From Prochlorococcus marinus str. MIT 1013 (GTDB lineage: Bacteria > Cyanobacteriota > Cyanobacteriia > PCC-6307 > Cyanobiaceae): a stretch of 64,000 nucleotides of DNA. Of the stretch, positions 1 through 64,000 are shown piece by piece; positions within the stretch are counted from its first letter, which is position 1; every line of letters starts with the position of its first letter. The notes below the pieces were generated by a model that was given only the letters and a program-made list of their open reading frames with translations, made no database searches and had not been told where the DNA came from. Position numbers and translations under genes: made by a program. Location: the NCBI RefSeq assembly GCF_027359395.1, contig NZ_CP114778.1:1860001-1924000 (forward strand). Reading direction: 5' to 3'.

Positions 1-2
1 AT

Positions 3-488
3 TCATATTTAGTTCTAATCACAGACAAAAGTAATTATAAATTCAAATTAATTCAAGATCGATGGAGAAAAAAGAATAATTTGTTGATAGAAAGATCAAT
101 TTTTCTTGATCGGATGGGAACAGATGATTTCCTCCACATAACAAGAAGCTGCGATATAATGTTGGATCCTTTTTACTTTGGTGGTGGCGTCACTTTTTAT
201 GAAGCGATGGCATATGGAATCCCATTTATTACATATCCCCACAATCAAAAAGTAAGAATTGTCTCTGCAGGCTATAAACAAATGAAGATACAGAATCCAC
301 CTATAGCTGCATCTCCGCAGGATTATATAAATTGGTGCAAATTATATTCTAAAGATAAAATGTTATTAGATTCAACAAAGAAAGAGTTAAAGCAACAAGC
401 AGAAAAATATTTATTCAATGATAATGAAATATATAAAGAGTACTATAAATTCTTTAAAGAAGCTGTTAAAAGCTCAAGAAAAGGATAA
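3..488 (+). CDS. O-GlcNAc-transferase-like glycosyltransferase, C-terminal part (cut by window edge)
   Basis: The reading frame is open from base 3, so the start lies upstream of the window and only about 160 residues are visible. The segment DPFYFGGGVTFYEAMAYGIP matches the nucleotide-sugar binding signature (DPFPxGGGTTxxEAL..G.P) of SPINDLY/OGT-like GT41 enzymes, which are often fused to TPRs. Such enzymes transfer sugars to proteins or surface glycans. A cluster role cannot be judged because upstream genes are missing. It lies left of attL, so it belongs to the flank or to an older island layer rather than to the 14.7-kb element. An ATG-like internal start (TTG at 81) is less likely given the open upstream frame. 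Confidence 0.7.
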   Translation, partial: SYLVLITDKSNYKFKLIQDRWRKKNNLLIERSIFLDRMGTDDFLHITRSCDIMLDPFYFGGGVTFYEAMAYGIPFITYPHNQKVRIVSAGYKQMKIQNPPIAASPQDYINWCKLYSKDKMLLDSTKKELKQQAEKYLFNDNEIYKEYYKFFKEAVKSSRKG

Positions 489-634
489 TCGTGATTATTC
501 AAAAGTCCAAATAGAACTAATATTTTGAGATGCTCTTCTATCCAATCTGGGCGACCAAATTGATACTACCTATGAAAAAAGTGTTCTGTAATTTGCCTCG
601 ATGTTTTCCTGTCGGTTTATTATTAGTTTCTTCC

Positions 635-771
635 TTAGAACCCATTTCCGTTGTATTGACTTCCAGAAGAACGAGCAGTGCCACTGCAACATATTCTCTG
701 GAAACTTAAGCAGAAATAGTAGTTCTTAAAAAGCTTGAAATCAGATTGATGGGAACAAAATATTTTTTCAT
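635..771 (-). pseudogene. Decayed copy of the secreted CPSG-repeat protein gene
   Basis: Reading on the minus strand from the ATG at 771 gives MKKYFVPINLISSFL, close to the signal peptide of the intact gene at 14962-15297. After about 21 codons there is an in-frame stop. A second frame then recovers SGTAxxSGSQYNGNGF, which is one repeat unit of the intact protein with its cysteines lost. The sequence just upstream of the start is also shared with the intact copy (about 771-816 versus 15297-15342). The gene is dead through frameshift, stop and loss of two repeat units. It is best read as a fossil of an earlier element end. Confidence 0.7.
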
Positions 772-864
772 TGGTTAATTCTTCACACCTTATCCTTATC
801 TAGTCCTGAGTGTTCTTGATGGATGCTTTTTATACATCCTCAGTTACTCCAACGCATTCGCATG

Positions 865-893
865 AAAAAAAGACCCCTTCTGGGGTCTTTTTA
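865..893 (-). terminator. Rho-independent terminator (stranded tRNA-Thr terminator)
   Basis: Stem AAAGACCCC / GGGGTCTTT with a 4-nt loop. On the minus strand it is followed by a run of seven T. It sits next to the stranded tRNA-Thr fragment in the same arrangement as the terminator at 15511-15535 beside the intact tRNA, so it is probably the terminator of the original or an earlier tRNA-Thr transcript. Confidence 0.75.
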
Positions 894-915
894 GTGCTCT
901 TAGTAGAGGGTCTTT

Positions 916-937
916 ATGCCCTCGTCGGGACTTGAAC
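916..937. repeat. attL: 22-bp copy of the tRNA-Thr 3' end
   Basis: Bases 916-937 are identical to 15571-15592, which form the 3' end (acceptor and T arm) of the intact minus-strand tRNA-Thr. Identity stops at both edges. The rest of the tRNA is absent here. A direct repeat of a tRNA 3' end, with an integrase gene just inside, is the hallmark of site-specific integration by a tyrosine recombinase. Confidence 0.88.
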
Positions 938-997
938 TGTTAGGCATGTCTTGTTGATGATTGGTCTTGTGGCGTGTAACTACGTTTTTATTGTTGA

Positions 998-1031
998 TTT
1001 TGGGGAACTTTTGGGGAACTTTTGTCCCCAA
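998..1031. repeat. Left GGGGAACTTTT repeats (putative integrase arm sites)
   Basis: Two head-to-tail copies of TTTTGGGGAACTT are followed by TGTCCCCAA, which makes an inverted repeat with the second copy (TTGGGG / CCCCAA). They lie about 60-95 bp inside attL. The same unit recurs five times at 15353-15428 inside attR and I did not notice it elsewhere. Position at both ends suggests arm-type binding by the integrase or excisionase. Confidence 0.5.
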
Positions 1032-1090
1032 CTTCTCTCGCTAAATATAAACTAATTAACTCTTAGAAACTAGGCGTGGAAAGGGATTTA

Positions 1091-1099
1091 TGCTATAAT
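1091..1099 (+). promoter_or_regulatory. Extended -10 promoter of the excisionase/integrase operon
   Basis: TGCTATAAT is a perfect TATAAT hexamer with the TGn extension, about 80 bp before the first start codon. No good -35 is visible, as expected for an extended -10 promoter. It would drive 1177-2645. Confidence 0.5.
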
Positions 1100-1176
1100 A
1101 GCAGTATTAGATGCGAAGAGAAGGATCTTTAAGGTTTAATTAGCGTCTCTAATTCTTTATTCTAAGTTAATTGATT

Positions 1177-1404
1177 ATGACCTTAACTAACGTTGGTGCA
1201 GTTGATCTGCGAAATTATTTTTTGTTTTGGAAGGATGTAATTGCTTTGACTGGTTCATCGGAAATGACCATTCGTCGAGCAATTGCAAGAGGTGACTTCC
1301 CTCCTCAAGTGAAGTTGTTTGGGAATAGAGGAAGAGTTGGATTTCGCAAGGCAGACATTCACCTTTGGTGCGAAGGGGGTTGGAGTGCAGAAGGAAATAC
1401 GTGA
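1177..1404 (+). CDS. AlpA-family excisionase / DNA-binding regulator
   Basis: A 75-residue protein with a MerR-like winged helix-turn-helix typical of AlpA/Xis proteins: residues after the N-terminus read FWKDVIALTGSSEMTIRRAI, then a GDFPPQVKLFGNRGRVGF wing and a DIHLWCEGG end. Such proteins direct excision or activate integrase expression. ATG at 1177 is preferred over TTG at 1171. Its TGA stop overlaps the integrase ATG (TGATG), so the two are translationally coupled. Position directly inside attL supports the excisionase role. Confidence 0.75.
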   Translation: MTLTNVGAVDLRNYFLFWKDVIALTGSSEMTIRRAIARGDFPPQVKLFGNRGRVGFRKADIHLWCEGGWSAEGNT

Positions 1405-2645
1405 TGCCTATTAGTGCAAGACAGATTAATAAAGCAATATCAGGAACGCTATCAGTTGAAAAGGGAAGTAGTTGCTATTTGCTTGTTAAGGGCAAGAGCA
1501 AAAGATTCTATGGGGTAACAAATATCGGATCGTCAGGTAGACGAAAGTACAAAGTTTATTTGGGTTATTGGCAGAAGGATTTCAACTCATCGGATAAAGT
1601 CCTTCAGCAATGGAATGAGATGAAAACTTGGGGTCTGGAAAATAATTGTGATCTCAGAAGATATGGGGAACGTTTTAATGTCAACAAATCAGAGGTGACA
1701 TTGAAAAAAGTTGTTGATCTTTTTATTCAACATAAAACCCATCATCAAAAATCTGATTCCAGTAAAACTTTCAGAAATCGTTTTGATCGCATCCTTCGGC
1801 GATTGCCTGATGGGATATTGGTTGACGACCTCGCTGGTTATGAAGGAACTCAGTTCATAAAAGAAAAAGTTCTTGATCCTGATGTTGCTCAAGGAAAAAT
1901 TCCAACTGCAAAAAGATACAGGCAAATGTTGAACAATCTTTTTAACTATGCGGTCGCTGATCGCTTGGTGCATCCAGAGCAAATTCCATACCGTTTAGAT
2001 ATGCAGTTCCCTTTTGAGAGTGAACATAAATCCAGACCACATCCACATCTTTCTTGGAACGATTTCAGCGGTTTCCTGCAAGTGCTTAATCTGAACCCAT
2101 GCAATGCTGATCGTCTTACTGATCTATCAACAAAGGCAGTTCTGTTGATGCTTACAAGGGTCTCTACCGTGGTAAGTATGCAATGGGACTGGTTCGATGC
2201 AGATAAAGATTGCTGGGTTATACCTTCCGAAACAACAGGTCTAAAAAGAAAAAAAGGTGATATAAAAAATCACCATTACATTCCAAATACTCCTCAATTG
2301 AGCAGGTTGATGGACTCATTGCGTCAAATCAATAGGAATGAAAAATATGTTTTTTACAGTCCATACAAAGGTCGTTATCCTTATGTCTCAAAGCAGACGC
2401 CAAATGATCATTTGAAGAATCTTGGTTATCAAGGCAGGCAAGATGTTCACGGTTTCAGGCACGTTGCAACTAACGCATTGGTGGATAAGTGTGAAATGGA
2501 TGAGCGTATGGTTTCTCGTTGTTTAGGGCATCTCCATAAAGATGGTTCTATTGGTCACTATGACTTTGCCGAAAGAATTAAACCAAGAAAAGTGGTTCAC
2601 GAATGCTGGAACCAGTTGTTAGATGATGAAGGATTGAGCGTCTAG
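1404..2645 (+). CDS. int: Tyrosine recombinase (site-specific integrase)
   Basis: A 413-residue phage-type integrase that would catalyse recombination between the tRNA-Thr attachment sites. Catalytic residues in order: Arg near residue 252 (LMLTRVSTVV), a beta-hairpin Lys near 288 (GDIKNHHYIP), HGFRH with His/Arg near 349 and 352, His near 376 (CLGHLHKDGS) and the nucleophile Tyr near 386 (GHYDF). The N-terminal 100 residues contain a DUF4102-like or arm-binding region, followed by a SAM-like core-binding domain. A longer start at 1365 overlaps the upstream gene deeply and lacks reason. ATG 1404 is coupled to the excisionase stop. All catalytic residues are present, so the enzyme looks active. 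Confidence 0.88.
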   Translation: MPISARQINKAISGTLSVEKGSSCYLLVKGKSKRFYGVTNIGSSGRRKYKVYLGYWQKDFNSSDKVLQQWNEMKTWGLENNCDLRRYGERFNVNKSEVTLKKVVDLFIQHKTHHQKSDSSKTFRNRFDRILRRLPDGILVDDLAGYEGTQFIKEKVLDPDVAQGKIPTAKRYRQMLNNLFNYAVADRLVHPEQIPYRLDMQFPFESEHKSRPHPHLSWNDFSGFLQVLNLNPCNADRLTDLSTKAVLLMLTRVSTVVSMQWDWFDADKDCWVIPSETTGLKRKKGDIKNHHYIPNTPQLSRLMDSLRQINRNEKYVFYSPYKGRYPYVSKQTPNDHLKNLGYQGRQDVHGFRHVATNALVDKCEMDERMVSRCLGHLHKDGSIGHYDFAERIKPRKVVHECWNQLLDDEGLSV

Positions 2646-2917
2646 GCAGCAGCATCATTGATTTGATGCTCTATTAATTCCCAATCATTAGAGAGAAGTT
2701 CATTCCAAGTCTCATGAGCAGATTCATAATCCAATCTTCTTGTGTTCTTTAATTTGGTTGGTATGCCTTCTTCGGTGCAATACCAGAGTTGAGTGAAGAC
2801 AGTCGGAGCAACCATGACCGATTTGGGATCACGAATAAAGAACAGACAAAAATCTCTTGTTGGTGCAACTAACCATCCTGTTGGTGTTGGCAATGCTTCT
2901 CTGATTGGTTGATTCAT
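2642..2917 (-). CDS. DUF1651-type small cyanobacterial protein
   Basis: A 91-residue protein with the pattern GWLVAPTRDFCLFFIRDPKS, an LWYCTEEG centre, then TRRLDYESAHETWNELLSNDWE. This resembles the DUF1651 family, which is restricted to marine picocyanobacteria and has no known function. It overlaps the end of the convergent integrase by 4 bp. A truncated second copy lies at 11027-11160. A Shine-Dalgarno-like GGAGAG precedes the ATG. Membership of DUF1651 is recalled from family pattern and not searched. Confidence 0.6.
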   Translation of the reverse strand: MNQPIREALPTPTGWLVAPTRDFCLFFIRDPKSVMVAPTVFTQLWYCTEEGIPTKLKNTRRLDYESAHETWNELLSNDWELIEHQINDAAA

Positions 2918-2943
2918 ACTTCTCTCCTTTAATTCAAGGCATC

Positions 2944-2982
2944 AAAAAAGCACCTTGCTCACTGGTATTACGCAGGTGCTTT
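2944..2982 (-). terminator. Terminator below the 3219-9199 operon
   Basis: Stem AAAGCACCT (2947-2955) / AGGTGCTTT (2974-2982) with an 18-nt loop. On the minus strand it is followed by six T and then GATGCC. It would end transcripts coming from the nuclease operon after the hairpin element at 3061-3203. Confidence 0.55.
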
Positions 2983-3060
2983 ATGAGTTAGGACTGCTTG
3001 CGTGAGGAATGTCCTAGTACAGATATACTATTAAGATTATTCGGAGTCGTCAAGTGATTT

Positions 3061-3203
3061 GCATTAAGGAAGGCAAACTGCTGCTTCAGCGACCTTGAGT
3101 GCCTTCCTCTGCCCAACAGAACATTTGCCTGAGGAGTTGTTCTGCTTTTCCTTTTCTAATCAAAAAACAAAGTGGTAGACATCAAGAAAAACTCCTAATT
3201 AGT
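3061..3203 (-). repeat. Structured intergenic element, copy i (two hairpins, anti-SD loop)
   Basis: On the minus strand, directly after the stop of the gene at 3219-4961, come a 7-bp stem CAGAACA / TGTTCTG with loop ACTCCTCAGGCAAA, then a stem AGGAAGGC / GCCTTCCT enclosing CTCAAGGTCGCTGAAGCAGC. The same layout recurs at 9511-9660 after another minus-strand gene. Stem sequences differ while pairing is kept and the enclosed sequence is conserved, which points to a selected structure. It could be a 3' UTR-derived sRNA or a processing/termination element. Confidence 0.55.
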
Positions 3204-3218
3204 ACTTGGGTATAAAAG

Positions 3219-4961
3219 TCATAACTGAGATTTAATTCCTTCTGCCCATGCTTTCCATTCCTGATCTTCTGCAGGTATCCATCCTCTTCGGAATTTCTGG
3301 ATCATTTTATCTAAATTTAAATTCGTAAGTGTTCTCATTCTCCACATCCCACACTGTTCATTCTCGATCCAAATATCAAAGTATTGATCAGCAAAACACC
3401 AGATTTCTTTTCTAGTAGACGGACGCGACCAACTCATATCATCTTTGGATCTTAGAAATTTATATATCTCTTCTAAGTATCCATTTCTCCTTGCTGCGTC
3501 GTAAGCGCCATTATTGGCATCGACAAATTCAGAACGGTCAGTACATGATCTAGCAAACTCAACAATTTTCTTTTTTTTCCATGTATGTGCCTTTTCAATC
3601 GACCGCATATGAGTACATGCTTTATCTAATAATCTTTGAGTACAAGCAGCATCATAAATTCTTGGACTTTTCTTTTTGAATTCTCCTCTTGTTGCATATT
3701 TTTTTGCTTCAGCAAAAATTATTTCATCTGTATGGATTCTCCTATCTGTACCGGTTCGCCCAAGTTGCTTTTCATCATTTAGCAATATAAATCCTTTACG
3801 TTGATATTTTTTGAACCATTTAAATTCTGCTTCCTTAACCTGACTTGAATCAAACAAATAATCAGTAAGTTGAATAAACTCAGTGTCTTTTAAATTTGTG
3901 ATTGCTTTTGAACTAGCAGTATTATTCTCACTTTTATGACCTTCCATTCTTGCATTAAATAATTGCCTAGTTATTCCTACATAAGCAAGGTTTTTTCTTT
4001 TATTTAAAATTACATAAATGCAATGATTATAACCATCAGCATGAGATTTCATATGTGAGCATATTTCATCTAACCAACCATTCTTTAATGCTGCGTTATA
4101 AGCACTACCGAATTCCTTTTGAAATTCATTTCTATAATGATATTTACTTGCTTTCTCTTTACATTTTTCTATCGTCCAATAACCATGAGGGACTAATAAT
4201 CTATCCATCTTTTTAACCACCTCTGTAAGGTATCCATTCTTGCAAGCATAAAGATAAGCACCTTTTTTTTCGGTTCTGAATTTTTTTAGTGATTTATATT
4301 GTTTTGCTACTTCCATTAACATTGATTTAGTCCAATATATTGATTTCATATGTGCACATACTTCATCGACTATTCCATATCTTTTTGCTGCTTTATATGC
4401 TCCATATGCTCCTTTTTGAAACTTTTTTCTCCCGTTATATTTTAATGCTTCTTGTTTAATACTTTCTGGGTCCCATTTTTCTGAAAACTTTGGTTTCATA
4501 TGACTACATATTTCATCCATTATTCCCAATTTATATGCTGCTCTTACAGCACCTTTAAATTCTCTTGCAAAGTCTTTTCTACGATCAAATTTTAATGCTT
4601 CTTCTCTAATACTTTTTTCGTCCCATTTTCTTGATTCCCTTTTAGGCATATGTTCGCAAATATCATCTATTATTCCTAATTTTCTTGCTGCTCCATACGC
4701 ACTACGACAACCTGACTGAAATTTACCTCTTGAGTCGTATTTTAATGCTTCTTCTTTAATACTTTTTGCATCCCATTTTCTTGTTGAACCTTTTGGCATA
4801 TGAGCGCAAACTTGATCAATAATTCCAAGTTTTAATGCTGCCTGATATGCACCTGCGGTGCCTTTTTCAAAGTCAGATCGTCGATCGTATTTCAGTGCCT
4901 CTTTCTGGATAATTTCATGTGTCCATTTTCTTGGTTTGCTTTTTCGTTCTATTCGTTTCAT
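3219..4961 (-). CDS. GIY-YIG nuclease domain embedded in eight helical repeats
   Basis: A 580-residue protein with six tandem repeats of about 43-48 residues (pattern W..ksI..EAlkYd.R..F.kg..gAY.AArklGiiDeiC.HM), then a GIY-YIG-type domain near residues 310-400 (IYVILNKRKNLAYVGIT, Arg and His of RMEGH), then two more repeats and a basic Trp-rich tail. GIY-YIG domains are nickases or nucleases found in homing enzymes, restriction enzymes and phage proteins. The repeats probably bind DNA. It is the last gene of a minus-strand operon and starts 18 nt after the PD-(D/E)XK gene. The catalytic Glu is not obvious by eye (a Glu lies at the QVKEAEFKW segment). Homing or defence roles are both possible. 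Confidence 0.65.
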   Translation of the reverse strand: MKRIERKSKPRKWTHEIIQKEALKYDRRSDFEKGTAGAYQAALKLGIIDQVCAHMPKGSTRKWDAKSIKEEALKYDSRGKFQSGCRSAYGAARKLGIIDDICEHMPKRESRKWDEKSIREEALKFDRRKDFAREFKGAVRAAYKLGIMDEICSHMKPKFSEKWDPESIKQEALKYNGRKKFQKGAYGAYKAAKRYGIVDEVCAHMKSIYWTKSMLMEVAKQYKSLKKFRTEKKGAYLYACKNGYLTEVVKKMDRLLVPHGYWTIEKCKEKASKYHYRNEFQKEFGSAYNAALKNGWLDEICSHMKSHADGYNHCIYVILNKRKNLAYVGITRQLFNARMEGHKSENNTASSKAITNLKDTEFIQLTDYLFDSSQVKEAEFKWFKKYQRKGFILLNDEKQLGRTGTDRRIHTDEIIFAEAKKYATRGEFKKKSPRIYDAACTQRLLDKACTHMRSIEKAHTWKKKKIVEFARSCTDRSEFVDANNGAYDAARRNGYLEEIYKFLRSKDDMSWSRPSTRKEIWCFADQYFDIWIENEQCGMWRMRTLTNLNLDKMIQKFRRGWIPAEDQEWKAWAEGIKSQL

Positions 4962-4979
4962 ATGTTTTTATCATTCCTA

Positions 4980-5831
4980 CTAAAACAAACTTCCTTGAGA
5001 GTCATCACCACGATCAATTCCATCAGGATGAACTGCTCTTGCATATTGATCTGAGTAAGCACAGTTCTTACAACTCTCATGAGGTTGTGGGATCTGGTGC
5101 TGATTCATGAGAGAAACCATTTCATCAATCTCTTCTTCTATCCAACTCATATCCCAGTTGTAAGGAATTAGATACTCATCAAAGTTCATTGTTTTATGGA
5201 ATCCGTCTTCCTCTCTTTTGGCATTGCAGACCAAGAAGTAAGCAGTCGGATGAACTTCAAAACCCATTCCTGAAAGTAGATAGGAATAGAAGTCCATTTG
5301 GGTTTTGTATCCCTGATGGTATGGATCATCTAGATATTCTCTTTTATCAACCAGTCCACTCTTTGCTTGTGATTTGTAGTCAACAACGATCAATTGATTG
5401 GTACGAGTGTCTTGCCAAATATCGTCTACTCCTCCAGTCAAAATAATGTTTGTATCCTTGTGCCGAAGCATCAATCCATGGTGAAGAGAGTCCCTCCACT
5501 TATCCATCTGAGGATGATCAAAAGGAACGACATGACCTAAACCATTAGGAGCAAAAAGTCTGTGAGGAATCTGCCGATGTCTGCACTCATCAAACTCTTT
5601 TTTAAGTAATCGGTCAGTGGTTTCATTGAGAGTCCAACCTGGTGTTCCTGGAGGGTCTAAACCTTTGACACGATTGAGATAAAAGCATCTAGGACAGGAA
5701 AGAAAATCAGAGAATTTACCTCTACTTATTTTGAAGTCTTCTTGTTGATGAGGTGAATAGATCGATGATGCTTTGACTCTGCATCCAGTTGCTTTCACAA
5801 ATCCTTTTTTGTTTCTTTTGAGATCGATCAT
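4980..5831 (-). CDS. PD-(D/E)XK nuclease, Cas4/AddB-like with probable Fe-S cluster
   Basis: A 283-residue protein with the RecB-family nuclease motifs: GGVDDIW (metal-binding Asp), IVVDYKSQAK (D-x-K catalytic pair) and QGYKTQMDFYSYLL (Q-x(3)-Y motif). An N-terminal SCPRCFY and a C-terminal CKNCAY provide four cysteines, the arrangement of the 4Fe-4S cluster in Cas4 and AddB. There is no CRISPR array or other cas gene nearby, so it is a solo Cas4-like exonuclease, a kind often found in phages and mobile elements. It starts 3 nt after its upstream neighbour, so co-translation is likely. Confidence 0.75.
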   Translation of the reverse strand: MIDLKRNKKGFVKATGCRVKASSIYSPHQQEDFKISRGKFSDFLSCPRCFYLNRVKGLDPPGTPGWTLNETTDRLLKKEFDECRHRQIPHRLFAPNGLGHVVPFDHPQMDKWRDSLHHGLMLRHKDTNIILTGGVDDIWQDTRTNQLIVVDYKSQAKSGLVDKREYLDDPYHQGYKTQMDFYSYLLSGMGFEVHPTAYFLVCNAKREEDGFHKTMNFDEYLIPYNWDMSWIEEEIDEMVSLMNQHQIPQPHESCKNCAYSDQYARAVHPDGIDRGDDSQGSLF

Positions 5832-5834
5832 CGT

Positions 5835-6371
5835 TTAACCGTCATAGAAACTTTCAATGGTGAAACCTTCTTCATCAAGCAATTTTCGATTGAATCCATA
5901 AAGACCTTCTAAGACAACTTTGGAATCTTTCTCTTTCAAATAAACCATCTCTTGTTCAATATCATTTTCTTGATCTACTAATTGAACAAATGAAGGGATG
6001 GTAAAACTATAAGTTCCATTTGTTAATTGCTCTGTCTCTACGTCTATCCATTCACCCGCACAACTGATCTCTTCATCAAAGTCATCTTTGTGCTTTTCAT
6101 AAACCTCTTGAGTCATGCATCCTGTAATTTCATGCTCATCAAATGAGGTCTGGTAATAATTGTCTTTGTACTTCAGAACTACAAATAGATCCTCTCCGTA
6201 AGAGATAGGTTCATCCAAGGGATATTCAATTTGTTTGCATCCTTGATAAGGGTTGTTCTCGTGCTCACATTGATTACCTAATCCATCCGTATTGTTCACG
6301 TCGAGATTGTTGAACTGATCTACAAGTTCATTGAATGTTGATGGATAAGGTTTACGAGATTGATTAGTCAT
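5835..6371 (-). CDS. Hypothetical acidic protein in nuclease operon
   Basis: About 178 residues, strongly acidic and not recognised. Four cysteines (CEHENNPYQGC, TGCMTQ, SCAGEW) could be structural. Two ATGs are possible: 6380 lies only 1 nt from the GGAGG sequence, while 6371 has it about 9-10 nt upstream, so 6371 is preferred. Either start overlaps or abuts the upstream stop (6373-6375). The tight placement between two other acidic or nuclease genes suggests a partner protein. Acidic composition would fit a DNA mimic or inhibitor but nothing proves it. Confidence 0.6.
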   Translation of the reverse strand: MTNQSRKPYPSTFNELVDQFNNLDVNNTDGLGNQCEHENNPYQGCKQIEYPLDEPISYGEDLFVVLKYKDNYYQTSFDEHEITGCMTQEVYEKHKDDFDEEISCAGEWIDVETEQLTNGTYSFTIPSFVQLVDQENDIEQEMVYLKEKDSKVVLEGLYGFNRKLLDEEGFTIESFYDG

Positions 6372-6372
6372 A

Positions 6373-6972
6373 TCAATCATCCCTCCAAGTAGATGATTCC
6401 TTGCAGCAGTCTTCGTACCTCAGTCCCCAATAATCTGCGATCTCTTCATAAGTAAACCAAGAGGATCCTTCTATCCATTTCAAATCCCAAGGATTTACAT
6501 AGACCATATTCATTACTGATTGCACCATCATTGGTTCTTTAAAACCAAGTTCTTCAATGTATTCTTCTGCCGAATCACTATCTCCATATGTGATCTCTTC
6601 ATTTACGTAATCAATATCGAAATCAACTAATTCTGTCCCTTCATAGAATTCCTTATTTGCCTCTACAAGTCTTTTAGGGACATAAACAATTCCTGTGTGG
6701 TCATCACTGATTACTAATCGGTCTTTGTAAATATCAAAGAAATTATCTTCGTCTTTATGAGTAGCACTATGATTTTTCTCTGCCTCATCGATTGCTTTCT
6801 TTAGGTGATCAACTAAAGGAATCTTTTTCCCTTGATCATCGATATGAAAATAACCAAGTGCTAGGGCAATTGAACTTTCATCTTGACCATCAAGGTCTTC
6901 CATAACGGAGGCAAGATAATCACCTTTGCATACCTTATTTAAATCATCAGGTTCAAAAGTTTTTGGTGTCAT
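6373..6972 (-). CDS. Hypothetical acidic protein in nuclease operon
   Basis: A 199-residue soluble, acidic protein with no recognised domain. Visible traits are a HLKKAIDEAEKNH helix, a beta-rich middle (RLVISDDHTGIVYVPKRL) and an aromatic C-terminal part (SSWFTYEEIADYWGLRYEDC) which resembles a small helix-turn-helix-like or Cys-containing tail. The ATG overlaps the stop of the upstream TPR gene by 4 nt (ATGA), so translation is coupled. It has base composition like its neighbours. Confidence 0.6.
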   Translation of the reverse strand: MTPKTFEPDDLNKVCKGDYLASVMEDLDGQDESSIALALGYFHIDDQGKKIPLVDHLKKAIDEAEKNHSATHKDEDNFFDIYKDRLVISDDHTGIVYVPKRLVEANKEFYEGTELVDFDIDYVNEEITYGDSDSAEEYIEELGFKEPMMVQSVMNMVYVNPWDLKWIEGSSWFTYEEIADYWGLRYEDCCKESSTWRDD

Positions 6973-8288
6973 TTGTTCCTCAGTGAGTTAATCATCTTGT
7001 TTACCTCAACCTCTTGTGCAGTTCCTTTGATCTCAGATGATTGAGAGTAATCCTCCAAAACTTTAAGTGCTTTTTCATCACCCATTTCTGCTGCTTTGAA
7101 TATTGCATCGAAAGACCCTTGCAGATCTCCAATCTTTAATTTGCTAGTACCTAATAAATAATAAGGAAATGCATCACAGTCAGGATTGAGTTCTAATCCT
7201 TTCTCTAAATCAGCAATAGCACTTTGGTAATCCTCTAAACAATATTTACTAAATCCTCTACCAAAATATGATGGAGAAATATCATCCCCATTATCATGAT
7301 TATCTATAACAAAACTATAATCAATAATCGCACCTTGATGATCTCCTAGGGATTGTTTATTTTTAGCAAGATCATAATAAATTTCTTCGTCATTTTGATC
7401 AGACTCCAGTATCTTATTCAGATCAAAGATTGCACCCTTATAATCTTCCAAATTTCTTTTAACTATTGATCTATTAATATAGGCATCTCTATAATCTGGA
7501 AGTATTTCTATGATTTTATTATAATCTTTAAGTGCTTCATTGTAATTATTTAAATCGCAGTAAGTTGAACCCCTATTCATTAAAACTATATGGTCTGTCG
7601 GAACAATATTTAATGCAATATTGAAATCATTAATTGCACCTTGATAGTCTTCAGTTAAAGATCGAGCATACCCACGACTATTCAATATCTGTATATTTTC
7701 TGGTTCTATTGAAAGAGCATTTGTATAATAATTTATTGCTTGATCTATGTTTCCTTTAGACTCTAATTGACGACCAATAGAATATAATTCTTGGACACTA
7801 CTAGGTGATAATTTATCTTCTAATTCTGTCTCAAAATTTTCACGACTTGTTTTTCTTTCTCTATTTACTGATGGTTGACAAAGTAAATACCAAATATATA
7901 AACCTATTGATACTTTAATTAAACCAAAAACCCCTGATCTTGGTAAGAAGATTGCATACCACCATAGAAAACTCTTTCCTGCATCATTTAGTCTTCGTAA
8001 AGAGAGAGTATAAAATGGTGCAAATGCTATTGAATAAGTCAATACTCTTAAAACAGAATAGAGAGAAGAATTGATTGACTTTATAAACTCACCTTGGAAA
8101 GGTTGTAAGTATAAAATTATCAAATAATAGATTAAAGCATTGAAAATTATCCCAGGTAAATATAAGAAGAAATCCTTTCGAGATACAAATTTCTCAGTAT
8201 TTAAAATATCAATAAATGGAATAAGATAATATCTAAATATTTTTTTAAATCTATTTCTTTTTTTGTCGTTCATAGATTTCATTTGCAA
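6969..8288 (-). CDS. DUF805 membrane domain fused to TPR repeats
   Basis: A 439-residue protein. Residues 20-140 hold three to four hydrophobic helices with the DUF805 signature LSLRRLNDAGKSFLWW, then about eight TPR units (for example DYQGAINDFNIALNIVPTD, NYNEALKDYNKIIEILPDYRD, DYKGAIFDLNKILESDQND). TPRs mediate protein binding, so this could be a membrane-anchored scaffold. The start overlaps the upstream gene's stop by 10 nt. Alternative ATGs at 8282 and 8273 would shorten it by 2 or 5 residues. Second gene of the operon. Confidence 0.75.
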   Translation of the reverse strand: MQMKSMNDKKRNRFKKIFRYYLIPFIDILNTEKFVSRKDFFLYLPGIIFNALIYYLIILYLQPFQGEFIKSINSSLYSVLRVLTYSIAFAPFYTLSLRRLNDAGKSFLWWYAIFLPRSGVFGLIKVSIGLYIWYLLCQPSVNRERKTSRENFETELEDKLSPSSVQELYSIGRQLESKGNIDQAINYYTNALSIEPENIQILNSRGYARSLTEDYQGAINDFNIALNIVPTDHIVLMNRGSTYCDLNNYNEALKDYNKIIEILPDYRDAYINRSIVKRNLEDYKGAIFDLNKILESDQNDEEIYYDLAKNKQSLGDHQGAIIDYSFVIDNHDNGDDISPSYFGRGFSKYCLEDYQSAIADLEKGLELNPDCDAFPYYLLGTSKLKIGDLQGSFDAIFKAAEMGDEKALKVLEDYSQSSEIKGTAQEVEVNKMINSLRNK

Positions 8289-9199
8289 TTCTCCTCCACT
8301 AATTTCGCAGCATCTTCCTCTCCTAGTTCTGCTGCTTTCTTCCAGTCCTCACAAGCACCTTTCATATCCCCAAGTGCATTTTTAGCATCCCCTCTTTCCT
8401 TATAGTTATATTCATCTGTACCCCTAAAATCTTCTGTATTGGTGTCGACTTTGATTGCTTCCGTTAAATAATAAATTGCCTCTTTATATTCTCCTTCTGA
8501 TAATTTTTCTCCTCCTGCTTCACTCCAAGTTTCCCATGTATGAATAGGTTTTTTTAATCCACAATGTTCCATCAATAATTCATCTGCCCAAACATAATCA
8601 GATTCATATACCTTATTCCATGCTTCACAAGCACCCTCTAGATCTCCTAATTCTTTTTTTGCTTTACCTACTTGCAAAAGAGCATCAAGTTTAGGACCTT
8701 CATCTGCCCAATAAGTCTTTTCATATGCCTCTTGGAAATATTTAACTGCCCCTTTAAAGTCTTTTTCTTTAAATTTTTTATCACCAATTTCATATAACTG
8801 CAGACTAGTAGGTTCATCTTCTATGACATCTTCTCCAGAATCTTCTGAGTTTCCTGCAGACCTTGAGACTCCTTTTGCTTCTAAGAGTGCTTCGTAAAAA
8901 GCAGTGAAATAAAGACGTTCACCTCCATCTTTTTTAGTCCCTACATAACCACACTCTCTAACCAGGTCTGACTTGCTGACATCCCCAAGTGATTCAACTT
9001 TCTCTAATAACTCTTTCCCTGTAAGTCTTCCTGAAGAGATGTTGGAATCTTCTTTATCCTTCAACGCAATCATCAATCCTGCACCGACAACAACAGCAGT
9101 CGATCCAACAACAAGATCCTTATTAACTTTCAGCAGAGATAAACCAGTCGCAGTCGCAGCACCTATTCCTAAAGCAATCGCAGTATTTCTAAGTTTCAT
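8279..9199 (-). CDS. TPR protein with N-terminal membrane anchor
   Basis: A 306-residue protein and first gene of the minus-strand operon. Residues 5-46 form one or two hydrophobic segments (TAIALGIGAATATGLSLL and VVGSTAVVVGAGLMIAL). A linker follows, then TPR or Sel1-like repeats (KFKEKDFKGAVKYFQEAYEK, KLSEGEYKEAIYYLTEAIKV, GDMKGACEDWKKAAELGEED). The C-terminal repeat type GD..GAC.DWkkAAeLGeedA is common in cyanobacterial TPR proteins. It probably acts with the next gene at the membrane. A 10-bp inverted repeat sits about 90-130 bp upstream and may be its operator. Confidence 0.7.
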   Translation of the reverse strand: MKLRNTAIALGIGAATATGLSLLKVNKDLVVGSTAVVVGAGLMIALKDKEDSNISSGRLTGKELLEKVESLGDVSKSDLVRECGYVGTKKDGGERLYFTAFYEALLEAKGVSRSAGNSEDSGEDVIEDEPTSLQLYEIGDKKFKEKDFKGAVKYFQEAYEKTYWADEGPKLDALLQVGKAKKELGDLEGACEAWNKVYESDYVWADELLMEHCGLKKPIHTWETWSEAGGEKLSEGEYKEAIYYLTEAIKVDTNTEDFRGTDEYNYKERGDAKNALGDMKGACEDWKKAAELGEEDAAKLVEENCK

Positions 9200-9287
9200 C
9201 TAGTCAGACTAGTTCTTCTAACTTTAAAGAGATCAACCAGTTCTTCAACGATTCAATTTTTACAAGTAATAAATCACTGACTTTGAT

Positions 9288-9327
9288 TGAAGGTGTATAA
9301 AAAAGCAAGATATTTTGTACACCTTCA
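9288..9327. promoter_or_regulatory. 10-bp inverted repeat upstream of the TPR-nuclease operon
   Basis: TGAAGGTGTA (9288-9297) and TACACCTTCA (9318-9327) are perfect inverted copies, 30 bp centre to centre, which is about three helical turns. They flank an AT-rich spacer that on the minus strand contains TATACA, a possible -10. Located 89-128 bp upstream of the operon's first ATG, this looks like a dimeric repressor operator. Confidence 0.45.
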
Positions 9328-9376
9328 CTTGGACCGATATGACTAATGTTTGGGTGTATTGGAATACTGTATAAAA

Positions 9377-9670
9377 ATGATATTCAAATCAGATAAGGGA
9401 AAATCCTTTACGCAAGAGGAAGCAATAGATCTAATGGTTTCATTGAGTGCAACTGACGCAAATTCAGAAAAGAAGTGGAGAGGTTTCCATCTCTCTTTTA
9501 ACGAATTCTTGGCATTAAGAAAGGGACCCTGCTGCATCAGCGACCTTGAGTCCCCTTCTTTCTCTGTCGACAGAACTAATACTGGTAAGGAGTTGTTCTG
9601 CTTTTGCTTTTCTAATCCAATCAACAAAGATAAGAATCGGAAATTATTCCTAATTAGCAATCAGCGTTAG
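9377..9670 (+). other. Weak ORF overlapping repeat ii (possible gene fragment)
   Basis: A plus-strand frame of about 97 codons. The first 45 residues (MIFKSDKGKSFTQEEAIDLM...) look protein-like, but the rest runs through the structured element at 9511-9660 and into the 3' end of the opposing gene. It may be the remnant of a small gene interrupted by the repeat. Low confidence as a functional gene. Confidence 0.22.
9511..9660 (-). repeat. Structured intergenic element, copy ii
   Basis: Second copy of the element at 3061-3203, again directly after a minus-strand gene (9654-10136). Minus-strand features: stem CAGAAC / GTTCTG with loop AACTCCTTACCAGTATTA, then stem AAGGGGA / TCCCTTT (approx.) enclosing CTCAAGGTCGCTGATGCAGC, which is nearly identical to copy i. 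The second stem differs in sequence from copy i yet still pairs. Confidence 0.5.
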
Positions 9671-10136
9671 CAATGCCCATACCAAGAACAGCACCTAAAG
9701 GAATAGACCATCCATAAGCATCTTTCTTAGATAGTGCAGCAGCAAGACCACCACCAAGCAATCCTCCTGTGGTTGCACTACTTGAACTACAACTTCCACC
9801 GCTGGATGTATAACTCCGAGAAACTAAAACTTGTCGGTGAGTTGGTCTGTAATACCTGCGATGAGTGTGAGGGGAAGAATGAGCGTGATTATGGTGATGA
9901 CGATAATTACGAACTGGTGAATTCCAACTAAGTGAAGAGCAAGGGACTTCAACTTTATCCAGATAGGACTTCACATAACCTTTGGATGATCTTGTCCCAG
10001 CAACATATTCCTCTTTATAAATTTCCTTGTAGCAAGAGCGTTGAGTTGTATATCCCCTCTGGTGATGGTATCCTTCTGCCATTGCTGCCATGGGAGACAG
10101 AAGCATTGCAGTTAGAACTAATGGTTGGATTCTCAT
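9654..10136 (-). CDS. Secreted His/Ser-rich protein with glycine-zipper end
   Basis: A 160-residue protein with a clear signal peptide (MRIQPLVLTAMLLSPMAAMA, cleavage before EGYHH). The middle is rich in His, Tyr and Arg (RHHHNHAHSSPHTHRRYY), which might bind metal. The C-terminal 45 residues (GGLLGGGLAAALSKKDAYGW, then GAVLGMGIANADC) resemble the glycine-zipper of 17-kDa surface antigens and insert in or along the outer membrane. Periplasmic or outer-membrane location is expected. It is followed by structured element copy ii. Confidence 0.65.
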   Translation of the reverse strand: MRIQPLVLTAMLLSPMAAMAEGYHHQRGYTTQRSCYKEIYKEEYVAGTRSSKGYVKSYLDKVEVPCSSLSWNSPVRNYRHHHNHAHSSPHTHRRYYRPTHRQVLVSRSYTSSGGSCSSSSATTGGLLGGGLAAALSKKDAYGWSIPLGAVLGMGIANADC

Positions 10137-10284
10137 CGCTTACATTTACCTCTAATACAAACATAGGATTAGTCTTCCGTGATATCCAATAACTTAGACA
10201 CTACATAAATTGATTGATCTATTGGAAGGCAGGACTTTTAAAAAAATATGGGTCTTCTCTACTTAAATTTTTTCCAGACTCAAA

Positions 10285-10383
10285 TCAACCAACTGAAGCA
10301 AATACTGGGAGACCGACTGTTGCTGTACCTGCAACAAAAGCAGCGAAGATAAGGAAAGGAAGTAAAGGGTATTTCTTGATCAT
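10285..10383 (-). CDS. Small single-TM protein (32 aa)
   Basis: ATG at 10383 opens a 32-codon frame, MIKKYPLLPFLIFAAFVAGT then ATVGLPVFASVG. It is one hydrophobic helix with a basic N-terminus, which orients it N-in. Too short to recognise. The opposite strand has a 67-codon frame that looks like its shadow. Confidence 0.45.
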   Translation of the reverse strand: MIKKYPLLPFLIFAAFVAGTATVGLPVFASVG

Positions 10384-10475
10384 ATTTAAAATTAAGTTTA
10401 AACCATCTTATAAGTAATTTTACTCAACCGTGCCTTTTTGTGGGTCAGTCTAAAGTTTTTCCCTACTCTAATTTT

Positions 10476-10793
10476 TTAATCATCAAAATAAGAGCATGTG
10501 TAGTTTACTAATTCTGAAACCTCTAAACAAAATGAAGAATTTTTGGGGACATTAAAATCCATACCCTCAGTTATTAATGTCCAATCTTTATCACCTGCAA
10601 TTTTTACATTTAGTTTTCCAGAGTGGATTTCCATGACTTCTCTTGACGCAGTTTTAAATTCATATCCACCCTCCAACATCACTCCTAATGTTTTTTTTGA
10701 ACCATCTTTAAAAAAAATGTTCCGACTAACAACTTTACCTTCAAAATAAATATTTGCTAATTTATCAACATCTACATTTTGATAGTTATCCAT
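10476..10793 (-). CDS. ppnP: Pyrimidine/purine nucleoside phosphorylase PpnP (YaiE family)
   Basis: A 105-residue single-domain cupin of the DUF1255/PpnP family (usual length about 94). Diagnostic segments are FEGKVVSRNIFF, TLGVMLEGGYEFKTASREVM, SGKLNVKIAGDKDW and GMDFNVPKNSSFCLEV. PpnP cleaves nucleosides with phosphate to give base and ribose 1-phosphate. In an integrative element it could salvage nucleosides or act on nucleotide pools. Monocistronic on the minus strand by the look of it. Confidence 0.8.
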   Translation of the reverse strand: MDNYQNVDVDKLANIYFEGKVVSRNIFFKDGSKKTLGVMLEGGYEFKTASREVMEIHSGKLNVKIAGDKDWTLITEGMDFNVPKNSSFCLEVSELVNYTCSYFDD

Positions 10794-10841
10794 TTAGAAA
10801 TCCCTGAGTCTAATTTTCTAATCACTAATCATAATCTATAG

Positions 10842-11027
10842 ATGTTGAATTTCATTTATGCACTTGTTATCCCAGTACTGATCTTGGGATTGCTTTATCT
10901 ATTCATCATTGAAAATAATGGTCTTCCAGATTGGATGGAGCGTGTCTCAAGAAATAGTGGTTCCGTTTGGACTTATGGAATTATTGCCATCGCCCTAGTT
11001 GGAATTCTTAGATATCTGATTCGATGA
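10842..11027 (+). CDS. Small two-TM membrane protein
   Basis: A 61-residue protein with hydrophobic segments at residues 4-23 (FIYALVIPVLILGLLYLFII) and 43-58 (VWTYGIIAIALVGILRYL), joined by a charged loop NGLPDWMERVSR. Family not recognised. Its stop overlaps the degraded DUF1651 fragment on the other strand. Confidence 0.5.
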   Translation: MLNFIYALVIPVLILGLLYLFIIENNGLPDWMERVSRNSGSVWTYGIIAIALVGILRYLIR

Positions 11028-11160
11028 CTAAGCAGCAGCATCACTTATCTGATGTTCCATTAGTTCCCAATCTTGAGTTAAGAGTCCATGCCAAGTTTCT
11101 ATAGCAGAATCGAGATGAAGTCTTCTTGAATTTTTTAATTTGGTTGAAGTGCCTCCCTTT
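11027..11160 (-). pseudogene. Truncated DUF1651-type gene fragment
   Basis: The minus strand matches the 3' half of the intact gene at 2642-2917 base for base over long stretches: the GCAGCAGCATCA end, TTCCCAATC, CCAAGT, AATCTTCTTG and TTTAATTTGGTTG blocks are shared. The 5' half is missing and the reading frame has no start. This is a duplicated, decayed copy. Confidence 0.65.
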
Positions 11161-11214
11161 GCTTACAGAATTATTGTTTAGTTGATTATCTTTAGAAGTA
11201 TCTGAATTGCTCTT

Positions 11215-11415
11215 ATGGCAAGAACTGAAAATGATCTTGATATCTACTATGCAGTAGGAAATGCCAATACTTCTAGGCAGGAAACTGAAATTGGAGAAAT
11301 CATCAAAAAAAGAAATTCATTGGGATGGAAATTAGTTTCTACCAGTACTGCTGTTGTTGATACGAGCAAACAATTCTCGAACCTCTATCTTTTTTGGGAA
11401 AAACAATATGAGTAA
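11215..11415 (+). CDS. Small protein, DUF4177-like
   Basis: A 66-residue protein ending GWKLVSTSTAVVDTSKQFSN and LYLFWEKQ. A central GWKLVS...LYLFWEK pattern is typical of the small DUF4177 alpha/beta fold, whose function is unknown. The next ORF starts 8 nt before its stop, so the pair may be coupled. Family call is tentative. Confidence 0.5.
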   Translation: MARTENDLDIYYAVGNANTSRQETEIGEIIKKRNSLGWKLVSTSTAVVDTSKQFSNLYLFWEKQYE

Positions 11416-11551
11416 GAGAAAAGAGAATTTCAATGTGACACAGGGCATGACCTTGTTACTTCTTAAAAAACTTTCATTGCCTGCAAACCTAGTTTTTCAA
11501 CTAATTCTCTTTATTACTGATCCTGAAAACAATATTGGGTATGAAGATTAA
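11408..11551 (+). CDS. Small hypothetical protein (47 aa)
   Basis: ATG 11408 overlaps the end of the previous gene by 8 nt. The protein is MSKRKENFNVTQGMTLLLLK followed by a short hydrophobic part and NNIGYED. Not recognised. It is followed by a strong terminator at 11558-11593, which supports a transcribed unit 11215-11551. Confidence 0.4.
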   Translation: MSKRKENFNVTQGMTLLLLKKLSLPANLVFQLILFITDPENNIGYED

Positions 11552-11557
11552 TAGGCA

Positions 11558-11593
11558 CAAAAAAACCGCCCAGTTCTGTTAGGGCGGTTTCTT
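11558..11593. terminator. Bidirectional terminator
   Basis: Stem AAACCGCCC (11563-11571) / GGGCGGTTT (11582-11590), loop of 10 nt. The T-run is strong on the minus strand (seven T) and weak on the plus strand (TTTCTT). Confidence 0.7.
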
Positions 11594-11730
11594 CGTGAGA
11601 TCAGGCGTAAGTGTTTCCTTGTTTCCACTACGGAGGATCTCGACTCCTCACATGTAGAACTTACCGGAACGGGATTAGTAATAAACCTCTAGCAGGTGGG
11701 TTTGAAGATTGGCACATCGATTGAAGGCAC

Positions 11731-11796
11731 TAAAAAAGCACCCTATTGGATGCTCATTCAGCACAGAACTATGTGTGAGGAGTTGTTCTGTGTCTC
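11731..11796 (-). ncRNA. Putative Yfr1-like small RNA
   Basis: On the minus strand an 8-bp perfect stem CACAGAAC / GTTCTGTG (11792-11785 with 11769-11762) closes a 15-nt loop AACTCCTCACACATA. The loop holds ACTCCTCACAC, the 11-nt motif known to be conserved in cyanobacterial sRNA Yfr1. A terminator follows: stem AGCATCC / GGGTGCT then six T. TATACA at 11808-11803 is a well placed -10 with a predicted start near 11796, giving an RNA of about 65 nt. The stem is shared with copies i and ii (3061, 9511). TCCTCACACAT in the loop is perfectly complementary to the ribosome binding site of the porin gene at 58942-59946. Whether it is expressed is unknown. Confidence 0.55.
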
Positions 11797-12002
11797 TATT
11801 CTTGTATACGAAGACGAAGATAGCAATAGCACAAATATTTTCTTGAAAATTGGTGTTCCAAAAAGGGGACGGTAATCAAACTTAGAGAATGTTCACTTTG
11901 ATATTATTGAAAATCCAGGATAAAAGAGTTTTAGTGTTCCAATAAGACTGTTTGGTTGGTAAAATAATGACATATGCAATTCAATAAGAAACACCATAGT
12001 TT

Positions 12003-12647
12003 ATGGAACAGATGAAAACACAAACAAAGTTCCAAAGAAAAAAACCACTATTCAGAGATAGACCTGAATACAAGTGCATTGGATATGCGCGCCAAAGTAC
12101 GAATAAACAAATCTCTATTGGCGCTCAAGTTGAAGAGTTGAAAAAGGCAGGTTGCGTTGTTGTATTCCAAGAGACTGTCTCAAGTGCGGACAAAGCAAGA
12201 CCACAATTCGAGGCAGCATTAAGAACCCTTGAAGAGGGAGATGAAATCGTATTCACCAAGTTGGATAGAGGTTTTAGAAATCAGAGGCAATGCATCAATA
12301 CCCTCCATGACCTTCAAGAAAAAGGGATCCATGTAAGAACAACAGATGGAATGATCAACACCAGAGCACTGGGAAAATTTGCTCCAATTATGATTGGTCT
12401 TTTAAGTGGAATCGGAGAAGTTGAGCGTCAAATGGTGATTGAGAGAACGCAAGAATCGATTAACCACAGAAGAGAGACAGGAGGAAATCTTGGCGGAAGA
12501 CCAAAGACAAACAACGAGAAAGAAGGTTTGGTATTGCGTCTAAGAGAGGAAGGTTGTTCTTACAGATCAATCAGGAAACAAACTGGACTTGCTTTATCAA
12601 CCATTAGAAGAATTATTGTTGAGCAAGATGTGGTGATAGAAGTATGA
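12003..12647 (+). CDS. Serine recombinase (resolvase/invertase family)
   Basis: A 214-residue small serine recombinase. GYARQSTNKQ carries the nucleophilic Ser, the second catalytic block is FTKLDRGFRN, and GEVERQMVIERTQESI leads into the E-helix. A C-terminal HTH (CSYRSIRKQTGLALSTIRRI) binds DNA. Such enzymes resolve multimers or invert DNA and are common on plasmids, phages and islands. ATGA overlap couples it to the next gene. It is the element's second recombinase, in addition to the tyrosine integrase. Confidence 0.85.
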   Translation: MEQMKTQTKFQRKKPLFRDRPEYKCIGYARQSTNKQISIGAQVEELKKAGCVVVFQETVSSADKARPQFEAALRTLEEGDEIVFTKLDRGFRNQRQCINTLHDLQEKGIHVRTTDGMINTRALGKFAPIMIGLLSGIGEVERQMVIERTQESINHRRETGGNLGGRPKTNNEKEGLVLRLREEGCSYRSIRKQTGLALSTIRRIIVEQDVVIEV

Positions 12648-12838
12648 CCAAAGAGACAGAAATAATGAATGCAATGGATGAATGCGTGGTGAATGCTTGC
12701 GAGCGAATGAAAACTCTTAACCCTCAAGAGAGGTTCCACCTTTTGTGTGAGATGGGTGAGTGGATGTATAACCCTCTTTCTGAAGAGATAGAAGACGTAT
12801 TGATGGTTCCTAATTTTGGAGAGAAGGAAACGGCATGA
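12644..12838 (+). CDS. Small hypothetical protein in recombinase operon
   Basis: A 64-residue protein, mostly helical and acidic (MTKETEIMNAMDECVVNACE, PQERFHLLCEMGEWMYNPLS). Not recognised. Both ends overlap neighbours by 4 nt (ATGA), which indicates a translationally coupled chain behind the serine recombinase. Confidence 0.55.
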   Translation: MTKETEIMNAMDECVVNACERMKTLNPQERFHLLCEMGEWMYNPLSEEIEDVLMVPNFGEKETA

Positions 12839-13032
12839 CCGACAAAAACGTAGGGGGACTATCTGATTACATTGTCTTGAAGAAAGAGAAGGAAGTTGTT
12901 TTTTATTTGCATAATCCCTATCCAGATTGCTTGGAAATTCCAGCAATCATGAAGCAAAGATTCCCTGATGACTACAAATCAATAGTTACCAGTTCATTAG
13001 AGGAGTTCAAGAAATACAGAGGACAGGTGTGA
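12835..13032 (+). CDS. Small hypothetical protein, paralogue of the next gene
   Basis: A 65-residue protein with EKEVVFYLHNPYPDCLEIPA followed by FPDDYKSIVTSSLEEF. The downstream protein (13029-13217) has the same layout (KKEVVFHLKGTFPVQLEIPT, FPEGFKGVT, EETFYKLR), so the two arose by tandem duplication. Function unknown. ATGA overlaps on both sides. Confidence 0.55.
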   Translation: MTDKNVGGLSDYIVLKKEKEVVFYLHNPYPDCLEIPAIMKQRFPDDYKSIVTSSLEEFKKYRGQV

Positions 13033-13217
13033 TGACTCTTCCTCCTCACTTCATAGATGAAAAGAAGAAAGAAGTGGTCTTTCATCTCAAAGGAACCTTT
13101 CCAGTTCAGTTAGAAATTCCTACTTGGATGCAATCTTTTCCAGAAGGTTTTAAGGGGGTTACTTGTCGCTGTGAAGAAACCTTCTACAAGTTGAGAGCGA
13201 AAGTAAATGAAGGTTGA
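13029..13217 (+). CDS. Small hypothetical protein, tandem paralogue
   Basis: A 62-residue protein similar throughout to the preceding one. Shared residues include EVVF, LEIP, FP..(Y/F)K and EE(F). Not recognised outside this pair. The next small frame begins at 13207, overlapping its end by 11 nt. Confidence 0.55.
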   Translation: MMTLPPHFIDEKKKEVVFHLKGTFPVQLEIPTWMQSFPEGFKGVTCRCEETFYKLRAKVNEG

Positions 13218-13346
13218 ACTTACTTATTGCCAAGGAGGTAAGACATGGAAAGAAACAGTCCATGCCAACAACGTGACTGATGCAAAAAAATAGGAGAGGC
13301 ACGAAACCCCTCCATAAAAATCATTGCTGCTAATCCTTTGCCTTAA
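13207..13346 (+). CDS. Small protein interrupted at an A7 slippery run (frameshifted)
   Basis: ATG 13207 gives MKVELTYCQGGKTWKETVHA then NNVTDAKK and a TAG stop at 13291. The codons before the stop are GCA AAA AAA TAG, an A-AAA-AAA heptamer. Slipping back one base there continues as IGEARNPSIKIIAANPLP to a TAA at 13344-13346. The joined product ends in an (A)KKIGEARNPS..I..AN pattern seen in short picocyanobacterial proteins. Either a -1 frameshift or transcriptional slippage makes a 46-residue protein, or a base was lost and this is a recent pseudogene. Confidence 0.5.
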
Positions 13347-13354
13347 TACTTCTT

Positions 13355-13903
13355 CTATGCAACTGCCTTATGCTTATCCCATAAATTCTGGATATCGTCA
13401 GGGTGAGGGCAGCAATGAATATTGCCTTTCTTGTCTCCAACAAGTATCCATTTTTTTCCATTAGATAAACCAATCCCAATAGTAGATATAATTTCATCTA
13501 CTTGTTTCTTACTAAATAAATTTAAAAGTAGGTCTATTCCTTCATCAATATAAGGTTCTTTGATATCCCAAGTTCCTAAAGTTAGTTTATTTACATCTAT
13601 ACCAAGATCCATAGATTGATCTGATTTCTCCCAATCAGATAAGGTCTTTGACATTGGTGAATCTCCAATAACACATGCTATTTGGGTTTGACTTTGATTA
13701 AGAATTACTGATATATTTCCCATCTCACTTCTTGATTGTTTTTCGGGAAGAATAGCGAAACGAAGTAAGTAATGGTAATCATTAGTTAGACACATGAAAA
13801 CACTATTGTGAATATTTCCTTGCGTATCAGAATCTACCAAAGACAACATTTTTTTATTCTTCTCACGAAGATTTTTTACCTCATGCAAGTTTCCTTTTGG
13901 CAT
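13355..13903 (-). CDS. Hypothetical protein
   Basis: A 182-residue soluble protein with mixed helix and strand and no signal peptide. Segments such as FMCLTNDYHYLLRFAILPEK and TIGIGLSNGKKWILVGDKKG look like a folded alpha/beta domain. No family recognised. It stands alone on the minus strand, convergent with the recombinase operon. ATG at 13903. Confidence 0.5.
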   Translation of the reverse strand: MPKGNLHEVKNLREKNKKMLSLVDSDTQGNIHNSVFMCLTNDYHYLLRFAILPEKQSRSEMGNISVILNQSQTQIACVIGDSPMSKTLSDWEKSDQSMDLGIDVNKLTLGTWDIKEPYIDEGIDLLLNLFSKKQVDEIISTIGIGLSNGKKWILVGDKKGNIHCCPHPDDIQNLWDKHKAVA

Positions 13904-14609
13904 AGTTAAATTAGATAAAGTTGGATAAAATTAGTAAAATTAATCCTCACAATTGAGTCCAATATTTAAAAGATAAATTATGAGGTGATTATATTTTGAT
14001 TGACAAGTCGCTGAAGTAGTCTGACTGTGCTTAAGATGCCCCTAGCAGGGTCTTATTTTATTCAATTTGTATTGAAGAGGAATTACTTAGTTCATCCCTG
14101 TTTCAATACTTACATTATAACATGAAAATTGTTTTAAGGGCACTAAATTGGGTCAATTATGAATGTGGTATCCCTTTTTATAGCAACTAGTTTAAACCTT
14201 TTGTCTATAATTTTTAATATCATAATCTTACTGATATTGACTAAGTATATTTTTCATCATAACTAATCTATAAAGTGTTCCAGTCTGCAAGAAAAAATCT
14301 CAACCAGAAAAATTCTATTAATAAGAATTAGAATATATAATTGTTAGGAAAAGTTAATAATTGGTACGCTTTAAATACTTTATTTGTATAAATATTTCTG
14401 TTAGGTTTCAAGGGTTGTTCTAAAGACTTATAACTTAAACAACTAATAACCATGAGCGAAGCGAATCATTCCCGAAGGGAATGGATTTAAAAGCATTAAA
14501 TAAATAATATTGAGTTCTTTCTTTCTCGTGATCTTGGATAGCAGTTTATAAAGACGAATGAATTCAAGATCAATATCAATACAACGCAATTAAGACACAT
14601 TTACGACCA
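13904..14609. other. Intergenic stretch, about 700 bp, very AT-rich
   Basis: No convincing gene longer than 20 codons. It holds a weak hairpin GCCCCTAGCAGGGTC followed by T-rich sequence near 14035-14060 and, at 14453-14490, a short ATG frame (MSEANHSRREWI) that contains the perfect hairpin CATTCCC-GAA-GGGAATG (14467-14483). The rest looks like promoter and spacer sequence. An origin or att-like function cannot be excluded. Confidence 0.4.
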
Positions 14610-14789
14610 ATGTTTAATCCAGTATCTAATCAATTCCATATCACTTATAAAAAGCGTGAGGTTCCGATCTTGATCCCCATCGAACGACAGTTGTGTAAGG
14701 AGATGGGACTTACAAGAAGCGACCTACACAAGAATGCAATTAAACGCTTGTGGAACTCAAGGCAAGAAAAGCAACTGAAATTGGTATGA
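14610..14789 (+). CDS. Small ribbon-helix-helix-like protein (59 aa)
   Basis: A 59-residue basic protein. Residues 16-50 read KREVPILIPIERQLCKEMGL then TRSDLHKNAIKRLW, i.e. a short beta-strand followed by two helices, the pattern of MetJ/Arc (CopG) repressors. It is 7 nt upstream of a second RHH-like gene. It could regulate the element or act as an antitoxin-like DNA binder. No toxin partner is obvious. Confidence 0.5.
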   Translation: MFNPVSNQFHITYKKREVPILIPIERQLCKEMGLTRSDLHKNAIKRLWNSRQEKQLKLV

Positions 14790-14796
14790 GAGAACA

Positions 14797-14922
14797 ATGA
14801 AGCAAGTAAAAGTAAATCCTGTGAGATATCAAATGCTTACTGAACTAGCAAAGGGAAGCAGAATGAATATTGAGAATTATCTGGGCGAACTTATTGATTC
14901 GATCTATGCAAAGAAAAAGTGA
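14797..14922 (+). CDS. Small ribbon-helix-helix-like protein (41 aa)
   Basis: MKQVKVNPVRYQMLTELAKG followed by SRMNIENYLGELIDSIYAKK. A strand (KQVKV) and two helices are expected for a ParD/CopG-type fold. Directly behind the other RHH-like gene, so the two may form a heterodimer or a regulatory pair for the element's right end. Confidence 0.5.
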   Translation: MKQVKVNPVRYQMLTELAKGSRMNIENYLGELIDSIYAKKK

Positions 14923-14961
14923 ACTGATAATTGCCTTTGGTTTTGTCTTTTGATCTTCTAA

Positions 14962-15297
14962 TTAGTTGCTTCGGCAGAACCCATTCCCTTTGTACTGAGC
15001 ACCAGAAGGGCAAGATGTTCCGCTAGATCCACCACCACGTAAAAATTGTTTGTAATCGTTTGATTTGCAGAATCCATTCCCTTTGTACTGACTTCCGGAG
15101 GGACAAGCAGTTCCACTGTTCCCACCACCACGGAAGAACTGTTTCCCGTCAGATGAACTGCAAAATCCATTTCCTTTGTATTGACTTCCAGATGGACAGG
15201 CAGTGCCACTAGAACCTCCTCCTCTGAAAACTTGAGCAGAAGCAGAAGTTCCCAGAAAACTTGCGATAAGGATTAAGGGAAGAAAATATTTTTTCAT
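14962..15297 (-). CDS. Secreted protein with three CPSG/GNGFC repeats
   Basis: A 111-residue protein with a signal peptide (MKKYFLPLILIASFLGTSAS, cut before AQVFRGG). Three tandem repeats of about 30 residues follow, each FRGGGxSGTaCPSGsQYKGN then GFCxS. Two cysteines per repeat could form disulphides in the periplasm or outside the cell. The repeat is very similar in DNA sequence from unit to unit, which suggests recent expansion. It lies just inside attR. A decayed single-repeat copy lies just outside attL (635-771), so the gene marks the element's tRNA-proximal end. Function unknown. Confidence 0.65.
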   Translation of the reverse strand: MKKYFLPLILIASFLGTSASAQVFRGGGSSGTACPSGSQYKGNGFCSSSDGKQFFRGGGNSGTACPSGSQYKGNGFCKSNDYKQFLRGGGSSGTSCPSGAQYKGNGFCRSN

Positions 15298-15352
15298 TGG
15301 TTAATTCTTCAGACTTTCACCCAATCTAATCCTGAGTTTGCTTATAAATTCT

Positions 15353-15428
15353 TGGGGAACTTTTGGAGATTTTGGGGAACTTTTTTGGGGAACTTTTGGA
15401 TATTTCTGAGGAACTTTTAGGGAACTTT
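15353..15428. repeat. Right GGGGAACTTTT repeats (putative integrase arm sites)
   Basis: Five copies of (G)GGGAACTTT in the same orientation, at about 15354, 15373, 15385, 15409 and 15419, spaced 10-24 bp. The last two have single changes (GAGGAAC, AGGGAAC). They lie about 145-220 bp inside attR and mirror the two copies inside attL. Confidence 0.5.
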
Positions 15429-15510
15429 GATTTTGAATTTTTGGTGTATCCTGATATTCCCTGATGGTCTCCTTTCGGAACTTCCCTCTGATTGCAACGA
15501 CTTGGCATTA

Positions 15511-15535
15511 AAAAAGAGACCTCAAGAGGTCTCTT
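15511..15535 (-). terminator. Terminator of the tRNA-Tyr/tRNA-Thr transcript
   Basis: Stem AAGAGACCTC / GAGGTCTCTT with an AA loop. On the minus strand it is followed by a T-run and then AATGCC. It lies within the element, so the element brings its own terminator for the tRNA it repairs. Confidence 0.75.
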
Positions 15536-15571
15536 GATTGCGATTAAATCTCTTTGATGTCCCTCCGACGA

Positions 15572-15643
<72 letters not shown>

Positions 15644-15654
15644 TTGTGGAAAGA

Positions 15655-15736
15655 TGGGCCGGGTTGGATTTGAACCAACGTAGGCGTAGCCAGCGGATTT
15701 ACAGTCCGCCCCCATTAACCACTCGGGCACCGACCC
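15655..15736 (-). tRNA. trnY-GUA: tRNA-Tyr (GTA)
   Basis: An 82-nt class II tRNA with a long variable arm. Acceptor GGGTCGG / CCGGCCC, anticodon stem GCGGA / TCCGC with anticodon GTA at 15702-15700, T arm TTGGTTCAAATCCAA. It lies 11 nt upstream of tRNA-Thr, so the two are co-transcribed. Confidence 0.95.
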
Positions 15737-15844
15737 GATCCACTTGATGAGATTAACAGTAAACGGTGCCACTTTTTTCGAATTTGTTGGTCCTTTGAGG
15801 TTGGAATCGATACGATCATGAAAGATATTTAATTTGTAAGGAAT

Positions 15845-16282
15845 ATGGATCTTTTACTTATCAATGGTCCGAATTTAAATCTTGTTGGAAGAAGGGAACC
15901 ATCTATATACGGATCGCAAACTTTAGAAGATATTCAAGAAGAGTTATTGACTTTAGCTAATAAACTTGATGCAAGGCTGAAATTTTTTCAGAGTAATTCA
16001 GAGGGGGAGATGATTGATTGCATTCAAAAAAGTGTTGGTTCAATTGACGGAATTTTAATTAACGCAGGTGCTTATACACATACCTCTATTGCTCTAAGAG
16101 ATGCTTTATTAGGAGTTGCCATTCCTTATGTAGAAGTACATTTAAGTAACATTTATTCTAGGGAAGAATTTCGACATAAATCATTCCTTTCAGATAAAGC
16201 ATTGGGTTTGGTTTGCGGCTTTGGATCAAATAGTTATCAACTTGCTTTAAAGGGGATGGTTTCTTATTTAAAGAGTGCCTGA
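15845..16282 (+). CDS. aroQ: 3-dehydroquinate dehydratase, type II
   Basis: A 145-residue enzyme of the shikimate pathway, converting 3-dehydroquinate to 3-dehydroshikimate. It has the family start [20 protein letters not shown] with the active-site Tyr, the [12 protein letters not shown] motif, [17 protein letters not shown], and the [18 protein letters not shown] block with the catalytic His and Arg. Full length. GTAAGGA lies before the ATG. First gene right of the tRNA pair and followed closely by the miaE-like gene. Confidence 0.93.
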
Positions 16283-16289
16283 GGAGCTT

Positions 16290-16904
16290 ATGGATAATTC
16301 AAAATCTCAAGTTTTTGGTCAATCAAAGATTCGTTGGTTAATAAATAAAACTAGTGAAGATTGGATAGATCTTGCAATTTCTAATCCAATGGAAATACTT
16401 TTGGACCATGCACATTGTGAGAGAAAGGCTGCTGGTGTAGCGCTGCAACTTATGTTTCGTTATGTAAGTGAACCTGGACTTTCAGAGGTCTTAAGCCCTT
16501 TAGCAAGAGAGGAGCTTGAACATTTTGAGAGGGTTGTGTCTATTTTAAATGCGCGTGGAAAAAAACTTCAAAAATTAGCCTCACCTCCCTATGGAGCAAT
16601 TATGGCAAAAAATATTTGTAAAGATGAACCATTTCGAATGTTGGATAGCTTTCTAGTAGCGGGACTTATTGAGGCAAGGAGTCATGAAAGAATGAAATTA
16701 TTGTCTATACATTCTCCTGATATTGAACTTCGGAATTTATACGCTGACTTACTAATAAGTGAGGCTAGGCATTTTGGAATTTATTGGAAGTTGGCAGATG
16801 AACGTTTTGATCGAAATATTCTGACTTCTAGGTTAGAAGAATTAGCTAAGGTTGAATCTGATGCTTTATTGGAAATGCATCATGCGCCAAGAATGCACAG
16901 TTAA
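16290..16904 (+). CDS. miaE: MiaE-like tRNA hydroxylase (di-iron)
   Basis: A 204-residue protein of the tRNA-(ms2io6A37) hydroxylase family. The di-iron ligands are visible: LLDHAHCERKAAG, EELEHFERV, EARSHERMK and SEARHFGIYWKLA. It acts on a modified adenosine next to the anticodon. ATG 16290 is preferred because GAGGAG lies 3-8 nt upstream. The region 16276-16286 (TGCCTGAGGAG) is complementary over 11 nt to the loop of structured element copy i in the island. Confidence 0.82.
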   Translation: MDNSKSQVFGQSKIRWLINKTSEDWIDLAISNPMEILLDHAHCERKAAGVALQLMFRYVSEPGLSEVLSPLAREELEHFERVVSILNARGKKLQKLASPPYGAIMAKNICKDEPFRMLDSFLVAGLIEARSHERMKLLSIHSPDIELRNLYADLLISEARHFGIYWKLADERFDRNILTSRLEELAKVESDALLEMHHAPRMHS

Positions 16905-16940
16905 TTATCTCTTTTAAGTAGACAGATGTTACCCAATTAA

Positions 16941-17669
16941 ATGAAAATTTTGACTATTACTGGCTTAGGCCCAGGTGATCCCTCTTTATTAACTTTGGCA
17001 GCAGTTGATGCAATTCAAGAATCAACAGTTGTTTCTTATCCTGTCTCGACTAGGGGCGGAGATAGTCTTGCTGAAAAAATTGCTTCAAAATGGATAACCA
17101 AAGATAAAAAAAAATTGCCTTTGCATTTTCCCATGGTTAAAGATCAGAGCACTTTAAAAAGTGCATGGCGAGTTGCTGGGAATGAATTAATGAAGATGGT
17201 TGAGAAAGGTGAAAGAGTCGTTTTCCTTGCTCAAGGAGATATATCGCTTTTTTCGACAGGCTCTTATCTTTCAAAAGAGTTAGAAAAACATCATCCAGAG
17301 TGCCTTGTTAAATTAATTCCAGGTGTTACATCTTTTTCTGCAGCTGCCGCGAAAAGTAAATTACCACTGGCTTTTCAAGAGGAACAATTACTTGTATTGC
17401 CTGTGCCCTCCTCATCTGAGGAGCTAAAGGTTATGTTGTCTGATGCAGCGTTAAAGAAAAGGGTAGTTGTTTTGCTCAAACTTGGTAAAAATTGGGAATG
17501 GGTCAAACCTTTGCTTGAAGAACTTGATTTAATTAAACAGTCAGTATTCGCAGAAAGAATAGGATTTTCAGATCAAAAAATCCTTAGGGCATCTGAGCTC
17601 TCCTCGGGCACTAGGCCATATTTTTCTTTACTATTGATACGACAAAGTTGGCCTTTCATAATGCCTTAA
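16941..17669 (+). CDS. cobI: Precorrin-2 C20-methyltransferase
   Basis: A 242-residue SAM-dependent methylase of the cobalamin (B12) pathway. The family start is ITGLGPGDPSLLTLAAVDAI, with AQGDISLFSTGSYL and LIPGVTSFSAAAA motifs. Prochlorococcus makes pseudocobalamin, so a cob gene is expected. It stands 36 nt after miaE. Confidence 0.87.
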   Translation: MKILTITGLGPGDPSLLTLAAVDAIQESTVVSYPVSTRGGDSLAEKIASKWITKDKKKLPLHFPMVKDQSTLKSAWRVAGNELMKMVEKGERVVFLAQGDISLFSTGSYLSKELEKHHPECLVKLIPGVTSFSAAAAKSKLPLAFQEEQLLVLPVPSSSEELKVMLSDAALKKRVVVLLKLGKNWEWVKPLLEELDLIKQSVFAERIGFSDQKILRASELSSGTRPYFSLLLIRQSWPFIMP

Positions 17670-17674
17670 AATTT

Positions 17675-18667
17675 TTAGTTCAATTTAATAAGTTCATCTT
17701 CGAGTAGTTTTATTGCCTCTGTTGGAGTGCTTGCCCTAACTAGTTTATGGCGAAGAGTAGAGGCTCCTTGAAATCCCCTACAAGTCCAATTCATATGTTT
17801 CCTAGCAATCAAAAGCCCATGATCACCTCTCTTTGAAACTAATAATTTTAAGTGTTCTAAAGATAAACTGACTTTCATCTTTGCATCAGGTGGTTTAAAA
17901 GTTTTTTGATTTTTAATTTCTTCATCAATTTGCCCAACCAGCCATGGTGAGCCCATACTTGCTCTTCCTATCATCACTCCATCGGCATTAGTAATCTTTA
18001 GGCATTCAATAGCATCTTGTGAGTTTTTAATATCACCATTAGCAATGACAGGTATATCTAATGACTTTTTGATTTTTGAAATAGCTTCCCAGTTTGCGTA
18101 CCCAGAAAATCCTTGCCTTCTCGTTCGTCCATGAACAGTTATGAGTTGTGCGCCAGCCTCCTGTAGTCCTAAAGCAAAAGATACTGGATTACTTGTGGTT
18201 TCACACCAGCCCAACCTTATTTTTACTGTTACTGGAATTGATATGGCTTTTGAAACCTTTTTGACGATTAATTGAGCAAGTTCTGGTTCTTTTAATAGAG
18301 CACTTCCGCCTCCTTTCCTGGCAATTTTTTTTACTGGGCAGCCCATATTGATATCTATAAGAAATGCACCAGATGACTCGGCTTTTATGGCAGCATCTAT
18401 CATTGAATCTGGCCTATGGTCAAAAAGTTGAACACCAATTGGTCCACTCTCTTCTGAAAGCTCAATTACCTTCTCTTCACCATGACCTAATTCAAGACTT
18501 TTAGCATTTACCATTTCGGTAAAAAGTAAAGCTTTTGGAGACCATCTTCGAACAAACTTCCTGAAAATTTGATCGCTTACACCTGCAAGTGGGGACTGAA
18601 TAACCGGACACTCTAAAGATCTAGAAGTCCCATTACCTGATAAAAAAATGGGAGATAACTCTTTCAT
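17675..18667 (-). CDS. dus: tRNA-dihydrouridine synthase
   Basis: A 330-residue FMN enzyme that reduces uridines in tRNA D-loops. Motifs: QSPLAGVSDQIFRKFVRRW, FTEMVNAKSL, the active-site block DINMGCPVKKIARKGGGSAL, VKIRLGW, VHGRTRRQGFSG and VIANGDIKN. Convergent with cobI, the stops nearly touching. Confidence 0.92.
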   Translation of the reverse strand: MKELSPIFLSGNGTSRSLECPVIQSPLAGVSDQIFRKFVRRWSPKALLFTEMVNAKSLELGHGEEKVIELSEESGPIGVQLFDHRPDSMIDAAIKAESSGAFLIDINMGCPVKKIARKGGGSALLKEPELAQLIVKKVSKAISIPVTVKIRLGWCETTSNPVSFALGLQEAGAQLITVHGRTRRQGFSGYANWEAISKIKKSLDIPVIANGDIKNSQDAIECLKITNADGVMIGRASMGSPWLVGQIDEEIKNQKTFKPPDAKMKVSLSLEHLKLLVSKRGDHGLLIARKHMNWTCRGFQGASTLRHKLVRASTPTEAIKLLEDELIKLN

Positions 18668-18993
18668 CTATAAAAAAGATTGGATTTATTTAACTCATTA
18701 CAAAAAAACAAAGTTTTATTTGTTTCGCTGGTTTCTGAAAATAAGCAAAAAATACTTATTGATGCTTTTAAGGAAATTGGTATTTGAAGAAAAGCTATCA
18801 AAAGAAGAAGTATTGCTATTAAAGATGGTTTGTTAGTTAATGAATCCCTTTGCCTTTGGGTGAATCTTTTTAGGGAAGTTTGATTTCTAAATTTCATTTT
18901 GGAATCGAACTCTTTGCTCTTACTTGTAGTATGAAGAATTAATCTTGATTCTGACCTATAAAGGGTAAATAATCTTATGAAAGGTAGAGAAAT
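18668..18993. other. Intergenic region with a possible decayed small gene
   Basis: In one plus-strand frame about 18704-18883 reads VLFVSLVSENKQKILIDAF..EIGI, a TGA stop, then KAIKRRSIAIKDGLLVNESL..WVNLFREV. The protein-like composition on both sides of a single stop suggests a broken gene, but I cannot name it. The rest is the upstream region of der. ORFs called on the other strand look like shadows. Confidence 0.25.
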
Positions 18994-20364
18994 TTGGCGC
19001 TACCAATAGTCGCAATAATTGGACGCCCAAATGTTGGGAAATCTACATTGGTCAATCGCTTATGTCAGAGCAGAGAGGCCATTGTTCATGATGAGCCAGG
19101 GGTAACTCGAGATCGAACTTATCAAGATGGATTTTGGAGGGATAGAGATTTTAAAGTTGTAGATACTGGAGGTCTGGTTTTTGATGATGATAGTGAGTTC
19201 CTTCCTGAAATTAGAGAGCAAGCTAATCTTGCGCTTGAAGAAGCCGTAGTTGCATTAGTAATTGTTGATGGCCAGGAGGGCGTTACTACTGCTGATGAAT
19301 CGATTGCGGAATTTTTAAGGTCTCATTCCTGTCAAACACTTGTGGTGGTTAATAAATGTGAATCTCCCGAACAAGGCTTGGCAATGGCAGCTGAATTTTG
19401 GAAGCTTGGTCTTGGTGAGCCCTATCCAATTTCTGCCATACATGGTGTAGGAACAGGTGATCTGCTTGATCATGTAATCACTTTGTTTCCCTCTAAAGAT
19501 TTAGATGAAGTCAATGATTCTCCTATTCAATTAGCTATTATTGGGAGACCTAATGTAGGGAAGTCAAGTCTTCTTAATTCTATTTGTGGAGAGACAAGAG
19601 CAATTGTTAGTTCGATTAGGGGTACGACTCGAGATACTATTGATACTCGAATTACTCATCAGGATAAGCAATGGAAATTAGTTGATACAGCGGGAATACG
19701 TAGACGTAGAAGTGTTAATTATGGCCCAGAATTTTTTGGTATTAATCGCAGTTTTAAGGCAATAGAAAGGAGTGATGTTTGTGTTTTGGTTATAGATGCT
19801 TTGGATGGCGTCACAGAACAAGATCAGAGGCTTGCAGGTAGAATTGAGCAGGAAGGAAGAGCTTGTTTGATCGTCATTAATAAATGGGATGCTGTCGAGA
19901 AAGATAGTCATACAATGTCTGCAATGGAAAAAGACATTCGTGCAAAACTATATTTTCTCGACTGGGCCGAGATGATTTTTACGTCTGCACTTACGGGACA
20001 AAGAGTAGAAGGCATTTTTGCATTAGCAACTTTGGCTGTTGATCAGAATAGAAGGAGGATCAGTACGTCAGTTGTTAATGAGGTGCTGACAGAGGCATTA
20101 AAATGGAGAAGTCCTCCTACTACGAGAGGTGGAAAACAAGGACGTCTTTATTACGGTACTCAAGTGGCTATTAATCCTCCAAGTTTTACTCTGTTTGTGA
20201 ATGATCCTAAATTGTTTGGCGAAACTTATCGAAGATATATTGAGAGACAAATTAGAGAGGGACTAGGCTTTGAAGGAACTCCCATAAAATTGTTTTGGAG
20301 AGGGAAGCAGCAGCGCGATGTTGAAAAAGATTTGGCTCGCCAACAGCAAGGATCCAGAAAATAG
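18994..20364 (+). CDS. der: Ribosome-assembly GTPase Der (EngA)
   Basis: A 456-residue double GTPase needed for 50S subunit assembly. Two G domains: [19 protein letters not shown] in the first, and [19 protein letters not shown] in the second. A KH-like C-terminal domain follows. The start is a TTG at 18994 with AAGGTAGAG upstream; the ATG at 18977 is in another frame. Confidence 0.95.
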
Positions 20365-20373
20365 TAGTTTTTT

Positions 20374-21288
20374 ATGGACTGGCTAAAAAAGATTCCGATA
20401 GGTCAATATGTCTCTGGCAAATCAAGCTGGCTTCGCCGAATTGATCCTCGGATCAAACTCTCCTGGATCCTTTTGTTTTTAATAACCCCAATTTTAGCAA
20501 ACTCCATCTGGAGGATTTCAACAGCTTGTGTTCTTTTATTAATTACATTTCTTAGTTTGTTGCCACCACGTATTTGGTGGCGATCTTTGGTGTTTTTATT
20601 AGCTTTTTCCTTGATTATTGGATTCTTGTCGATTGTTTTACCTGCGAGTGAAATATCAAGTGAATTGTCTATAAGGGCACCCGATGAAATACCAGGAACA
20701 ACTGTTTTAGCACAATCATGGGAGATTTTCAGGTTTGGACCATTTAACATCGGAGGTATTTCATTAGGACCATTAATCGTTGATCGTCGCTCCGCAGAAT
20801 TAGGTATTAAAACTTCGACCCTTATTTTTACTGTTATTCATAGTGTGAATTTGATGTTAATTACAACCCCTCCAGAAGATCTTGTTTGGGCACTAAGGTG
20901 GTTTTTTGCGCCTCTAACTGTGTTGGGATTTCCTTTGGAAAAATTCTCATTTCAACTTCTTTTGGCTTTACGGTTTTTACCTTTAGTTCAAGAGGAACTT
21001 CAAAACCTCTTTCGTTCAATTGGTGTGAGGGCAATTGATTTTAGTAAATTAGGATTTAAAAGTACATTAGGGTTGTTTATTTCCTTAGGAGAAAGACTTT
21101 TGTCAAATATTTTGCTGAGGGCAGAGCAGGGGGCTGATTCTTTAATGACAAGAGAGGGGCTTTGGCTATCATCTCAACAATTGCGGCCTTGCATTGTTAT
21201 TAATTCTAGATATTTGTTGATTAACTTGACTTCAATTTTTTTGCTTTTGATAGCTATTGTCTTACGTTGTCTGTATGGTACGTCTTAA
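20374..21288 (+). CDS. Energy-coupling-factor transporter T component (CbiQ/EcfT-like)
   Basis: A 304-residue protein with about six membrane helices and the motif SWLRRIDPRIKLSW at residues 17-30, typical of the T subunit of ECF importers for vitamins or metals. Coupling region: RSIGVRAIDF and LLRAEQGADSLMTREG with Arg-rich coupling helices. Starts 9 nt after der; pipX follows. The A and S subunits are not in this window, so the substrate is unknown. Confidence 0.75.
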   Translation: MDWLKKIPIGQYVSGKSSWLRRIDPRIKLSWILLFLITPILANSIWRISTACVLLLITFLSLLPPRIWWRSLVFLLAFSLIIGFLSIVLPASEISSELSIRAPDEIPGTTVLAQSWEIFRFGPFNIGGISLGPLIVDRRSAELGIKTSTLIFTVIHSVNLMLITTPPEDLVWALRWFFAPLTVLGFPLEKFSFQLLLALRFLPLVQEELQNLFRSIGVRAIDFSKLGFKSTLGLFISLGERLLSNILLRAEQGADSLMTREGLWLSSQQLRPCIVINSRYLLINLTSIFLLLIAIVLRCLYGTS

Positions 21289-21304
21289 CTAAAAAAATCA
21301 AGGT

Positions 21305-21571
21305 TTGAACGCTGAACGCTATCTAAATCATCCAACTTTTGGAATGCTATATCTAGTGTCACCAGCGAGTAATGGAAGGGATGTGTATGCAACTTTATAT
21401 GCACAAAAAATATTTTTCTTAGTTACTTTGCAACCTCGTGGAGCAGCCTTTGAAGTTATTCCATATATGGATGCTAGGCATTATTCCGAAATGCATTTGG
21501 CTAAATGCAAGAGAGATAAATCGTCTGATATTGCCGTTTGGCAGGAATTATTTAATCAAACTTTTATGTGA
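21305..21571 (+). CDS. pipX: PII-interaction protein PipX
   Basis: An 88-residue protein with ERYLNHPTFGMLYLVSPAS, TLYAQKIFFLVT and ARHYSE...LFNQTF, the tudor-like domain and C-terminal helices of PipX. PipX coactivates NtcA and is sequestered by PII, linking 2-oxoglutarate to nitrogen genes. Start is TTG 21305. pipY follows after a gap of 6 nt, the usual cyanobacterial order. Confidence 0.85.
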   Translation: MNAERYLNHPTFGMLYLVSPASNGRDVYATLYAQKIFFLVTLQPRGAAFEVIPYMDARHYSEMHLAKCKRDKSSDIAVWQELFNQTFM

Positions 21572-21577
21572 CTTTAT

Positions 21578-22225
21578 TTGATTTTGACCTCCTCTAATGA
21601 ATTTAAGTTTATAAAAGATTCTTTACCCAAGGGGGTTAATTTACTTGCAGTAAGCAAGGGACATAATCAAGAATCTATACGTCAAATATATAGTTATGGT
21701 CAGTTGGATTTTGGAGAAAGTCGTTTACAAGAGGCTCTTCCAAAAAAAAACGATCTGAATGATCTAAATCAACTCCGATGGCATTTCGTGGGTACATTGC
21801 AGAAAAATAAAGTTAGAGGAGTTATTAAAGAATTTGACTTTATTCATTCGGTTGATTCTTTGCCTTTGCTTGAACGAATCTCTAGGATTTCACAAGAAGA
21901 AAATAAAATTCCGAATATATTTTTACAAGTAAAATTTAGGGATGATCCAAAAAAGGGTGGATTTTTAAAACAAGATCTTTTGCAAAGTTGGCCCAAAATT
22001 ATGACTTTGGAAAATATTCATTTAATTGGCGTAATGACAATCCCACCCATAGCTCTTACTTCGTTTCAGAGAAAAGATTTATTTTGTGAATGTAGAAATT
22101 TTGCAAATCATCTGGGATTAAAGGATTGTTCGATGGGAATGAGCAACGATTGGCAAGAGGCTATTCAAGGTGGTGCTACTTGGATTCGTTTAGGATCGGT
22201 TCTGTTTGGCAAACGTCCAATTTAA
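21578..22225 (+). CDS. pipY: PLP-homeostasis protein PipY (YggS family)
   Basis: A 215-residue PLP-binding protein. LLAVSKGHNQESIRQIY carries the PLP lysine, DFGESRLQEA, WHFVGTLQKNKV, and the C-terminal phosphate-binding SMGMSNDWQEAI..GATWIRLGS are all visible. It controls vitamin B6 and amino-acid balance. TTG start. Co-transcribed with pipX. The SMGMSxD...G...RxGxxLFG end is intact. Confidence 0.88.
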   Translation: MILTSSNEFKFIKDSLPKGVNLLAVSKGHNQESIRQIYSYGQLDFGESRLQEALPKKNDLNDLNQLRWHFVGTLQKNKVRGVIKEFDFIHSVDSLPLLERISRISQEENKIPNIFLQVKFRDDPKKGGFLKQDLLQSWPKIMTLENIHLIGVMTIPPIALTSFQRKDLFCECRNFANHLGLKDCSMGMSNDWQEAIQGGATWIRLGSVLFGKRPI

Positions 22226-22381
22226 TTAAATTGTCGAAGATATGAAAAAACTAATAAAAAAGCTTGCCCCTTAAGATAAGGAACGTTATTTAAGTATATG
22301 GTTCATCCTTCAATGTTGTTGTAGATGCATCATTGTTGGCTTATCCAACTTTTAAACAAATCATCCCGAGAGGATTAACAG

Positions 22382-22954
22382 GTGTCGCTTATTTCCCGTC
22401 TTCGTGCTGTCGTCGCTGGTGATGACTTTTTAGATAGTGATTTTGATGAGCTCGATTACGAAACAAGTGATGACTTTGAAAATTTTAAAAGAGACAAAAA
22501 AGGAAGTGGAGAAATGGCTACCATTTCTTCACATAATCCTTTTGACGGAAGGAGTGGAGTTGCTTCTTCTAATGTGATTGGGATGCCTGGCATCTCAACA
22601 AATGATTCTGAAGTTAGTTTGATGGAACCGCGTAGTTTTGATGAAATGCCCAGAGTTATCCAGGCTTTGCGTGAACGTAAAACAGTTATTTTGAATCTCA
22701 CAATGATGGAGCCTGATCAGGCTCAAAGAGCTGTTGATTTCGTCGCAGGTGGAACGTTTGCTATTGATGGACATCAAGAAAGAGTTGGAGAAAGTATTTT
22801 CCTTTTTGCGCCTTCTTGTGTAACTGTAACTAATTCATTTCAAGAGGAAGCTTCTCCTTCAAATATGACTAATAAAGGGACTGATTTGATTTCTAAGGAG
22901 TCCTCTCCTGCACCAGAGCCTGCTTGGGGGGAGACAGTAGCTACAGCTCTTTGA
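22382..22954 (+). CDS. sepF: Cell division protein SepF
   Basis: A 190-residue protein. The N-terminal amphipathic segment [17 protein letters not shown] is the membrane tether, an acidic linker follows, and the C-terminal DUF552 domain spans about residues 85-155 ([40 protein letters not shown]). SepF links FtsZ to the membrane. GTG start with AGAGGATT upstream. sepF then proC is a conserved cyanobacterial order. Confidence 0.93.
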
Positions 22955-22967
22955 TCTATTAAATAGA

Positions 22968-23810
22968 TTGGAAATTTCCATAGGTATAATTGGTCTTGGT
23001 AGTATGGCTAAAGCCATTATTTCACCTCTTCTTGAAAGAGGTGAATACCAGTCCGAACATGTTTTAGGGATTGTTGGTAGTAGCTCAAGTATTGCATCTA
23101 CATTAAATGATCTTCCAAAGGGAGTAAGAGTAGTATCCAGTGAAGATTCTTTGTCTAGGGATCTATGGAATGCTCCTCTGAAATTATTAGCTGTAAAACC
23201 TCAACAATTTGGCAAAATCAAAGAATATGACTCATCATTTCAATCGAATGATCAGTTTCCCAAACCATTGTTGATCTCAGTTTTAGCTGGCATAACATTG
23301 AAAAGTCTTAAGAAAGCTTTTCCTGGTCACACATGTGTAAGAGCGGTTCCAAATACCCCTTCACTTGTTGGGAAGGGGCTTACTGGCTTGTCTTGGGAGG
23401 ATGATATTACTTTGGATCAAAAAATATTAGTTAGAAAGATTTTTGAACCCATTAGTGAAATTTTTGAATTACAGGAGAGTATGCTTGATTCCTTTTTGGC
23501 TTTAACTTCTTCTGGGCCTGCATATATAGCTTTAGTGGTTGAAGCAATGGCTGATGGTGCTGTTGCAGCAGGATTGCCTAGAAAATTATCCAATCAATTA
23601 GCTCATAAAACCCTTTCAGGGACAGCATATTTACTAAGAGAAAAAAGTTTGCATCCTGCTGAACTTAAAGATATGGTTGCCTCTCCTGCAGGTACCACAA
23701 TTAGTGCTCTTCGACACCTTGAACTTGCGGGCTTGAGATCTGCCTTAATTGAAGCAGTTGTTTTGGCAGCTCAGAAGAGTCGTCAATTGGCTGAAGAGGT
23801 TTCGAGTTAG
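22968..23810 (+). CDS. proC: Pyrroline-5-carboxylate reductase
   Basis: A 280-residue NAD(P)H enzyme making proline. N-terminal Rossmann start IGIIGLGSMAKAIISPLL, AVKPQQF, VRAVPNTPSLVGKG, and the dimer domain TSSGPAYIALVVEAMADGAV with HPAELKDMVASPAGTT. TTG start 13 nt after sepF. Its 3' end overlaps the convergent glycosyltransferase gene by about 110 bp. Confidence 0.93.
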   Translation: MEISIGIIGLGSMAKAIISPLLERGEYQSEHVLGIVGSSSSIASTLNDLPKGVRVVSSEDSLSRDLWNAPLKLLAVKPQQFGKIKEYDSSFQSNDQFPKPLLISVLAGITLKSLKKAFPGHTCVRAVPNTPSLVGKGLTGLSWEDDITLDQKILVRKIFEPISEIFELQESMLDSFLALTSSGPAYIALVVEAMADGAVAAGLPRKLSNQLAHKTLSGTAYLLREKSLHPAELKDMVASPAGTTISALRHLELAGLRSALIEAVVLAAQKSRQLAEEVSS

Positions 23811-24975
23811 ATGAGCTAAGTACGTTTGCGTATAGAGTTTCAAGTGAGTCAATATTTTGTTGAAGTGTATATTTCTCTTCTACTCTCAAACGTGCACGTC
23901 TACCTAATTCGTGGGTAAGTACTGGTTGATCGCGCAAAACAGGTAAAAGAGTACGTAATTGAGAAGTAACCCCTTCAGTGTTAAGTATTATCCCTGCTCC
24001 ATTTTTAATCACTTCTCCATCTGCTCCAGCATCTGTCGCAACGCATGCTGTTCCAGTTGCCATGGCTTCGAGCAAGGCGATAGATAGCCCTTCTACAAGA
24101 CTTGGAAGTAAAAAAACTTCGGCGATTTGAAGAAGAGCGACTCTTTTATTTTGATCAGCCTCGTATCCCCACCAAACCACATTATCTTTTTTATTGAAGA
24201 TTGAATGATTTTCGAGTGTTGGCCTTAAAGGCCCATCGCCTACTATTACTAGTCGACATCCTTTTGGCTGAACAAACCTCCATGCACGTAGTAAGGCTTC
24301 AACATTTTTTTCAGAAGCTATTCTACCCATATAGATAAAGATCCTATCAGAACCTAGCTTTTTCCTTATTCCAAGTTGAAGTTCATTTTGTGAATTATTA
24401 GGTTTAAGGGGGTTCCACTTTTTTATGTCAATTCCATTAGGGATTACTTCGAGTCGGCTTTCTTTTACTCCTAGTTTTGCGAGAACTTCTGCTTGCAAAT
24501 CTGAAAAAACAATCACTTTGTCATACTTAGCTAATGATGGTGCATAAAGTTGGTAAGTAAGTTGCTGTGTATTGGCAGTAAGATTTCTGAGCTTTGAATC
24601 GAAAGCTGGGTGAAAAGTTGCGATCAAAGGTAAATTAAGTTGATGACAAAGCTCAGGAAGTCGAAAATCCAATGGAGAAAGAGTAAGACTTGCATGGACT
24701 AAATCAGGTTTTAGTCTTGAGAGAGATTCTCTAAGCTCTCTTTGAGCATTTAAAGAAGGGATTGTGTAAACCTGAGATTTAATTAAATAAGGAAGACTTA
24801 CATCAGGATCATTGGCTAGCAAGGAAGTTTTATTATTCCCATCTCTCATTGGGTTATCAAAGTGAATAAAACTTGTTTGATATCCTCTTTCTCTAAGTTC
24901 TTCAGTCGTGCTAAGTCCGTAACAGACGTTCCCGCAAAAAGGTGTTTTTTTGCCTAGCCAGGCGATATGGGTCAA
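23701..24975 (-). CDS. Family 4 glycosyltransferase
   Basis: A 424-residue GT-B enzyme. The acceptor half has LVHASLTLSPLDFRLPELCH and the donor half VIPNGIDIKKWNP, FIYMGRIASEKNVEALLRAW, LVIVGDGPLRPTLE and EVFLLPSLVEGLSIALLEAM (the E-x7-E region). It could make a glucosyl- or galactosyl-glycerol or a sulfolipid-type product (SqdX resembles this), or modify surface sugars. The C-terminal tail overlaps proC antisense. Confidence 0.82.
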   Translation of the reverse strand: MTHIAWLGKKTPFCGNVCYGLSTTEELRERGYQTSFIHFDNPMRDGNNKTSLLANDPDVSLPYLIKSQVYTIPSLNAQRELRESLSRLKPDLVHASLTLSPLDFRLPELCHQLNLPLIATFHPAFDSKLRNLTANTQQLTYQLYAPSLAKYDKVIVFSDLQAEVLAKLGVKESRLEVIPNGIDIKKWNPLKPNNSQNELQLGIRKKLGSDRIFIYMGRIASEKNVEALLRAWRFVQPKGCRLVIVGDGPLRPTLENHSIFNKKDNVVWWGYEADQNKRVALLQIAEVFLLPSLVEGLSIALLEAMATGTACVATDAGADGEVIKNGAGIILNTEGVTSQLRTLLPVLRDQPVLTHELGRRARLRVEEKYTLQQNIDSLETLYANVLSSSNSKPLQPIDDSSELPKQLLQLRQISSPQVQGVEEH

Positions 24976-25098
24976 GCTCTAAAAAAACCGGTATTTCAAG
25001 CTAGCAGCTATTCTATATTTCTTTTCAAACTATTGTTAATAGTTAAATAATTTATAAACAAGATTTTTTTACTATTAATTCTTTCCAAATATATGTCC

Positions 25099-25899
25099 CT
25101 ACTTAGTATTTAGATCATTACTGATTATTACCTCTCTCATCATTTCAAGAGATGTAACTCTTCTTTGTAAATGTGTTTCAATCCAGGTTTCAACAATTTG
25201 CAGTAGCTTTAACCAAACATTTTTAGGACCTAATATTTTTCCATTACTGTGAAATGGTACTTTTTCTAGTAATAGTCTTTGAAGTAAAGCAAGTTCAGAT
25301 GGATTCAGCTCCATTCTTGCATTTTGGATCGTTCCAATTGCAAAACCTTCTTCGGGAATAAAGCTGCACTTCCAGCTCCATTCTCCAATAGGGGGTATTA
25401 GCTTCGATCCAGAATGACAACAGTTTTGGAGTGGTAAGCAATATCCTCCTAAAGCCAATAAATGCATACACGATTGAACACTTATTGCTAAAGCTTCTAA
25501 TGAATCAAATTCTGTTTTATGCAAGTCATTTAATCTATCTAAATGGATTAAAACCAGTTTAAGTAAATCTTTTTGCGGATCTTCATTACCAACCATTATC
25601 ATAATCAGCTCTGAAATTGCTTGTGCCGCTGAAAGTGTTTCGATGCTTTTGCCAAGATTTCCATAACTCTTAAGAATCCTTATTTGTGTAACTCGTCTAA
25701 GATTTTTTTTTCCTACGATGTGTAAATCTAAAAAATTAAAAGGAGATGTTGCTCCAAGCCTACTTTTAGGTTTTCTTGCTCCTGGTATGGCAAGGCGAGA
25801 TATTCCATTCTCTTCACTAAGTATGGTTAAAAGCCTGTCATTTTCCCCAAGAGGTCCAACTTTTAAAGATAGTCCTTTCACTCTTTGATTAAGACTCAT
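25099..25899 (-). CDS. recO: DNA repair protein RecO
   Basis: A 266-residue recombination mediator of the RecFOR pathway. The N-terminal OB fold starts RVKGLSLKVGPLGENDRLLT, then LAIPGARKPKSRLGATSPFN. The central zinc-type region has CLPLQNCCHSGSKL. ATG overlaps the stop of the upstream deoC homologue by 4 nt. Confidence 0.88.
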   Translation of the reverse strand: MSLNQRVKGLSLKVGPLGENDRLLTILSEENGISRLAIPGARKPKSRLGATSPFNFLDLHIVGKKNLRRVTQIRILKSYGNLGKSIETLSAAQAISELIMIMVGNEDPQKDLLKLVLIHLDRLNDLHKTEFDSLEALAISVQSCMHLLALGGYCLPLQNCCHSGSKLIPPIGEWSWKCSFIPEEGFAIGTIQNARMELNPSELALLQRLLLEKVPFHSNGKILGPKNVWLKLLQIVETWIETHLQRRVTSLEMMREVIISNDLNTK

Positions 25900-26582
25900 T
25901 CCTCCTTTCTCTTTTGTTCTGCGCTAATTTCAAAACCAAAACTTGTACCAATATATGTTGATCCTGCTTCAATGATTTCTATTGCTTGATCAAAAGTTTT
26001 AATACCTCCAACAGTTTTAATTGAGCAGCGATTTTTAACAATTTTAGAGACATGATTAGTTTGATTCTTGGTGATAGGTGGACCAAAACCATTACCTATT
26101 TGAATTCCAATTGCTCCCGCATCAATTAAAGCATCTATTGCTATGGAAAGTTTTGATGAATTTAAGAGTGTAGTTGCATCAATTATTACTCTTACTGGAA
26201 TACCAAGTTCACTTATTAGATTTATTTCCTCAGCAAAAAGTTCGACATTTCCTTCTTTTAATGCAAAATAATTTGGAACAAGATCTAACTCTTCTGCTCC
26301 TTTCTCGATTGCATACTCGGCTTCTTTTAGTTTGTTGAAAGTTGGGATAAAACCAAAAGGAAAGGCAATTACTGAGATTAATTTTGTAGTACTTTTGCTT
26401 CCTAACCTTTCACGTGCAAATGGTAAATGGGAAAGGCTGGTGCATAAACCTGCAAAGCTATTTTGCTTGGAAGCATCACAAATTTGAACAAGCATCTCTT
26501 TATCGAAATGAGGATTTAAGACTGCTTGATAAATCACATTAGAAATATTGGCATGAGCTTCTTCCAGGCTGTGTTTACTCAT
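25896..26582 (-). CDS. DeoC-family protein lacking the Schiff-base lysine
   Basis: A 228-residue TIM barrel homologous to deoxyribose-phosphate aldolase: CTSLSHLPFARERL, ISVIAFPFGF, EELDLVPNYFALKEG, VRVIIDATTL, IKTVGGIKT and YIGTSFGF. In active DeoC the segment VKTSTGF holds the catalytic Lys. Here it reads GIQIGNGF, so Lys is replaced by Gln near residue 161. The second active-site Lys (IKTVGG, residue 189) is kept. The protein may therefore have lost or changed aldolase activity. Coupled to recO and followed upstream by hpf. Confidence 0.8.
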   Translation of the reverse strand: MSKHSLEEAHANISNVIYQAVLNPHFDKEMLVQICDASKQNSFAGLCTSLSHLPFARERLGSKSTTKLISVIAFPFGFIPTFNKLKEAEYAIEKGAEELDLVPNYFALKEGNVELFAEEINLISELGIPVRVIIDATTLLNSSKLSIAIDALIDAGAIGIQIGNGFGPPITKNQTNHVSKIVKNRCSIKTVGGIKTFDQAIEIIEAGSTYIGTSFGFEISAEQKRKEE

Positions 26583-26597
26583 TTGACTTTGTAGTAA

Positions 26598-27182
26598 TTA
26601 AATTTTTTCTTGGATTACGCCATATCCTCCATGATTTCTCTTGTATATGACTCGCAAAGCTGATCCTTTTTCCTCTCTAAATAGATAGAAATCATGATCA
26701 ATCAGGTCTAATTGGACTCTTGCTTGCTCAATGGTCATAGGATCCATATCAAAATATTTGCGTCTTACTCCTGGGCTAGGTAGATGGGGCTCTTTACCTT
26801 CAATGAGTGAATGATCTGAGGAAGAAAAATTTTGAGTTTCTTCGTTTTGGACTGATTTCGTTGACTGATTATTATGAACATTATGACTGTTATGTCGCTC
26901 TTTGTACTTACGTAATTGTCGTGCAAGTTTATTTGCTACTAAGTCGATGCTTGAATAAAGATTTTCACTTCTTTCTTGGGCTCTTATCACTGTTCCATTT
27001 GCAAAAACAGTCACCTCAGCCGTCTGTTGTGGCACGCGAGGGTTTCGAGCGACTGAGAGGTGGACATCAGCTTCTTGCACCATTTCTTGGAAATTGTGAG
27101 TTGCTTTATCAATTTTTGTTTTGGTGTAATCACGAAGTGATGGAGTTAATTCAAGATTGCGTCCATGAATAAGAAGCTTCAT
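26598..27182 (-). CDS. hpf: Long-form ribosome hibernation factor (HPF/LrtA)
   Basis: A 194-residue protein. N-terminal S30AE domain at residues 1-100 (LLIHGRNLELTPSLRDYTKT, DVHLSVARNPRVPQQTAEVT). The C-terminal dimerisation domain is RRKYFDMDPMTIEQARVQLD then HDFYLFREEKGSALRVIYKR. Dimerises 70S ribosomes in the dark or under stress. In cyanobacteria lrtA is light-repressed. Divergent from lipB with 18 bp of overlap at the starts. Confidence 0.92.
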   Translation of the reverse strand: MKLLIHGRNLELTPSLRDYTKTKIDKATHNFQEMVQEADVHLSVARNPRVPQQTAEVTVFANGTVIRAQERSENLYSSIDLVANKLARQLRKYKERHNSHNVHNNQSTKSVQNEETQNFSSSDHSLIEGKEPHLPSPGVRRKYFDMDPMTIEQARVQLDLIDHDFYLFREEKGSALRVIYKRNHGGYGVIQEKI

Positions 27183-27887
27183 TCTGTTTCGCCTGAATCA
27201 GGGCCTAATAGCAACTTAGATCTAACCCCTCAACTTGCACAATCTTCTTCCGCTTTTCTTTTTGAACCTAAAAATATTGTGCCATTTGAGACTGCGTTAG
27301 GTTGGCAGAAGAATTTTCAGAAAAGCCTTATTGAGGAACCGTTCTCACCACAAGCAGTATGGTTTCTTGAACATTTTTCTTGCTTCACTATCGGTCGAGG
27401 TAGCGACATGAAAAATTTGTTATTCGATGAAAATAAGTCTCCTTTACCCGTTTTTAGGATTGAAAGAGGAGGTGAAGTAACGCATCACATGCCTGGGCAG
27501 ATCGTTGGATACTTGGTTTTGAATTTGAGTCGTCACAAAAAAGATTTATTTTGGTACTTGAGAGAATTGGAACAAGTGCTGATTGATGTTCTTGACTTAT
27601 TGGGAATAGAAGGGAAGAGGATAGATGGCTTAACAGGAGTTTGGTGCAAAGACAAAAAAGTTGGTTCAATAGGAATTGGTTGCAAGAGATGGGTGACTCA
27701 ACATGGATTCTCACTAAATGTAGATTGCGATCTTATTGGTTTTGAGAAGATAATTCCTTGTGGACTGGATAAAGTTAAATTAGGTAAATTGAGTGATTGG
27801 ATTCCTGGCATCAAAGTCTGTGACGTTAAGCCTCTTTTAAGTGAATCTGTGAAAAGACGTTTTAAATTGAATTGGGAAAACATATAA
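27165..27887 (+). CDS. lipB: Octanoyltransferase LipB
   Basis: A 240-residue enzyme moving octanoyl from ACP to lipoyl domains. Motifs: FTIGRGSD, RIERGGEVTHHMPGQIVGY (RGG..T.H.PGQ), KKVGSIGIGCKRWVTQHGFS with catalytic Lys and IIPCGL with the nucleophilic Cys. It serves the E2 encoded by pdhC 2.7 kb downstream. ATG 27165 overlaps the hpf start; a later start cannot be excluded. Confidence 0.9.
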   Translation: MNKKLHSVSPESGPNSNLDLTPQLAQSSSAFLFEPKNIVPFETALGWQKNFQKSLIEEPFSPQAVWFLEHFSCFTIGRGSDMKNLLFDENKSPLPVFRIERGGEVTHHMPGQIVGYLVLNLSRHKKDLFWYLRELEQVLIDVLDLLGIEGKRIDGLTGVWCKDKKVGSIGIGCKRWVTQHGFSLNVDCDLIGFEKIIPCGLDKVKLGKLSDWIPGIKVCDVKPLLSESVKRRFKLNWENI

Positions 27888-27934
27888 ATTCACTTTGAAT
27901 TATTACTAAAAAAAATAAAAATTATTTTTTGGAT

Positions 27935-29908
27935 ATGACAAAAACTAACTCAAAAAAAAATATTTTTGCCTCTAAAGATGCTTTGGCTTTTTGGATCCCT
28001 AATAGAAAAGAGGAAAAAGCACTTAATAGAAGATCTCAACTTGAGATGATTACTCAAGTTGATGAGATTTGGGAGCTATTAAAAGTTCAGTTGAGAGATG
28101 TATTAGCTGTTGATTCTCCGCATACTTTCCACCCAGAAAGCTTTACCTATGAAGAACTTGCGGTAAATATTTCTAAGGCAGCATTTGCTTTTTCTCAAAT
28201 GGGAGTAGAACCTGATGATGTGGTTGCTCTTTTTGCAGAGAATAGTCCTAGATGGCTTATTGCCGATCAAGGTCTTATGCGGATAGGTGCAACAAACTCT
28301 GTTAGAGGTGCGACTGCTCCACCAAGTGAGCTTAGATATATTCTTGAGGATTCAAATGCGGTTGGATTGATTGTTCAAAACTCCGAGGTCTGGGAGAGAC
28401 TTTCGCTTGATGATGATCAAATAAATAGTTTGAAATTTGTTCTTCAACTTGAAGGTAAAGCTTGTGAAGGCGTTTTGGAATGGGAGAGTTTTTTGAAGAA
28501 AGGATTTAATAAAGAAAATGTAAGTAAACGGGAGAAAATAATTGAGAGACAGCCAACAAGAATAGCAACGATTTTATATACTTCTGGAACGACAGGTAAG
28601 CCTAAAGGCGTTCCACTAACACACTCTAATTTATTACATCAAATCAGGTCTCTTGCGTGCGTAGCAAACCCTTCTCCAGGAGAGCCAGTATTAAGTGTTT
28701 TGCCAATTTGGCATTCATATGAACGTAGTGCGGAATATTATTTTTTTTCTTGTGGTTGTACTCAAACTTATACATCAATTAGGCATCTAAAGGAAGATTT
28801 ACCAAAGGTTAAGCCAATAGTAATGGCAACTGTTCCAAGGCTTTGGGAATCAATAAAGTTGGGGTTTGAGGACGCTGTTGATAAAATGCCAAGGCTGAGA
28901 AAGACCTTGATAAAAAGTGCGATTTCTAATAGTAAGGCATATAAACTGGCACGAAGAAAACTTTATTTTTTGACTATTGATAGTGTTTCTACTTTAGAAC
29001 AAATTACTTCTTTTATAGAGATGCTTTTGCGTTACCCAATTCATAGAATTTCCTCTATTTACTTATGGCCAAAAATCCTTACCAAGATTTGTGGAGGAAG
29101 ATTGAGATTCCCAATTAGTGGTGGAGGTGCAATCGCTCCACATATTGATTCTTTCTTTGAAGCTTTAGGTGTTGAATTGTTAGTTGGTTATGGATTGACG
29201 GAAACTAGTCCAGTCCTAACTTGTAGAAGACCTTGGAGGAATATTCGTGGAGGTGCAGGTCAACCCTTGCCAGAGACTAAGATAAAAATTGTGGATCCAG
29301 AAACATTCCAAATAAAAAAGCTGCGTCAAAAAGGCTTGGTTTTTGCTCGTGGTCCTCAAATAATGTCTGGTTATTTAGGAAAAGAATCAGAATCGAAGAA
29401 GGTTTTAGATGCTTCTGGCTGGTTTAATACTGGAGATATAGGTATGTTGCTTGCTGATGGATCTTTAATCCTGACTGGAAGAGCAAAAGATACGATTGTG
29501 CTAAGTAGTGGAGAAAATATTGAGCCTGGCCCTTTGGAGGAATGCTTGATTGCAAGCCCATTGATTGAGCAGGCTTTGCTATTGGGTCAAGATCAAAAAT
29601 ATCTTGCTGCTTTGATTGTTCCAAGAATTGATCACGTAAAAGGATGGTTAGCAGAAAGGGGTGTAAATACACAAGTTGTTCTTGGGCTATCTCCTGAAAA
29701 TCATGAATTAAGACAAGCTCTAAGATTGGAAATGAATAAAGTTTTAGCAAATCGTCTTGTGTCTAGAAGAGAAGAGAGATTATTTTCAATTGCTTTAGTA
29801 GAGCCATTTACAATAGAAAACGGCTTGTTAACGCAAACTCTTAAGCAAAAACGTGAAAAAATTATTCAACGTGATTTGAAACTGATAAATGAAATATATG
29901 GTTTGTAA
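27935..29908 (+). CDS. Long-chain acyl-CoA / acyl-ACP synthetase
   Basis: A 657-residue AMP-forming ligase. ATP motif YTSGTTGKPKGVPLTHSNLL, LPIWHSYERSAEYYF, VGYGLTETSPVLTCRR and the hinge GWFNTGDIGMLLADGSLILTG are complete. Cyanobacterial homologues (AAS) recycle free fatty acids to acyl-ACP. ATG 27935 is chosen over TTG 27929. A 21-bp palindrome follows at 29918-29938. Confidence 0.88.
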   Translation: MTKTNSKKNIFASKDALAFWIPNRKEEKALNRRSQLEMITQVDEIWELLKVQLRDVLAVDSPHTFHPESFTYEELAVNISKAAFAFSQMGVEPDDVVALFAENSPRWLIADQGLMRIGATNSVRGATAPPSELRYILEDSNAVGLIVQNSEVWERLSLDDDQINSLKFVLQLEGKACEGVLEWESFLKKGFNKENVSKREKIIERQPTRIATILYTSGTTGKPKGVPLTHSNLLHQIRSLACVANPSPGEPVLSVLPIWHSYERSAEYYFFSCGCTQTYTSIRHLKEDLPKVKPIVMATVPRLWESIKLGFEDAVDKMPRLRKTLIKSAISNSKAYKLARRKLYFLTIDSVSTLEQITSFIEMLLRYPIHRISSIYLWPKILTKICGGRLRFPISGGGAIAPHIDSFFEALGVELLVGYGLTETSPVLTCRRPWRNIRGGAGQPLPETKIKIVDPETFQIKKLRQKGLVFARGPQIMSGYLGKESESKKVLDASGWFNTGDIGMLLADGSLILTGRAKDTIVLSSGENIEPGPLEECLIASPLIEQALLLGQDQKYLAALIVPRIDHVKGWLAERGVNTQVVLGLSPENHELRQALRLEMNKVLANRLVSRREERLFSIALVEPFTIENGLLTQTLKQKREKIIQRDLKLINEIYGL

Positions 29909-29917
29909 TTTGTTTGT

Positions 29918-29938
29918 TTGGTCAATTAAATTGACCAA
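29918..29938. repeat. 21-bp palindrome downstream of the acyl-ACP synthetase
   Basis: TTGGTCAATT-A-AATTGACCAA is a perfect palindrome. There is no T-run directly after it, so it may be a protein-binding site rather than a terminator. The half-site TTTGGTCAATT recurs at 30426-30436 beyond the next gene. Confidence 0.5.
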
Positions 29939-29988
29939 TACTATCTTTTACTGAGAGTCTATAGATAAAATCATAATTTATTGATCAG

Positions 29989-30423
29989 GTGGACTCAATT
30001 TCTATAAAACGTTCAATAACGGTCAGAGCAGTTGTAACACCTTCATGGAAAGAGGAGGCTGAGAGAGAATTAAGTAATGCAATATCAGCAATAGATCAGC
30101 AACTTGGTGAATTAGAAAAAGAAGGACAACAAATTGTTGATGGTATTAGACGTCAGAGCTCTAATCCCCTTGACCCAAGAGTTCAAGAGCAAGTAACTCA
30201 AGTTCAGAACCAAGTTGCTTCTAAGAGAACAGAATTTGAAGAACAAAAAAGAAATCTTCTGTTACAGCAATCTCAAGTTCGTGAGTTAGAGATGGAACAA
30301 ATTGTCGAGCAAGGACAAATTGACAGTTTTTGTGATTTAAAAGTTGGTGATAACTTAGTTAGTAAAATGGGAGTGAGTATTTTGGTAAGAGATGGCTTAG
30401 TAGAGGCAATTGATCAAGATTGA
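29989..30423 (+). CDS. YlqD-like coiled-coil protein
   Basis: A 144-residue protein. An N-terminal strand region (SIKRSITVRAVVTPSWKEEA) is followed by a long coiled coil of about residues 25-110 rich in Q, E and R, and a C-terminal hydrophilic beta part (SFCDLKVGDNLVSKMGVSIL). Resembles YlqD-type proteins of cyanobacteria and firmicutes, function unknown. GTG start. pdhC lies 190 bp downstream. Confidence 0.65.
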   Translation: MDSISIKRSITVRAVVTPSWKEEAERELSNAISAIDQQLGELEKEGQQIVDGIRRQSSNPLDPRVQEQVTQVQNQVASKRTEFEEQKRNLLLQQSQVRELEMEQIVEQGQIDSFCDLKVGDNLVSKMGVSILVRDGLVEAIDQD

Positions 30424-30613
30424 AGTTTGGTCAATTACAATTTATCCAATAAAGAATTTTTGATATTAAGAAGAAATCCACATAAAAAAACCTATCGTTG
30501 TAAGGACACTCATGTAGAACTAACATTGGTATGTATTGATACTTGCAAAGCTTCTAGATAGAAAATTTTGAAGCCTTGCTACAAACTCTCCATAAAGGGA
30601 ATAGGAACAAATT

Positions 30614-31990
30614 ATGGCCACTCATGACATCTTTATGCCTGCTTTAAGTTCAACAATGACTGAGGGCAAAATAGTTGAGTGGCTAAAAAAACCAGGAGAT
30701 AAAGTTGAAAGAGGTGAGTCAGTTTTGGTTGTTGAGTCAGATAAAGCTGATATGGATGTTGAGTCTTTCCAAGATGGCTTTCTTGCCTCGATTGTGATGC
30801 CCGCTGGAAGTTCTGCTCCTGTTGGAGAGACAATTGGATTGATTGTTGAGACAGCAGATGAGATCGCAGCGGCTCAAGCTAATGCACCTTCTCCTTCTCC
30901 TTCTCCTCAATCAGCTAGTCAAGAAAAAGAGAGTTCATCGCCTCAAGTTCAAGAAAAACAATCCTCTGTTGACTCTCCTAAAGCAACAGTAATTACAAAG
31001 ACATCTCCTGCACCTCTTGTTTCAGAAGCCACTGTTAATCAGTCTCAGTTTTTAAATGATGGTCGAATAGTCGCCTCGCCAAGAGCAAAAAAACTTGCTT
31101 CTCAAATGGGAATCGATTTGGCAACTGTTAGGGGGTCAGGACCTCATGGACGGATACAAGCTGAGGATGTTCAAAGTGCAAAAGGGCAACCCATAAGCGT
31201 TCCTTGGATTGCTGAAAGTAATGCTCCAGCAAAAATTGTTTCTGACATGCCTCGCATAGAAAAAAAATCTGTTGACTCGGGTAAGCCACCTGCTCCAGGA
31301 AAAAGTTTTGGATCCAGAGGAGAAACAATTGCATTCAATACCCTTCAACAAGCTGTAAATCGGAACATGGAGGAAAGCTTAAATACTCCTTGTTTCAGAG
31401 TCGGTTATTCAATTCTTACTGATGAATTGGATGATTTTTATAAACAAGTTAAACCTAATGGAGTAACTATGACTGCTTTACTTGCTAAAGCTGTTGGTTT
31501 AACTCTTGCTAGACATCCCCAGGTGAATGCAGCTTTTAGTTCTGAGGGGATTGCCTATCCTTCACAAATAAATGTAGCCGTTGCAGTTGCGATGGAGGAC
31601 GGAGGGTTGATAACTCCAGTTCTGCAAAATGCTGACAAGACAAGCCTTGCTGATTTATCCCTTCAATGGTCAGATCTTGTTAAGCGTGCTAGGAGTAAGC
31701 AATTAGAACCCCAAGAATATAGTAGCGGTACTTTTACGCTTTCTAACTTAGGCATGTTTGGGGTTGATCGCTTTGATGCAATTCTGCCTCCAGGGACAGG
31801 AGCAATTTTAGCTGTTGGAGCTTCCTTGCCTAAAGTTGTTGCTTCTAAAGATGGTTCAATCTCAATCAAAAAACAGATGCAAGTAAATCTTACAGCTGAT
31901 CACAGGGTGATCTATGGTGCTGATGGAGCATTATTTCTGAAGGATTTGGCTTACCTAATTGAAAAAAATTCTAATAACCTTTTATCTTGA
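30614..31990 (+). CDS. pdhC: Pyruvate dehydrogenase E2 (dihydrolipoamide acetyltransferase)
   Basis: A 458-residue E2. Lipoyl domain 1-80 with lipoylated Lys in VVESDKADMDVESF, a Ser/Pro/Gln-rich linker, E3-binding domain (ASPRAKKLASQMGIDLATVR GSGPHGRI), then the catalytic domain ending NLTADHRVIYGADGALFLKD with the active-site His. Makes acetyl-CoA from pyruvate. Good GGAAT RBS. Needs the LipB product at 27165. Confidence 0.93.
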   Translation: MATHDIFMPALSSTMTEGKIVEWLKKPGDKVERGESVLVVESDKADMDVESFQDGFLASIVMPAGSSAPVGETIGLIVETADEIAAAQANAPSPSPSPQSASQEKESSSPQVQEKQSSVDSPKATVITKTSPAPLVSEATVNQSQFLNDGRIVASPRAKKLASQMGIDLATVRGSGPHGRIQAEDVQSAKGQPISVPWIAESNAPAKIVSDMPRIEKKSVDSGKPPAPGKSFGSRGETIAFNTLQQAVNRNMEESLNTPCFRVGYSILTDELDDFYKQVKPNGVTMTALLAKAVGLTLARHPQVNAAFSSEGIAYPSQINVAVAVAMEDGGLITPVLQNADKTSLADLSLQWSDLVKRARSKQLEPQEYSSGTFTLSNLGMFGVDRFDAILPPGTGAILAVGASLPKVVASKDGSISIKKQMQVNLTADHRVIYGADGALFLKDLAYLIEKNSNNLLS

Positions 31991-32043
31991 GATTTAATTA
32001 GTCGAACAAAAAGTGGTTTTTTCTTACTTTAATCTGATTTGAT

Positions 32044-33141
32044 GTGTTAGATCAAAAAGATAATCTTTTAAGCTCATATAACTATGATTTACCTAAAGAT
32101 TTAATTGCTCAATCACCTACTAAGTGTAGGCATGATGCAAAATTGATGATTGTTAAAGAAGGATTAGAGGATTCTTTAAATCTTATGCACGCAAAGATCT
32201 TGGACTTGAAAGATAGCTTGAAGGCTGGTGATCTTTTAGTTGTTAACAATACCCGTGTTATTAAGGCGAGAATAAAAATTCGATTATCAGGGGGAGGTTT
32301 AGGTGAATTGTTACTAATGGAACCTAGAGAAAATGGCCAATGGCTTTGTTTAGGTCGTCCTGCTAGGCGTATGAGAAGAGGTGATCAATTATGGCTGGAT
32401 AAGTCTCAAGATAATTCTTTATGTTTAAAGGTTGTTGATAAAGATGAGAGTACAGGTGGAAGAATTATTCAATTCCCTAAAGAGTTTACTAGTAGGAAGG
32501 AAATGGCAAGTCTACTTGATTTGTATGGTGAAGTCCCATTACCTCCATATATAGATAAAGATAAATCTTGTGAGCATGAGGAAAGATATCAGACTAGATA
32601 TGCTTCGAAGCCAGGTGCTATAGCTGCTCCCACAGCGGGTTTACATCTAAGTGATGAACTTATAGAAATTTTAAAAATCAGAGGTATTAGGATTGCACAA
32701 ATTACCTTGCATGTTGGTCTAGGAACTTTTAGAACATTAGAGAATGAAGACCTATCTCAACTTCATTTACACAGTGAGTGGGTAGAGGTTACTGATGAGA
32801 CCATAAGAACGATAAATAATTGCAAGGAAGGTGGGGGAAAAGTTTTTGCTGTTGGTACTACAAGTGTTAGAGCTCTTGAAGCTGCTTACCTTTCCGGTGG
32901 AGGCAACTTGAAACCATTTGAGGGAAAAGTGAACCTTGTGATTAAACCAGGATTTAAATTTTGCGTAATCGATGGATTGCTTACTAATTTCCACCTTCCT
33001 AAGAGCTCACTACTACTCTTGGTTAGTGCTCTTATTGGTCGAAAGCGTATGTTGAAGCTATATCAAAATGCGATTAGTAAAAAATATCGATTTTTCTCCT
33101 ATGGAGACGCGATGTTGATAACACCGGAGTCAATTGTATAA
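32044..33141 (+). CDS. queA: tRNA preQ1(34) S-adenosylmethionine ribosyltransferase-isomerase
   Basis: A 365-residue enzyme in queuosine synthesis. Motifs: [66 protein letters not shown] and [19 protein letters not shown]-like end ([14 protein letters not shown]). GTG start at 32044. Full length for the family. Confidence 0.93.
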
Positions 33142-33149
33142 ACTTAAAA

Positions 33150-34136
33150 TTAGGCTAATAATGGTTCTTTAATAACTCCTGTAGGAACATTCTCAAACAT
33201 TATGGATGAAATATATCTTTCAGCAAGGTCAGGTAGAACTACAACGATTGTCTTTCCTGCGAATTCTTCTTTTTCGGCTAGTCTTACGGCTACAGCGGCA
33301 GCTGCACCACATGAGATGCCAACAAGTAAACCTTCTTCTTGTGCTAACCGCAATGCCATTGCAATAGACTCATCATTAGAGACTTGCTCAACTTGATCAA
33401 CTACCGATAAGTCAAGGTTTTTAGGAATAAACCCAGCTCCAATACCTTGGATTTTGTGAGGACCAGGCTTTACTTGTTCTCCATTGAGGGTTTGTGTTAT
33501 CACTGGACTATGACTGGGCTCTACGGCAACAGATAATAATGAATGATTTTTTTCTTGCTTAATGTAACGTGAAATACCTGTTATTGTTCCACCTGTCCCT
33601 ACGCCAGAAACTAAAACATCAATTTGTCCATCGGTATCATCCCAAATTTCAGGACCAGTCGTTTTAAAATGTATTTCTGGGTTAGCTGGATTATCAAATT
33701 GTCCTGGCATGAAGTACTTTTGAGGATCGCTATCTGCTATTTCCTTCGCTTTTGCAATGGCGCCAGGCATCCCTTTTGCTGCTTCAGTAAGTATTAATTC
33801 AGCACCAAGAACAGCCATCATCCTCCTACGTTCAATTGACATGGACTCAGGCATCGTGAGGATTAATTTGTAACCTCTAGCAGCGGCTGTATAAGCAAGG
33901 GCTATTCCAGTATTTCCAGATGTTGGTTCAATAATAACTTTATCTTTATTTAGTAAACCTTTCTTTTCAGCATCCCAGATCATATTTGCTCCTATTCTGC
34001 ATTTGACACTGTAGGCAGGGTTACGGCCTTCTATCTTTGCAAGTACTGTTGCGTTTGCGTTTTTTGTGATCGAATTAAGTTTGACCAATGGTGTATGACC
34101 AATAGCAAAACTATTGTCTTCATAGATTCTTGACAT
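33150..34136 (-). CDS. cysK: Cysteine synthase A
   Basis: A 328-residue PLP enzyme joining O-acetylserine and sulfide. PLP Lys in [17 protein letters not shown], substrate loop [33 protein letters not shown] phosphate loop, and the C-terminal [15 protein letters not shown]. Lies next to two trans-sulfuration genes transcribed the same way, so this is a cysteine/methionine cluster. Confidence 0.93.
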
Positions 34137-34224
34137 TTTTAAAATGACTTAATTAACTGATACTCTAAATCTATATAAAAATCTCGTTAAGTGGTTATTT
34201 AGATAATCTTTATTAGTGATTTTT

Positions 34225-35691
34225 TTATATTACTGAATTAAATCTTGACCATAATTCATCTTCATTTTCTAGTCCTACAGACACTCTTAATAAGTGTTCC
34301 GAGACCCCGCAACTTTCAGCCCATTTTAATTCTTTGAAGTGAGCCAACTGAACATATGGACAAACCAATGTAAAATTTGTACCTAAACTTGGTCCTTTGC
34401 TTACTCTTAATGAATCATAAACTCTTTTTGATTCTTCAATTCCTCCTTTAAGTTCAAACGATAATAGACATCCATAACCTCCTCCTTCTTTTAATAGCGA
34501 ATTAAAATTTTTACAATATTGTGGATGTAACACTTTTGAAATTTCTTTTTTTGTTTCTAATTTTTCTTTCAGCTTTAAGCAAGAAATGTTTAACCTTCTT
34601 AAGCGATCCTCTACGTCTCGACTAGTTTTTTCAAGCTCGATAGCATCTGAATCAGATAGGGTAGATAATGCAACTTTTGGAATGATCTCAGCTAATTCCT
34701 TTTTCCATTTGGAGTAAGGACTTATGACAGTACTGCCAGCAAGAATATCTCCTCTCCCAGCAAAACTTTTTGTAAGTGAGCTAAAAACCACATCTGCATA
34801 AGGAGTAAGATGAACGTTTAGAGATGAACCGATGGTGTCGTCAACGATGATTGGGATGTTTTTATCTTGCGCTAATTTTGAAATAGATATCAGGTCAACA
34901 CATTGCAATAGAGGATTACTAGGTATTTCTATGATTAATGCTGCTGGATTCTTTTTGTCTAGTTCTTCTTTTATATGACTTAATGTTGTTTTGACGATGA
35001 GATCGCCTCCTTGGAAAATAATTTGAGGGAGTTTAAGCACATCAACATATGGGAAGCCTATTTGAAGCGTCGAAGAATTTCCTTTGATACATTTTATCGC
35101 TGAAAGAATAGTCGTTAAGGCAGCCATTCCTGATCGATGTAGTCGTATGAGACTGCTATCGCAATTATATATAGTTGCTAAATGATTACGGATTTTACCT
35201 CGAGCGCAATGACCATCTGAAGTGGCGGGTTCTCTCTCTCTTCCAAGGGCAATTGCAGCTTCGCGTGATGATAATCCAAGACCAGTATGTTGCCAGAAGG
35301 CTTTTGCTGAAGGAGTACTCTTTTGGTCAACAATTAAACATGAAATACCAAGAAAATCTTCTATTTTTGAAGAACAATCAGAATTTTTTCGATGACAATA
35401 TTTTTGAGCATTCAAAGCAGAAGCTCTATTGGGATAAGGCCAACTACTCTGCTGTGATTCACCATGAAATTCAAGTGATTTACGAGCCACCTCAGCAACA
35501 AAAGGGTTAAACCCAAATCTAGGATAAATTGCTTTTAATGAATCTATACAGGCTGGAATCTTCTCTTCGTAGGCGATTACATCTTCCCATCTGGGTAATG
35601 CAACAGATACGGCATGTGGCCTGTTCGGTAGAGGCTCTCCTAAATCTTTAGCACTCCAGCAAGGATCATTGAGTAAATTTCTTTCAGTCAA
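34225..35691 (-). CDS. Cystathionine gamma-synthase-like PLP enzyme with N-terminal extension
   Basis: A 488-residue Cys/Met-metabolism PLP enzyme. The PLP Lys is in VVFSSLTKSFAGRGDILAG, and LRVSVGLENEDELW is the C-terminal fold signature. About 100-150 residues precede the catalytic fold, including a Cys-rich YCHRKNSDCSSKIEDFLG stretch, which is longer than bacterial MetB (near 390). Its start overlaps the stop of the upstream paralogue by 4 nt. Probably cystathionine gamma-synthase for methionine, exact step uncertain. Confidence 0.75.
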   Translation of the reverse strand: MTERNLLNDPCWSAKDLGEPLPNRPHAVSVALPRWEDVIAYEEKIPACIDSLKAIYPRFGFNPFVAEVARKSLEFHGESQQSSWPYPNRASALNAQKYCHRKNSDCSSKIEDFLGISCLIVDQKSTPSAKAFWQHTGLGLSSREAAIALGREREPATSDGHCARGKIRNHLATIYNCDSSLIRLHRSGMAALTTILSAIKCIKGNSSTLQIGFPYVDVLKLPQIIFQGGDLIVKTTLSHIKEELDKKNPAALIIEIPSNPLLQCVDLISISKLAQDKNIPIIVDDTIGSSLNVHLTPYADVVFSSLTKSFAGRGDILAGSTVISPYSKWKKELAEIIPKVALSTLSDSDAIELEKTSRDVEDRLRRLNISCLKLKEKLETKKEISKVLHPQYCKNFNSLLKEGGGYGCLLSFELKGGIEESKRVYDSLRVSKGPSLGTNFTLVCPYVQLAHFKELKWAESCGVSEHLLRVSVGLENEDELWSRFNSVI

Positions 35692-36857
35692 GAGATGTTT
35701 CCCAAGGCTTGATTTAAATCAGCACCCAAGTCCTCAATATCTTCACATCCGACGGAAAATCGAATAAGTGAATCAGTAATTCCAATCTTTAATTTGGTTT
35801 CTTTGGGAACTGATGCGTGAGTCATTGTCGCTGGGTGGCAAACAAGGCTTTCAATCCCTCCGAGACTTTCTGCCATTTTGAAGTAATGAAGACTTTTGCA
35901 AAATGAAAAAGTTTGGGCTTGAGTTGCGTTAACAGTGGCAGTAACAATTGCTCCTCCCAGAGTCATTTGCTTTTGTGCTAATTTACATTGTGGATGATCA
36001 CTCCTGAAGGGATATCGAACTGATTTTATTGCTGGATTGTCGGCTAATTGATTAGCTATTATAGATGCATTATTTATTTGTCTTTCTAAGCGAAGTGGAA
36101 GAGTTTTTATCCCCCTAGTAATAAGCCAGCAATCAAAAGGAGAAGGATTTAAGCCAAGAGCTTTTTGGGCGAAATTTAGCTTGTCTTTCCATAAGGTATT
36201 GTTTGTGCATACCGCACCTCCAAGTGCATCTGAGTGACCATTGATATACTTTGTCGTGCTAGTTAAAGATAAGGTCGCGCCAAGTTCAAGAGGTCTTTGT
36301 AATAGAGGTGTTGCAAAAGTATTGTCTACAACAACAGGAATCTGCATTTTATTTGAGACATGACAAATCCCTTCAATATCAATAATTTTAAGGAGTGGGT
36401 TGGTCGGACTTTCGATCCAAATCATCGCGGGTTTGTGATTTGAAATGACTTCTTGAAAATTGGGCTTGGTAAAGTCTATCCATTGAGTTTTTAATCCAAA
36501 ACGATTAAAAACTTGTTCAAATAATCTCACCGTACACCCATAAAGGTTCTCCTCACAAAGGATTAAGTCTCCAGCCTTAAGAGAGGAGACTATTGCTGTA
36601 ATTGCAGCGACTCCAGAACTAAATACACTTGCAAACTGACATTCTTCCAGATCAGACAAAACTGATTCAAGAATTCGAAAATTTGGATTTCCCGAACGAG
36701 TGTAGTCAAAGCCACCCTCATTACCATGAACGAACGTTGAGGTTGGGAAGATTGGAGGCATTATTGATCCAGTCTCTTCAGAAAAATTTTCTTTGTGATG
36801 AATGACTCTTGTGTTTACCCCAGCGCTGAACTTCTTCTCTCTATTTACTGAGCCCAT
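35688..36857 (-). CDS. metB: Cystathionine gamma-synthase / lyase
   Basis: A 389-residue PLP enzyme. Markers are FVHGNEGGFDYTRSGNPNFR, FSSGVAAITAIVSSLKAGD, VVDNTFATPLLQRPLELGA, the PLP Lys in TSTTKYINGHSDALGGAVC, and ESLGGIESLVCHPATMTHAS. Either MetB or a beta/gamma lyase; sequence alone cannot decide. ATGA-coupled to the next gene. Confidence 0.82.
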   Translation of the reverse strand: MGSVNREKKFSAGVNTRVIHHKENFSEETGSIMPPIFPTSTFVHGNEGGFDYTRSGNPNFRILESVLSDLEECQFASVFSSGVAAITAIVSSLKAGDLILCEENLYGCTVRLFEQVFNRFGLKTQWIDFTKPNFQEVISNHKPAMIWIESPTNPLLKIIDIEGICHVSNKMQIPVVVDNTFATPLLQRPLELGATLSLTSTTKYINGHSDALGGAVCTNNTLWKDKLNFAQKALGLNPSPFDCWLITRGIKTLPLRLERQINNASIIANQLADNPAIKSVRYPFRSDHPQCKLAQKQMTLGGAIVTATVNATQAQTFSFCKSLHYFKMAESLGGIESLVCHPATMTHASVPKETKLKIGITDSLIRFSVGCEDIEDLGADLNQALGNIS

Positions 36858-36895
36858 ATCCTTTGAGTTGTTTTCTATAGGTTATAGAAAAACAT

Positions 36896-36920
36896 GAAAA
36901 AGCCCCTAAAAAAAGGGGCT
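36896..36920 (-). terminator. Minus-strand terminator upstream of metB (possible small RNA end)
   Basis: Stem AGCCCCT (36901-36907) / AGGGGCT (36914-36920). On the minus strand it is followed by CTTTTTCATG. It sits 5' of metB, so the transcript it ends must start at higher coordinates, where no minus gene exists until 37988. The stretch 36921-37167 may encode an untranslated minus-strand RNA. No other feature seen there. Confidence 0.5.
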
Positions 36921-37167
36921 CCATAATTAAATTTAATGAGAAATAAGCTATGTGTAGTTTTATACCTTTCTTGAGTAATACATAAGTTCAGCTATGGCAG
37001 TTAAATCAAAAGAAAATTAGGTTGGACTTTAGTTTGACTGAATATTCCACAGATCGCACAATACACGCGAAATTAATCTGATTGGCTATCCGTACAAACT
37101 CATTATCACGATTATCTTGTTTAGGAGCGAGCATTAAAAAAAACTAAGAAAACCAAATTAGTTTGCG

Positions 37168-37338
37168 ATGAATCTATTCGAAAGTATTTTTCATAATCAA
37201 GTCTTGATGACTTTCCTGATTGCATCAATATGGATCGTTCCAGGTTTTGTATTTAGCAGAATGACAAATCAAAAATCCAAGCGAAGAGAACTTGCAAGAC
37301 AAGCTAAGAGAGTGTCAAAACTTTATCCTTCTTCTTAG
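37168..37338 (+). CDS. Small single-TM protein (56 aa)
   Basis: MNLFESIFHNQVLMTFLIAS then IWIVPGFVFSRMTNQKSKRR and a basic tail ending KLYPSS. One membrane helix, positively charged C-terminus. Not recognised. First of the tiny genes that fill 37-46.5 kb. Confidence 0.55.
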   Translation: MNLFESIFHNQVLMTFLIASIWIVPGFVFSRMTNQKSKRRELARQAKRVSKLYPSS

Positions 37339-37600
37339 TTTGAGAAAGGTCAAAAGTAATAGTACATCTTCCTAAAAAAAAATTGCGAGCTTAATCATTT
37401 ATCAATGAGCTCAGGATATCTAGCAAAAGCCCCTTACGAGATTTGTATAATCCAAGTATTTTTCTAATTGACTTATAAAATAAACTAATAGGTAAAAATA
37501 ACCCGAACTGGTTAGCCCTCCATCGACCGACCTATGAGAAAAAAGAACTAACTTCTATATTAATTGCAACCTCATATAAGTAACTAGAAAACGATTAGCT

Positions 37601-37711
37601 ATGCACGCAATAACTAAAATTACTGCTACTAAGCTGTTGCTTCTTTTTAATCTGCCAGCAATCCTTTTATTGGCCGGGGCTTTCGAAATTGGTTCTTCTG
37701 TACTTGCATAA
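37601..37711 (+). CDS. Small single-TM protein (36 aa)
   Basis: MHAITKITATKLLLLFNLPA then ILLLAGAFEIGSSVLA. A basic N-terminus and a hydrophobic helix, like a short membrane subunit or signal-anchor. After it an ATG-less frame (about 37714-37830, ESKVKKYTPLFVVGKLAIFT then GFLLYMMQG) looks like another small membrane peptide, start unclear. The stretch 37339-37600 holds nothing I can name. Confidence 0.45.
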   Translation: MHAITKITATKLLLLFNLPAILLLAGAFEIGSSVLA

Positions 37712-37833
37712 TTATTACTTCATTTCAAGAAAGATTTAATGAATCAAAAGTTAAAAAGTATACTCCTCTTTTTGTCGTTGGAAAGCTAGCCATTTTTACA
37801 GGGTTTCTTCTTTACATGATGCAGGGGTAAGAA

Positions 37834-37920
37834 ATGACAACATAAGAAAGAATTAAAGCTGCTGAACTACGAATTAAAGAACTACAAACTCTTCTTCAAT
37901 ACTTGAAGAACGAGAAGTGA
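37834..37920 (+). pseudogene. Tiny coiled-coil gene with nonsense codon
   Basis: ATG ACA ACA TAA GAA AGA ATT: the frame opens, stops at codon 4 and then continues as ERIKAAELRIKELQTLLQYL KNEK. One change of TAA to CAA would restore MTTQERIKAAELRIKELQ, a short heptad-repeat peptide of a type common in Prochlorococcus. Likely a recent nonsense mutation, or translation starts downstream. Confidence 0.4.
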
Positions 37921-37987
37921 AATCTATTAAGAAGTTTCCCCAACACTGAAAATTTTTTGATAGGTTTTTTAAGAATTTAAGTTACTT

Positions 37988-38089
37988 TTACCACTCAGAG
38001 TCTTCTAGAAGATTTGAATAATCGTTGTAATCAAAAAACAGGTCTTCCTCTAATACTTCTTCCAGAGTGATTCTATGGAAATAAGTCAT
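37988..38089 (-). CDS. Small acidic protein (33 aa)
   Basis: MTYFHRITLEEVLEEDLFFD then YNDYSNLLEDSEW. Soluble, strongly acidic. Start overlaps the stop of the upstream membrane peptide (ATGA), so the pair are coupled. Confidence 0.45.
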   Translation of the reverse strand: MTYFHRITLEEVLEEDLFFDYNDYSNLLEDSEW

Positions 38090-38226
38090 GCTTCACCTCG
38101 AAAAGGTGAGTTGTAATAAGCTTTGTTGACTGTATAAAGTGTGTAAAGAGATACAGCGATCCCTAAAAAACCTACAACTAAGATTGGAGAGAATGATGGA
38201 AAATCATAAGTAGGAATTGAAGTCAT
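38086..38226 (-). CDS. Small single-TM protein (46 aa)
   Basis: MTSIPTYDFPSFSPILVVGF then LGIAVSLYTLYTVNKAYYNS and PFRGEA. The layout (short soluble N-terminus, helix, basic tail) resembles small photosystem subunits but no match is certain. Coupled to the acidic 33-aa protein downstream. Confidence 0.5.
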   Translation of the reverse strand: MTSIPTYDFPSFSPILVVGFLGIAVSLYTLYTVNKAYYNSPFRGEA

Positions 38227-38320
38227 AATGATATAAATGATGACTGATATGTTCTAAAGCATCTGCATGCTTTTTGATTGAGGCTTGTACGACAAATTTT
38301 TACGCTTAACACGACAAAGG

Positions 38321-38851
38321 CTAAGGATCAAAAAACTCAGTAAGTGATAAATCATTTCTTTTTAACAACGCAAAAGTTGTACCCTTGTAACCTTTGCATA
38401 TACGTAAGTCGGGAGATAATACAGTTGTATCTAGCCAACCTTTTTGAGTCTTTTTTATTTCTGATAGGAAACTAATCTTTTTACCTAGTAACTTTGGACC
38501 TATTATTCCTGCTTTTTTAAAGCTAACGTTTATACGTTTCTGATCAATGATTTCTAAGCTAGCAAGAATGTTAGTAGAAAATAGCTTTCCGGCAAAACCT
38601 TTTGGTCTTAATAAATTTAGTCCTCTACTTCTCTTTGGCTCAAGTATCTGTAAGTTATCTAATAGCGGTGAATAATTTAAAAGAGGTGAGTTAGAAGTAC
38701 TCCATCTAAGTTCCCATACACCTGTGAGCAGATCAATTTGTTTTGTTATGTCTACAGAGGATTCGCTTTCAGATAGTTTTATGAGCTCTACGATCTGATT
38801 TGATTTAGGGGTATGTTCAAGAACTTCTATCAATTTTGATACTGCATTCAT
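38321..38851 (-). CDS. PAP/fibrillin-family protein
   Basis: A 176-residue lipocalin-like protein with LLTGVWELRWSTSNSPLLNY and LFSTNILASLEIIDQKRINV, then TVLSPDLRICKGYKGTTFAL. The GxWELLYTTS-like start and the C-terminal DxxLRI.RG..G pattern are those of plastid-lipid-associated fibrillins, which associate with thylakoids and stress responses. Behind a string of tiny genes on the same strand. Confidence 0.72.
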   Translation of the reverse strand: MNAVSKLIEVLEHTPKSNQIVELIKLSESESSVDITKQIDLLTGVWELRWSTSNSPLLNYSPLLDNLQILEPKRSRGLNLLRPKGFAGKLFSTNILASLEIIDQKRINVSFKKAGIIGPKLLGKKISFLSEIKKTQKGWLDTTVLSPDLRICKGYKGTTFALLKRNDLSLTEFFDP

Positions 38852-38871
38852 GATTATTGTTTGTTTAAAAC

Positions 38872-39069
38872 CTACAGTTGTTCGATATTTATCTGGTTGA
38901 CATAAAGAACGTGTGGCTGGTCTTTACTCCCCTCACTTGCTTGAATCCACTCTTTATACTCTTCTGTTAGAGCTTTTTTATCAAGCCCATCAAGTTCCAT
39001 TAGTCTCTTTGAAGCATCATTCATTGTTACTTCAAGAGTTCTTTTCAAGCTGATAGTTGGAATTTTCAT
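38872..39069 (-). CDS. Small protein of paralogous family A (EWI motif)
   Basis: A 65-residue protein with a helix containing KRLMELDGLDKKALTEEYKE then WIQASEG and an end VLYVNQINI. The (Y/F)xEW(I/T)...(V/I)LF(V/I)N core also occurs at 45173-45376 and 45930-46145. Function unknown. Start overlaps the upstream stop (ATGA). An internal ATG (MNDASK) is also possible. Confidence 0.55.
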   Translation of the reverse strand: MKIPTISLKRTLEVTMNDASKRLMELDGLDKKALTEEYKEWIQASEGSKDQPHVLYVNQINIEQL

Positions 39070-39167
39070 ACAAAGTTACCAATTAGAGAGTCAGCTAAAA
39101 AAGTGCAAACAACAAAAGCGAAAGTCATCGCTAGTGGTTTTTGAAATAAATCATTAGAAGAGTTCAT
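39066..39167 (-). CDS. Small single-TM protein (33 aa)
   Basis: MNSSNDLFQKPLAMTFAFVV then CTFLADSLIGNFV. One hydrophobic helix. ATGA-coupled to the family A protein downstream. Confidence 0.45.
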   Translation of the reverse strand: MNSSNDLFQKPLAMTFAFVVCTFLADSLIGNFV

Positions 39168-39176
39168 TGGATTTTT

Positions 39177-39293
39177 TTAGTAGTGACCAATTGAGCTAAC
39201 GAAGCATGCTAAAGCTCCGCAATAAATAAAAAACAAACTCATTTCTAATGGTCTGCGACTAAAAAATGAGAGGTAGAAAGTAGTTGATTTCAT
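39177..39293 (-). CDS. Small single-TM protein (38 aa)
   Basis: MKSTTFYLSFFSRRPLEMSL then FFIYCGALACFVSSIGHY. Hydrophobic C-terminal half. 9 nt upstream of the next small gene, so part of the same minus-strand string. Confidence 0.42.
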   Translation of the reverse strand: MKSTTFYLSFFSRRPLEMSLFFIYCGALACFVSSIGHY

Positions 39294-39301
39294 GTGGGTA
39301 G

Positions 39302-39409
39302 CTAAAACAATTTAAAATGATTGTTTGCTTTTTTCTTTGCTGCTTTTTGTATACGGCAAAGCTCAGTAATCTCTGGTTTAGGGATGCTGAAAGGGGTAAA
39401 CAATTTCAT
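39302..39409 (-). CDS. Small basic protein (35 aa)
   Basis: MKLFTPFSIPKPEITELCRI then QKAAKKKANNHFKLF. Strong Shine-Dalgarno (GGGAGA) before the ATG makes it more credible than its length suggests. First gene of the minus-strand string 38321-39409. Confidence 0.48.
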   Translation of the reverse strand: MKLFTPFSIPKPEITELCRIQKAAKKKANNHFKLF

Positions 39410-39549
39410 AAAAATCTCCCTTTTACTCTTCAGTTTTAAGGCATTTGAAAGTTATGTAGATGTGTAGAACCCCCTAATAAAAAGTCGTACTTTTACTACA
39501 ACGCACTACCTTCATAGCTTCTTATTATTTGAGAGTTTTTTGATCAACT

Positions 39550-39642
39550 ATGTTCACGCCATATCACTCAATAATGTTTGGGATACTGTTAATAGTTAGT
39601 TCTACCTCAATTTTTAAAATGTCTGCAGCAGAACCTAGTTAG
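39550..39642 (+). CDS. Small hydrophobic protein (30 aa)
   Basis: MFTPYHSIMFGILLIVSSTS then IFKMSAAEPS. One helix. Length alone makes it uncertain. Confidence 0.32.
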   Translation: MFTPYHSIMFGILLIVSSTSIFKMSAAEPS

Positions 39643-39703
39643 TCACAACAAGTTTAACAAATATTAATTAGCATCATTTTCACTTGTCCTTACTTATCTA
39701 GAC

Positions 39704-39817
39704 ATGAGTAGGACAAGAAAACTAAATACATTTAATCATTTTTTAGTTCCAATTCCGGAAAATGCGAAACAGCTTTCATATGCAGAAAGGGAATCAATGG
39801 GTAAAAGAATTCTATAA
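39704..39817 (+). CDS. Small basic protein (37 aa)
   Basis: MSRTRKLNTFNHFLVPIPEN then AKQLSYAERESMGKRIL. Soluble and basic. Not recognised. Confidence 0.38.
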   Translation: MSRTRKLNTFNHFLVPIPENAKQLSYAERESMGKRIL

Positions 39818-39903
39818 TTGTCTTATGTTTATAGTTAACCGAACCATTGAATCTCACAAAACTCATTTGATTCTTTGATCGTATATGTATTCGATATAAA
39901 TTA

Positions 39904-40077
39904 ATGAAGAAATTAATTCCGTTATTACTCCTTTCATCTGCAACTCTTTACTCCACGATTGGTTCAGTGCCTATTAATGCTATGGGCTGCAATTCATCTG
40001 CCAACAAAGCCGAAGTGGTTTGTGCTGAAGGTGATATTGATTGTGAAAACAAACTAATAGAAGATCGAATCAATTAA
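39904..40077 (+). CDS. Small secreted protein with four cysteines
   Basis: A 57-residue protein. Signal peptide MKKLIPLLLLSSATLYSTIG then SVPINA, mature part with Cys in GCNSSANK, VVCAEG and DCENK. Probably periplasmic. Only 1 nt before the next start, so possibly an operon 39904-40343. Confidence 0.55.
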   Translation: MKKLIPLLLLSSATLYSTIGSVPINAMGCNSSANKAEVVCAEGDIDCENKLIEDRIN

Positions 40078-40078
40078 A

Positions 40079-40210
40079 ATGTCAATTCACACTCCTGATT
40101 TTTACGAATCAATTGTCGAAGCCTGTCAGCGTGTTGAGCTCTGGGGGGTTGAATTACCTTCTAATACTCCTACTCAGTTAGAAATTGATTTTAATCTTAA
40201 TAATGCTTAG
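40079..40210 (+). CDS. Small acidic protein (43 aa)
   Basis: MSIHTPDFYESIVEACQRVE then LWGVELPSNTPTQLEIDFNL. Soluble. Overlaps the following gene by 8 nt. Confidence 0.48.
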   Translation: MSIHTPDFYESIVEACQRVELWGVELPSNTPTQLEIDFNLNNA

Positions 40211-40343
40211 CCAATTAATTGTTGTTTGTTCAGCGGGTTTGCTTGCCCTGGGTGGTATTTGGGTATTGATTTCTGGTTTTGATGATGACGATAATGATGG
40301 AGATGGCATGACTTACCCAGAGTTGCAGGGATTGGGGACTTAG
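40203..40343 (+). CDS. Small single-TM protein with acidic tail (46 aa)
   Basis: MLSQLIVVCSAGLLALGGIW then VLISGFDDDDNDGDGMTYPE. One helix followed by a run of aspartates that could bind calcium or magnesium. Confidence 0.5.
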   Translation: MLSQLIVVCSAGLLALGGIWVLISGFDDDDNDGDGMTYPELQGLGT

Positions 40344-40421
40344 TCACGGAAATAATCTTTTTTTAAAGGTCTACTTAATGATGCTTTTTCTCATAAAGTG
40401 AAAGCAAAAGAAAAGTCCCTT

Positions 40422-40553
40422 ATGGCTGATATTAAATTAAATTCTGATTCAGATGATGTAGGAACCAAATTCAAGATCATTGGAATTTCAGTTACATTGG
40501 GTTTAAATGCAACCGTTTTTATTTGGTATTTTTTCTTTTCAGGTCTTACCTAA
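40422..40553 (+). CDS. Small single-TM protein (43 aa)
   Basis: MADIKLNSDSDDVGTKFKII then GISVTLGLNATVFIWYFFFS. Soluble N-terminus, hydrophobic C-terminal helix. Confidence 0.48.
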   Translation: MADIKLNSDSDDVGTKFKIIGISVTLGLNATVFIWYFFFSGLT

Positions 40554-40608
40554 GCCTTGTCTTGAATCGATTATTTGTCTATAAGATATAGAAGGGTGAT
40601 TTAAAAAT

Positions 40609-40782
40609 GTGGTCAAAGAAATTACTATCTACGAAACTTTTGATGGGTCTAGGTTTGACTCTCTTCACGAAGCCAATAATTACGAAGATCGTTTAAAGAA
40701 TCAGGCTATAAGATCGTTATGCAATCACGACTATGACGAATGGGAAGACTATATGTTCACTTTATCTAAGGAAAACAGCTAA
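40609..40782 (+). CDS. Small hypothetical protein (57 aa)
   Basis: GTG start: MVKEITIYETFDGSRFDSLH then EANNYEDRLKNQAIRSLCNH. The motif YETFDGxxFDSxxEAxxYE resembles short phage and cyanobacterial proteins that carry a minimal strand-helix unit. An ATG two bases earlier opens a different, less convincing frame. Confidence 0.5.
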   Translation: MVKEITIYETFDGSRFDSLHEANNYEDRLKNQAIRSLCNHDYDEWEDYMFTLSKENS

Positions 40783-40876
40783 AAAAGGATTTCATTGCTC
40801 CACCGCTCAACAGAATTAGGAGTTATGCCGTAAAAAGCACCAATCTTTTCACAACTTCATAAAAACCCTTATGGCT

Positions 40877-41158
40877 TTAATTCTTGAAATCTACAAATTG
40901 ATTGATAACTGCTTTAAAACTAGAAATCCATCTACCTATTCTTGATGAAGAAGTAAGAGATTTAGTTAAAAGTTCTATTTGTTCTTCTCTCTCTTTGTAT
41001 TTAACTTCCAGTTCGTTTTTTGCAATAGCAAGGTTTTCTTGTTGAATAGAGCAATCATTCTTTCCTTCCCAGTCGTTGATACTTGCTTCTAATTCTTCAA
41101 TATCCATAGTCCTGTACTTGCTTATAAGTATTTGTATATCATCAGGTTCGGGATGCAT
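40877..41158 (-). CDS. Hypothetical helical protein
   Basis: About 93 residues from ATG 41158 (MHPEPDDIQILISKYRTMDI), with a helical stretch rich in Glu and Lys and a C-terminal amphipathic helix (RIGRWISSFKAVINQFVDFK). TTG 41179 would add 7 residues. Not recognised. Confidence 0.48.
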   Translation of the reverse strand: MHPEPDDIQILISKYRTMDIEELEASINDWEGKNDCSIQQENLAIAKNELEVKYKEREEQIELLTKSLTSSSRIGRWISSFKAVINQFVDFKN

Positions 41159-41416
41159 GAAAAGTGATTTATTTACCAACGGAATCTAACTCGTAAAAAA
41201 AATATCAAGGATGGGTAAACACACTCGTGTTTGGGCTATTTATACTTATCAGGATCATCAGTGGATCTAATCATTGAATAAAGATCTCTCTAATTAGTTG
41301 CTGTCTTTAGTGTTTGAGGTTTATATCTATCAAGGATTAGAAGAAGCCGTACCGGACCGAATCTTTACCTTAAAAAGCCGATGCTTTACATTTCTTTACA
41401 TAAATTATTTTCAGTA

Positions 41417-41626
41417 ATGACTTCTTCTCCTTCTTCTTCTCAGGTAATCACTGAGTACGGCAAGCAAAACATCTTTGGCCGTGAAACACAGCCCCAGCTT
41501 GTCGAGGATTACACAAGTTATCCAGAAGAAGCAGAAAAGACAAATGGTCGTTGGGCGATGATTGGCTTTTTTAGTCTTCTCGTTTCTTACTTCACAACTG
41601 GTCAAATCATTCCTGGAATCTTTTGA
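41417..41626 (+). CDS. hli: High-light-inducible protein (hli 1)
   Basis: A 69-residue HLIP. The single TM helix carries the chlorophyll-binding motif AEKTNGRWAMIGFFS followed by the multicopy signature TTGQIIPGIF. HLIPs bind chlorophyll and carotenoids and protect photosystem assembly. First of six genes, each overlapping or abutting the next (41417-42335). ATG 41417 follows an extended N-terminus of low complexity (SSPSSS). Confidence 0.85.
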   Translation: MTSSPSSSQVITEYGKQNIFGRETQPQLVEDYTSYPEEAEKTNGRWAMIGFFSLLVSYFTTGQIIPGIF

Positions 41627-41787
41627 CTTCTGAATCACCTTCAGCATCTGGCAACTACATCAACGTAGTTGAGAAGTTCAAACCAGAAGATGCCGAGAAA
41701 ACAAATGGTCGCTGGGCAATGCTCGGCATGATCGCTCTACTCGGTGCCTACTCAATAACCCACCAAATCATTCCTGGAATCTTCTAA
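41623..41787 (+). CDS. hli: High-light-inducible protein (hli 2)
   Basis: A 54-residue HLIP with PEDAEKTNGRWAMLGMIALL and ITHQIIPGIF. TTG start overlaps the previous stop by 4 nt (TTGA). The Glu, Asn and Arg of the pigment-binding motif are all kept. Confidence 0.82.
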   Translation: MTSESPSASGNYINVVEKFKPEDAEKTNGRWAMLGMIALLGAYSITHQIIPGIF

Positions 41788-41798
41788 AACAATTAATC

Positions 41799-41918
41799 AT
41801 GCAACCATCTAACAAAACAATTCTAGAAAGAAGCATCGGCAGACCAGCCATGATGGCCTTTGTTCTACTAACAGGTATCTACCTAACAACCGGTCAACTT
41901 ATCCCAGGTGTCGTTTAA
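41799..41918 (+). CDS. hli: HLIP-like protein with degenerate motif (hli 3)
   Basis: A 39-residue protein. LERSIGRPAMMAFVLLTGIY keeps Glu and Arg but the Asn is replaced by Ile, while TTGQLIPGVV retains the family tail. Its pigment-binding ability is doubtful. Stop overlaps the next start (TAATG). Confidence 0.75.
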   Translation: MQPSNKTILERSIGRPAMMAFVLLTGIYLTTGQLIPGVV

Positions 41919-42064
41919 TGACTACTCAAAATAACAACAACAGAAACATTGATCCTGAAAAGTTAACTGCAGAGAGACTTAACGGCTATGCAGCATTGTT
42001 TGGATGCATCGCTCTAGTCGGTGCCTATGCAACAACAGGTCAAATCATCCCAGGTTTCGTGTAA
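41918..42064 (+). CDS. hli: HLIP-like protein lacking the motif Arg (hli 4)
   Basis: A 48-residue protein. AERLNGYAALFGCIALVGAY has Tyr in place of the conserved Arg and Leu in place of Met. Tail TTGQIIPGFV is conserved. TAATG overlap on both sides. N-terminus rich in Asn. Confidence 0.75.
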   Translation: MTTQNNNNRNIDPEKLTAERLNGYAALFGCIALVGAYATTGQIIPGFV

Positions 42065-42210
42065 TGAAAAATCAAACCACTGAAACGCCAAGAGTAGAAG
42101 AAGGCAAAGTGTTTGCTGAACGACTTAATGGTCTAGCTGCCTCTGTTGGCTGTTTAGCTCTCATTGGTGCATACTTAACAACAGGTCAAATCATTCCAGG
42201 TTTTGTGTAA
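42064..42210 (+). CDS. hli: HLIP-like protein lacking the motif Arg (hli 5)
   Basis: A 48-residue paralogue of hli 4: AERLNGLAASVGCLALIGAY, then TTGQIIPGFV. Arg again lost (Leu). The two arose by tandem duplication, as their tails are near-identical in DNA as well. Confidence 0.75.
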   Translation: MKNQTTETPRVEEGKVFAERLNGLAASVGCLALIGAYLTTGQIIPGFV

Positions 42211-42335
42211 TGAATAAAGAAACGAACTACTGGAAAACAGCAGAGCAAATGAACGGTCGTTTAGCTATGATGGGTTTCTTTGCTGCAGTCATTAACTACG
42301 GATTCACAGGTTGGATTGTTCCTGGAATTGTTTAG
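42210..42335 (+). CDS. hli: High-light-inducible protein (hli 6)
   Basis: A 41-residue HLIP with complete motif AEQMNGRLAMMGFFAAVINY, tail FTGWIVPGIV. Last gene of the array; the terminator at 42357-42393 follows. Confidence 0.82.
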   Translation: MNKETNYWKTAEQMNGRLAMMGFFAAVINYGFTGWIVPGIV

Positions 42336-42356
42336 GAGTCAATTTACAATCTTTCT

Positions 42357-42393
42357 TTAGCCTCTCCTTTTATTGTAAGGGAGAGGCTTTTTG
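42357..42393 (+). terminator. Terminator of the hli array
   Basis: Stem AGCCTCTCC (42359-42367) / GGAGAGGCT (42380-42388) followed by TTTTT on the plus strand. Confidence 0.8.
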
Positions 42394-42507
42394 ATTTGCT
42401 AAATTAAATATTTATTTTTAAGAGATCGATTAAGACATGATCGTCTACTTAAAACCGAACCTTCGCTTCTATTGTCGATCTCTTAGCATCTAAGAAATAT
42501 TTGAATA

Positions 42508-42642
42508 ATGTTTAAAATCTTTCGTACAAAGTGGTTTAAGTCCGCGCCAGTAGTCGCAACACTATGGCTTTCTAGTACAGCAGTCATCCTCATTGGAGTG
42601 AATTATGTTGCTCCCGACTACCTATTCATGCCGATGAGTTAA
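42508..42642 (+). CDS. Divergent PsaJ-like photosystem I subunit
   Basis: A 44-residue protein. [20 protein letters not shown] then [20 protein letters not shown] ending MPMS. This follows PsaJ over its whole length (xTKWFRSAPVVATIWxTxTA, PDLLFHPMS). PsaJ is a one-helix subunit next to PsaF. Here Glu/Arg/Asn/Phe residues before PD are changed ([14 protein letters not shown]) and psaF is not adjacent, so it is probably an extra, divergent copy beside the hli array rather than the core gene. Confidence 0.6.
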
Positions 42643-42698
42643 CTTGTGGTCGAAGGCTTGAAGGGATGTTTATATAACTTGAACGATCTTCGACACTG

Positions 42699-42890
42699 TT
42701 GCGTAATTTATTTTTTCTATCGTTAGCAGCATTGCTAACCGCATGCACTAATCACGGTGGAGGCTTTGGATCCTTACCAAAAGGATTTACGATGGGTCCA
42801 GGGGTTCCAGAGGAGCGTAATTGTGAAAATACTTCATTCCATGATCACTATTGTGCTACTGGTGAACACCCCAATCTATGTGATTGTTGA
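42699..42890 (+). CDS. Small lipoprotein-like secreted protein
   Basis: A 63-residue protein from TTG 42699. N-terminus MRNLFFLSLAALLTACTNHG is a lipoprotein signal with lipobox LTAC. Mature part Gly-rich, then four Cys (ERNCENTSFH, YCATGEHPNLCDC). An inverted repeat TAGGTC / GACCTA follows at 42894-42911. The stretch 42912-43159 holds nothing else I recognise. Confidence 0.5.
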   Translation: MRNLFFLSLAALLTACTNHGGGFGSLPKGFTMGPGVPEERNCENTSFHDHYCATGEHPNLCDC

Positions 42891-43159
42891 TGTTAGGTCC
42901 TACATGACCTAGGTATAAGCAGTCAGTTATTGCAACGTTTGTCTAGGTTGGTTTGACCCCTATTCGTTTTGGGCTTGACAATTCACTAGAAAAAACAATC
43001 TTATTAATTACTCAAGATTTGAATAGGGAAGAATTAAATATTATCGATTGTATGAGCAGAATATGAAAGAAACAAAAGTTAAATAAAAAAGTAAAACTTT
43101 CCAAACGAATCACAGTCAGAAAGTTAAGTAGCTAAAACATAACTCCCAACTTTACTGAT

Positions 43160-43330
43160 ATGAGTCATTTGATTTTTGGTGGTTTGTTATCAACCCCCGC
43201 TCCCACCGCTCCAATTGTAGGAATTGCTTTTATTGCTTTGTTTGCAATCGTTGGAGTTATGGTTGGACCTGACTATGACGGAATGAATGCGCCCGCATTA
43301 GGAGATTCCAAAGATACTAATCAAGGTTAA
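43160..43330 (+). CDS. Small single-TM protein (56 aa)
   Basis: MSHLIFGGLLSTPAPTAPIV then GIAFIALFAIVGVMVGPDYD, tail ending SKDTNQG. Pro/Thr-rich N-terminus and one helix. A bidirectional terminator-like hairpin (AAAATCAGT / ACTGATTTT) lies between it and the next minus gene, at about 43366-43415. Confidence 0.5.
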   Translation: MSHLIFGGLLSTPAPTAPIVGIAFIALFAIVGVMVGPDYDGMNAPALGDSKDTNQG

Positions 43331-43428
43331 ATCATTTCTCGATTAGTAACTCAAATATTGGGTTGATTAAAAAATCAGTTAGTAGATTTTTAAAGTCTAT
43401 TCACTGATTTTTTTATTTTTAATTATTT

Positions 43429-43536
43429 CTAGAAAATACCTGGGATGAATTGACCAGTTGTTGCATAAGCGCCTATTCCAGCAACGATGCCTATCATCGC
43501 CATTAAACCATTAAAACGTTCAGCACCAGAATTCAT
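43429..43536 (-). CDS. hli: HLIP-like protein (35 aa)
   Basis: MNSGAERFNGLMAMIGIVAG then IGAYATTGQFIPGIF. Family tail present; the motif Arg is replaced by Leu as in hli 4 and 5. A seventh HLIP, on the opposite strand, 1.1 kb from the array. Confidence 0.75.
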   Translation of the reverse strand: MNSGAERFNGLMAMIGIVAGIGAYATTGQFIPGIF

Positions 43537-43888
43537 GACTTATAGAAAAAAATAAATTTTAATCATTGTTTTGAGTGTTCGAGAGCGGAATACCGAACGA
43601 TCATCAATAAGATTGAATATAAAAAAAGCTTAATTGCATCAAGCGCAGCTAGTCAGTTTTGACATTGTTGTTTTAGTTTCGTTTAGCTGACTGTTGAATG
43701 TAGTTTGACTTCTCTTTCAAAGGTTTTATCCCAGTCATCTTCCAAAGAGGCCAAGCTAGCTAAAAGACGCACAGTGATAGGGATATGTGTATGTTTTTGA
43801 TTAATGTTTAATAGTGTTTCTATAAGTATTTATTATCTGGTTTTGTATTCACATATACGATAAACAAGCTTAGTAGAAAACATTGAAG
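43537..43888. other. Intergenic stretch without a recognised gene
   Basis: About 350 bp. Upstream region of both the minus-strand hli and the plus-strand gene at 43889. I see no convincing ORF or strong hairpin. Presumably divergent promoters. Confidence 0.4.
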
Positions 43889-44311
43889 ATGCCTGTGGCC
43901 ACGTATCTGAAGGATAAGCAAAAGAAAATTGAATCAAAATATCATCAAGTTGCCAAACAATTTGAATCGAAATATGAGCTAATCCATCGGAAGGTAACCT
44001 CAAGGTTTCATAGAGAAGTACCTGAAATAGAACTCGTTCGTTCAAGCCTTAATGATTTGATCGCAAAATCTACAGCATCGGTTGAAAGGAAAATAAAATC
44101 AAAAAGTAAATCATCTATCTTCTCTCAAACGTCTACTAAAAAAGGAGCTAACTCTTATCAAGAAAATATTGATTGGACACGAGGTAGATTCTCAGGACAA
44201 ACAATACAAATCGTTGTAAGGGATGGCAAAATAATGGAGAAGGTTTTCTTAACTCCTAAAGGAAGTAAGATTTCTGTTAAGAGAAGCGAGTTAGGACTAC
44301 TGTTGAGATGA
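43889..44311 (+). CDS. Hypothetical basic protein
   Basis: A 140-residue protein from ATG 43889. The N-terminal two thirds are helical and very basic (YLKDKQKKIESKYHQVAKQF, SVERKIKSKSKSSIF). The C-terminal 45 residues form a beta-rich module (GRFSGQTIQIVVRDGKIMEK VFLTPKG). Could bind nucleic acid. Not recognised. Confidence 0.5.
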   Translation: MPVATYLKDKQKKIESKYHQVAKQFESKYELIHRKVTSRFHREVPEIELVRSSLNDLIAKSTASVERKIKSKSKSSIFSQTSTKKGANSYQENIDWTRGRFSGQTIQIVVRDGKIMEKVFLTPKGSKISVKRSELGLLLR

Positions 44312-44537
44312 ATTCTGATTTACAAAATACGGTCATATTCTTACGTCTATGTTAAGGCCGATTATACTACGTAGCTTAAAAACATATTTATAACAGTAGA
44401 TTCAAGGGAAGCAGTAAAGAAGGGTAACACTAAGGTAACAGTACTAAAAGATGTATTCCCTGTCCTAAGTAGCGACTTGGTAAGGGGTATGAGGGGTAAA
44501 TAGAGGCGTAAACGTTAATTGGGAAGAGAAATTTATA

Positions 44538-44669
44538 ATGAAAATTAAAGGACCAAGCTTTACTCATCTATCTTTGATTTTCAATGATGAAGGTTTTGGT
44601 ACGGAAGATATCAACAGTGATTTTTTAGTAGAAAGAGTCTTCTGTTTAGGACTCTGTTGCTCTCTATAA
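44538..44669 (+). CDS. Small hypothetical protein (43 aa), overlapping
   Basis: MKIKGPSFTHLSLIFNDEGF then GTEDINSDFLVERVFCLGLC. GGAAGAG lies before the ATG. It overlaps the 3' part of the minus frame 44564-44941. Only one of the two may be real. Upstream, 44312-44537 includes a startless frame (VDSREAVKKGNTKVTVLKDV) that could be a remnant. Confidence 0.3.
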   Translation: MKIKGPSFTHLSLIFNDEGFGTEDINSDFLVERVFCLGLCCSL

Positions 44670-44941
44670 CTACATATTTTTATTGAGTTCATGATTGATA
44701 TTGGATAATGGAATAAGGCTAAAGACATACCTTCTTCTTCTCTAAGAAGTTGGTATTCACCAGCCGGTTTGGAATAAGAAAGGTAAAAAAAGTCCCCATA
44801 AAGCATTGCTGTTTTATGTGCTTTTGATTTATCTAAGAGATGCTGCCACGCAGGCTTCACCGAGCTCGGATACGCAAAAGAAATAGGGAGTCCCCAACCC
44901 TGAAAGAAAGCAAAGTCTTTGACCTGTATAAGAGACAGCAT
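44564..44941 (-). CDS. Hypothetical protein
   Basis: About 125 residues from ATG 44941 (MLSLIQVKDFAFFQGWGLPI). SKAHKTAMLYGDFFYLSYSK and LLREEEGMSLALFHYPISIM look like real protein. The C-terminal 40 residues are low-complexity (Ser, Lys) and overlap the plus frame at 44538. TTG or ATG starts further upstream enter the repeat-rich region. Confidence 0.4.
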   Translation of the reverse strand: MLSLIQVKDFAFFQGWGLPISFAYPSSVKPAWQHLLDKSKAHKTAMLYGDFFYLSYSKPAGEYQLLREEEGMSLALFHYPISIMNSIKICSYREQQSPKQKTLSTKKSLLISSVPKPSSLKIKDR

Positions 44942-44959
44942 CTCGTTTACTTCGATCAC

Positions 44960-45172
44960 CAGTACCCATGACTGGCAGCATGAATCCGTTGCTATCTCGG
45001 ATTATCGGTCTACACCTGTTATGAGGCTATGTCTGCTGCGTTTAACGTCTAGCTGGACGTGTTCTCTCTGTATACGTGACGACTCACTCTAAACCCAGAT
45101 AGGGTGCGAGTTCTTCTCTCCCCTGTATAGATGGGCTAACCCTCTCCTTGTATAGGTGACGACTCGGTCTCT
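44960..45172. other. GC-richer non-coding stretch with a recurring TGTATA motif
   Basis: No ORF. It contains TGTATACGTGACGACTC (45069-45085), CTGTATAGATGGGC (45124-45137) and TGTATAGGTGACGACTC (45149-45165), plus a related CTGTATAAGAGAC just outside at 44934. Small hairpins such as CGTC-TAGCTG-GACG are visible. It may be an RNA gene or a set of binding sites. Confidence 0.4.
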
Positions 45173-45376
45173 CTATTGAAATTTCTTTCCAAAAGTGGAG
45201 GTGTTAATAAAGAGAATATCTTGTGGGATCAGTTCTCTATTCTTTACACATTGAATCCATTCTCTATATTCTTGACCAATCGCTAATTGATCTCCAGTAT
45301 TTAGCTGATCGGTTCTTCTTAAGGCATGGCATATAACTTCTGACATTGTTTCCTCAATCGAATGAAGGGATTCCAT
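45173..45376 (-). CDS. Small protein of paralogous family A
   Basis: A 67-residue protein with QEYREWIQCVKNRELIPQDI then LFINTSTF. It shares the (Y/F)xEW...(I/V)LF(I/V)N core with 38872-39069 and 45930-46145. Function unknown. Two ATGs (45376 and an internal MSEV) are possible. Confidence 0.5.
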   Translation of the reverse strand: MESLHSIEETMSEVICHALRRTDQLNTGDQLAIGQEYREWIQCVKNRELIPQDILFINTSTFGKKFQ

Positions 45377-45524
45377 TTGCTAGAAGTAGCTGTCCCAGGC
45401 TACCTACTTAACTGAGTGTGTAAAGCATCAACTTTATGAGGGGAGCTTTTGAGTCCATGAATAGACGTTATGAGGCTTCAGGAATTTGTGTTAAAAATTT
45501 AAGCCTTTATGGAGAAATTAAGAA

Positions 45525-45689
45525 CTAAGTTCGAGAATCAATCCGAGGTGCATTTTTAGACTTTTGACTAACTATTTGATGCCATAAAAGATTGGCTTCT
45601 TTCGCTAAATCAATATATTCACTTCTGCCTTCAGCCTTCTTCATCTTCAACAATGTGAATGCGTATCGGTAGGTGAGTTTTTTGGTCAT
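45525..45689 (-). CDS. Small protein of paralogous family B (54 aa)
   Basis: MTKKLTYRYAFTLLKMKKAE then GRSEYIDLAKEANLLWHQIV. The helix pair RYxxLxxxxxxxEGRxEAIxLxKEAxxLWxxL also appears at 46262-46471. Basic tail. 148 bp upstream of the family A gene on the same strand. Confidence 0.48.
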   Translation of the reverse strand: MTKKLTYRYAFTLLKMKKAEGRSEYIDLAKEANLLWHQIVSQKSKNAPRIDSRT

Positions 45690-45929
45690 AACTATCAATG
45701 TCGGCTGATAAAAGGATCTATCAAGACCCGAAACCAGATTGTATTCAATGTAACAAGATGAACATTTTCTTTTGAAAAGGTAGTTATAGCTTGATTATCT
45801 ATCTTTGGGTAGCCAGGTTGAAGTTCTATCGAATCTCTGGAGGGTTGTCTTTCTTTGTTCGTTGGTTTCTCCAGATTCATTTAAGAAGCTATAACCACAG
45901 TCCTTTAAGGGTTTAAATAAGTTAGATAT

Positions 45930-46145
45930 ATGAATACAAGCCAACGTATTACTATTGCATGGGCGGCTCAGAGGGTCTCTTATCTCGATAGCCTTAAGAG
46001 GTATGAAGACAGCTACGCTGTTAGCCAAGAATTCTGTGAATGGACTACCTGTTTGAATGTCTATCCAGAAGGACTTAAAGCTGCAACGCTAAACGTTCCA
46101 GATTTCAACAAGGAAAACCGTACTAGACAATCAACGCAATCGTAA
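45930..46145 (+). CDS. Small protein of paralogous family A
   Basis: A 71-residue protein: MNTSQRITIAWAAQRVSYLD, SQEFCEWTTCLNVYPEGLKA then TLNVPDF. More divergent member of family A. About 115 bp upstream of a family B gene on the same strand, so A and B occur as neighbours twice. The stretch 45690-45929 between the pairs holds nothing clear. Confidence 0.48.
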   Translation: MNTSQRITIAWAAQRVSYLDSLKRYEDSYAVSQEFCEWTTCLNVYPEGLKAATLNVPDFNKENRTRQSTQS

Positions 46146-46261
46146 AAGCACTTAGCCAGAATATTTAAACGTTGGGATCAGCACCAACGAGAGTTAGGAA
46201 GACAGTTCTATCAGAAGCCAGTTTTCCTCTTCTCGCTAAGTAGTTATTGAAATTTAGAACA

Positions 46262-46471
46262 ATGAGTCACCACAACGCCACACTTAATTTCTCTCAGGCA
46301 CCATATAAAAACAAGGCTTCTTTAAGTGAATTAGATCGTGAAATAGAAATGGGAGAACTAAGACTGAGATATATACAGCTAATGAGAGATGTTCATAAGA
46401 CTCTTGGAAAGGAAGATGCGATTGAATTGATTAAAGAATCAGAGGGTATCTGGGAAAAACTTACTTCTTGA
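46262..46471 (+). CDS. Small protein of paralogous family B (69 aa)
   Basis: From ATG 46262. A charged N-terminus, then ELRLRYIQLMRDVHKTLGKE, DAIELIKESEGIWEKL. Matches the helix pattern of 45525-45689. TTG 46247 would add five residues. Confidence 0.48.
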   Translation: MSHHNATLNFSQAPYKNKASLSELDREIEMGELRLRYIQLMRDVHKTLGKEDAIELIKESEGIWEKLTS

Positions 46472-46522
46472 CTAGGTTTTAGTACAAGGAAAACTTTTGA
46501 TTTCTCTGCAATATTCGGCATG

Positions 46523-46564
46523 AAAAAAACTCTTGCCGTACTGAAAGCAGCGTAGCAAGAGTTT
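46523..46564 (-). terminator. Terminator of rpsD
   Basis: Stem AAACTCTTGC (46527-46536) / GCAAGAGTTT (46555-46564). On the minus strand the stem is followed by a T-run and CATGCC. Confidence 0.7.
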
Positions 46565-46610
46565 GACTAAAGTTGGACTGAGGTTAAGAAAGACCAGTAA
46601 TAGACTAGTC

Positions 46611-47219
46611 CTAAACTTTTCTTGAGTAGTACTCAACAACTAACAATTCATTGATTTCAATAGCAACCCATTCCCTATCTGTCTTTGCAGATATCTTTGC
46701 CGAGAGTTTGGTTTTATCAAGCTCAAGGTGTGGAGGAACATTCGCAAGACCTGGAAATTCTAAGTTAGCTTGAGCCAATTGCTTACTAGCTTTGTTATCT
46801 CTAATAGCAATTACATCTCCAGCCTTGCATTGGTAACTTGCAATGTCAGTGATCTTGCCATTAACAGTTACATGTCCATGGTTTACCAGCTGTCTTGCGC
46901 CTGGGATGGTAGGTCCAAATCCAAGTCTAAAACAAACATTATCAAGTCTATTTTCCAGAAGCTTTAAAAGATTGGTTCCTGTGGAGCCCTCCTGAGCACG
47001 AGCTTTCTTTACATAGCGGACAAGCTGACGTTCAGAAATACCATAGTTAAATCGAAGTTTTTGCTTTTCTTCGAGTCGGATCGCGTATTCAGAGCGCTTG
47101 CGACGGGCTTGGCCGTGCTGACCTGGAGGATGAGACCTTTTTGCGGCCTTCCGGGTGAGACCAGGTAGGTCTCCCAAGCGTCGCGTGATCCTCAAACGAG
47201 GTCCGCGGTATCTAGACAT
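46611..47219 (-). CDS. rpsD: 30S ribosomal protein S4
   Basis: A 202-residue primary 16S rRNA binding protein. N-terminus [20 protein letters not shown], then [34 protein letters not shown], and the S4 RNA-binding domain ([34 protein letters not shown]). Ends [10 protein letters not shown] as in all bacterial S4. It also couples translation to transcript control in other bacteria. Confidence 0.97.
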
Positions 47220-47311
47220 AGGGGTTTAATTTAGAAAATGTTTACTGGTAAAAGGTAATCTGGAAGTAAATCCATTAGCCCTTATTCACCAGTTCATTAT
47301 TCTATCTAAAG

Positions 47312-47551
47312 ATGCTTACAAAGATCAATAAAGCTATTGCATTCGTTTTTGTTGGTTTGATTCTCTTTTATCAGAAGTGGATTTCACCATTATTTGGACC
47401 GAGTTGTCGATTTATCCCTAGTTGCAGTGCCTATGGGATAGAAGCCGTTAATAAGCATGGTCCTTGGAGAGGTGGTTGGTTGACTTTGAAAAGGTTAAGC
47501 AAATGTCATCCTTTTACTCCCTGTGGGTGTGACCCAGTTCCAGAAAAATGA
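47312..47551 (+). CDS. yidD: Membrane protein insertion efficiency factor YidD
   Basis: A 79-residue protein with [44 protein letters not shown] and CGCDPVP. The three conserved Cys clusters and the N-terminal amphipathic helix are typical. It assists YidC-dependent insertion. The ATGA overlap couples it to the next gene. Confidence 0.92.
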
Positions 47552-47859
47552 ACTCAGAGGTATTAATTTTATATTCACGTAAAGGGTGCTGTTTGTGTCA
47601 AACACTTGAAGAAAAATTATCCAACATATGTTTAGAAAAATTAAACCCATCTATTATGCTTTCCATTGTCGACATAGATAGCAAAAAAGTGTCTTTAGAT
47701 ATTCAAATGAAGTATACAAATCAAGTCCCAGTAATAGTTCTTGACTCAACTAGATTATTAAAAAAGGTTGAATTACCTCGAGTTCCTCCACGTTTAAAGG
47801 AAGATATGCTTTTATCTTGGATACAAAAGAATTTGAATATTTTTTACAAAACAGTTTAA
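47548..47859 (+). CDS. Glutaredoxin-family protein
   Basis: A 103-residue thioredoxin-fold protein. [20 protein letters not shown] carries a C-C-x-x-C motif (CCLC); [18 protein letters not shown] has the cis-Pro loop. DUF836-type glutaredoxin. Overlaps yidD by 4 nt. The following 215 bp to murE contain no gene that I can see. Confidence 0.78.
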
Positions 47860-48074
47860 GAAAATAACTAATTCCTCTTGTTGTTAAATTACTTTATTGA
47901 TTTCAAGGAGAAAAACATAATTTATTTTTTAAATAACTAAAATTTTTTATAAAGAAGATTAAATTTCTTTTTAATTGCAGAATCATAAATAGATTTATTT
48001 TCTGGTGAAAATTATGCAGATCTTTTTATACTTGAAATGATATTTCATTGATTTTTCATCATCAGAGGTTTGTT

Positions 48075-49604
48075 TTGTCGCGTTATTTACACACTTTATT
48101 AGAAGCAGTTAATCTTCAAGTCCCTCCAGGGTTAGTGAATCCAGAAATAAAAAATCTTTCATGTGACTCTAGAGAAATCGAAAAAGGTGATTTGTTCTTA
48201 GGTTTAGACGGTGAAAAAGTTGATGGAGGGACCTATTGGTCAAAAGCAATTGAGAGAGGTGCTTGTGCTGCAATGATTAGTAAAAAGGCTTCTATTTTAA
48301 ATCCGCCAACTAATGAAGACCCCGTAGTTATTATTCCGGATCCCGTATCATTATTTATTGGCAAATTAGCTGCTGATTTTTGGGGTAAGCCATCTAGTGA
48401 GATTTGTTTGATAGGTGTCACGGGTACTAACGGCAAAACGACTACATCATTTTTAATTGAATTTTTGACTGCTTCTCTTGGCTATCCAACCGCCTTGTTT
48501 GGAACATTAATTAATCGATGGCCTAACTATGAGAAAACCTCAAAATATACAACTGCTTTTGCTGTCCCTTTGCAGGAACAACTTAGTAAAGCTGTTCGGG
48601 CAGGAATTGAATATGCAGCAATGGAAGTAAGTTCACATGCTTTGTCTCAGAATAGAGTTGCTGGATGTGATTTTAGTGGAGCAATATTTACAAATCTTTC
48701 AAGAGACCATTTAGATTATTACGATTCAATGGAATCTTATTTTGAGGCTAAAGCTAGTTTGTTCCGAGCACATTTAACAAACGATAATAGCCCTAGATCA
48801 GTGGTTAATATAGACGATAAATGGGGTGCGAAATTAGCAAAAGAGCTAAACAAAAAATGTTGGACATGCTCACTAAAAGAGAACTCTCAAGCCAAAGAGA
48901 AACCAGATTTATATATTACTAATCTTCGAATTATGCAAGATGGATATAAGGGAAAATTGCATACGCCCTTTGGAGTAGAAAAATTTTTTTCACCACTAAT
49001 AGGTGATTTTAATTTAATGAATATCTTGCAAGCAGTAGGAATTCTAGTTCAAAGGGGACTCCCGTTAAATGATCTTTTGGTAGCTTTGAACAAGTTCCCT
49101 GGAGTACCAGGGAGAATGCAACTGATAAATATGGATGGATTTAAAGTCAAAGACGGCTATCCACTAGTGATAGTAGATTATGCACATACACCGGATGGTT
49201 TGCGAAATGCTTTAATAGCATCGAGATCATTGACGAAAAAAAAATTAATTTGTGTCTTTGGTTGTGGTGGTAACAGAGATAAAGGTAAAAGATCTAAGAT
49301 GGGGGAAGTAGCTGCTAAGTTTGCAGATTATGTAGTTGTAACATCTGATAATCCTCGGCAAGAAGACCCAAGCGAAATTATTAAAGATATTGAAAAGGGC
49401 ATAACTTTTGATTCTGAAATTTCTATTGAGCCAGAGAGATCCATAGCAATTCAACTGGCCATAGCAAAAGCCAATAAAAACGATGTTATTTTAATCGCAG
49501 GAAAAGGTCATGAAGATTATCAAATTTTAAAAGATCAGACAATTTATTTTGACGATCGTGAACAAGCTAGAAAAGCATTATGTTTAAAAACAAATTTTAT
49601 TTAG
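48075..49604 (+). CDS. murE: UDP-N-acetylmuramoyl-tripeptide synthetase
   Basis: A 509-residue Mur ligase adding the third residue (probably meso-diaminopimelate) to the peptidoglycan stem. ATP loop GVTGTNGKTTTSFLIEFL, MEVSSHALSQNRV, FTNLSRDHLDYYDSMESYFE with the carbamylated-Lys region, and the DNPR motif (TSDNPRQEDP) that selects diaminopimelate. TTG 48075 with GAGG upstream is preferred; TTG 48048 would add nine residues. Confidence 0.92.
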   Translation: MSRYLHTLLEAVNLQVPPGLVNPEIKNLSCDSREIEKGDLFLGLDGEKVDGGTYWSKAIERGACAAMISKKASILNPPTNEDPVVIIPDPVSLFIGKLAADFWGKPSSEICLIGVTGTNGKTTTSFLIEFLTASLGYPTALFGTLINRWPNYEKTSKYTTAFAVPLQEQLSKAVRAGIEYAAMEVSSHALSQNRVAGCDFSGAIFTNLSRDHLDYYDSMESYFEAKASLFRAHLTNDNSPRSVVNIDDKWGAKLAKELNKKCWTCSLKENSQAKEKPDLYITNLRIMQDGYKGKLHTPFGVEKFFSPLIGDFNLMNILQAVGILVQRGLPLNDLLVALNKFPGVPGRMQLINMDGFKVKDGYPLVIVDYAHTPDGLRNALIASRSLTKKKLICVFGCGGNRDKGKRSKMGEVAAKFADYVVVTSDNPRQEDPSEIIKDIEKGITFDSEISIEPERSIAIQLAIAKANKNDVILIAGKGHEDYQILKDQTIYFDDREQARKALCLKTNFI

Positions 49605-50808
49605 ACTGCTTAGTCGAGATGTAATTTTTTAAACCAATAACAAGATTATCGATCTCGTTTAAATCTGTTGTGACATGAACGCAAGCACGAAGCCATTTGG
49701 GATCTTCGAGAACTCTTATCCATAAATTCTCTTTACCAAGATAGTTGACAACCTCTTCCGGAGAATTGATTCCATTAATAGTGAAACTTATAATTCCTGC
49801 AGGTGGAGGATTGTTTAAAACAAGTTCAATGTTTTTGATTTGGTTTAGTTTTTTCCAAAGGATAGCGCTGAGGCTTTTAATCTTACAAAAGCGCTCAGTC
49901 TCATGACCTTCATTGATTAGCATTATTAGAGAGCTCCTTAGACCAGCTAAAAGAGGGACACAAGAAGTCGCTATCTCAAAACGTCTGCCATCAGAATGAA
50001 AAGGAGTTTTATTGTTGACATATATGCCTTCTTCAGCTTTTAAGCTTTTCCAGCCAATTAATGTTGGGCTTGACTCTTCTAGAACTCTTGTTGAAAGAGC
50101 AACAGCTCCCAGTCCCTCAGGCCCGTATGCCCATTTATGTCCTGTAAACGCATATATGTCCGCATTGTCACAAGCACCTTTAATTGGTATGTGACAAAAA
50201 CTTTGAGCAGCATCAACTAATAAATAAGGTTTGCTTGAATGCTCTTTAAGTCTTTTGGAAATGAGTTCAATCGGCATAATTTGTCCTGTATTCCAAAGGA
50301 GGTGTGAGAGAACAACGAGCTTTGTATTTTTTTGTAGATATTTATCTATTAATCTAAGTACTTCTTTATATGTCTCATCTTTCTTGTCGTTACCATTGCA
50401 TAATTTTGATACGGGAAGTATGGCGATTGTTAGATTCTTTTTTCGAGCTAACTCTTTACATGCTGCGACTATCCCTGGATGTTCACAATCGCCAAGTAAT
50501 AAATTATCACCATTAGAAAATGGCAGGCCTAGTAGAGGTAAGACACAACCGGAGGTGACATTTTCAGTAAAAGCAATTCTCTTAGGATGAATAGCGCAAA
50601 TCTCTGCTATAAGATTTTTCGTAGTTATGACCTCTTTAGTAATGTATGGCCAAACGTCATTTGTAAATGGACCTAAGTTTTGAATTGTTTGCCAACTCGA
50701 ATTTATTGCATTTAATGATTGAGTTGGGAGTGGACCTTGACCTCCATAATTAAAATAGTCTTTATTTTGTAGAGCGGGCATATTGTCTTTGAACAATATT
50801 GGTGACAT
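49597..50808 (-). CDS. Class-V aminotransferase (cysteine desulfurase / epimerase-like)
   Basis: A 403-residue PLP enzyme. PLP Lys in AFTGHKWAYGPEGLGAVALS, the ring-stacking and Asp in LLVDAAQSFCHIPI, and N-terminal FNYGGQGPLPTQSLNAINSS. Could be a cysteine desulfurase or an isopenicillin-N-epimerase-like enzyme. Stop overlaps murE by 8 bp (convergent). Confidence 0.78.
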   Translation of the reverse strand: MSPILFKDNMPALQNKDYFNYGGQGPLPTQSLNAINSSWQTIQNLGPFTNDVWPYITKEVITTKNLIAEICAIHPKRIAFTENVTSGCVLPLLGLPFSNGDNLLLGDCEHPGIVAACKELARKKNLTIAILPVSKLCNGNDKKDETYKEVLRLIDKYLQKNTKLVVLSHLLWNTGQIMPIELISKRLKEHSSKPYLLVDAAQSFCHIPIKGACDNADIYAFTGHKWAYGPEGLGAVALSTRVLEESSPTLIGWKSLKAEEGIYVNNKTPFHSDGRRFEIATSCVPLLAGLRSSLIMLINEGHETERFCKIKSLSAILWKKLNQIKNIELVLNNPPPAGIISFTINGINSPEEVVNYLGKENLWIRVLEDPKWLRACVHVTTDLNEIDNLVIGLKNYISTKQSK

Positions 50809-50986
50809 ATCGTTTATCTTTTGATGTAGTAACTAAGAATATCTTTTTTTTGCCAACTTACCAATTTAATTATATCTTTTAGTTGTGTGAACCTAAACGT
50901 CTACCATTCTTAATCATTTTCAGGAGAGATTTTAAATCATAAAGTACGTTATTAAAGTATGATTGCATTTGATTTTTAATTGGTCT

Positions 50987-51124
50987 ATGAATATCAAAAA
51001 AGAACAAAAAATCAAAGCTCAAGAATGGGTGGTAATGTTCGATGGGCAAATAAAAAAAAGTGAGAAAGAGATTGATGCTTATGAGCATCATTTGGAAGTT
51101 AACAATCAAAAGAGTGAATCTTGA
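50987..51124 (+). CDS. Small soluble protein (45 aa)
   Basis: MNIKKEQKIKAQEWVVMFDG then QIKKSEKEIDAYEHHLEVNN. Charged, helical. The opposite strand has an ORF of 76 codons rich in Phe and Leu that looks like its antisense shadow. Confidence 0.5.
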   Translation: MNIKKEQKIKAQEWVVMFDGQIKKSEKEIDAYEHHLEVNNQKSES

Positions 51125-51256
51125 TTAGATTTTGGTCCCATCGAGCAAATTAGTGAAAATCATATTTCTATTGAACTTTTGAATTACTTTCCATTTTAAG
51201 CCACTTCACCTTTTGTAGCTTTTATATTAAGATGCGATTCCTAATTAAGTCTTAAA

Positions 51257-51355
51257 ATGAAAATTGATTTTGGTCCTGTAACTTTTAGCAGGATTGCTAG
51301 CATCCTTTTGATCTTAGGTTTTTTCGGGCTTTTAGCTTATAATTCTACTCTCTAA
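51257..51355 (+). CDS. Small single-TM protein (32 aa)
   Basis: MKIDFGPVTFSRIASILLIL then GFFGLLAYNSTL. Single helix with short tails, like minor photosystem or cytochrome b6f subunits in size. No family recognised. Confidence 0.5.
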   Translation: MKIDFGPVTFSRIASILLILGFFGLLAYNSTL

Positions 51356-51602
51356 TAATACGTTGATCAATTCTTTAATTATGAAAAAAGTTAATCATAT
51401 AAATAGGAATTAAATTAATTTTTACAATTTGTTGTTATCAATTTATTTCTAAAGTATTTATCATTTTTAAATCAGTTAACTATAAATACTTTTTGATTAA
51501 CCAAGCTAAAGATTGTATTGGGCCAATTTAAGTAGTTTCCTTTTTTAGCTCTCGATGTCTTTATTCATACAGTAGGATTATGTTAATTAATTAACAAAGC
51601 GA

Positions 51603-51839
51603 ATGGAAACCTCAACTACTGATCCAACCTTGTTGATTCTTATAGGAGGAATAGTTGTTTTACTAGCTGGCTCAGTAGCCTATGGAGTTTATTCGACATT
51701 CGGTTCAGGCTCAAAGGAGCTCAGATATACCATCGATGAACATGCAAAAATGCATGAATTAGGTATTGCTCATGGACATGGTGGAAGCTCAGAGGCCTAT
51801 GAGATGTCTGGAAAACTTCAAAAGGATCAAATTTCGTAA
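51603..51839 (+). CDS. PsbN-like small membrane protein
   Basis: A 78-residue protein. METSTTDPTLLILIGGIVVL LAGSVAYGVYSTFGSGSKEL then RYTIDEHAKMHELGIAHGHG. The METxxxxx...G..vs..gYavYtaFG..skeLrdp.eEH pattern of PsbN is visible, with a longer His/Gly-rich tail. PsbN is a photosystem II assembly factor. It could also be a paralogue. No psbH or psbB nearby. Confidence 0.5.
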   Translation: METSTTDPTLLILIGGIVVLLAGSVAYGVYSTFGSGSKELRYTIDEHAKMHELGIAHGHGGSSEAYEMSGKLQKDQIS

Positions 51840-52021
51840 AAAATAAAGTAAGGATATATCTACACTTTTGATGAAAATTTCAGTTATAAAAAAAATTCAT
51901 CAATATAATCACTCTACTGGGATGTAATATTAATTTTATACGGTCATAAAATTGATCCATTTGATGAAGCCCATATCTTTTTCATGAAGATTCTGAAAAA
52001 AAATTCATCTGACCAGCTCAA

Positions 52022-52690
52022 ATGTTGATCAGCACATTAACTGGATTTGCGGCAGGGGCAGTACACGTAGTTAGTGGAGCAGACCATATGGTAGCAATGG
52101 CTCCTTCGTCTATACGAAAACCCCGAGTAGCTTTAATTGATGGGTTGGCATGGGGGATTGGACACTCAGCAGGGGTTTTGATCCTTTTATTAATAGCGAT
52201 TTTAGCTAAGGATTTAATTAACATTGAATTATTGTCTTCTTATGCAGAGTTTCTTGTTGGTATAAGCCTTTTGATTGTGGGGGGGCTAGCTATTAGGACT
52301 TCTTTGAAAGTAAATATTCACATGCATCAGCATATGCATGGAGAAGAAAAGTCTCATAAACATTTTCATTTCCATTCACCTGGAAATAAACTTCATAGCA
52401 GTCATACTCATGCCGCAACGGGATTAGGAGTTTTGCACGGGTTTGCTGGCGCTAGTCATTTGGTTGCAGTTATTCCTGCATTGGCATTACCTTTGTTTGG
52501 AGCGGTGGCTTATCTATTTGCATATTTACTTGGATCAGTCTTCGCAATGGGATGTGTTGTTTTAGGTATTTCTTTCGCAACTAGTAAAGCGAATAAAATG
52601 TTTTATCCTTTTTTGATGCGTTCAATAGGAGCACTATCAATAGTGATAGGAGTATTTTGGCTTCAAAAGACTTCGATTCTAACTTTTTAA
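52022..52690 (+). CDS. Nickel/cobalt permease family protein (HupE/RcnA/UreH-like)
   Basis: A 222-residue membrane protein with five to six helices. GAVHVVSGADHMVAMAPSSI near residues 11-30 and GVLHGFAGASHLVAVIP near 140-155 form the paired metal motifs (H-x-x-S/G-A-D-H). A His-rich loop (HMHQHMHGEEKSHKHFHFHS) sits between. Likely moves Ni or Co, metals used by Ni-SOD and B12 enzymes. Direction of transport is uncertain. Confidence 0.72.
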   Translation: MLISTLTGFAAGAVHVVSGADHMVAMAPSSIRKPRVALIDGLAWGIGHSAGVLILLLIAILAKDLINIELLSSYAEFLVGISLLIVGGLAIRTSLKVNIHMHQHMHGEEKSHKHFHFHSPGNKLHSSHTHAATGLGVLHGFAGASHLVAVIPALALPLFGAVAYLFAYLLGSVFAMGCVVLGISFATSKANKMFYPFLMRSIGALSIVIGVFWLQKTSILTF

Positions 52691-52702
52691 AAGTCTTTCT
52701 TT

Positions 52703-52837
52703 ATGAACTTCACAGCTAGCCTTCTTGCTTTGGGTGGCTTCTTTTTATGGGTTGTTATTGCGACACTAATATGGGCAAGAAGAATGAGAAAGCTGAAAAA
52801 AGAATATTCTCTAAATAAATCAAAATTCAAAAATTAA
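52703..52837 (+). CDS. Small single-TM protein (44 aa)
   Basis: MNFTASLLALGGFFLWVVIA then TLIWARRMRKLKKEYSLNKS. One helix and a strongly basic cytoplasmic tail. 12 nt after the metal permease, so possibly an accessory subunit. Confidence 0.52.
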   Translation: MNFTASLLALGGFFLWVVIATLIWARRMRKLKKEYSLNKSKFKN

Positions 52838-52926
52838 TTGATACATCATTTTTCATCTTTAGATACATATTTGTAAGTAAAAATGATTAAAGATTATGTA
52901 TGATCATTCAACTATAAATAAGATTG

Positions 52927-53187
52927 ATGAAAGGTATTTTGTTTTTCTTAGGTTCTATTTTTAGATGGCCTGTTCAAAATATTAAAGAATTTTTGATTCT
53001 TCATGTTTATCTTTTAGGGATATATGGAATAACTTTTTTGCTAAGAAACATAGGGCTAGAAGTATCTAATCTTATTTTTACAGTTGGTTTAATGGCTCCA
53101 ATAGGTTATCTCATTTATAATGGTCTCCCTTTAGATTGTCTTAATTACAAGTCCGCAATTAAGAGGGAATTAAGCTCTCTAGATTAA
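52927..53187 (+). CDS. Small two-TM membrane protein
   Basis: An 86-residue protein from ATG 52927. Hydrophobic segments about 24-40 (EFLILHVYLLGIYGITFLL) and 48-64 (NLIFTVGLMAPIGYLIYN). Not recognised. Convergent with nfu. Confidence 0.5.
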   Translation: MKGILFFLGSIFRWPVQNIKEFLILHVYLLGIYGITFLLRNIGLEVSNLIFTVGLMAPIGYLIYNGLPLDCLNYKSAIKRELSSLD

Positions 53188-53214
53188 ATAATAAAGGTTA
53201 AAGAGAAAGTTGAT

Positions 53215-53460
53215 TTATAAAACTTGTATTACCTCGCTAACCTCAGGAATCATTTCCCTTAGCTTTCTTTCAATACCCATTTTTAGAGTCATAGTGCTAC
53301 TTGGGCAACTTCCGCAAGCGCCCTGAAGTCTAACTTTGACGATTGGTCCATCTATTTCAGCGATCTCTACATTTCCTCCATCGGCCATGAGAAATGGTCT
53401 TAATTCATCAAGAACCTTTTCAACGTTTTCTGTCGTCAATGCAAGAGTTTCGTCACTCAT
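53215..53460 (-). CDS. nfu: NifU-like Fe-S scaffold (Nfu)
   Basis: An 81-residue C-terminal-type NifU domain. [20 protein letters not shown] and [20 protein letters not shown] with the CxxC that binds a 4Fe-4S cluster. In cyanobacteria NfuA matures photosystem I clusters. Full length for NfuA-type proteins. Confidence 0.92.
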
Positions 53461-53498
53461 TTCGGTTTACTTAATTTGATTTTGCTTAGCTTAGTTAA

Positions 53499-55025
53499 TT
53501 GCAGGATATTCTATATGTAATCTTGATAAAGATTTTGTTTAATACTAGTTCCTCAGAATCAGAAGATACTTATGACGCAATATTAGTAGGTGCAGGAATT
53601 ATGAGCTCAACTCTTGCAGTTCTTCTGCATGAGCTTGAGCCAGATTTACGATTGCTAGTTGTTGAAAGATTATCTTCTGCTGGTTTGGAAAGTAGCTGCT
53701 CCAAGAATAATGCTGGAACAGGACATGCGGCTAATTGTGAGCTTAATTATACTCCAATCCAAAAGGATGGCTCTCTTATTACTACCAAAGCTTTTGAAAT
53801 AAATAAATCCTTTGAGCAAAGCTTGGAGTTTTGGGCATCGTTGGTAGAAAAAGGGAAATTGGTGCCAGAAAACTTTTTAAATAATTTGCCACATATCAGC
53901 CTTGTCTTTGGAGAAAAAGATATTTCTTTGCTTAAAAAAAGGTTTTCTGAACTGAGTTCTCATGCGGCTTTTGCACAAATGGAATTCACCAAGGATTATG
54001 CGGAATTAAAAGATTGGATTCCATTAATTATGGATGGTAGAAAAGAGAATGAAAAAATTGCTGCGACAAGAATTAAAAGAGGGACTGATATTGATTTTGG
54101 CAATTTAACTCGTTCATATATCAATCAAATTGAAGGGAAGAAATCTATTGAGATTAACTACTCTACTAATGTTGAGAATCTTCAGCAAGATAGTCAAGGA
54201 GATTGGTATTTATCTTTAGAAGGAGCAAAAAAAAATAGAATTGTAAGATCAAAGTTTGTTTTCCTTGGGGCAGGAGGAGGAGCTTTATCCCTTTTGCAAA
54301 AATCGGGAATTCCTGAAGGATTGTCATATGCAGGGTTTCCTGTCAGCGGTAAATGGTTGATATGTGATGAGGAGAAATTAACAAAAACACATAATGCAAA
54401 AGTTTATGGAAACGCAGCAGTTGGAGCACCACCAATGTCTGTCCCTCACTTAGACACAAGATGGATAGATGGAAAAAGATCTCTTTTGTTTGGTCCGTTT
54501 GCAGGATTTAGTTCAAATTTTTTAAAATATGGATCAAAATTGGATTTATTTAGATCCATCAAAACAACTAATCTTTTCTCTATGTTGCAAGCAGGATTAG
54601 ACAATATAGATCTAGGCAAGTACTTAATAAATCAATTAATACAAACAAATGAGGATCGAATAGAAACTTTAAAAAGATTTCTTCCTAAGGTTTCAGCTAA
54701 TGATTGGAAGCTTTCAATTGCAGGACAACGTGTTCAAATAATTAAACAAACCTCTAAAGGCGGTGTTTTAAAAATGGGGACAGAAGTTGTTACTTCATCT
54801 GATGGATCTTTAGCTGCTTTGCTTGGGGCTTCTCCTGGCGCAAGCACAGCAGTAACAATCATGATTGAAGTTTTAAACCGGTGCTGGCAGAAAAAAATGA
54901 AATCAACCAAATGGAAAAATAAAATGTTAGAGCTTTTCCCCAGCATTGGGACAGATATTAATTCAAATCAAGATGCACTTTTGGCAATTCGCAAAAGAAA
55001 CGATTTCTTACTTAAATTAATTTAA
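53499..55025 (+). CDS. mqo: Malate:quinone oxidoreductase
   Basis: A 508-residue FAD enzyme. FAD loop YDAILVGAGIMSSTLAVLLH, CSKNNAGTGHAANCELNYTP (typical MQO start region), and a C-terminal GAxPGASTAVTIMIEVL. Passes malate electrons to the quinone pool. TTG start is tentative; about 20 residues precede the FAD fold. Confidence 0.9.
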   Translation: MQDILYVILIKILFNTSSSESEDTYDAILVGAGIMSSTLAVLLHELEPDLRLLVVERLSSAGLESSCSKNNAGTGHAANCELNYTPIQKDGSLITTKAFEINKSFEQSLEFWASLVEKGKLVPENFLNNLPHISLVFGEKDISLLKKRFSELSSHAAFAQMEFTKDYAELKDWIPLIMDGRKENEKIAATRIKRGTDIDFGNLTRSYINQIEGKKSIEINYSTNVENLQQDSQGDWYLSLEGAKKNRIVRSKFVFLGAGGGALSLLQKSGIPEGLSYAGFPVSGKWLICDEEKLTKTHNAKVYGNAAVGAPPMSVPHLDTRWIDGKRSLLFGPFAGFSSNFLKYGSKLDLFRSIKTTNLFSMLQAGLDNIDLGKYLINQLIQTNEDRIETLKRFLPKVSANDWKLSIAGQRVQIIKQTSKGGVLKMGTEVVTSSDGSLAALLGASPGASTAVTIMIEVLNRCWQKKMKSTKWKNKMLELFPSIGTDINSNQDALLAIRKRNDFLLKLI

Positions 55026-55109
55026 AACTTTAGTACTGGTGAGCTATATTTAATCTTTATTCAGAATGGAATTGATAAATGAAGATCTTGCTCTTTTAAT
55101 TGCTTTCGC

Positions 55110-56921
55110 ATGACTAATGTGCCCATTTCTCGTCTGAGGAACTTCTGCATAATTGCTCATATTGACCATGGTAAATCAACCTTGGCAGATAGGCTTCTTC
55201 AGGACACTGGCACTGTCTCCTCTAGAGACATGCAAGAACAATTCTTGGACAATATGGACCTTGAGAGAGAGAGAGGAATAACTATAAAATTACAGGCTGC
55301 TCGGATGAATTATAAAGCGGATGATGGAGAGGAATATGTCCTGAATTTGATAGATACTCCTGGCCATGTTGACTTTTCTTATGAGGTGAGTCGTTCATTG
55401 CAGGCTTGTGAAGGTGCTTTGCTTGTTGTTGATGCTAGTCAAGGAGTTGAAGCTCAAACTTTGGCCAATGTTTATCTCGCCTTGGAAAATGATTTAGAAA
55501 TTATTCCTGTTCTTAATAAAGTTGATTTACCTGGCGCTGATCCTGAGAAAATCAAAAATGAGATTGAATCAATTATTGGTTTAGATACATCTAAGGCAAT
55601 TTCCTGTTCTGCTAAAACAGGGGTTGGTATTCCAGAAATATTGCAAGCAGTAGTAGATAGAATACCTTCTCCAAAAGATAATGTTGACCAAGCTACAAAA
55701 GCACTTATTTTTGATTCTTATTACGACCCTTACAGAGGGGTGATTGTCTATTTCAGAATCATGAGTGGTGGCATAAGTAAGAAAGACAAGGTTTTACTTA
55801 TGGCTAGTAAAAAAAGTTATGAGTTAGACGAAATAGGCGTTATGGCTCCTGATCAAGTAAAAGTAAATTCTCTTCATGCAGGGGAAGTTGGATATTTAGC
55901 AGCTTCAATCAAAGCAGTTGCTGATGCAAGAGTCGGGGATACGATCACGTTGCAGGATAGACCTGCTGGAGAAGCTCTACCAGGTTACACAGAAGCCAAA
56001 CCAATGGTTTTTTGTGGGTTGTTCCCCACTGATGCAGATCAATATCCAGATCTCAGAGAGGCTCTAGATAAATTACAGCTATCCGATGCTGCATTGAAAT
56101 ATGAACCTGAAACTAGTAGCGCAATGGGATTTGGCTTTCGTTGTGGATTCTTAGGTTTATTACATATGGAAATTGTTCAAGAGCGTTTAGAACGCGAATA
56201 TGACTTGGATTTGATTGTTACTGCACCCTCAGTTATTTATAAAGTGAAAATGACTGATGGAGAAGTTTTGATGATCGATAATCCCGCTACACTCCCAGAC
56301 CCTCAAAAACGTGAAACCATAGAAGAACCCTATGTCCGAATGGAAATTTATGCTCCTAATGATTACAACGGAACTTTGATGGGACTTTGTCAGGATAGAA
56401 GAGGAGACTTTATTGATATGAAGTACATAACGACTGATCGAGTCACTCTTATTTATGAAATACCTTTAGCAGAAGTTGTGACAGACTTCTTTGATCAGAT
56501 GAAAAGTAGAACTAAGGGATATGCTTCTATGGAATATCACTTGATTGGTTATAGAGAAAATGATTTAGTAAGATTAGATGTTTTAATTAATTCAGAGAGA
56601 GCAGACCCTTTAACGACAATTGTTCATAAAGATAACGCTTATGGTGTCGGTAAAGGACTTGTTGAGAAATTAAAAGAACTTATTCCGAAACAACAATTTA
56701 AGATTCCTTTGCAGGCTTCTATTGGGAGTCGAATTATTGCAAGTGAAGGTATTAGTGCATTACGAAAAGATGTTTTGTCAAAGTGCTACGGGGGTGATAT
56801 TTCTAGAAAAAAGAAATTGTTGAAGAAACAGGCAAAAGGTAAAAAACGAATGAAGTCAATGGGGAAAGTAGATGTTCCTCAAGAGGCTTTTATGGCTGTA
56901 TTGAAATTAAATAATGATTAA
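55110..56921 (+). CDS. lepA: Elongation factor 4 (LepA)
   Basis: A 603-residue translation GTPase. G1 [15 protein letters not shown], switch [14 protein letters not shown]3 [13 protein letters not shown]4 [11 protein letters not shown]-terminal EF4-specific domain with [20 protein letters not shown]. Back-translocates or rescues ribosomes under stress. Nearly always this length. Confidence 0.96.
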
Positions 56922-56937
56922 TAGTTGTTTTTATGAT

Positions 56938-57129
56938 CTATGTTTGTTTTGTATAGCTTATCTCGCTTGAATTAGTTATGAACATCGATACTTCCTGATT
57001 CCCTTTTTCTTTGGTTAAATTTGTCCATATAAAACCTATAATTATTAAAGCTGCAATGGTTATTGAAAGCTCCCCTACGGTGAGACCATCATTTCTTAAA
57101 TGCATTTTAAATTGTATGTATTCATTCAT
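56938..57129 (-). CDS. Small single-TM protein
   Basis: A 63-residue protein: MNEYIQFKMHLRNDGLTVGE then LSITIAALIIIGFIWTNLTK and a soluble tail. Starts possible at MNEY or MHLR. Not recognised; sits convergent with lepA. Confidence 0.42.
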   Translation of the reverse strand: MNEYIQFKMHLRNDGLTVGELSITIAALIIIGFIWTNLTKEKGNQEVSMFITNSSEISYTKQT

Positions 57130-57196
57130 TTAAGCAATTTTTTTTTAATTTTCTACCTTTTACAGCTAAATTTAATTAGGTTTTATTATTTGATCA

Positions 57197-58054
57197 TTGA
57201 ATCTGAGAGATTTTATAAGACGAAAGAATTTGTCCACACGGTTATTTTTCGCTGGGCTGATAATTTTATCCGTATATATAGGCATCTCTATTTTCATGCC
57301 ACTATTAATCTCTTTAAAGCTTGTACCTGATGGTGAATTTGGGTTAGGGAATCCGATTTTTTCGGCTCCATCCATAGATCACTGGTGTGGAACCGATCGA
57401 CTAGGAAGAGATGTTTGTATTAGAACTTTAGCTGCGAGTGGAGTTGCTTTGCAGGTTGTTTTTGTTGCCGTATCTCTTGCTGTTCTGGTAGGCATACCTT
57501 TGGGACTTTTGAGTGGCTATATTGGTGGGCTTTTGGATAGGATTCTGGTGCTTTTCATGGATACTCTTTATACAATCCCTGTCCTTCTTCTTTCAGTGGT
57601 GATGGCATTTTTATTGGGTAGAGGCATATTGAATGCATCAATAGCATTGTGCGTCGTCTATATTCCCCAATATTTTCGACTTATAAGAAACCAGACTTCA
57701 CAGGTTAAATCAGAACTTTATATTGAGGCGGCAATATCAATGGGAGCTTCCCCTTTGTGGGTAATAAGAAAGTATCTTCTTAAAAACGTTCTTACTTCTG
57801 TACCTGTGGTCTTAACACTTAATGCTGCAGATGCTGTATTGGTGCTTGGAGGATTAGGATTTCTTGGATTAGGTCTTCCTGAAAATATTCCAGAATGGGG
57901 AAGTGATTTAAATATGGCATTAGTTGCATTGCCTACTGGCATTTGGTGGACAGCGATTTATCCTGGTATGGCTATGTTCGTTTTAGTGTTGGGATTATCT
58001 TTTATTGGAGAAGGTTTAGAGAAATTTTTCAGTGAAACTAGTTTGCAGGATTAA
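57197..58054 (+). CDS. ABC-transporter permease, dipeptide/nickel type (DppC-like)
   Basis: A 285-residue membrane protein with about six helices. EAA loop YIEAAISMGASPLWVIRKYL, GTDRLGRDVCIRTLAASGVA near residue 65 (the GTDxxGRD signature of OppC/DppC). Its partner permease, ATPase and binding protein are not in view. TTG start. Confidence 0.87.
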   Translation: MNLRDFIRRKNLSTRLFFAGLIILSVYIGISIFMPLLISLKLVPDGEFGLGNPIFSAPSIDHWCGTDRLGRDVCIRTLAASGVALQVVFVAVSLAVLVGIPLGLLSGYIGGLLDRILVLFMDTLYTIPVLLLSVVMAFLLGRGILNASIALCVVYIPQYFRLIRNQTSQVKSELYIEAAISMGASPLWVIRKYLLKNVLTSVPVVLTLNAADAVLVLGGLGFLGLGLPENIPEWGSDLNMALVALPTGIWWTAIYPGMAMFVLVLGLSFIGEGLEKFFSETSLQD

Positions 58055-58075
58055 ATCATACTTGAGGTTTGGAAT

Positions 58076-58765
58076 TTAGTATCTCATTTTTTCTGTTCTT
58101 GGGAGATCATCCATGATTTCACCTTTTTCATTAAGTTCTGGATATTTTCTGCCCTCACTTTTGCACCATTGAGCAACCTCGGGGTAAGCCCACTCGAAGA
58201 TCTTTTCTTTGTATGTTTCTTGGCTCATACCCTCTCCAGACTCAGGAATTATATTGGCTACTTGACGTTGCCTTAGCGCTTCGAATAATAATGCCGATGC
58301 TGCAACTGATACATTCAAAGATTCAACCATACCTCTCATTGGAATATGAATATGCTCATCCATTAGACTCGCGGCTTCTTCACTGATACCCCATTTCTCG
58401 GCACCTAGTACAAATGCTGTTGACCCTTTGAAATTACATTTTCTATAGTCAATTGATTTTGGATTCAAGTTCGTGCCATATAATTTAAACCCTCTTTTCT
58501 TAAGAACTTTTATTGCCTCAGTGGTCTCTTTATATTGGTTTATTTGGACCCATTTTTGACTTCCTTGCGCCGTGCTATTAAATGTTAAAAACTTTTCTTT
58601 GTTGAAAACAGCATATGCCTCAAGAACACCAACTGCATCACAACTTCGTATTATCGCTGAGAGATTATGAGGCTTTTCAACATTCTCAATTAAGACTGTG
58701 AGATCCGAAATCCTCTTGTTTAGTACTGATTTTATACGTTCAAAACGTCTAGGTAGTAGAGGCAT
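58076..58765 (-). CDS. trmH: tRNA (guanosine-18-2'-O)-methyltransferase TrmH
   Basis: A 229-residue SPOUT methylase. VENVEKPHNLSAIIRSCDAV with Asn and Arg of motif 1, AFVLGAEKWGISEEAASLMD, and IPMRGMVESLNVSVAASALL (knot). N- and C-terminal extensions match TrmH rather than RlmB. Confidence 0.9.
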   Translation of the reverse strand: MPLLPRRFERIKSVLNKRISDLTVLIENVEKPHNLSAIIRSCDAVGVLEAYAVFNKEKFLTFNSTAQGSQKWVQINQYKETTEAIKVLKKRGFKLYGTNLNPKSIDYRKCNFKGSTAFVLGAEKWGISEEAASLMDEHIHIPMRGMVESLNVSVAASALLFEALRQRQVANIIPESGEGMSQETYKEKIFEWAYPEVAQWCKSEGRKYPELNEKGEIMDDLPRTEKMRY

Positions 58766-58878
58766 TTCTTATAACTTTTGGAACAGTAGGAGCTTTTTTA
58801 TGATGATAGTGGTATTTATTTCATATATAAAAAATATATATTAGTGATTTTAAAAAATATTTGATAAATCTCCAAATA

Positions 58879-58908
58879 AAAAGCTCCTGCCAATGGACAG
58901 GAGCTTTT
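58879..58908 (-). terminator. Terminator of the porin gene
   Basis: Stem AAAAGCTCCTG (58879-58889) / CAGGAGCTTTT (58898-58908). On the minus strand a T-run follows. Strong, fits a highly expressed porin. Confidence 0.8.
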
Positions 58909-58941
58909 TATTTAAGTAAAAGAATTTAGGTTCTAATAAAT

Positions 58942-59946
58942 TTAGAAGCTAAATGCAGTTTCAACAACAACACCAGTGTCGTCATCACCAGTACTTGTAT
59001 CTTCAACAGTGAAGAAACCAGGAGTAAGTGTAACGTTGTCGTTCAATGAATAAGTGTAAGAAACTTCAAATCCTGTTGAATCTAAAGAATCACTACCATC
59101 AACATCAGTTGAGTTGTAAGCAGCACTTAATGTTCCTGGACCAACTTCGTAGTCAACACCAACGAACAAGTCGGTTGCATCAGCACCTGTTTCTGGATCT
59201 GTTGTGTCATAAGCAACGCTGAATGTTGCATCAATTGACTCTGGGCTGTAGTAGATACCACCACCAAATGTGTCGTATCCAGCTGTTCCGCCTTCACCGT
59301 CGTTAGAAGCGATTACCAGACCGCCACCAAAGCCGTCGCCGTTATAGCCAAGAGTGAAAGTTGAAACATCATCACCATCATCAGCGCCGATTCCTACTGT
59401 TGAATCAGCACCACCAACAGAAACGAAACTTACAGAAGCAACTACGCCGTTATCGTTAGAGTAAGCAACACCAACTCCAGGACCAGTTTCGTTACCAGCC
59501 AAAGAATAAGGCATGCTGCCTAGTCTGAAAGCGTCTGAATAAGCAGAAGTTGTTGCAGCAACAACATCATCCTGATCAACCAAAGGTCCAACAGTTACTG
59601 AAAGATCGCCAACAGGGAAGTTGTAAAATAAAGACTGAACATCTAGGCCACCTGTTTCAGCACTATCCATGCTTGCAAGTGGGCCACTAGCATTACCAGC
59701 TACGATGCCTGCAGAGAAAAGGTCTTCGCCAGTGAAGCTAGAATTTACATCTAGAGTATATGCATACTGCATATAAAGCTCTTCTTCTGTATCAGATGTT
59801 CCGCCATCAGCAACTGAACCAGTTGTGAAAACAGCTGAACCACCAAGAGTTGTGGTTGATGAAAAGGCAGTATCTGCATTAGCTGCAACAGGAGCCATAA
59901 GACCCAAAGCTGCTGGAGCTACTAATAATCGTGAAAAAAGCTTCAT
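58942..59946 (-). CDS. Outer-membrane porin (Som-like, without SLH domain)
   Basis: A 334-residue beta-barrel protein from ATG 59946. Signal peptide MKLFSRLLVAPAALGLMAPV, cut after AANA. Mature part is acidic with alternating Gly, Ser and hydrophobic residues (TFTLGYNGDGFGGGLVIASN) and ends in Phe (VVVETAFSF), the outer-membrane insertion signal. It resembles the porin-like proteins of Prochlorococcus. Its Shine-Dalgarno GAGGA lies within UGUGAGGA, complementary to the Yfr1 core. Both flanking regions have strong regulatory signals. TTG-like longer starts up to 59961 would hide the RBS and are unlikely. Confidence 0.82.
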   Translation of the reverse strand: MKLFSRLLVAPAALGLMAPVAANADTAFSSTTTLGGSAVFTTGSVADGGTSDTEEELYMQYAYTLDVNSSFTGEDLFSAGIVAGNASGPLASMDSAETGGLDVQSLFYNFPVGDLSVTVGPLVDQDDVVAATTSAYSDAFRLGSMPYSLAGNETGPGVGVAYSNDNGVVASVSFVSVGGADSTVGIGADDGDDVSTFTLGYNGDGFGGGLVIASNDGEGGTAGYDTFGGGIYYSPESIDATFSVAYDTTDPETGADATDLFVGVDYEVGPGTLSAAYNSTDVDGSDSLDSTGFEVSYTYSLNDNVTLTPGFFTVEDTSTGDDDTGVVVETAFSF

Positions 59947-59950
59947 AGTG

Positions 59951-59961
59951 TCCTCACACAT
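59951..59961 (-). promoter_or_regulatory. Candidate Yfr1-type antisense target at the porin RBS
   Basis: The mRNA reads AUGUGUGAGGACACUAUG before the start. AUGUGUGAGGA (11 nt) is the exact reverse complement of TCCTCACACAT in the loop of the putative sRNA at 11731-11796. Nine of these bases also pair with the conserved Yfr1 motif ACUCCUCACAC. Yfr1 is reported to repress porin mRNAs in Prochlorococcus MED4 by such pairing. Confidence 0.55.
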
Positions 59962-60147
59962 TAAAGAAGTTGTATCAAATTTAACGTTTGCAGTATGAGG
60001 TTAAAAGTATCTTATGTTACACCTTTTGAGTTGGCCTAGTACGAGCTATTCCTTTGAAAGTCATTGCAGTAAAAGACTTTTGGATCCCTTGAATTATGAT
60101 TGTCTCGGTAAACACTTTACTGTCAACTGTTTTTCAATTGATCTCTT

Positions 60148-61485
60148 TTGAGTAAAAACCTGTCATCCATGAAAGGCTTAGATGCCAGAAAAGCTGCTTG
60201 GGAGGTTATCCAAGCAGTAGGTGGAGGTGCATTCGCAGATGTTGCTTTGGAAAGGGTTTTTAATCTTTATTCTTTTAAGTCGATAGATAAAGCCTTGATA
60301 ACTGAACTTTCTTATGGTGCAATTCGCCAAAGATATTTTTTAGATTGTTGGATTGATTATTTAGGAAAAGTACCCGCTAAAAAACAACCTCCTTTATTAA
60401 GATGGCTATTGCATCTTGGGCTTTATCAGGTTTTAAAAATGGAGCGAATACCTCCATCTGCTGCAATTAACACAACTGTAGAACTTGCGAAAAAGCATCA
60501 TTTAAAAAAACTGGCACCTGTTGTTAATGGAATCTTGCGATCTGCTCTTAGAAGCCAAAAGAGAGGTCTCCTGTTACCTGAATTGAAGAATCCGAGTTTA
60601 GAATTAGCAAAAAACGAATCTCTTCCTCTTTGGTTGGCAAGTGAATTGATTAATTGGAAGGGAATTGAAGATGCTAAGAAGATTGCTAAAGCATTTAATT
60701 GCATTAGTCCTATTGATATAAGAGTGAATAAATTGCGTGCAGATTTAAAAGAAGTAAAAGCAATTTTTGATTCCTGTGGTATTCATACCCAAGTGATATC
60801 AAACTGTCCTTACGGATTAGAAGTTCGAGCTGGTGTCGGTGAACCTAGGAAATGGCCCGGTTATGAAGAAGGGAAATGGAGTGTACAAGATAGATCTTCA
60901 CAGCTAATTGCCCCATCATTAGGACCTTTGCCTGGAGAAAAGATTCTTGATGCTTGTGCTGCACCAGGCGGAAAATCAACACATATTGCTGAATTAATTA
61001 ACAATGAGGGCAAGGTCTGGTCTGTTGATCGATCATCCAGAAGATCAAAAAAAATATTAGCTAACTCAGAGAGACTTGGGACTAAATGCTTGCAAATATT
61101 GGTTGCTGATTCTAATGAGCTATTACTCAAAAATCCTGATTGGAAAAGTTTTTTTGATCGTATACTTATTGATGCGCCATGCTCAGGATTGGGTACTCTT
61201 GCTCGCCACCCTGATGCAAGATGGAGAATGAATCAAGATAATATTCAGGAGCTTGTCGCTGTTCAAAGTCATTTACTTAAATCGTTAGCTCCTTTATTAA
61301 AAAGTGGAGGCACACTGATCTATTCCACCTGTACTATTCATCCTGAAGAAAATTTTAATCAGATAAAAAACTTTCTTCAATTAAAACCTGAGTTTTTATT
61401 GGAATATGAAAAACAGATTTGGCCTGGAGAGGAAGATAATGGAGATGGTTTTTATATTGCTGTTTTAAATAAATTAAAAAATTAA
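60148..61485 (+). CDS. rsmB: 16S rRNA m5C967 methyltransferase
   Basis: A 445-residue enzyme. NusB-like N-terminal domain (SSMKGLDARKAAWEVIQAVG), SAM loop ILDACAAPGGKSTHIAELI, catalytic Cys in IDAPCSGLGTLARHPDARWR and the second Cys in LIYSTCTIHPEEN. TTG start at 60148. Confidence 0.93.
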   Translation: MSKNLSSMKGLDARKAAWEVIQAVGGGAFADVALERVFNLYSFKSIDKALITELSYGAIRQRYFLDCWIDYLGKVPAKKQPPLLRWLLHLGLYQVLKMERIPPSAAINTTVELAKKHHLKKLAPVVNGILRSALRSQKRGLLLPELKNPSLELAKNESLPLWLASELINWKGIEDAKKIAKAFNCISPIDIRVNKLRADLKEVKAIFDSCGIHTQVISNCPYGLEVRAGVGEPRKWPGYEEGKWSVQDRSSQLIAPSLGPLPGEKILDACAAPGGKSTHIAELINNEGKVWSVDRSSRRSKKILANSERLGTKCLQILVADSNELLLKNPDWKSFFDRILIDAPCSGLGTLARHPDARWRMNQDNIQELVAVQSHLLKSLAPLLKSGGTLIYSTCTIHPEENFNQIKNFLQLKPEFLLEYEKQIWPGEEDNGDGFYIAVLNKLKN

Positions 61486-61557
61486 TGTAAGTATATGGAC
61501 TATAAATGTATTTTTTTTTAATAGTTTTTATCTTGTTTTAAGATTTAATAATTAATT

Positions 61558-62508
61558 TTATAAACTGATTAAGGAACTATGTCCTATGGCAATTGCAGTT
61601 ACAAGCATTCCTAAAATCAGAAATGGTTGTGCGCTTGCTTGATACTTAACATCAAAACTTAATGGATCACGCAATAGCCAGATGTCTTGAAATGTTATTT
61701 GAGGAATTATAAGTAAAACCAGAATGACAGATGCAAAATGTTGTCCTATCGCTATTAAAACTACTACCATTGCCAGTTGAAAGATATCTATCATTCCTGC
61801 GCTAATACGACTTGCATTTTTAATACCAAAAACAACAGGAAGTGATTCAAGCCCAAGGCTCTTATCCCCTTCCACGCTTTTAAAATCGTTAATTACAGCA
61901 ATTCCTAAGCCTGACAAGCTATAGGCAAGAGTAAGAAGAGCAGTTGTCCATGTTAAATGTCCAAATAGAGCCTGTCCAGCCCACCAAGGAAGAGCTATGT
62001 AGCTTGCACCAAGTGCATAATTCCCAAGCCAACCATTTTGTTTAAGTTTTAAAGGTGGTGCTGAGTAAATAAAACTTACAAATGAACCTCCCAATGCTAG
62101 AAGAAGGACTGAAGGAATAGTGTGATGTGCCCATAAATCCAATAAATATGCAATTCCAAGACCAGCTATTAATAGAACCCAAATTTGACATTTCACTTGA
62201 AAAAGTGAAATTGCCCCTGAAGGTATTGGTCTATTAGGTTCATTTATTGCATCGATTTCTCTATCAAAGTAATCATTTATTGTTTGCGTGTATCCAGTTA
62301 AGAGTGGCCCGCTCATAAACATGCAACTGATCGAAGCAAGAACGTTGCTTAATTCCCAGTGGAAATTACCACTGGCAGCTGCTCCACAAATGACTCCCCA
62401 TAACAAAGGAATCCATGTGATTGGCTTCATTAATTGCAAACGAAGCTTCCAAATGTTTTTTGTTTCAGAACCTCCTTTTATTCCAAGGAGTTGCCTAGCA
62501 TCGCTCAC
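61558..62508 (-). CDS. chlG: Chlorophyll synthase ChlG
   Basis: A 316-residue UbiA prenyltransferase with about nine helices. First Asp motif NDYFDREIDAINEPNRPIPS GAIS, second NDFKSVEGDKSLGLESLPVV. Esterifies chlorophyllide with phytyl or geranylgeranyl diphosphate. HLIPs form complexes with ChlG in Synechocystis, so the hli array in this window is relevant. Confidence 0.94.
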   Translation of the reverse strand: MSDARQLLGIKGGSETKNIWKLRLQLMKPITWIPLLWGVICGAAASGNFHWELSNVLASISCMFMSGPLLTGYTQTINDYFDREIDAINEPNRPIPSGAISLFQVKCQIWVLLIAGLGIAYLLDLWAHHTIPSVLLLALGGSFVSFIYSAPPLKLKQNGWLGNYALGASYIALPWWAGQALFGHLTWTTALLTLAYSLSGLGIAVINDFKSVEGDKSLGLESLPVVFGIKNASRISAGMIDIFQLAMVVVLIAIGQHFASVILVLLIIPQITFQDIWLLRDPLSFDVKYQASAQPFLILGMLVTAIAIGHSSLISL

Positions 62509-62523
62509 TTTTTTATCTCAGGG

Positions 62524-62745
62524 TTAAGAAAGTTCATCTTCGAAGAACCAATGTTTGCTTCCATCATTCATTTTAATTACCACACCAATGCCACCTCTAC
62601 CATCAGTCATCTTGTAATCGATTACAGTACCTCTTGGATCCTCAGATAGTTGGTTGATCAAATAAGAAGGTATGCGATCTCTTACACGTTCAATATTGAT
62701 TTTAATTTTTGAACCTATCCTTGAAAGGGAGGTTGGCTTAGCCAT
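62524..62745 (-). CDS. DUF2862-type small protein
   Basis: A 73-residue protein from ATG 62745. Core KPTSLSRIGSKIKINIERVR, GTVIDYKMTDGRGGIGVVIK and HWFFEDEL. Found next to chlG in related genomes as a small SH3-like domain. ATG 62772 would add nine residues. Confidence 0.72.
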   Translation of the reverse strand: MAKPTSLSRIGSKIKINIERVRDRIPSYLINQLSEDPRGTVIDYKMTDGRGGIGVVIKMNDGSKHWFFEDELS

Positions 62746-62799
62746 GGCATCAAAATGCTTAAGTTTGGGCAACCATAACAGTTCCCCTGTTTAAAAATC

Positions 62800-63570
62800 A
62801 TGGTTGCTTTAAGATTGATCCCTTGTCTTGATGTTTCAAATGGAAGAGTAGTGAAGGGGGTTAACTTTGTAGGATTGCGTGATGCAGGTGATCCGGTTGA
62901 GCTTGGATGTAGATATAGCAAGGCTGGAGCCGATGAATTGGTCTTCCTAGACATAACAGCTACGCACGAGAAAAGATCAACTTTGGTTGATATGGTTAGA
63001 AGAACATCAGAAGCGGTAACCATTCCTTTCACTGTTGGAGGTGGGATAAGTTCTATAAATGGAATAAATGAATTGTTACGAGCAGGAGCTGACAAAGTAA
63101 GTTTAAATTCCAGTGCTGTTAAAGACCCTTCGTTGATTTCTAAAGGGGCTAATCGTTTTGGATCTCAATGTATTGTTGTTGCAATAGATGCAAAAAAGAA
63201 CAAAAATATTCCTAATAAGTGGGACGTTTATGTGAGTGGTGGACGTAATAATACTGGTTTGGATGCGATTGAATGGGCAGAAAAAGTATTTGAGCTAGGA
63301 GCAGGAGAAATCCTATTAACTTCCATGGATGGTGACGGAACTCAAAATGGATATGACATCGAACTGACAAAATCTATTGCTGAAAAGGTTCCAATTCCTG
63401 TAATAGCTTCAGGAGGGGCTGGTTGCTTGAAACACATTAAAGAGGCTTTTACTCTTGGGAAATCTTCAGCTGCTCTCTTGGCATCCCTATTGCATGATGG
63501 ACAATTAACTATCAGCGAAATAAAAGAATATCTAATTAAGGAAAATTTACTTATCAGACCAGTTGAATGA
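62800..63570 (+). CDS. hisF: Imidazole glycerol phosphate synthase subunit HisF
   Basis: A 256-residue TIM-barrel cyclase of histidine synthesis. [20 protein letters not shown] has catalytic Asp11, VVAIDAKK holds the second Asp near 130, and [20 protein letters not shown] is the phosphate-binding loop. Partner HisH is elsewhere. Confidence 0.95.
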
Positions 63571-63650
63571 TTAATATTTGCACTAAAAGATATAAAATAA
63601 ATTTCTTTGCATTAAGTTTTATTTGCGAGTAAAGAACTCCTTAGACTTAT

Positions 63651-64000
63651 ATGAGACCTGGTAATACTAAAGCTATCGAGGAAATGTTTAATTCAATTTC
63701 TTCAAAATATGATTTTTTAAATGATATTTTTAGCTTTGGATTACATAGGCTATGGAAAAGAAAACTATTGAATATTCTAAATCCAATTTTTGGACAAAAA
63801 TGGATAGATCTTTGCTGTGGAACAGGAGATATGGCAATACTTTTGGCTAGATATATGAAGAGTTCTGAAAATATTACTGGAATAGATTCAGCCTCTCAAG
63901 CATTATTAGTTGCGAGAGAAAGATCTAAGCAAAATTATTCTTCAATTGAATGGATAAATCGCGATGCTCTTGAGACAAATCTCACTTCACATCAATTTGA
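63651..64000 (+). CDS. menG: UbiE/MenG methyltransferase (cut by window end)
   Basis: The first 116 residues: MRPGNTKAIEEMFNSISSKY DFLNDIFSFGLHRLWKRKLL, then SAM motif WIDLCCGTGDMAILLARY. Matches the demethyl(phyllo)quinone methyltransferase family. In cyanobacteria it completes phylloquinone for photosystem I. The stop lies beyond 64000. Confidence 0.9.
   Translation, partial: MRPGNTKAIEEMFNSISSKYDFLNDIFSFGLHRLWKRKLLNILNPIFGQKWIDLCCGTGDMAILLARYMKSSENITGIDSASQALLVARERSKQNYSSIEWINRDALETNLTSHQF

Follow-up and report, generated by a model that had tools for sequence, protein, structure and literature searches.

Two described kinds of RNA come closest to the one analysed here. In canonical Yfr1, whose gene lies by trxA, the 11-nt motif ACUCCUCACAC stands between two stem-loops. 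In Yfr10 (with Yfr12 and Yfr18; Prochlorococcus MED4, RF02362), an expressed transcript that is induced in darkness, the Yfr1 motif is presented in the loop of a 5' hairpin followed by a terminator, a Yfr2-type RNA lies downstream, and the location is frequently an island. According to a 2008 paper (PMC2518516), Yfr10, Yfr12 and Yfr18 adjoin Yfr2, Yfr4 and Yfr5 and are complementary to them, ncRNAs are concentrated in islands, and Yfr10-type RNAs stand beside Yfr2-type RNAs, often in islands; a 2019 paper (PMC6778093) gives the motif in the loop as a property of Yfr10, reports antagonism by Yfr2 and two porins as Yfr1 targets, and places Yfr10 upstream of Yfr2 in HL strains. The Cyano-1 motif marks the Yfr2 family (PMC8400943). 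The RNA pair, its island location and the antagonism are already published (2008, 2019), and the RNA described below is not new in kind; an earlier note on this DNA had treated the motif in a loop as a departure from the known layout, a novelty that these accounts of Yfr10 (PMC6778093) and of pairs in islands (PMC2518516) remove.

The window, that is, the whole stretch of DNA analysed (64,000 nt of Prochlorococcus marinus str. MIT 1013), holds the following features:

916..15592, no strand assigned: putative integrated island, with 22-bp direct repeats (3' end of tRNA-Thr) and a tyrosine integrase
11552..11852 (approximate), minus strand: sRNA pair module, which recurs with similar edges in different contexts
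11593..11657, minus strand: Cyano-1 (Yfr2-type) RNA, carrying UGUGAGGAGU, complementary to the sRNA loop; terminator arms 11556-11597
11732..11796, minus strand: Yfr10-type sRNA, with hairpin 11792-11762, motif 11783-11773 in the loop and terminator 11755-11732
11803..11808, minus strand: TATACA, candidate -10 box, ending 10 nt before the stem
11850-11865 and 11931-11946, plus strand: two direct repeats TTNGTGTTCCAAWAAG, between sRNA and recombinase
12003..12647, plus strand: small serine recombinase, divergent from the sRNA and 220 nt from the motif
58942..59946, minus strand: porin gene, candidate target (Porin_4 25.7 bits, narrowly below its cut-off of 27; por_somb 46.6 of 100)

The earlier note had overlooked the Cyano-1 RNA directly downstream on the same strand, the remaining motif copies in the genome and the tRNA-Thr repeat that bounds the island.

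From its predicted structure, 11732-11796 on the minus strand looks like a hairpin-terminator sRNA gene of known marine cyanobacterial type. An 8-bp stem is formed on that strand by CACAGAAC (11792-11785) and GTTCTGTG (11769-11762); it carries the loop sequence AACUCCUCACACAUA, the full loop being AACTCCTCACACATA (11784-11770) with the exact 11-mer unpaired at 11783-11773. Directly after the hairpin come a terminator stem (11755-11736) and a T-run (11737-11732), and the fold of 11728-11800 reaches -25.5 kcal/mol (z -3.83), equalled by none of 200 shuffles. Coordinates and fold thus agree with the hairpin and motif proposed earlier, and the terminator is where it had been placed; the TATACA box is also present, at 10 nt before the stem rather than the 6-8 nt claimed, and a sigma-70 consensus scan reported no promoter at 11808-11803.

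We rejected an identification as canonical Yfr1, since both layout and genomic place are wrong: the motif does not lie between two stem-loops, and the gene sits in a putative island instead of by trxA. What the island sRNA has in common with Yfr1 is the exact 11-nt motif and the matching porin site; the canonical gene of this host, about which the note had asked, is a separate copy by trxA at 696061. The nearest Rfam family is Yfr10, at 27.1 bits below the RF02362 cut-off of 43 (a curators' threshold, not a biological trait), for which reason we write 'Yfr10-type' for the island copy; related copies exceed that cut-off in two of 41 genomes (45.9 and 44.0 bits). The motif unpaired in a hairpin loop, the terminator directly after the hairpin within an overall length of 60-80 nt (we used an approximate transcript of 66 nt in co-folding) and the Yfr2-type RNA directly downstream, as published for HL strains, all agree with Yfr10. 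The island copy differs from Yfr10 of MED4 in stem sequence and terminator as well as in its Rfam score, and the Yfr10-type RNAs treated here differ from it in occurring in several copies per genome, some of them adjoining a serine recombinase.

The downstream partner matches the Cyano-1 family (RF01701) over its full length (positions 1-69 of 69) at 58.8 bits against a cut-off of 41. After the stretch complementary to the loop, it reads GAGUC where most listed copies have GAGUU, which reduces its uninterrupted pairing with the adjacent sRNA from 12 pairs to 10: the predicted duplex of the window Cyano-1 and the loop has 10 bp and -5.5 kcal/mol, against 12 bp and -8.3 kcal/mol when the class A Cyano-1 found elsewhere in this genome is used. 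Classes A, B and C are labels of this analysis, assigned by stem and terminator; the window copy falls in class C.

The exact 11-mer occurs once in the window and six times in the 2.05-Mb genome (once for the reversed control), the six copies being one canonical Yfr1 beside the thioredoxin gene and five Yfr10-type copies with the motif in a hairpin loop; the same genome has six Cyano-1 matches, five of them over the cut-off. Across 41 genomes of the genus we counted 146 exact motif copies, six of them antisense inside Cyano-1. For 82 of the other 140, a Cyano-1 match follows on the same strand within 500 nt, in 77 of these pairs at a distance of 89-144 nt, and the pairs use 82 of the 128 Cyano-1 matches in the 41 genomes; of the 58 copies that have no such partner, only part are canonical Yfr1. 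Inspection of 30 motif loci gave 13 by the thioredoxin gene (canonical Yfr1), 15 with the Yfr10 stem and two with neither.

Conservation of the hairpin was assessed on 73 motif instances, from which two antisense in or near Cyano-1 were omitted; 58 of the remaining 71 were aligned, the 13 left out being 12 with the Yfr10 stem, mostly near-copies, and the second copy at L176, which has the motif but not the Yfr10 stem. Standard pairs filled 97.3% of stem cells in the 58 aligned copies, a figure that leans upward because this last copy was omitted, against 33.5-50.0% after sliding by one to three columns. Covariation within the genus is limited to one of the eight pairs changing on both sides, and two pairs never vary. 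That the loop is kept in other copies, on which the earlier note had staked its proposal, holds genus-wide, although the conservation is partly by construction because most loci were fetched for the exact motif; a check that started from Cyano-1 instead, on the same loci, gave 59 of 68 cores preceded by the hairpin, with the motif intact in 58. On this comparative evidence the predicted hairpin recurs throughout the genus and is not a chance structure.

The proposed mRNA target fared well. As had been claimed, the loop is perfectly complementary, over 11 bp, to the Shine-Dalgarno region of the porin gene, where ATGTGTGAGGA lies at 59951-59961, immediately before the ATG at 59946. No other of the 60 ORF starts in the window offered as good a site. 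The sequence TGTGTGAGGACAC precedes the ATG in all 29 porin homologs for which a start was found (30 loci examined), while bases further upstream vary; a Shine-Dalgarno constraint can account for no more than the AGGA part of this site. Genome-wide, TGTGTGAGGA occurs 12 times, namely, six times antisense to the sRNAs, three times at the starts of porin paralogs, which thus carry the site, and three times where no long frame starts nearby, and its reversed control was absent from the genome. The crowd of unrelated targets that would have weakened the proposal is accordingly missing, with only three exact 10-mer sites in the genome outside porin starts and sRNAs. Such comparisons make the porin start a well-supported predicted target of the Yfr1 motif. 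The fit of the loop to the porin site is -18.6 kcal/mol for the island copy and nearly as good for canonical Yfr1 (-17.1), and in co-folding with the window porin the island copy is weak (-1.8 kcal/mol) and canonical Yfr1 better (-9.3); the porin target is common to all Yfr1-motif RNAs and not private to the island, and since all of them fit the site, the contribution of the island copy is probably one of added dosage. Bases that follow the motif (11770-11773) vary between Yfr10 classes (CACACATA, CACACAATA), and these class-specific bases give 11 rather than 10 pairs with different porin paralogs, which may be chance.

Very probably, then, the locus holds the Yfr10-Yfr2 sRNA pair of marine picocyanobacteria in an island-borne copy, in which the loop would repress porin mRNAs and Cyano-1 would antagonise it. 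The sRNA would show ACUCCUCACAC in its loop and base-pair with mRNAs that contain UGUGUGAGGA, chiefly at the ribosome-binding site of porin genes, so that less protein is translated from them; transcribed immediately downstream, the Cyano-1/Yfr2 RNA would pair with the same loop and put the sRNA out of action. The predicted hairpin and terminator, the complementarity to porin start and Cyano-1 and the conservation of these elements are evident in the sequences; transcription, pairing, repression and antagonism are what published work on the MED4 homologs leads us to expect. Most likely the copy adds to the host pool of Yfr1-motif RNAs rather than serving a private function of the element.

The claim that the sRNA is island-borne stands on a 22-bp exact direct repeat, found in the same orientation at 916-937 and at 15571-15592 (the 3' end of tRNA-Thr), and on a tyrosine integrase (1365-2645; Phage_integrase 32.5 bits, cut-off 27.1) that adjoins the far repeat at 916-937; repeat and integrase together place the sRNA pair in a putative integrated island of 14.7 kb. 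With its tRNA 3'-end repeat and a tyrosine integrase at the far end, the island presumably belongs with tRNA-targeted, tycheposon-like integrative islands, its mobility being putative. It also encodes a Cas4-like PD-(D/E)XK nuclease (4980-5831; PF12705, 42.9 bits), and a protein very similar to it, compared by eye, lies near the recombinase in L260 (3260-4120). Defence cargo was considered and dropped, PADLOC having returned for seven island proteins only Cas4-like hits to a single nuclease and a weak match to a membrane protein. A phage origin was likewise unsupported in limited searches of viral sets: the exact 19-mer was absent from the viral contigs searched, blastn against phage records gave no match, and the search for the recombinase alignment in viral contigs with two peptide patterns yielded 16 stretches, none confirmed.

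The earlier note had supposed that the element uses the RNA to its own benefit, lowering porin to exclude phage or change permeability. The eleven-base complement to the porin start and the placement of the sRNA in an island are consistent with this, but the motif is also found in the canonical Yfr1 of the host and in four further Yfr10-type RNAs, genomes without a match to the recombinase (e.g., G001, G002 and G004) have the porin site as well, and neither module nor recombinase turned up in the limited searches of phage sets; we consider such a benefit very improbable.

What looks new here is the recurring pair module and its linkage to a serine recombinase, in this genus and in five other genera. 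The module, about 300 bp, consists of the sRNA pair with its promoter region (about 11552-11852) and was found in varied contexts. In 1,854 of 3,464 ordered comparisons among 60 loci, homology ended 0-15 nt past the Cyano-1 T-run; it ended 15-60 nt past the T-run in 13, before the T-run in 742, and further on or at the end of the sequence in 855. Upstream limits were less sharp: among the 17 class C loci, 127 of 272 comparisons ended 60-79 nt from the motif and 48 under 30 nt. One genome has a tandem copy of the module with the same edges. Such edges would fit a module that serves as a landing or crossover place for recombinases and island cassettes, the linkage then reflecting site choice rather than use of the RNA; in addition, the promoter-side edge (about 11850) coincides with the first TTNGTGTTCCAAWAAG repeat (11850-11865), and in other genera the unlinked copies mostly share the stem of the linked one. 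Edges at promoter and terminator could, however, also be explained by selection on a transcription unit, and we give site choice somewhat less than an even chance. As for the tandem copy, it adjoins an intact recombinase (G037; L104, L130), and the same contig holds, about 33 kb away, a second, mirrored module copy with a recombinase remnant.

The recombinase has a Resolvase domain and a PHROG annotation as DNA invertase. We examined 74 recombinase loci (28 of the genus, the best 26 of the family and 20 further), four of which gave no alignment, leaving 70; the start was extrapolated where the N terminus was missing, and two listed loci that proved to be one broken gene were counted once. In 11 of the 12 distinct genus loci of at least 67% identity, 118-240 nt separate the exact motif from the recombinase start, and in the 12th the contig stops at 188 nt. 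Genus loci further removed are mostly without the motif; one has it at 693 nt, and another has a form with one mismatch at 185 nt. The best 26 family loci include five, each in another genus, with the exact motif at 186-221 nt, two with a one-mismatch form and one more degraded. These other-genus copies have the same loop on other stems (CGACA/UGUCG in four, UGAGA/UCUCG in one), the shorter stem being predicted for the majority (the minimum-energy fold differs at L235/L261). In up to 1 kb downstream of the recombinase, the exact motif was found in none of the 70 loci. On a 63-row tree with 18 linked rows (three of them one-mismatch), linkage needed nine changes, compared with 15.9 for shuffled rows (none of 500 shuffles came as low), a result inflated by near-copies on a tree with many unresolved forks; such clustering does not show function. 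We saw no link between the recombinase and Yfr10 in the literature searched, in which subscription papers were mostly missing.

Similar placement, recurrence in five other genera, a constant loop on changing stems and the absence of the exact motif from the downstream stretches might mean that a recombinase-bearing mobile unit includes the sRNA as a functional component, employing it to alter host gene expression or to set the timing of the unit's own activity. Yet the motif is missing at that place in 19 of the 26 family loci and in all 20 further ones (for two of which the upstream sequence is too short), the majority of sRNA pairs in the genus stand apart from any such recombinase, the site repeats also accompany a recombinase that has no sRNA (L136), and we saw no site at the recombinase start that the loop would target. 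A working role of this kind strikes us as unlikely. Somewhat less so, though still doubtful, is the broader proposition that picocyanobacterial islands contain a conserved two-gene unit, made up of the small serine recombinase and a Yfr10-type RNA and maintained across genera with the stem rebuilt round a constant loop, which would plug islands into the host Yfr1/Yfr2 network and its porins.

That the TTNGTGTTCCAAWAAG repeats are the recombinase site is a guess. The same repeats occur in L136, with a 74%-identical recombinase (2849-3469) and no sRNA, on a contig labelled as a Euryarchaeota MAG and probably misassigned. Phase inversion of the sRNA by the recombinase was discarded, since apart from the two direct repeats there was just a doubtful inverted match, far off and no better than chance. 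A tRNA gene lies within the stretch in seven of 13 other-genus recombinase regions (L260-L272), tRNA-Ser(cga) in five, and recombinase islands seem to favour tRNA sites.

Reading the locus as an island-borne Yfr10-Yfr2 pair takes a riboregulator pair that was already known into a multi-copy, island-borne setting, and the comparisons lend strong support to the view that the Yfr1 motif has conserved targets at porin starts. If the recombinase linkage is functional, it would mean that mobile islands carry copies of a global regulatory RNA of their host.
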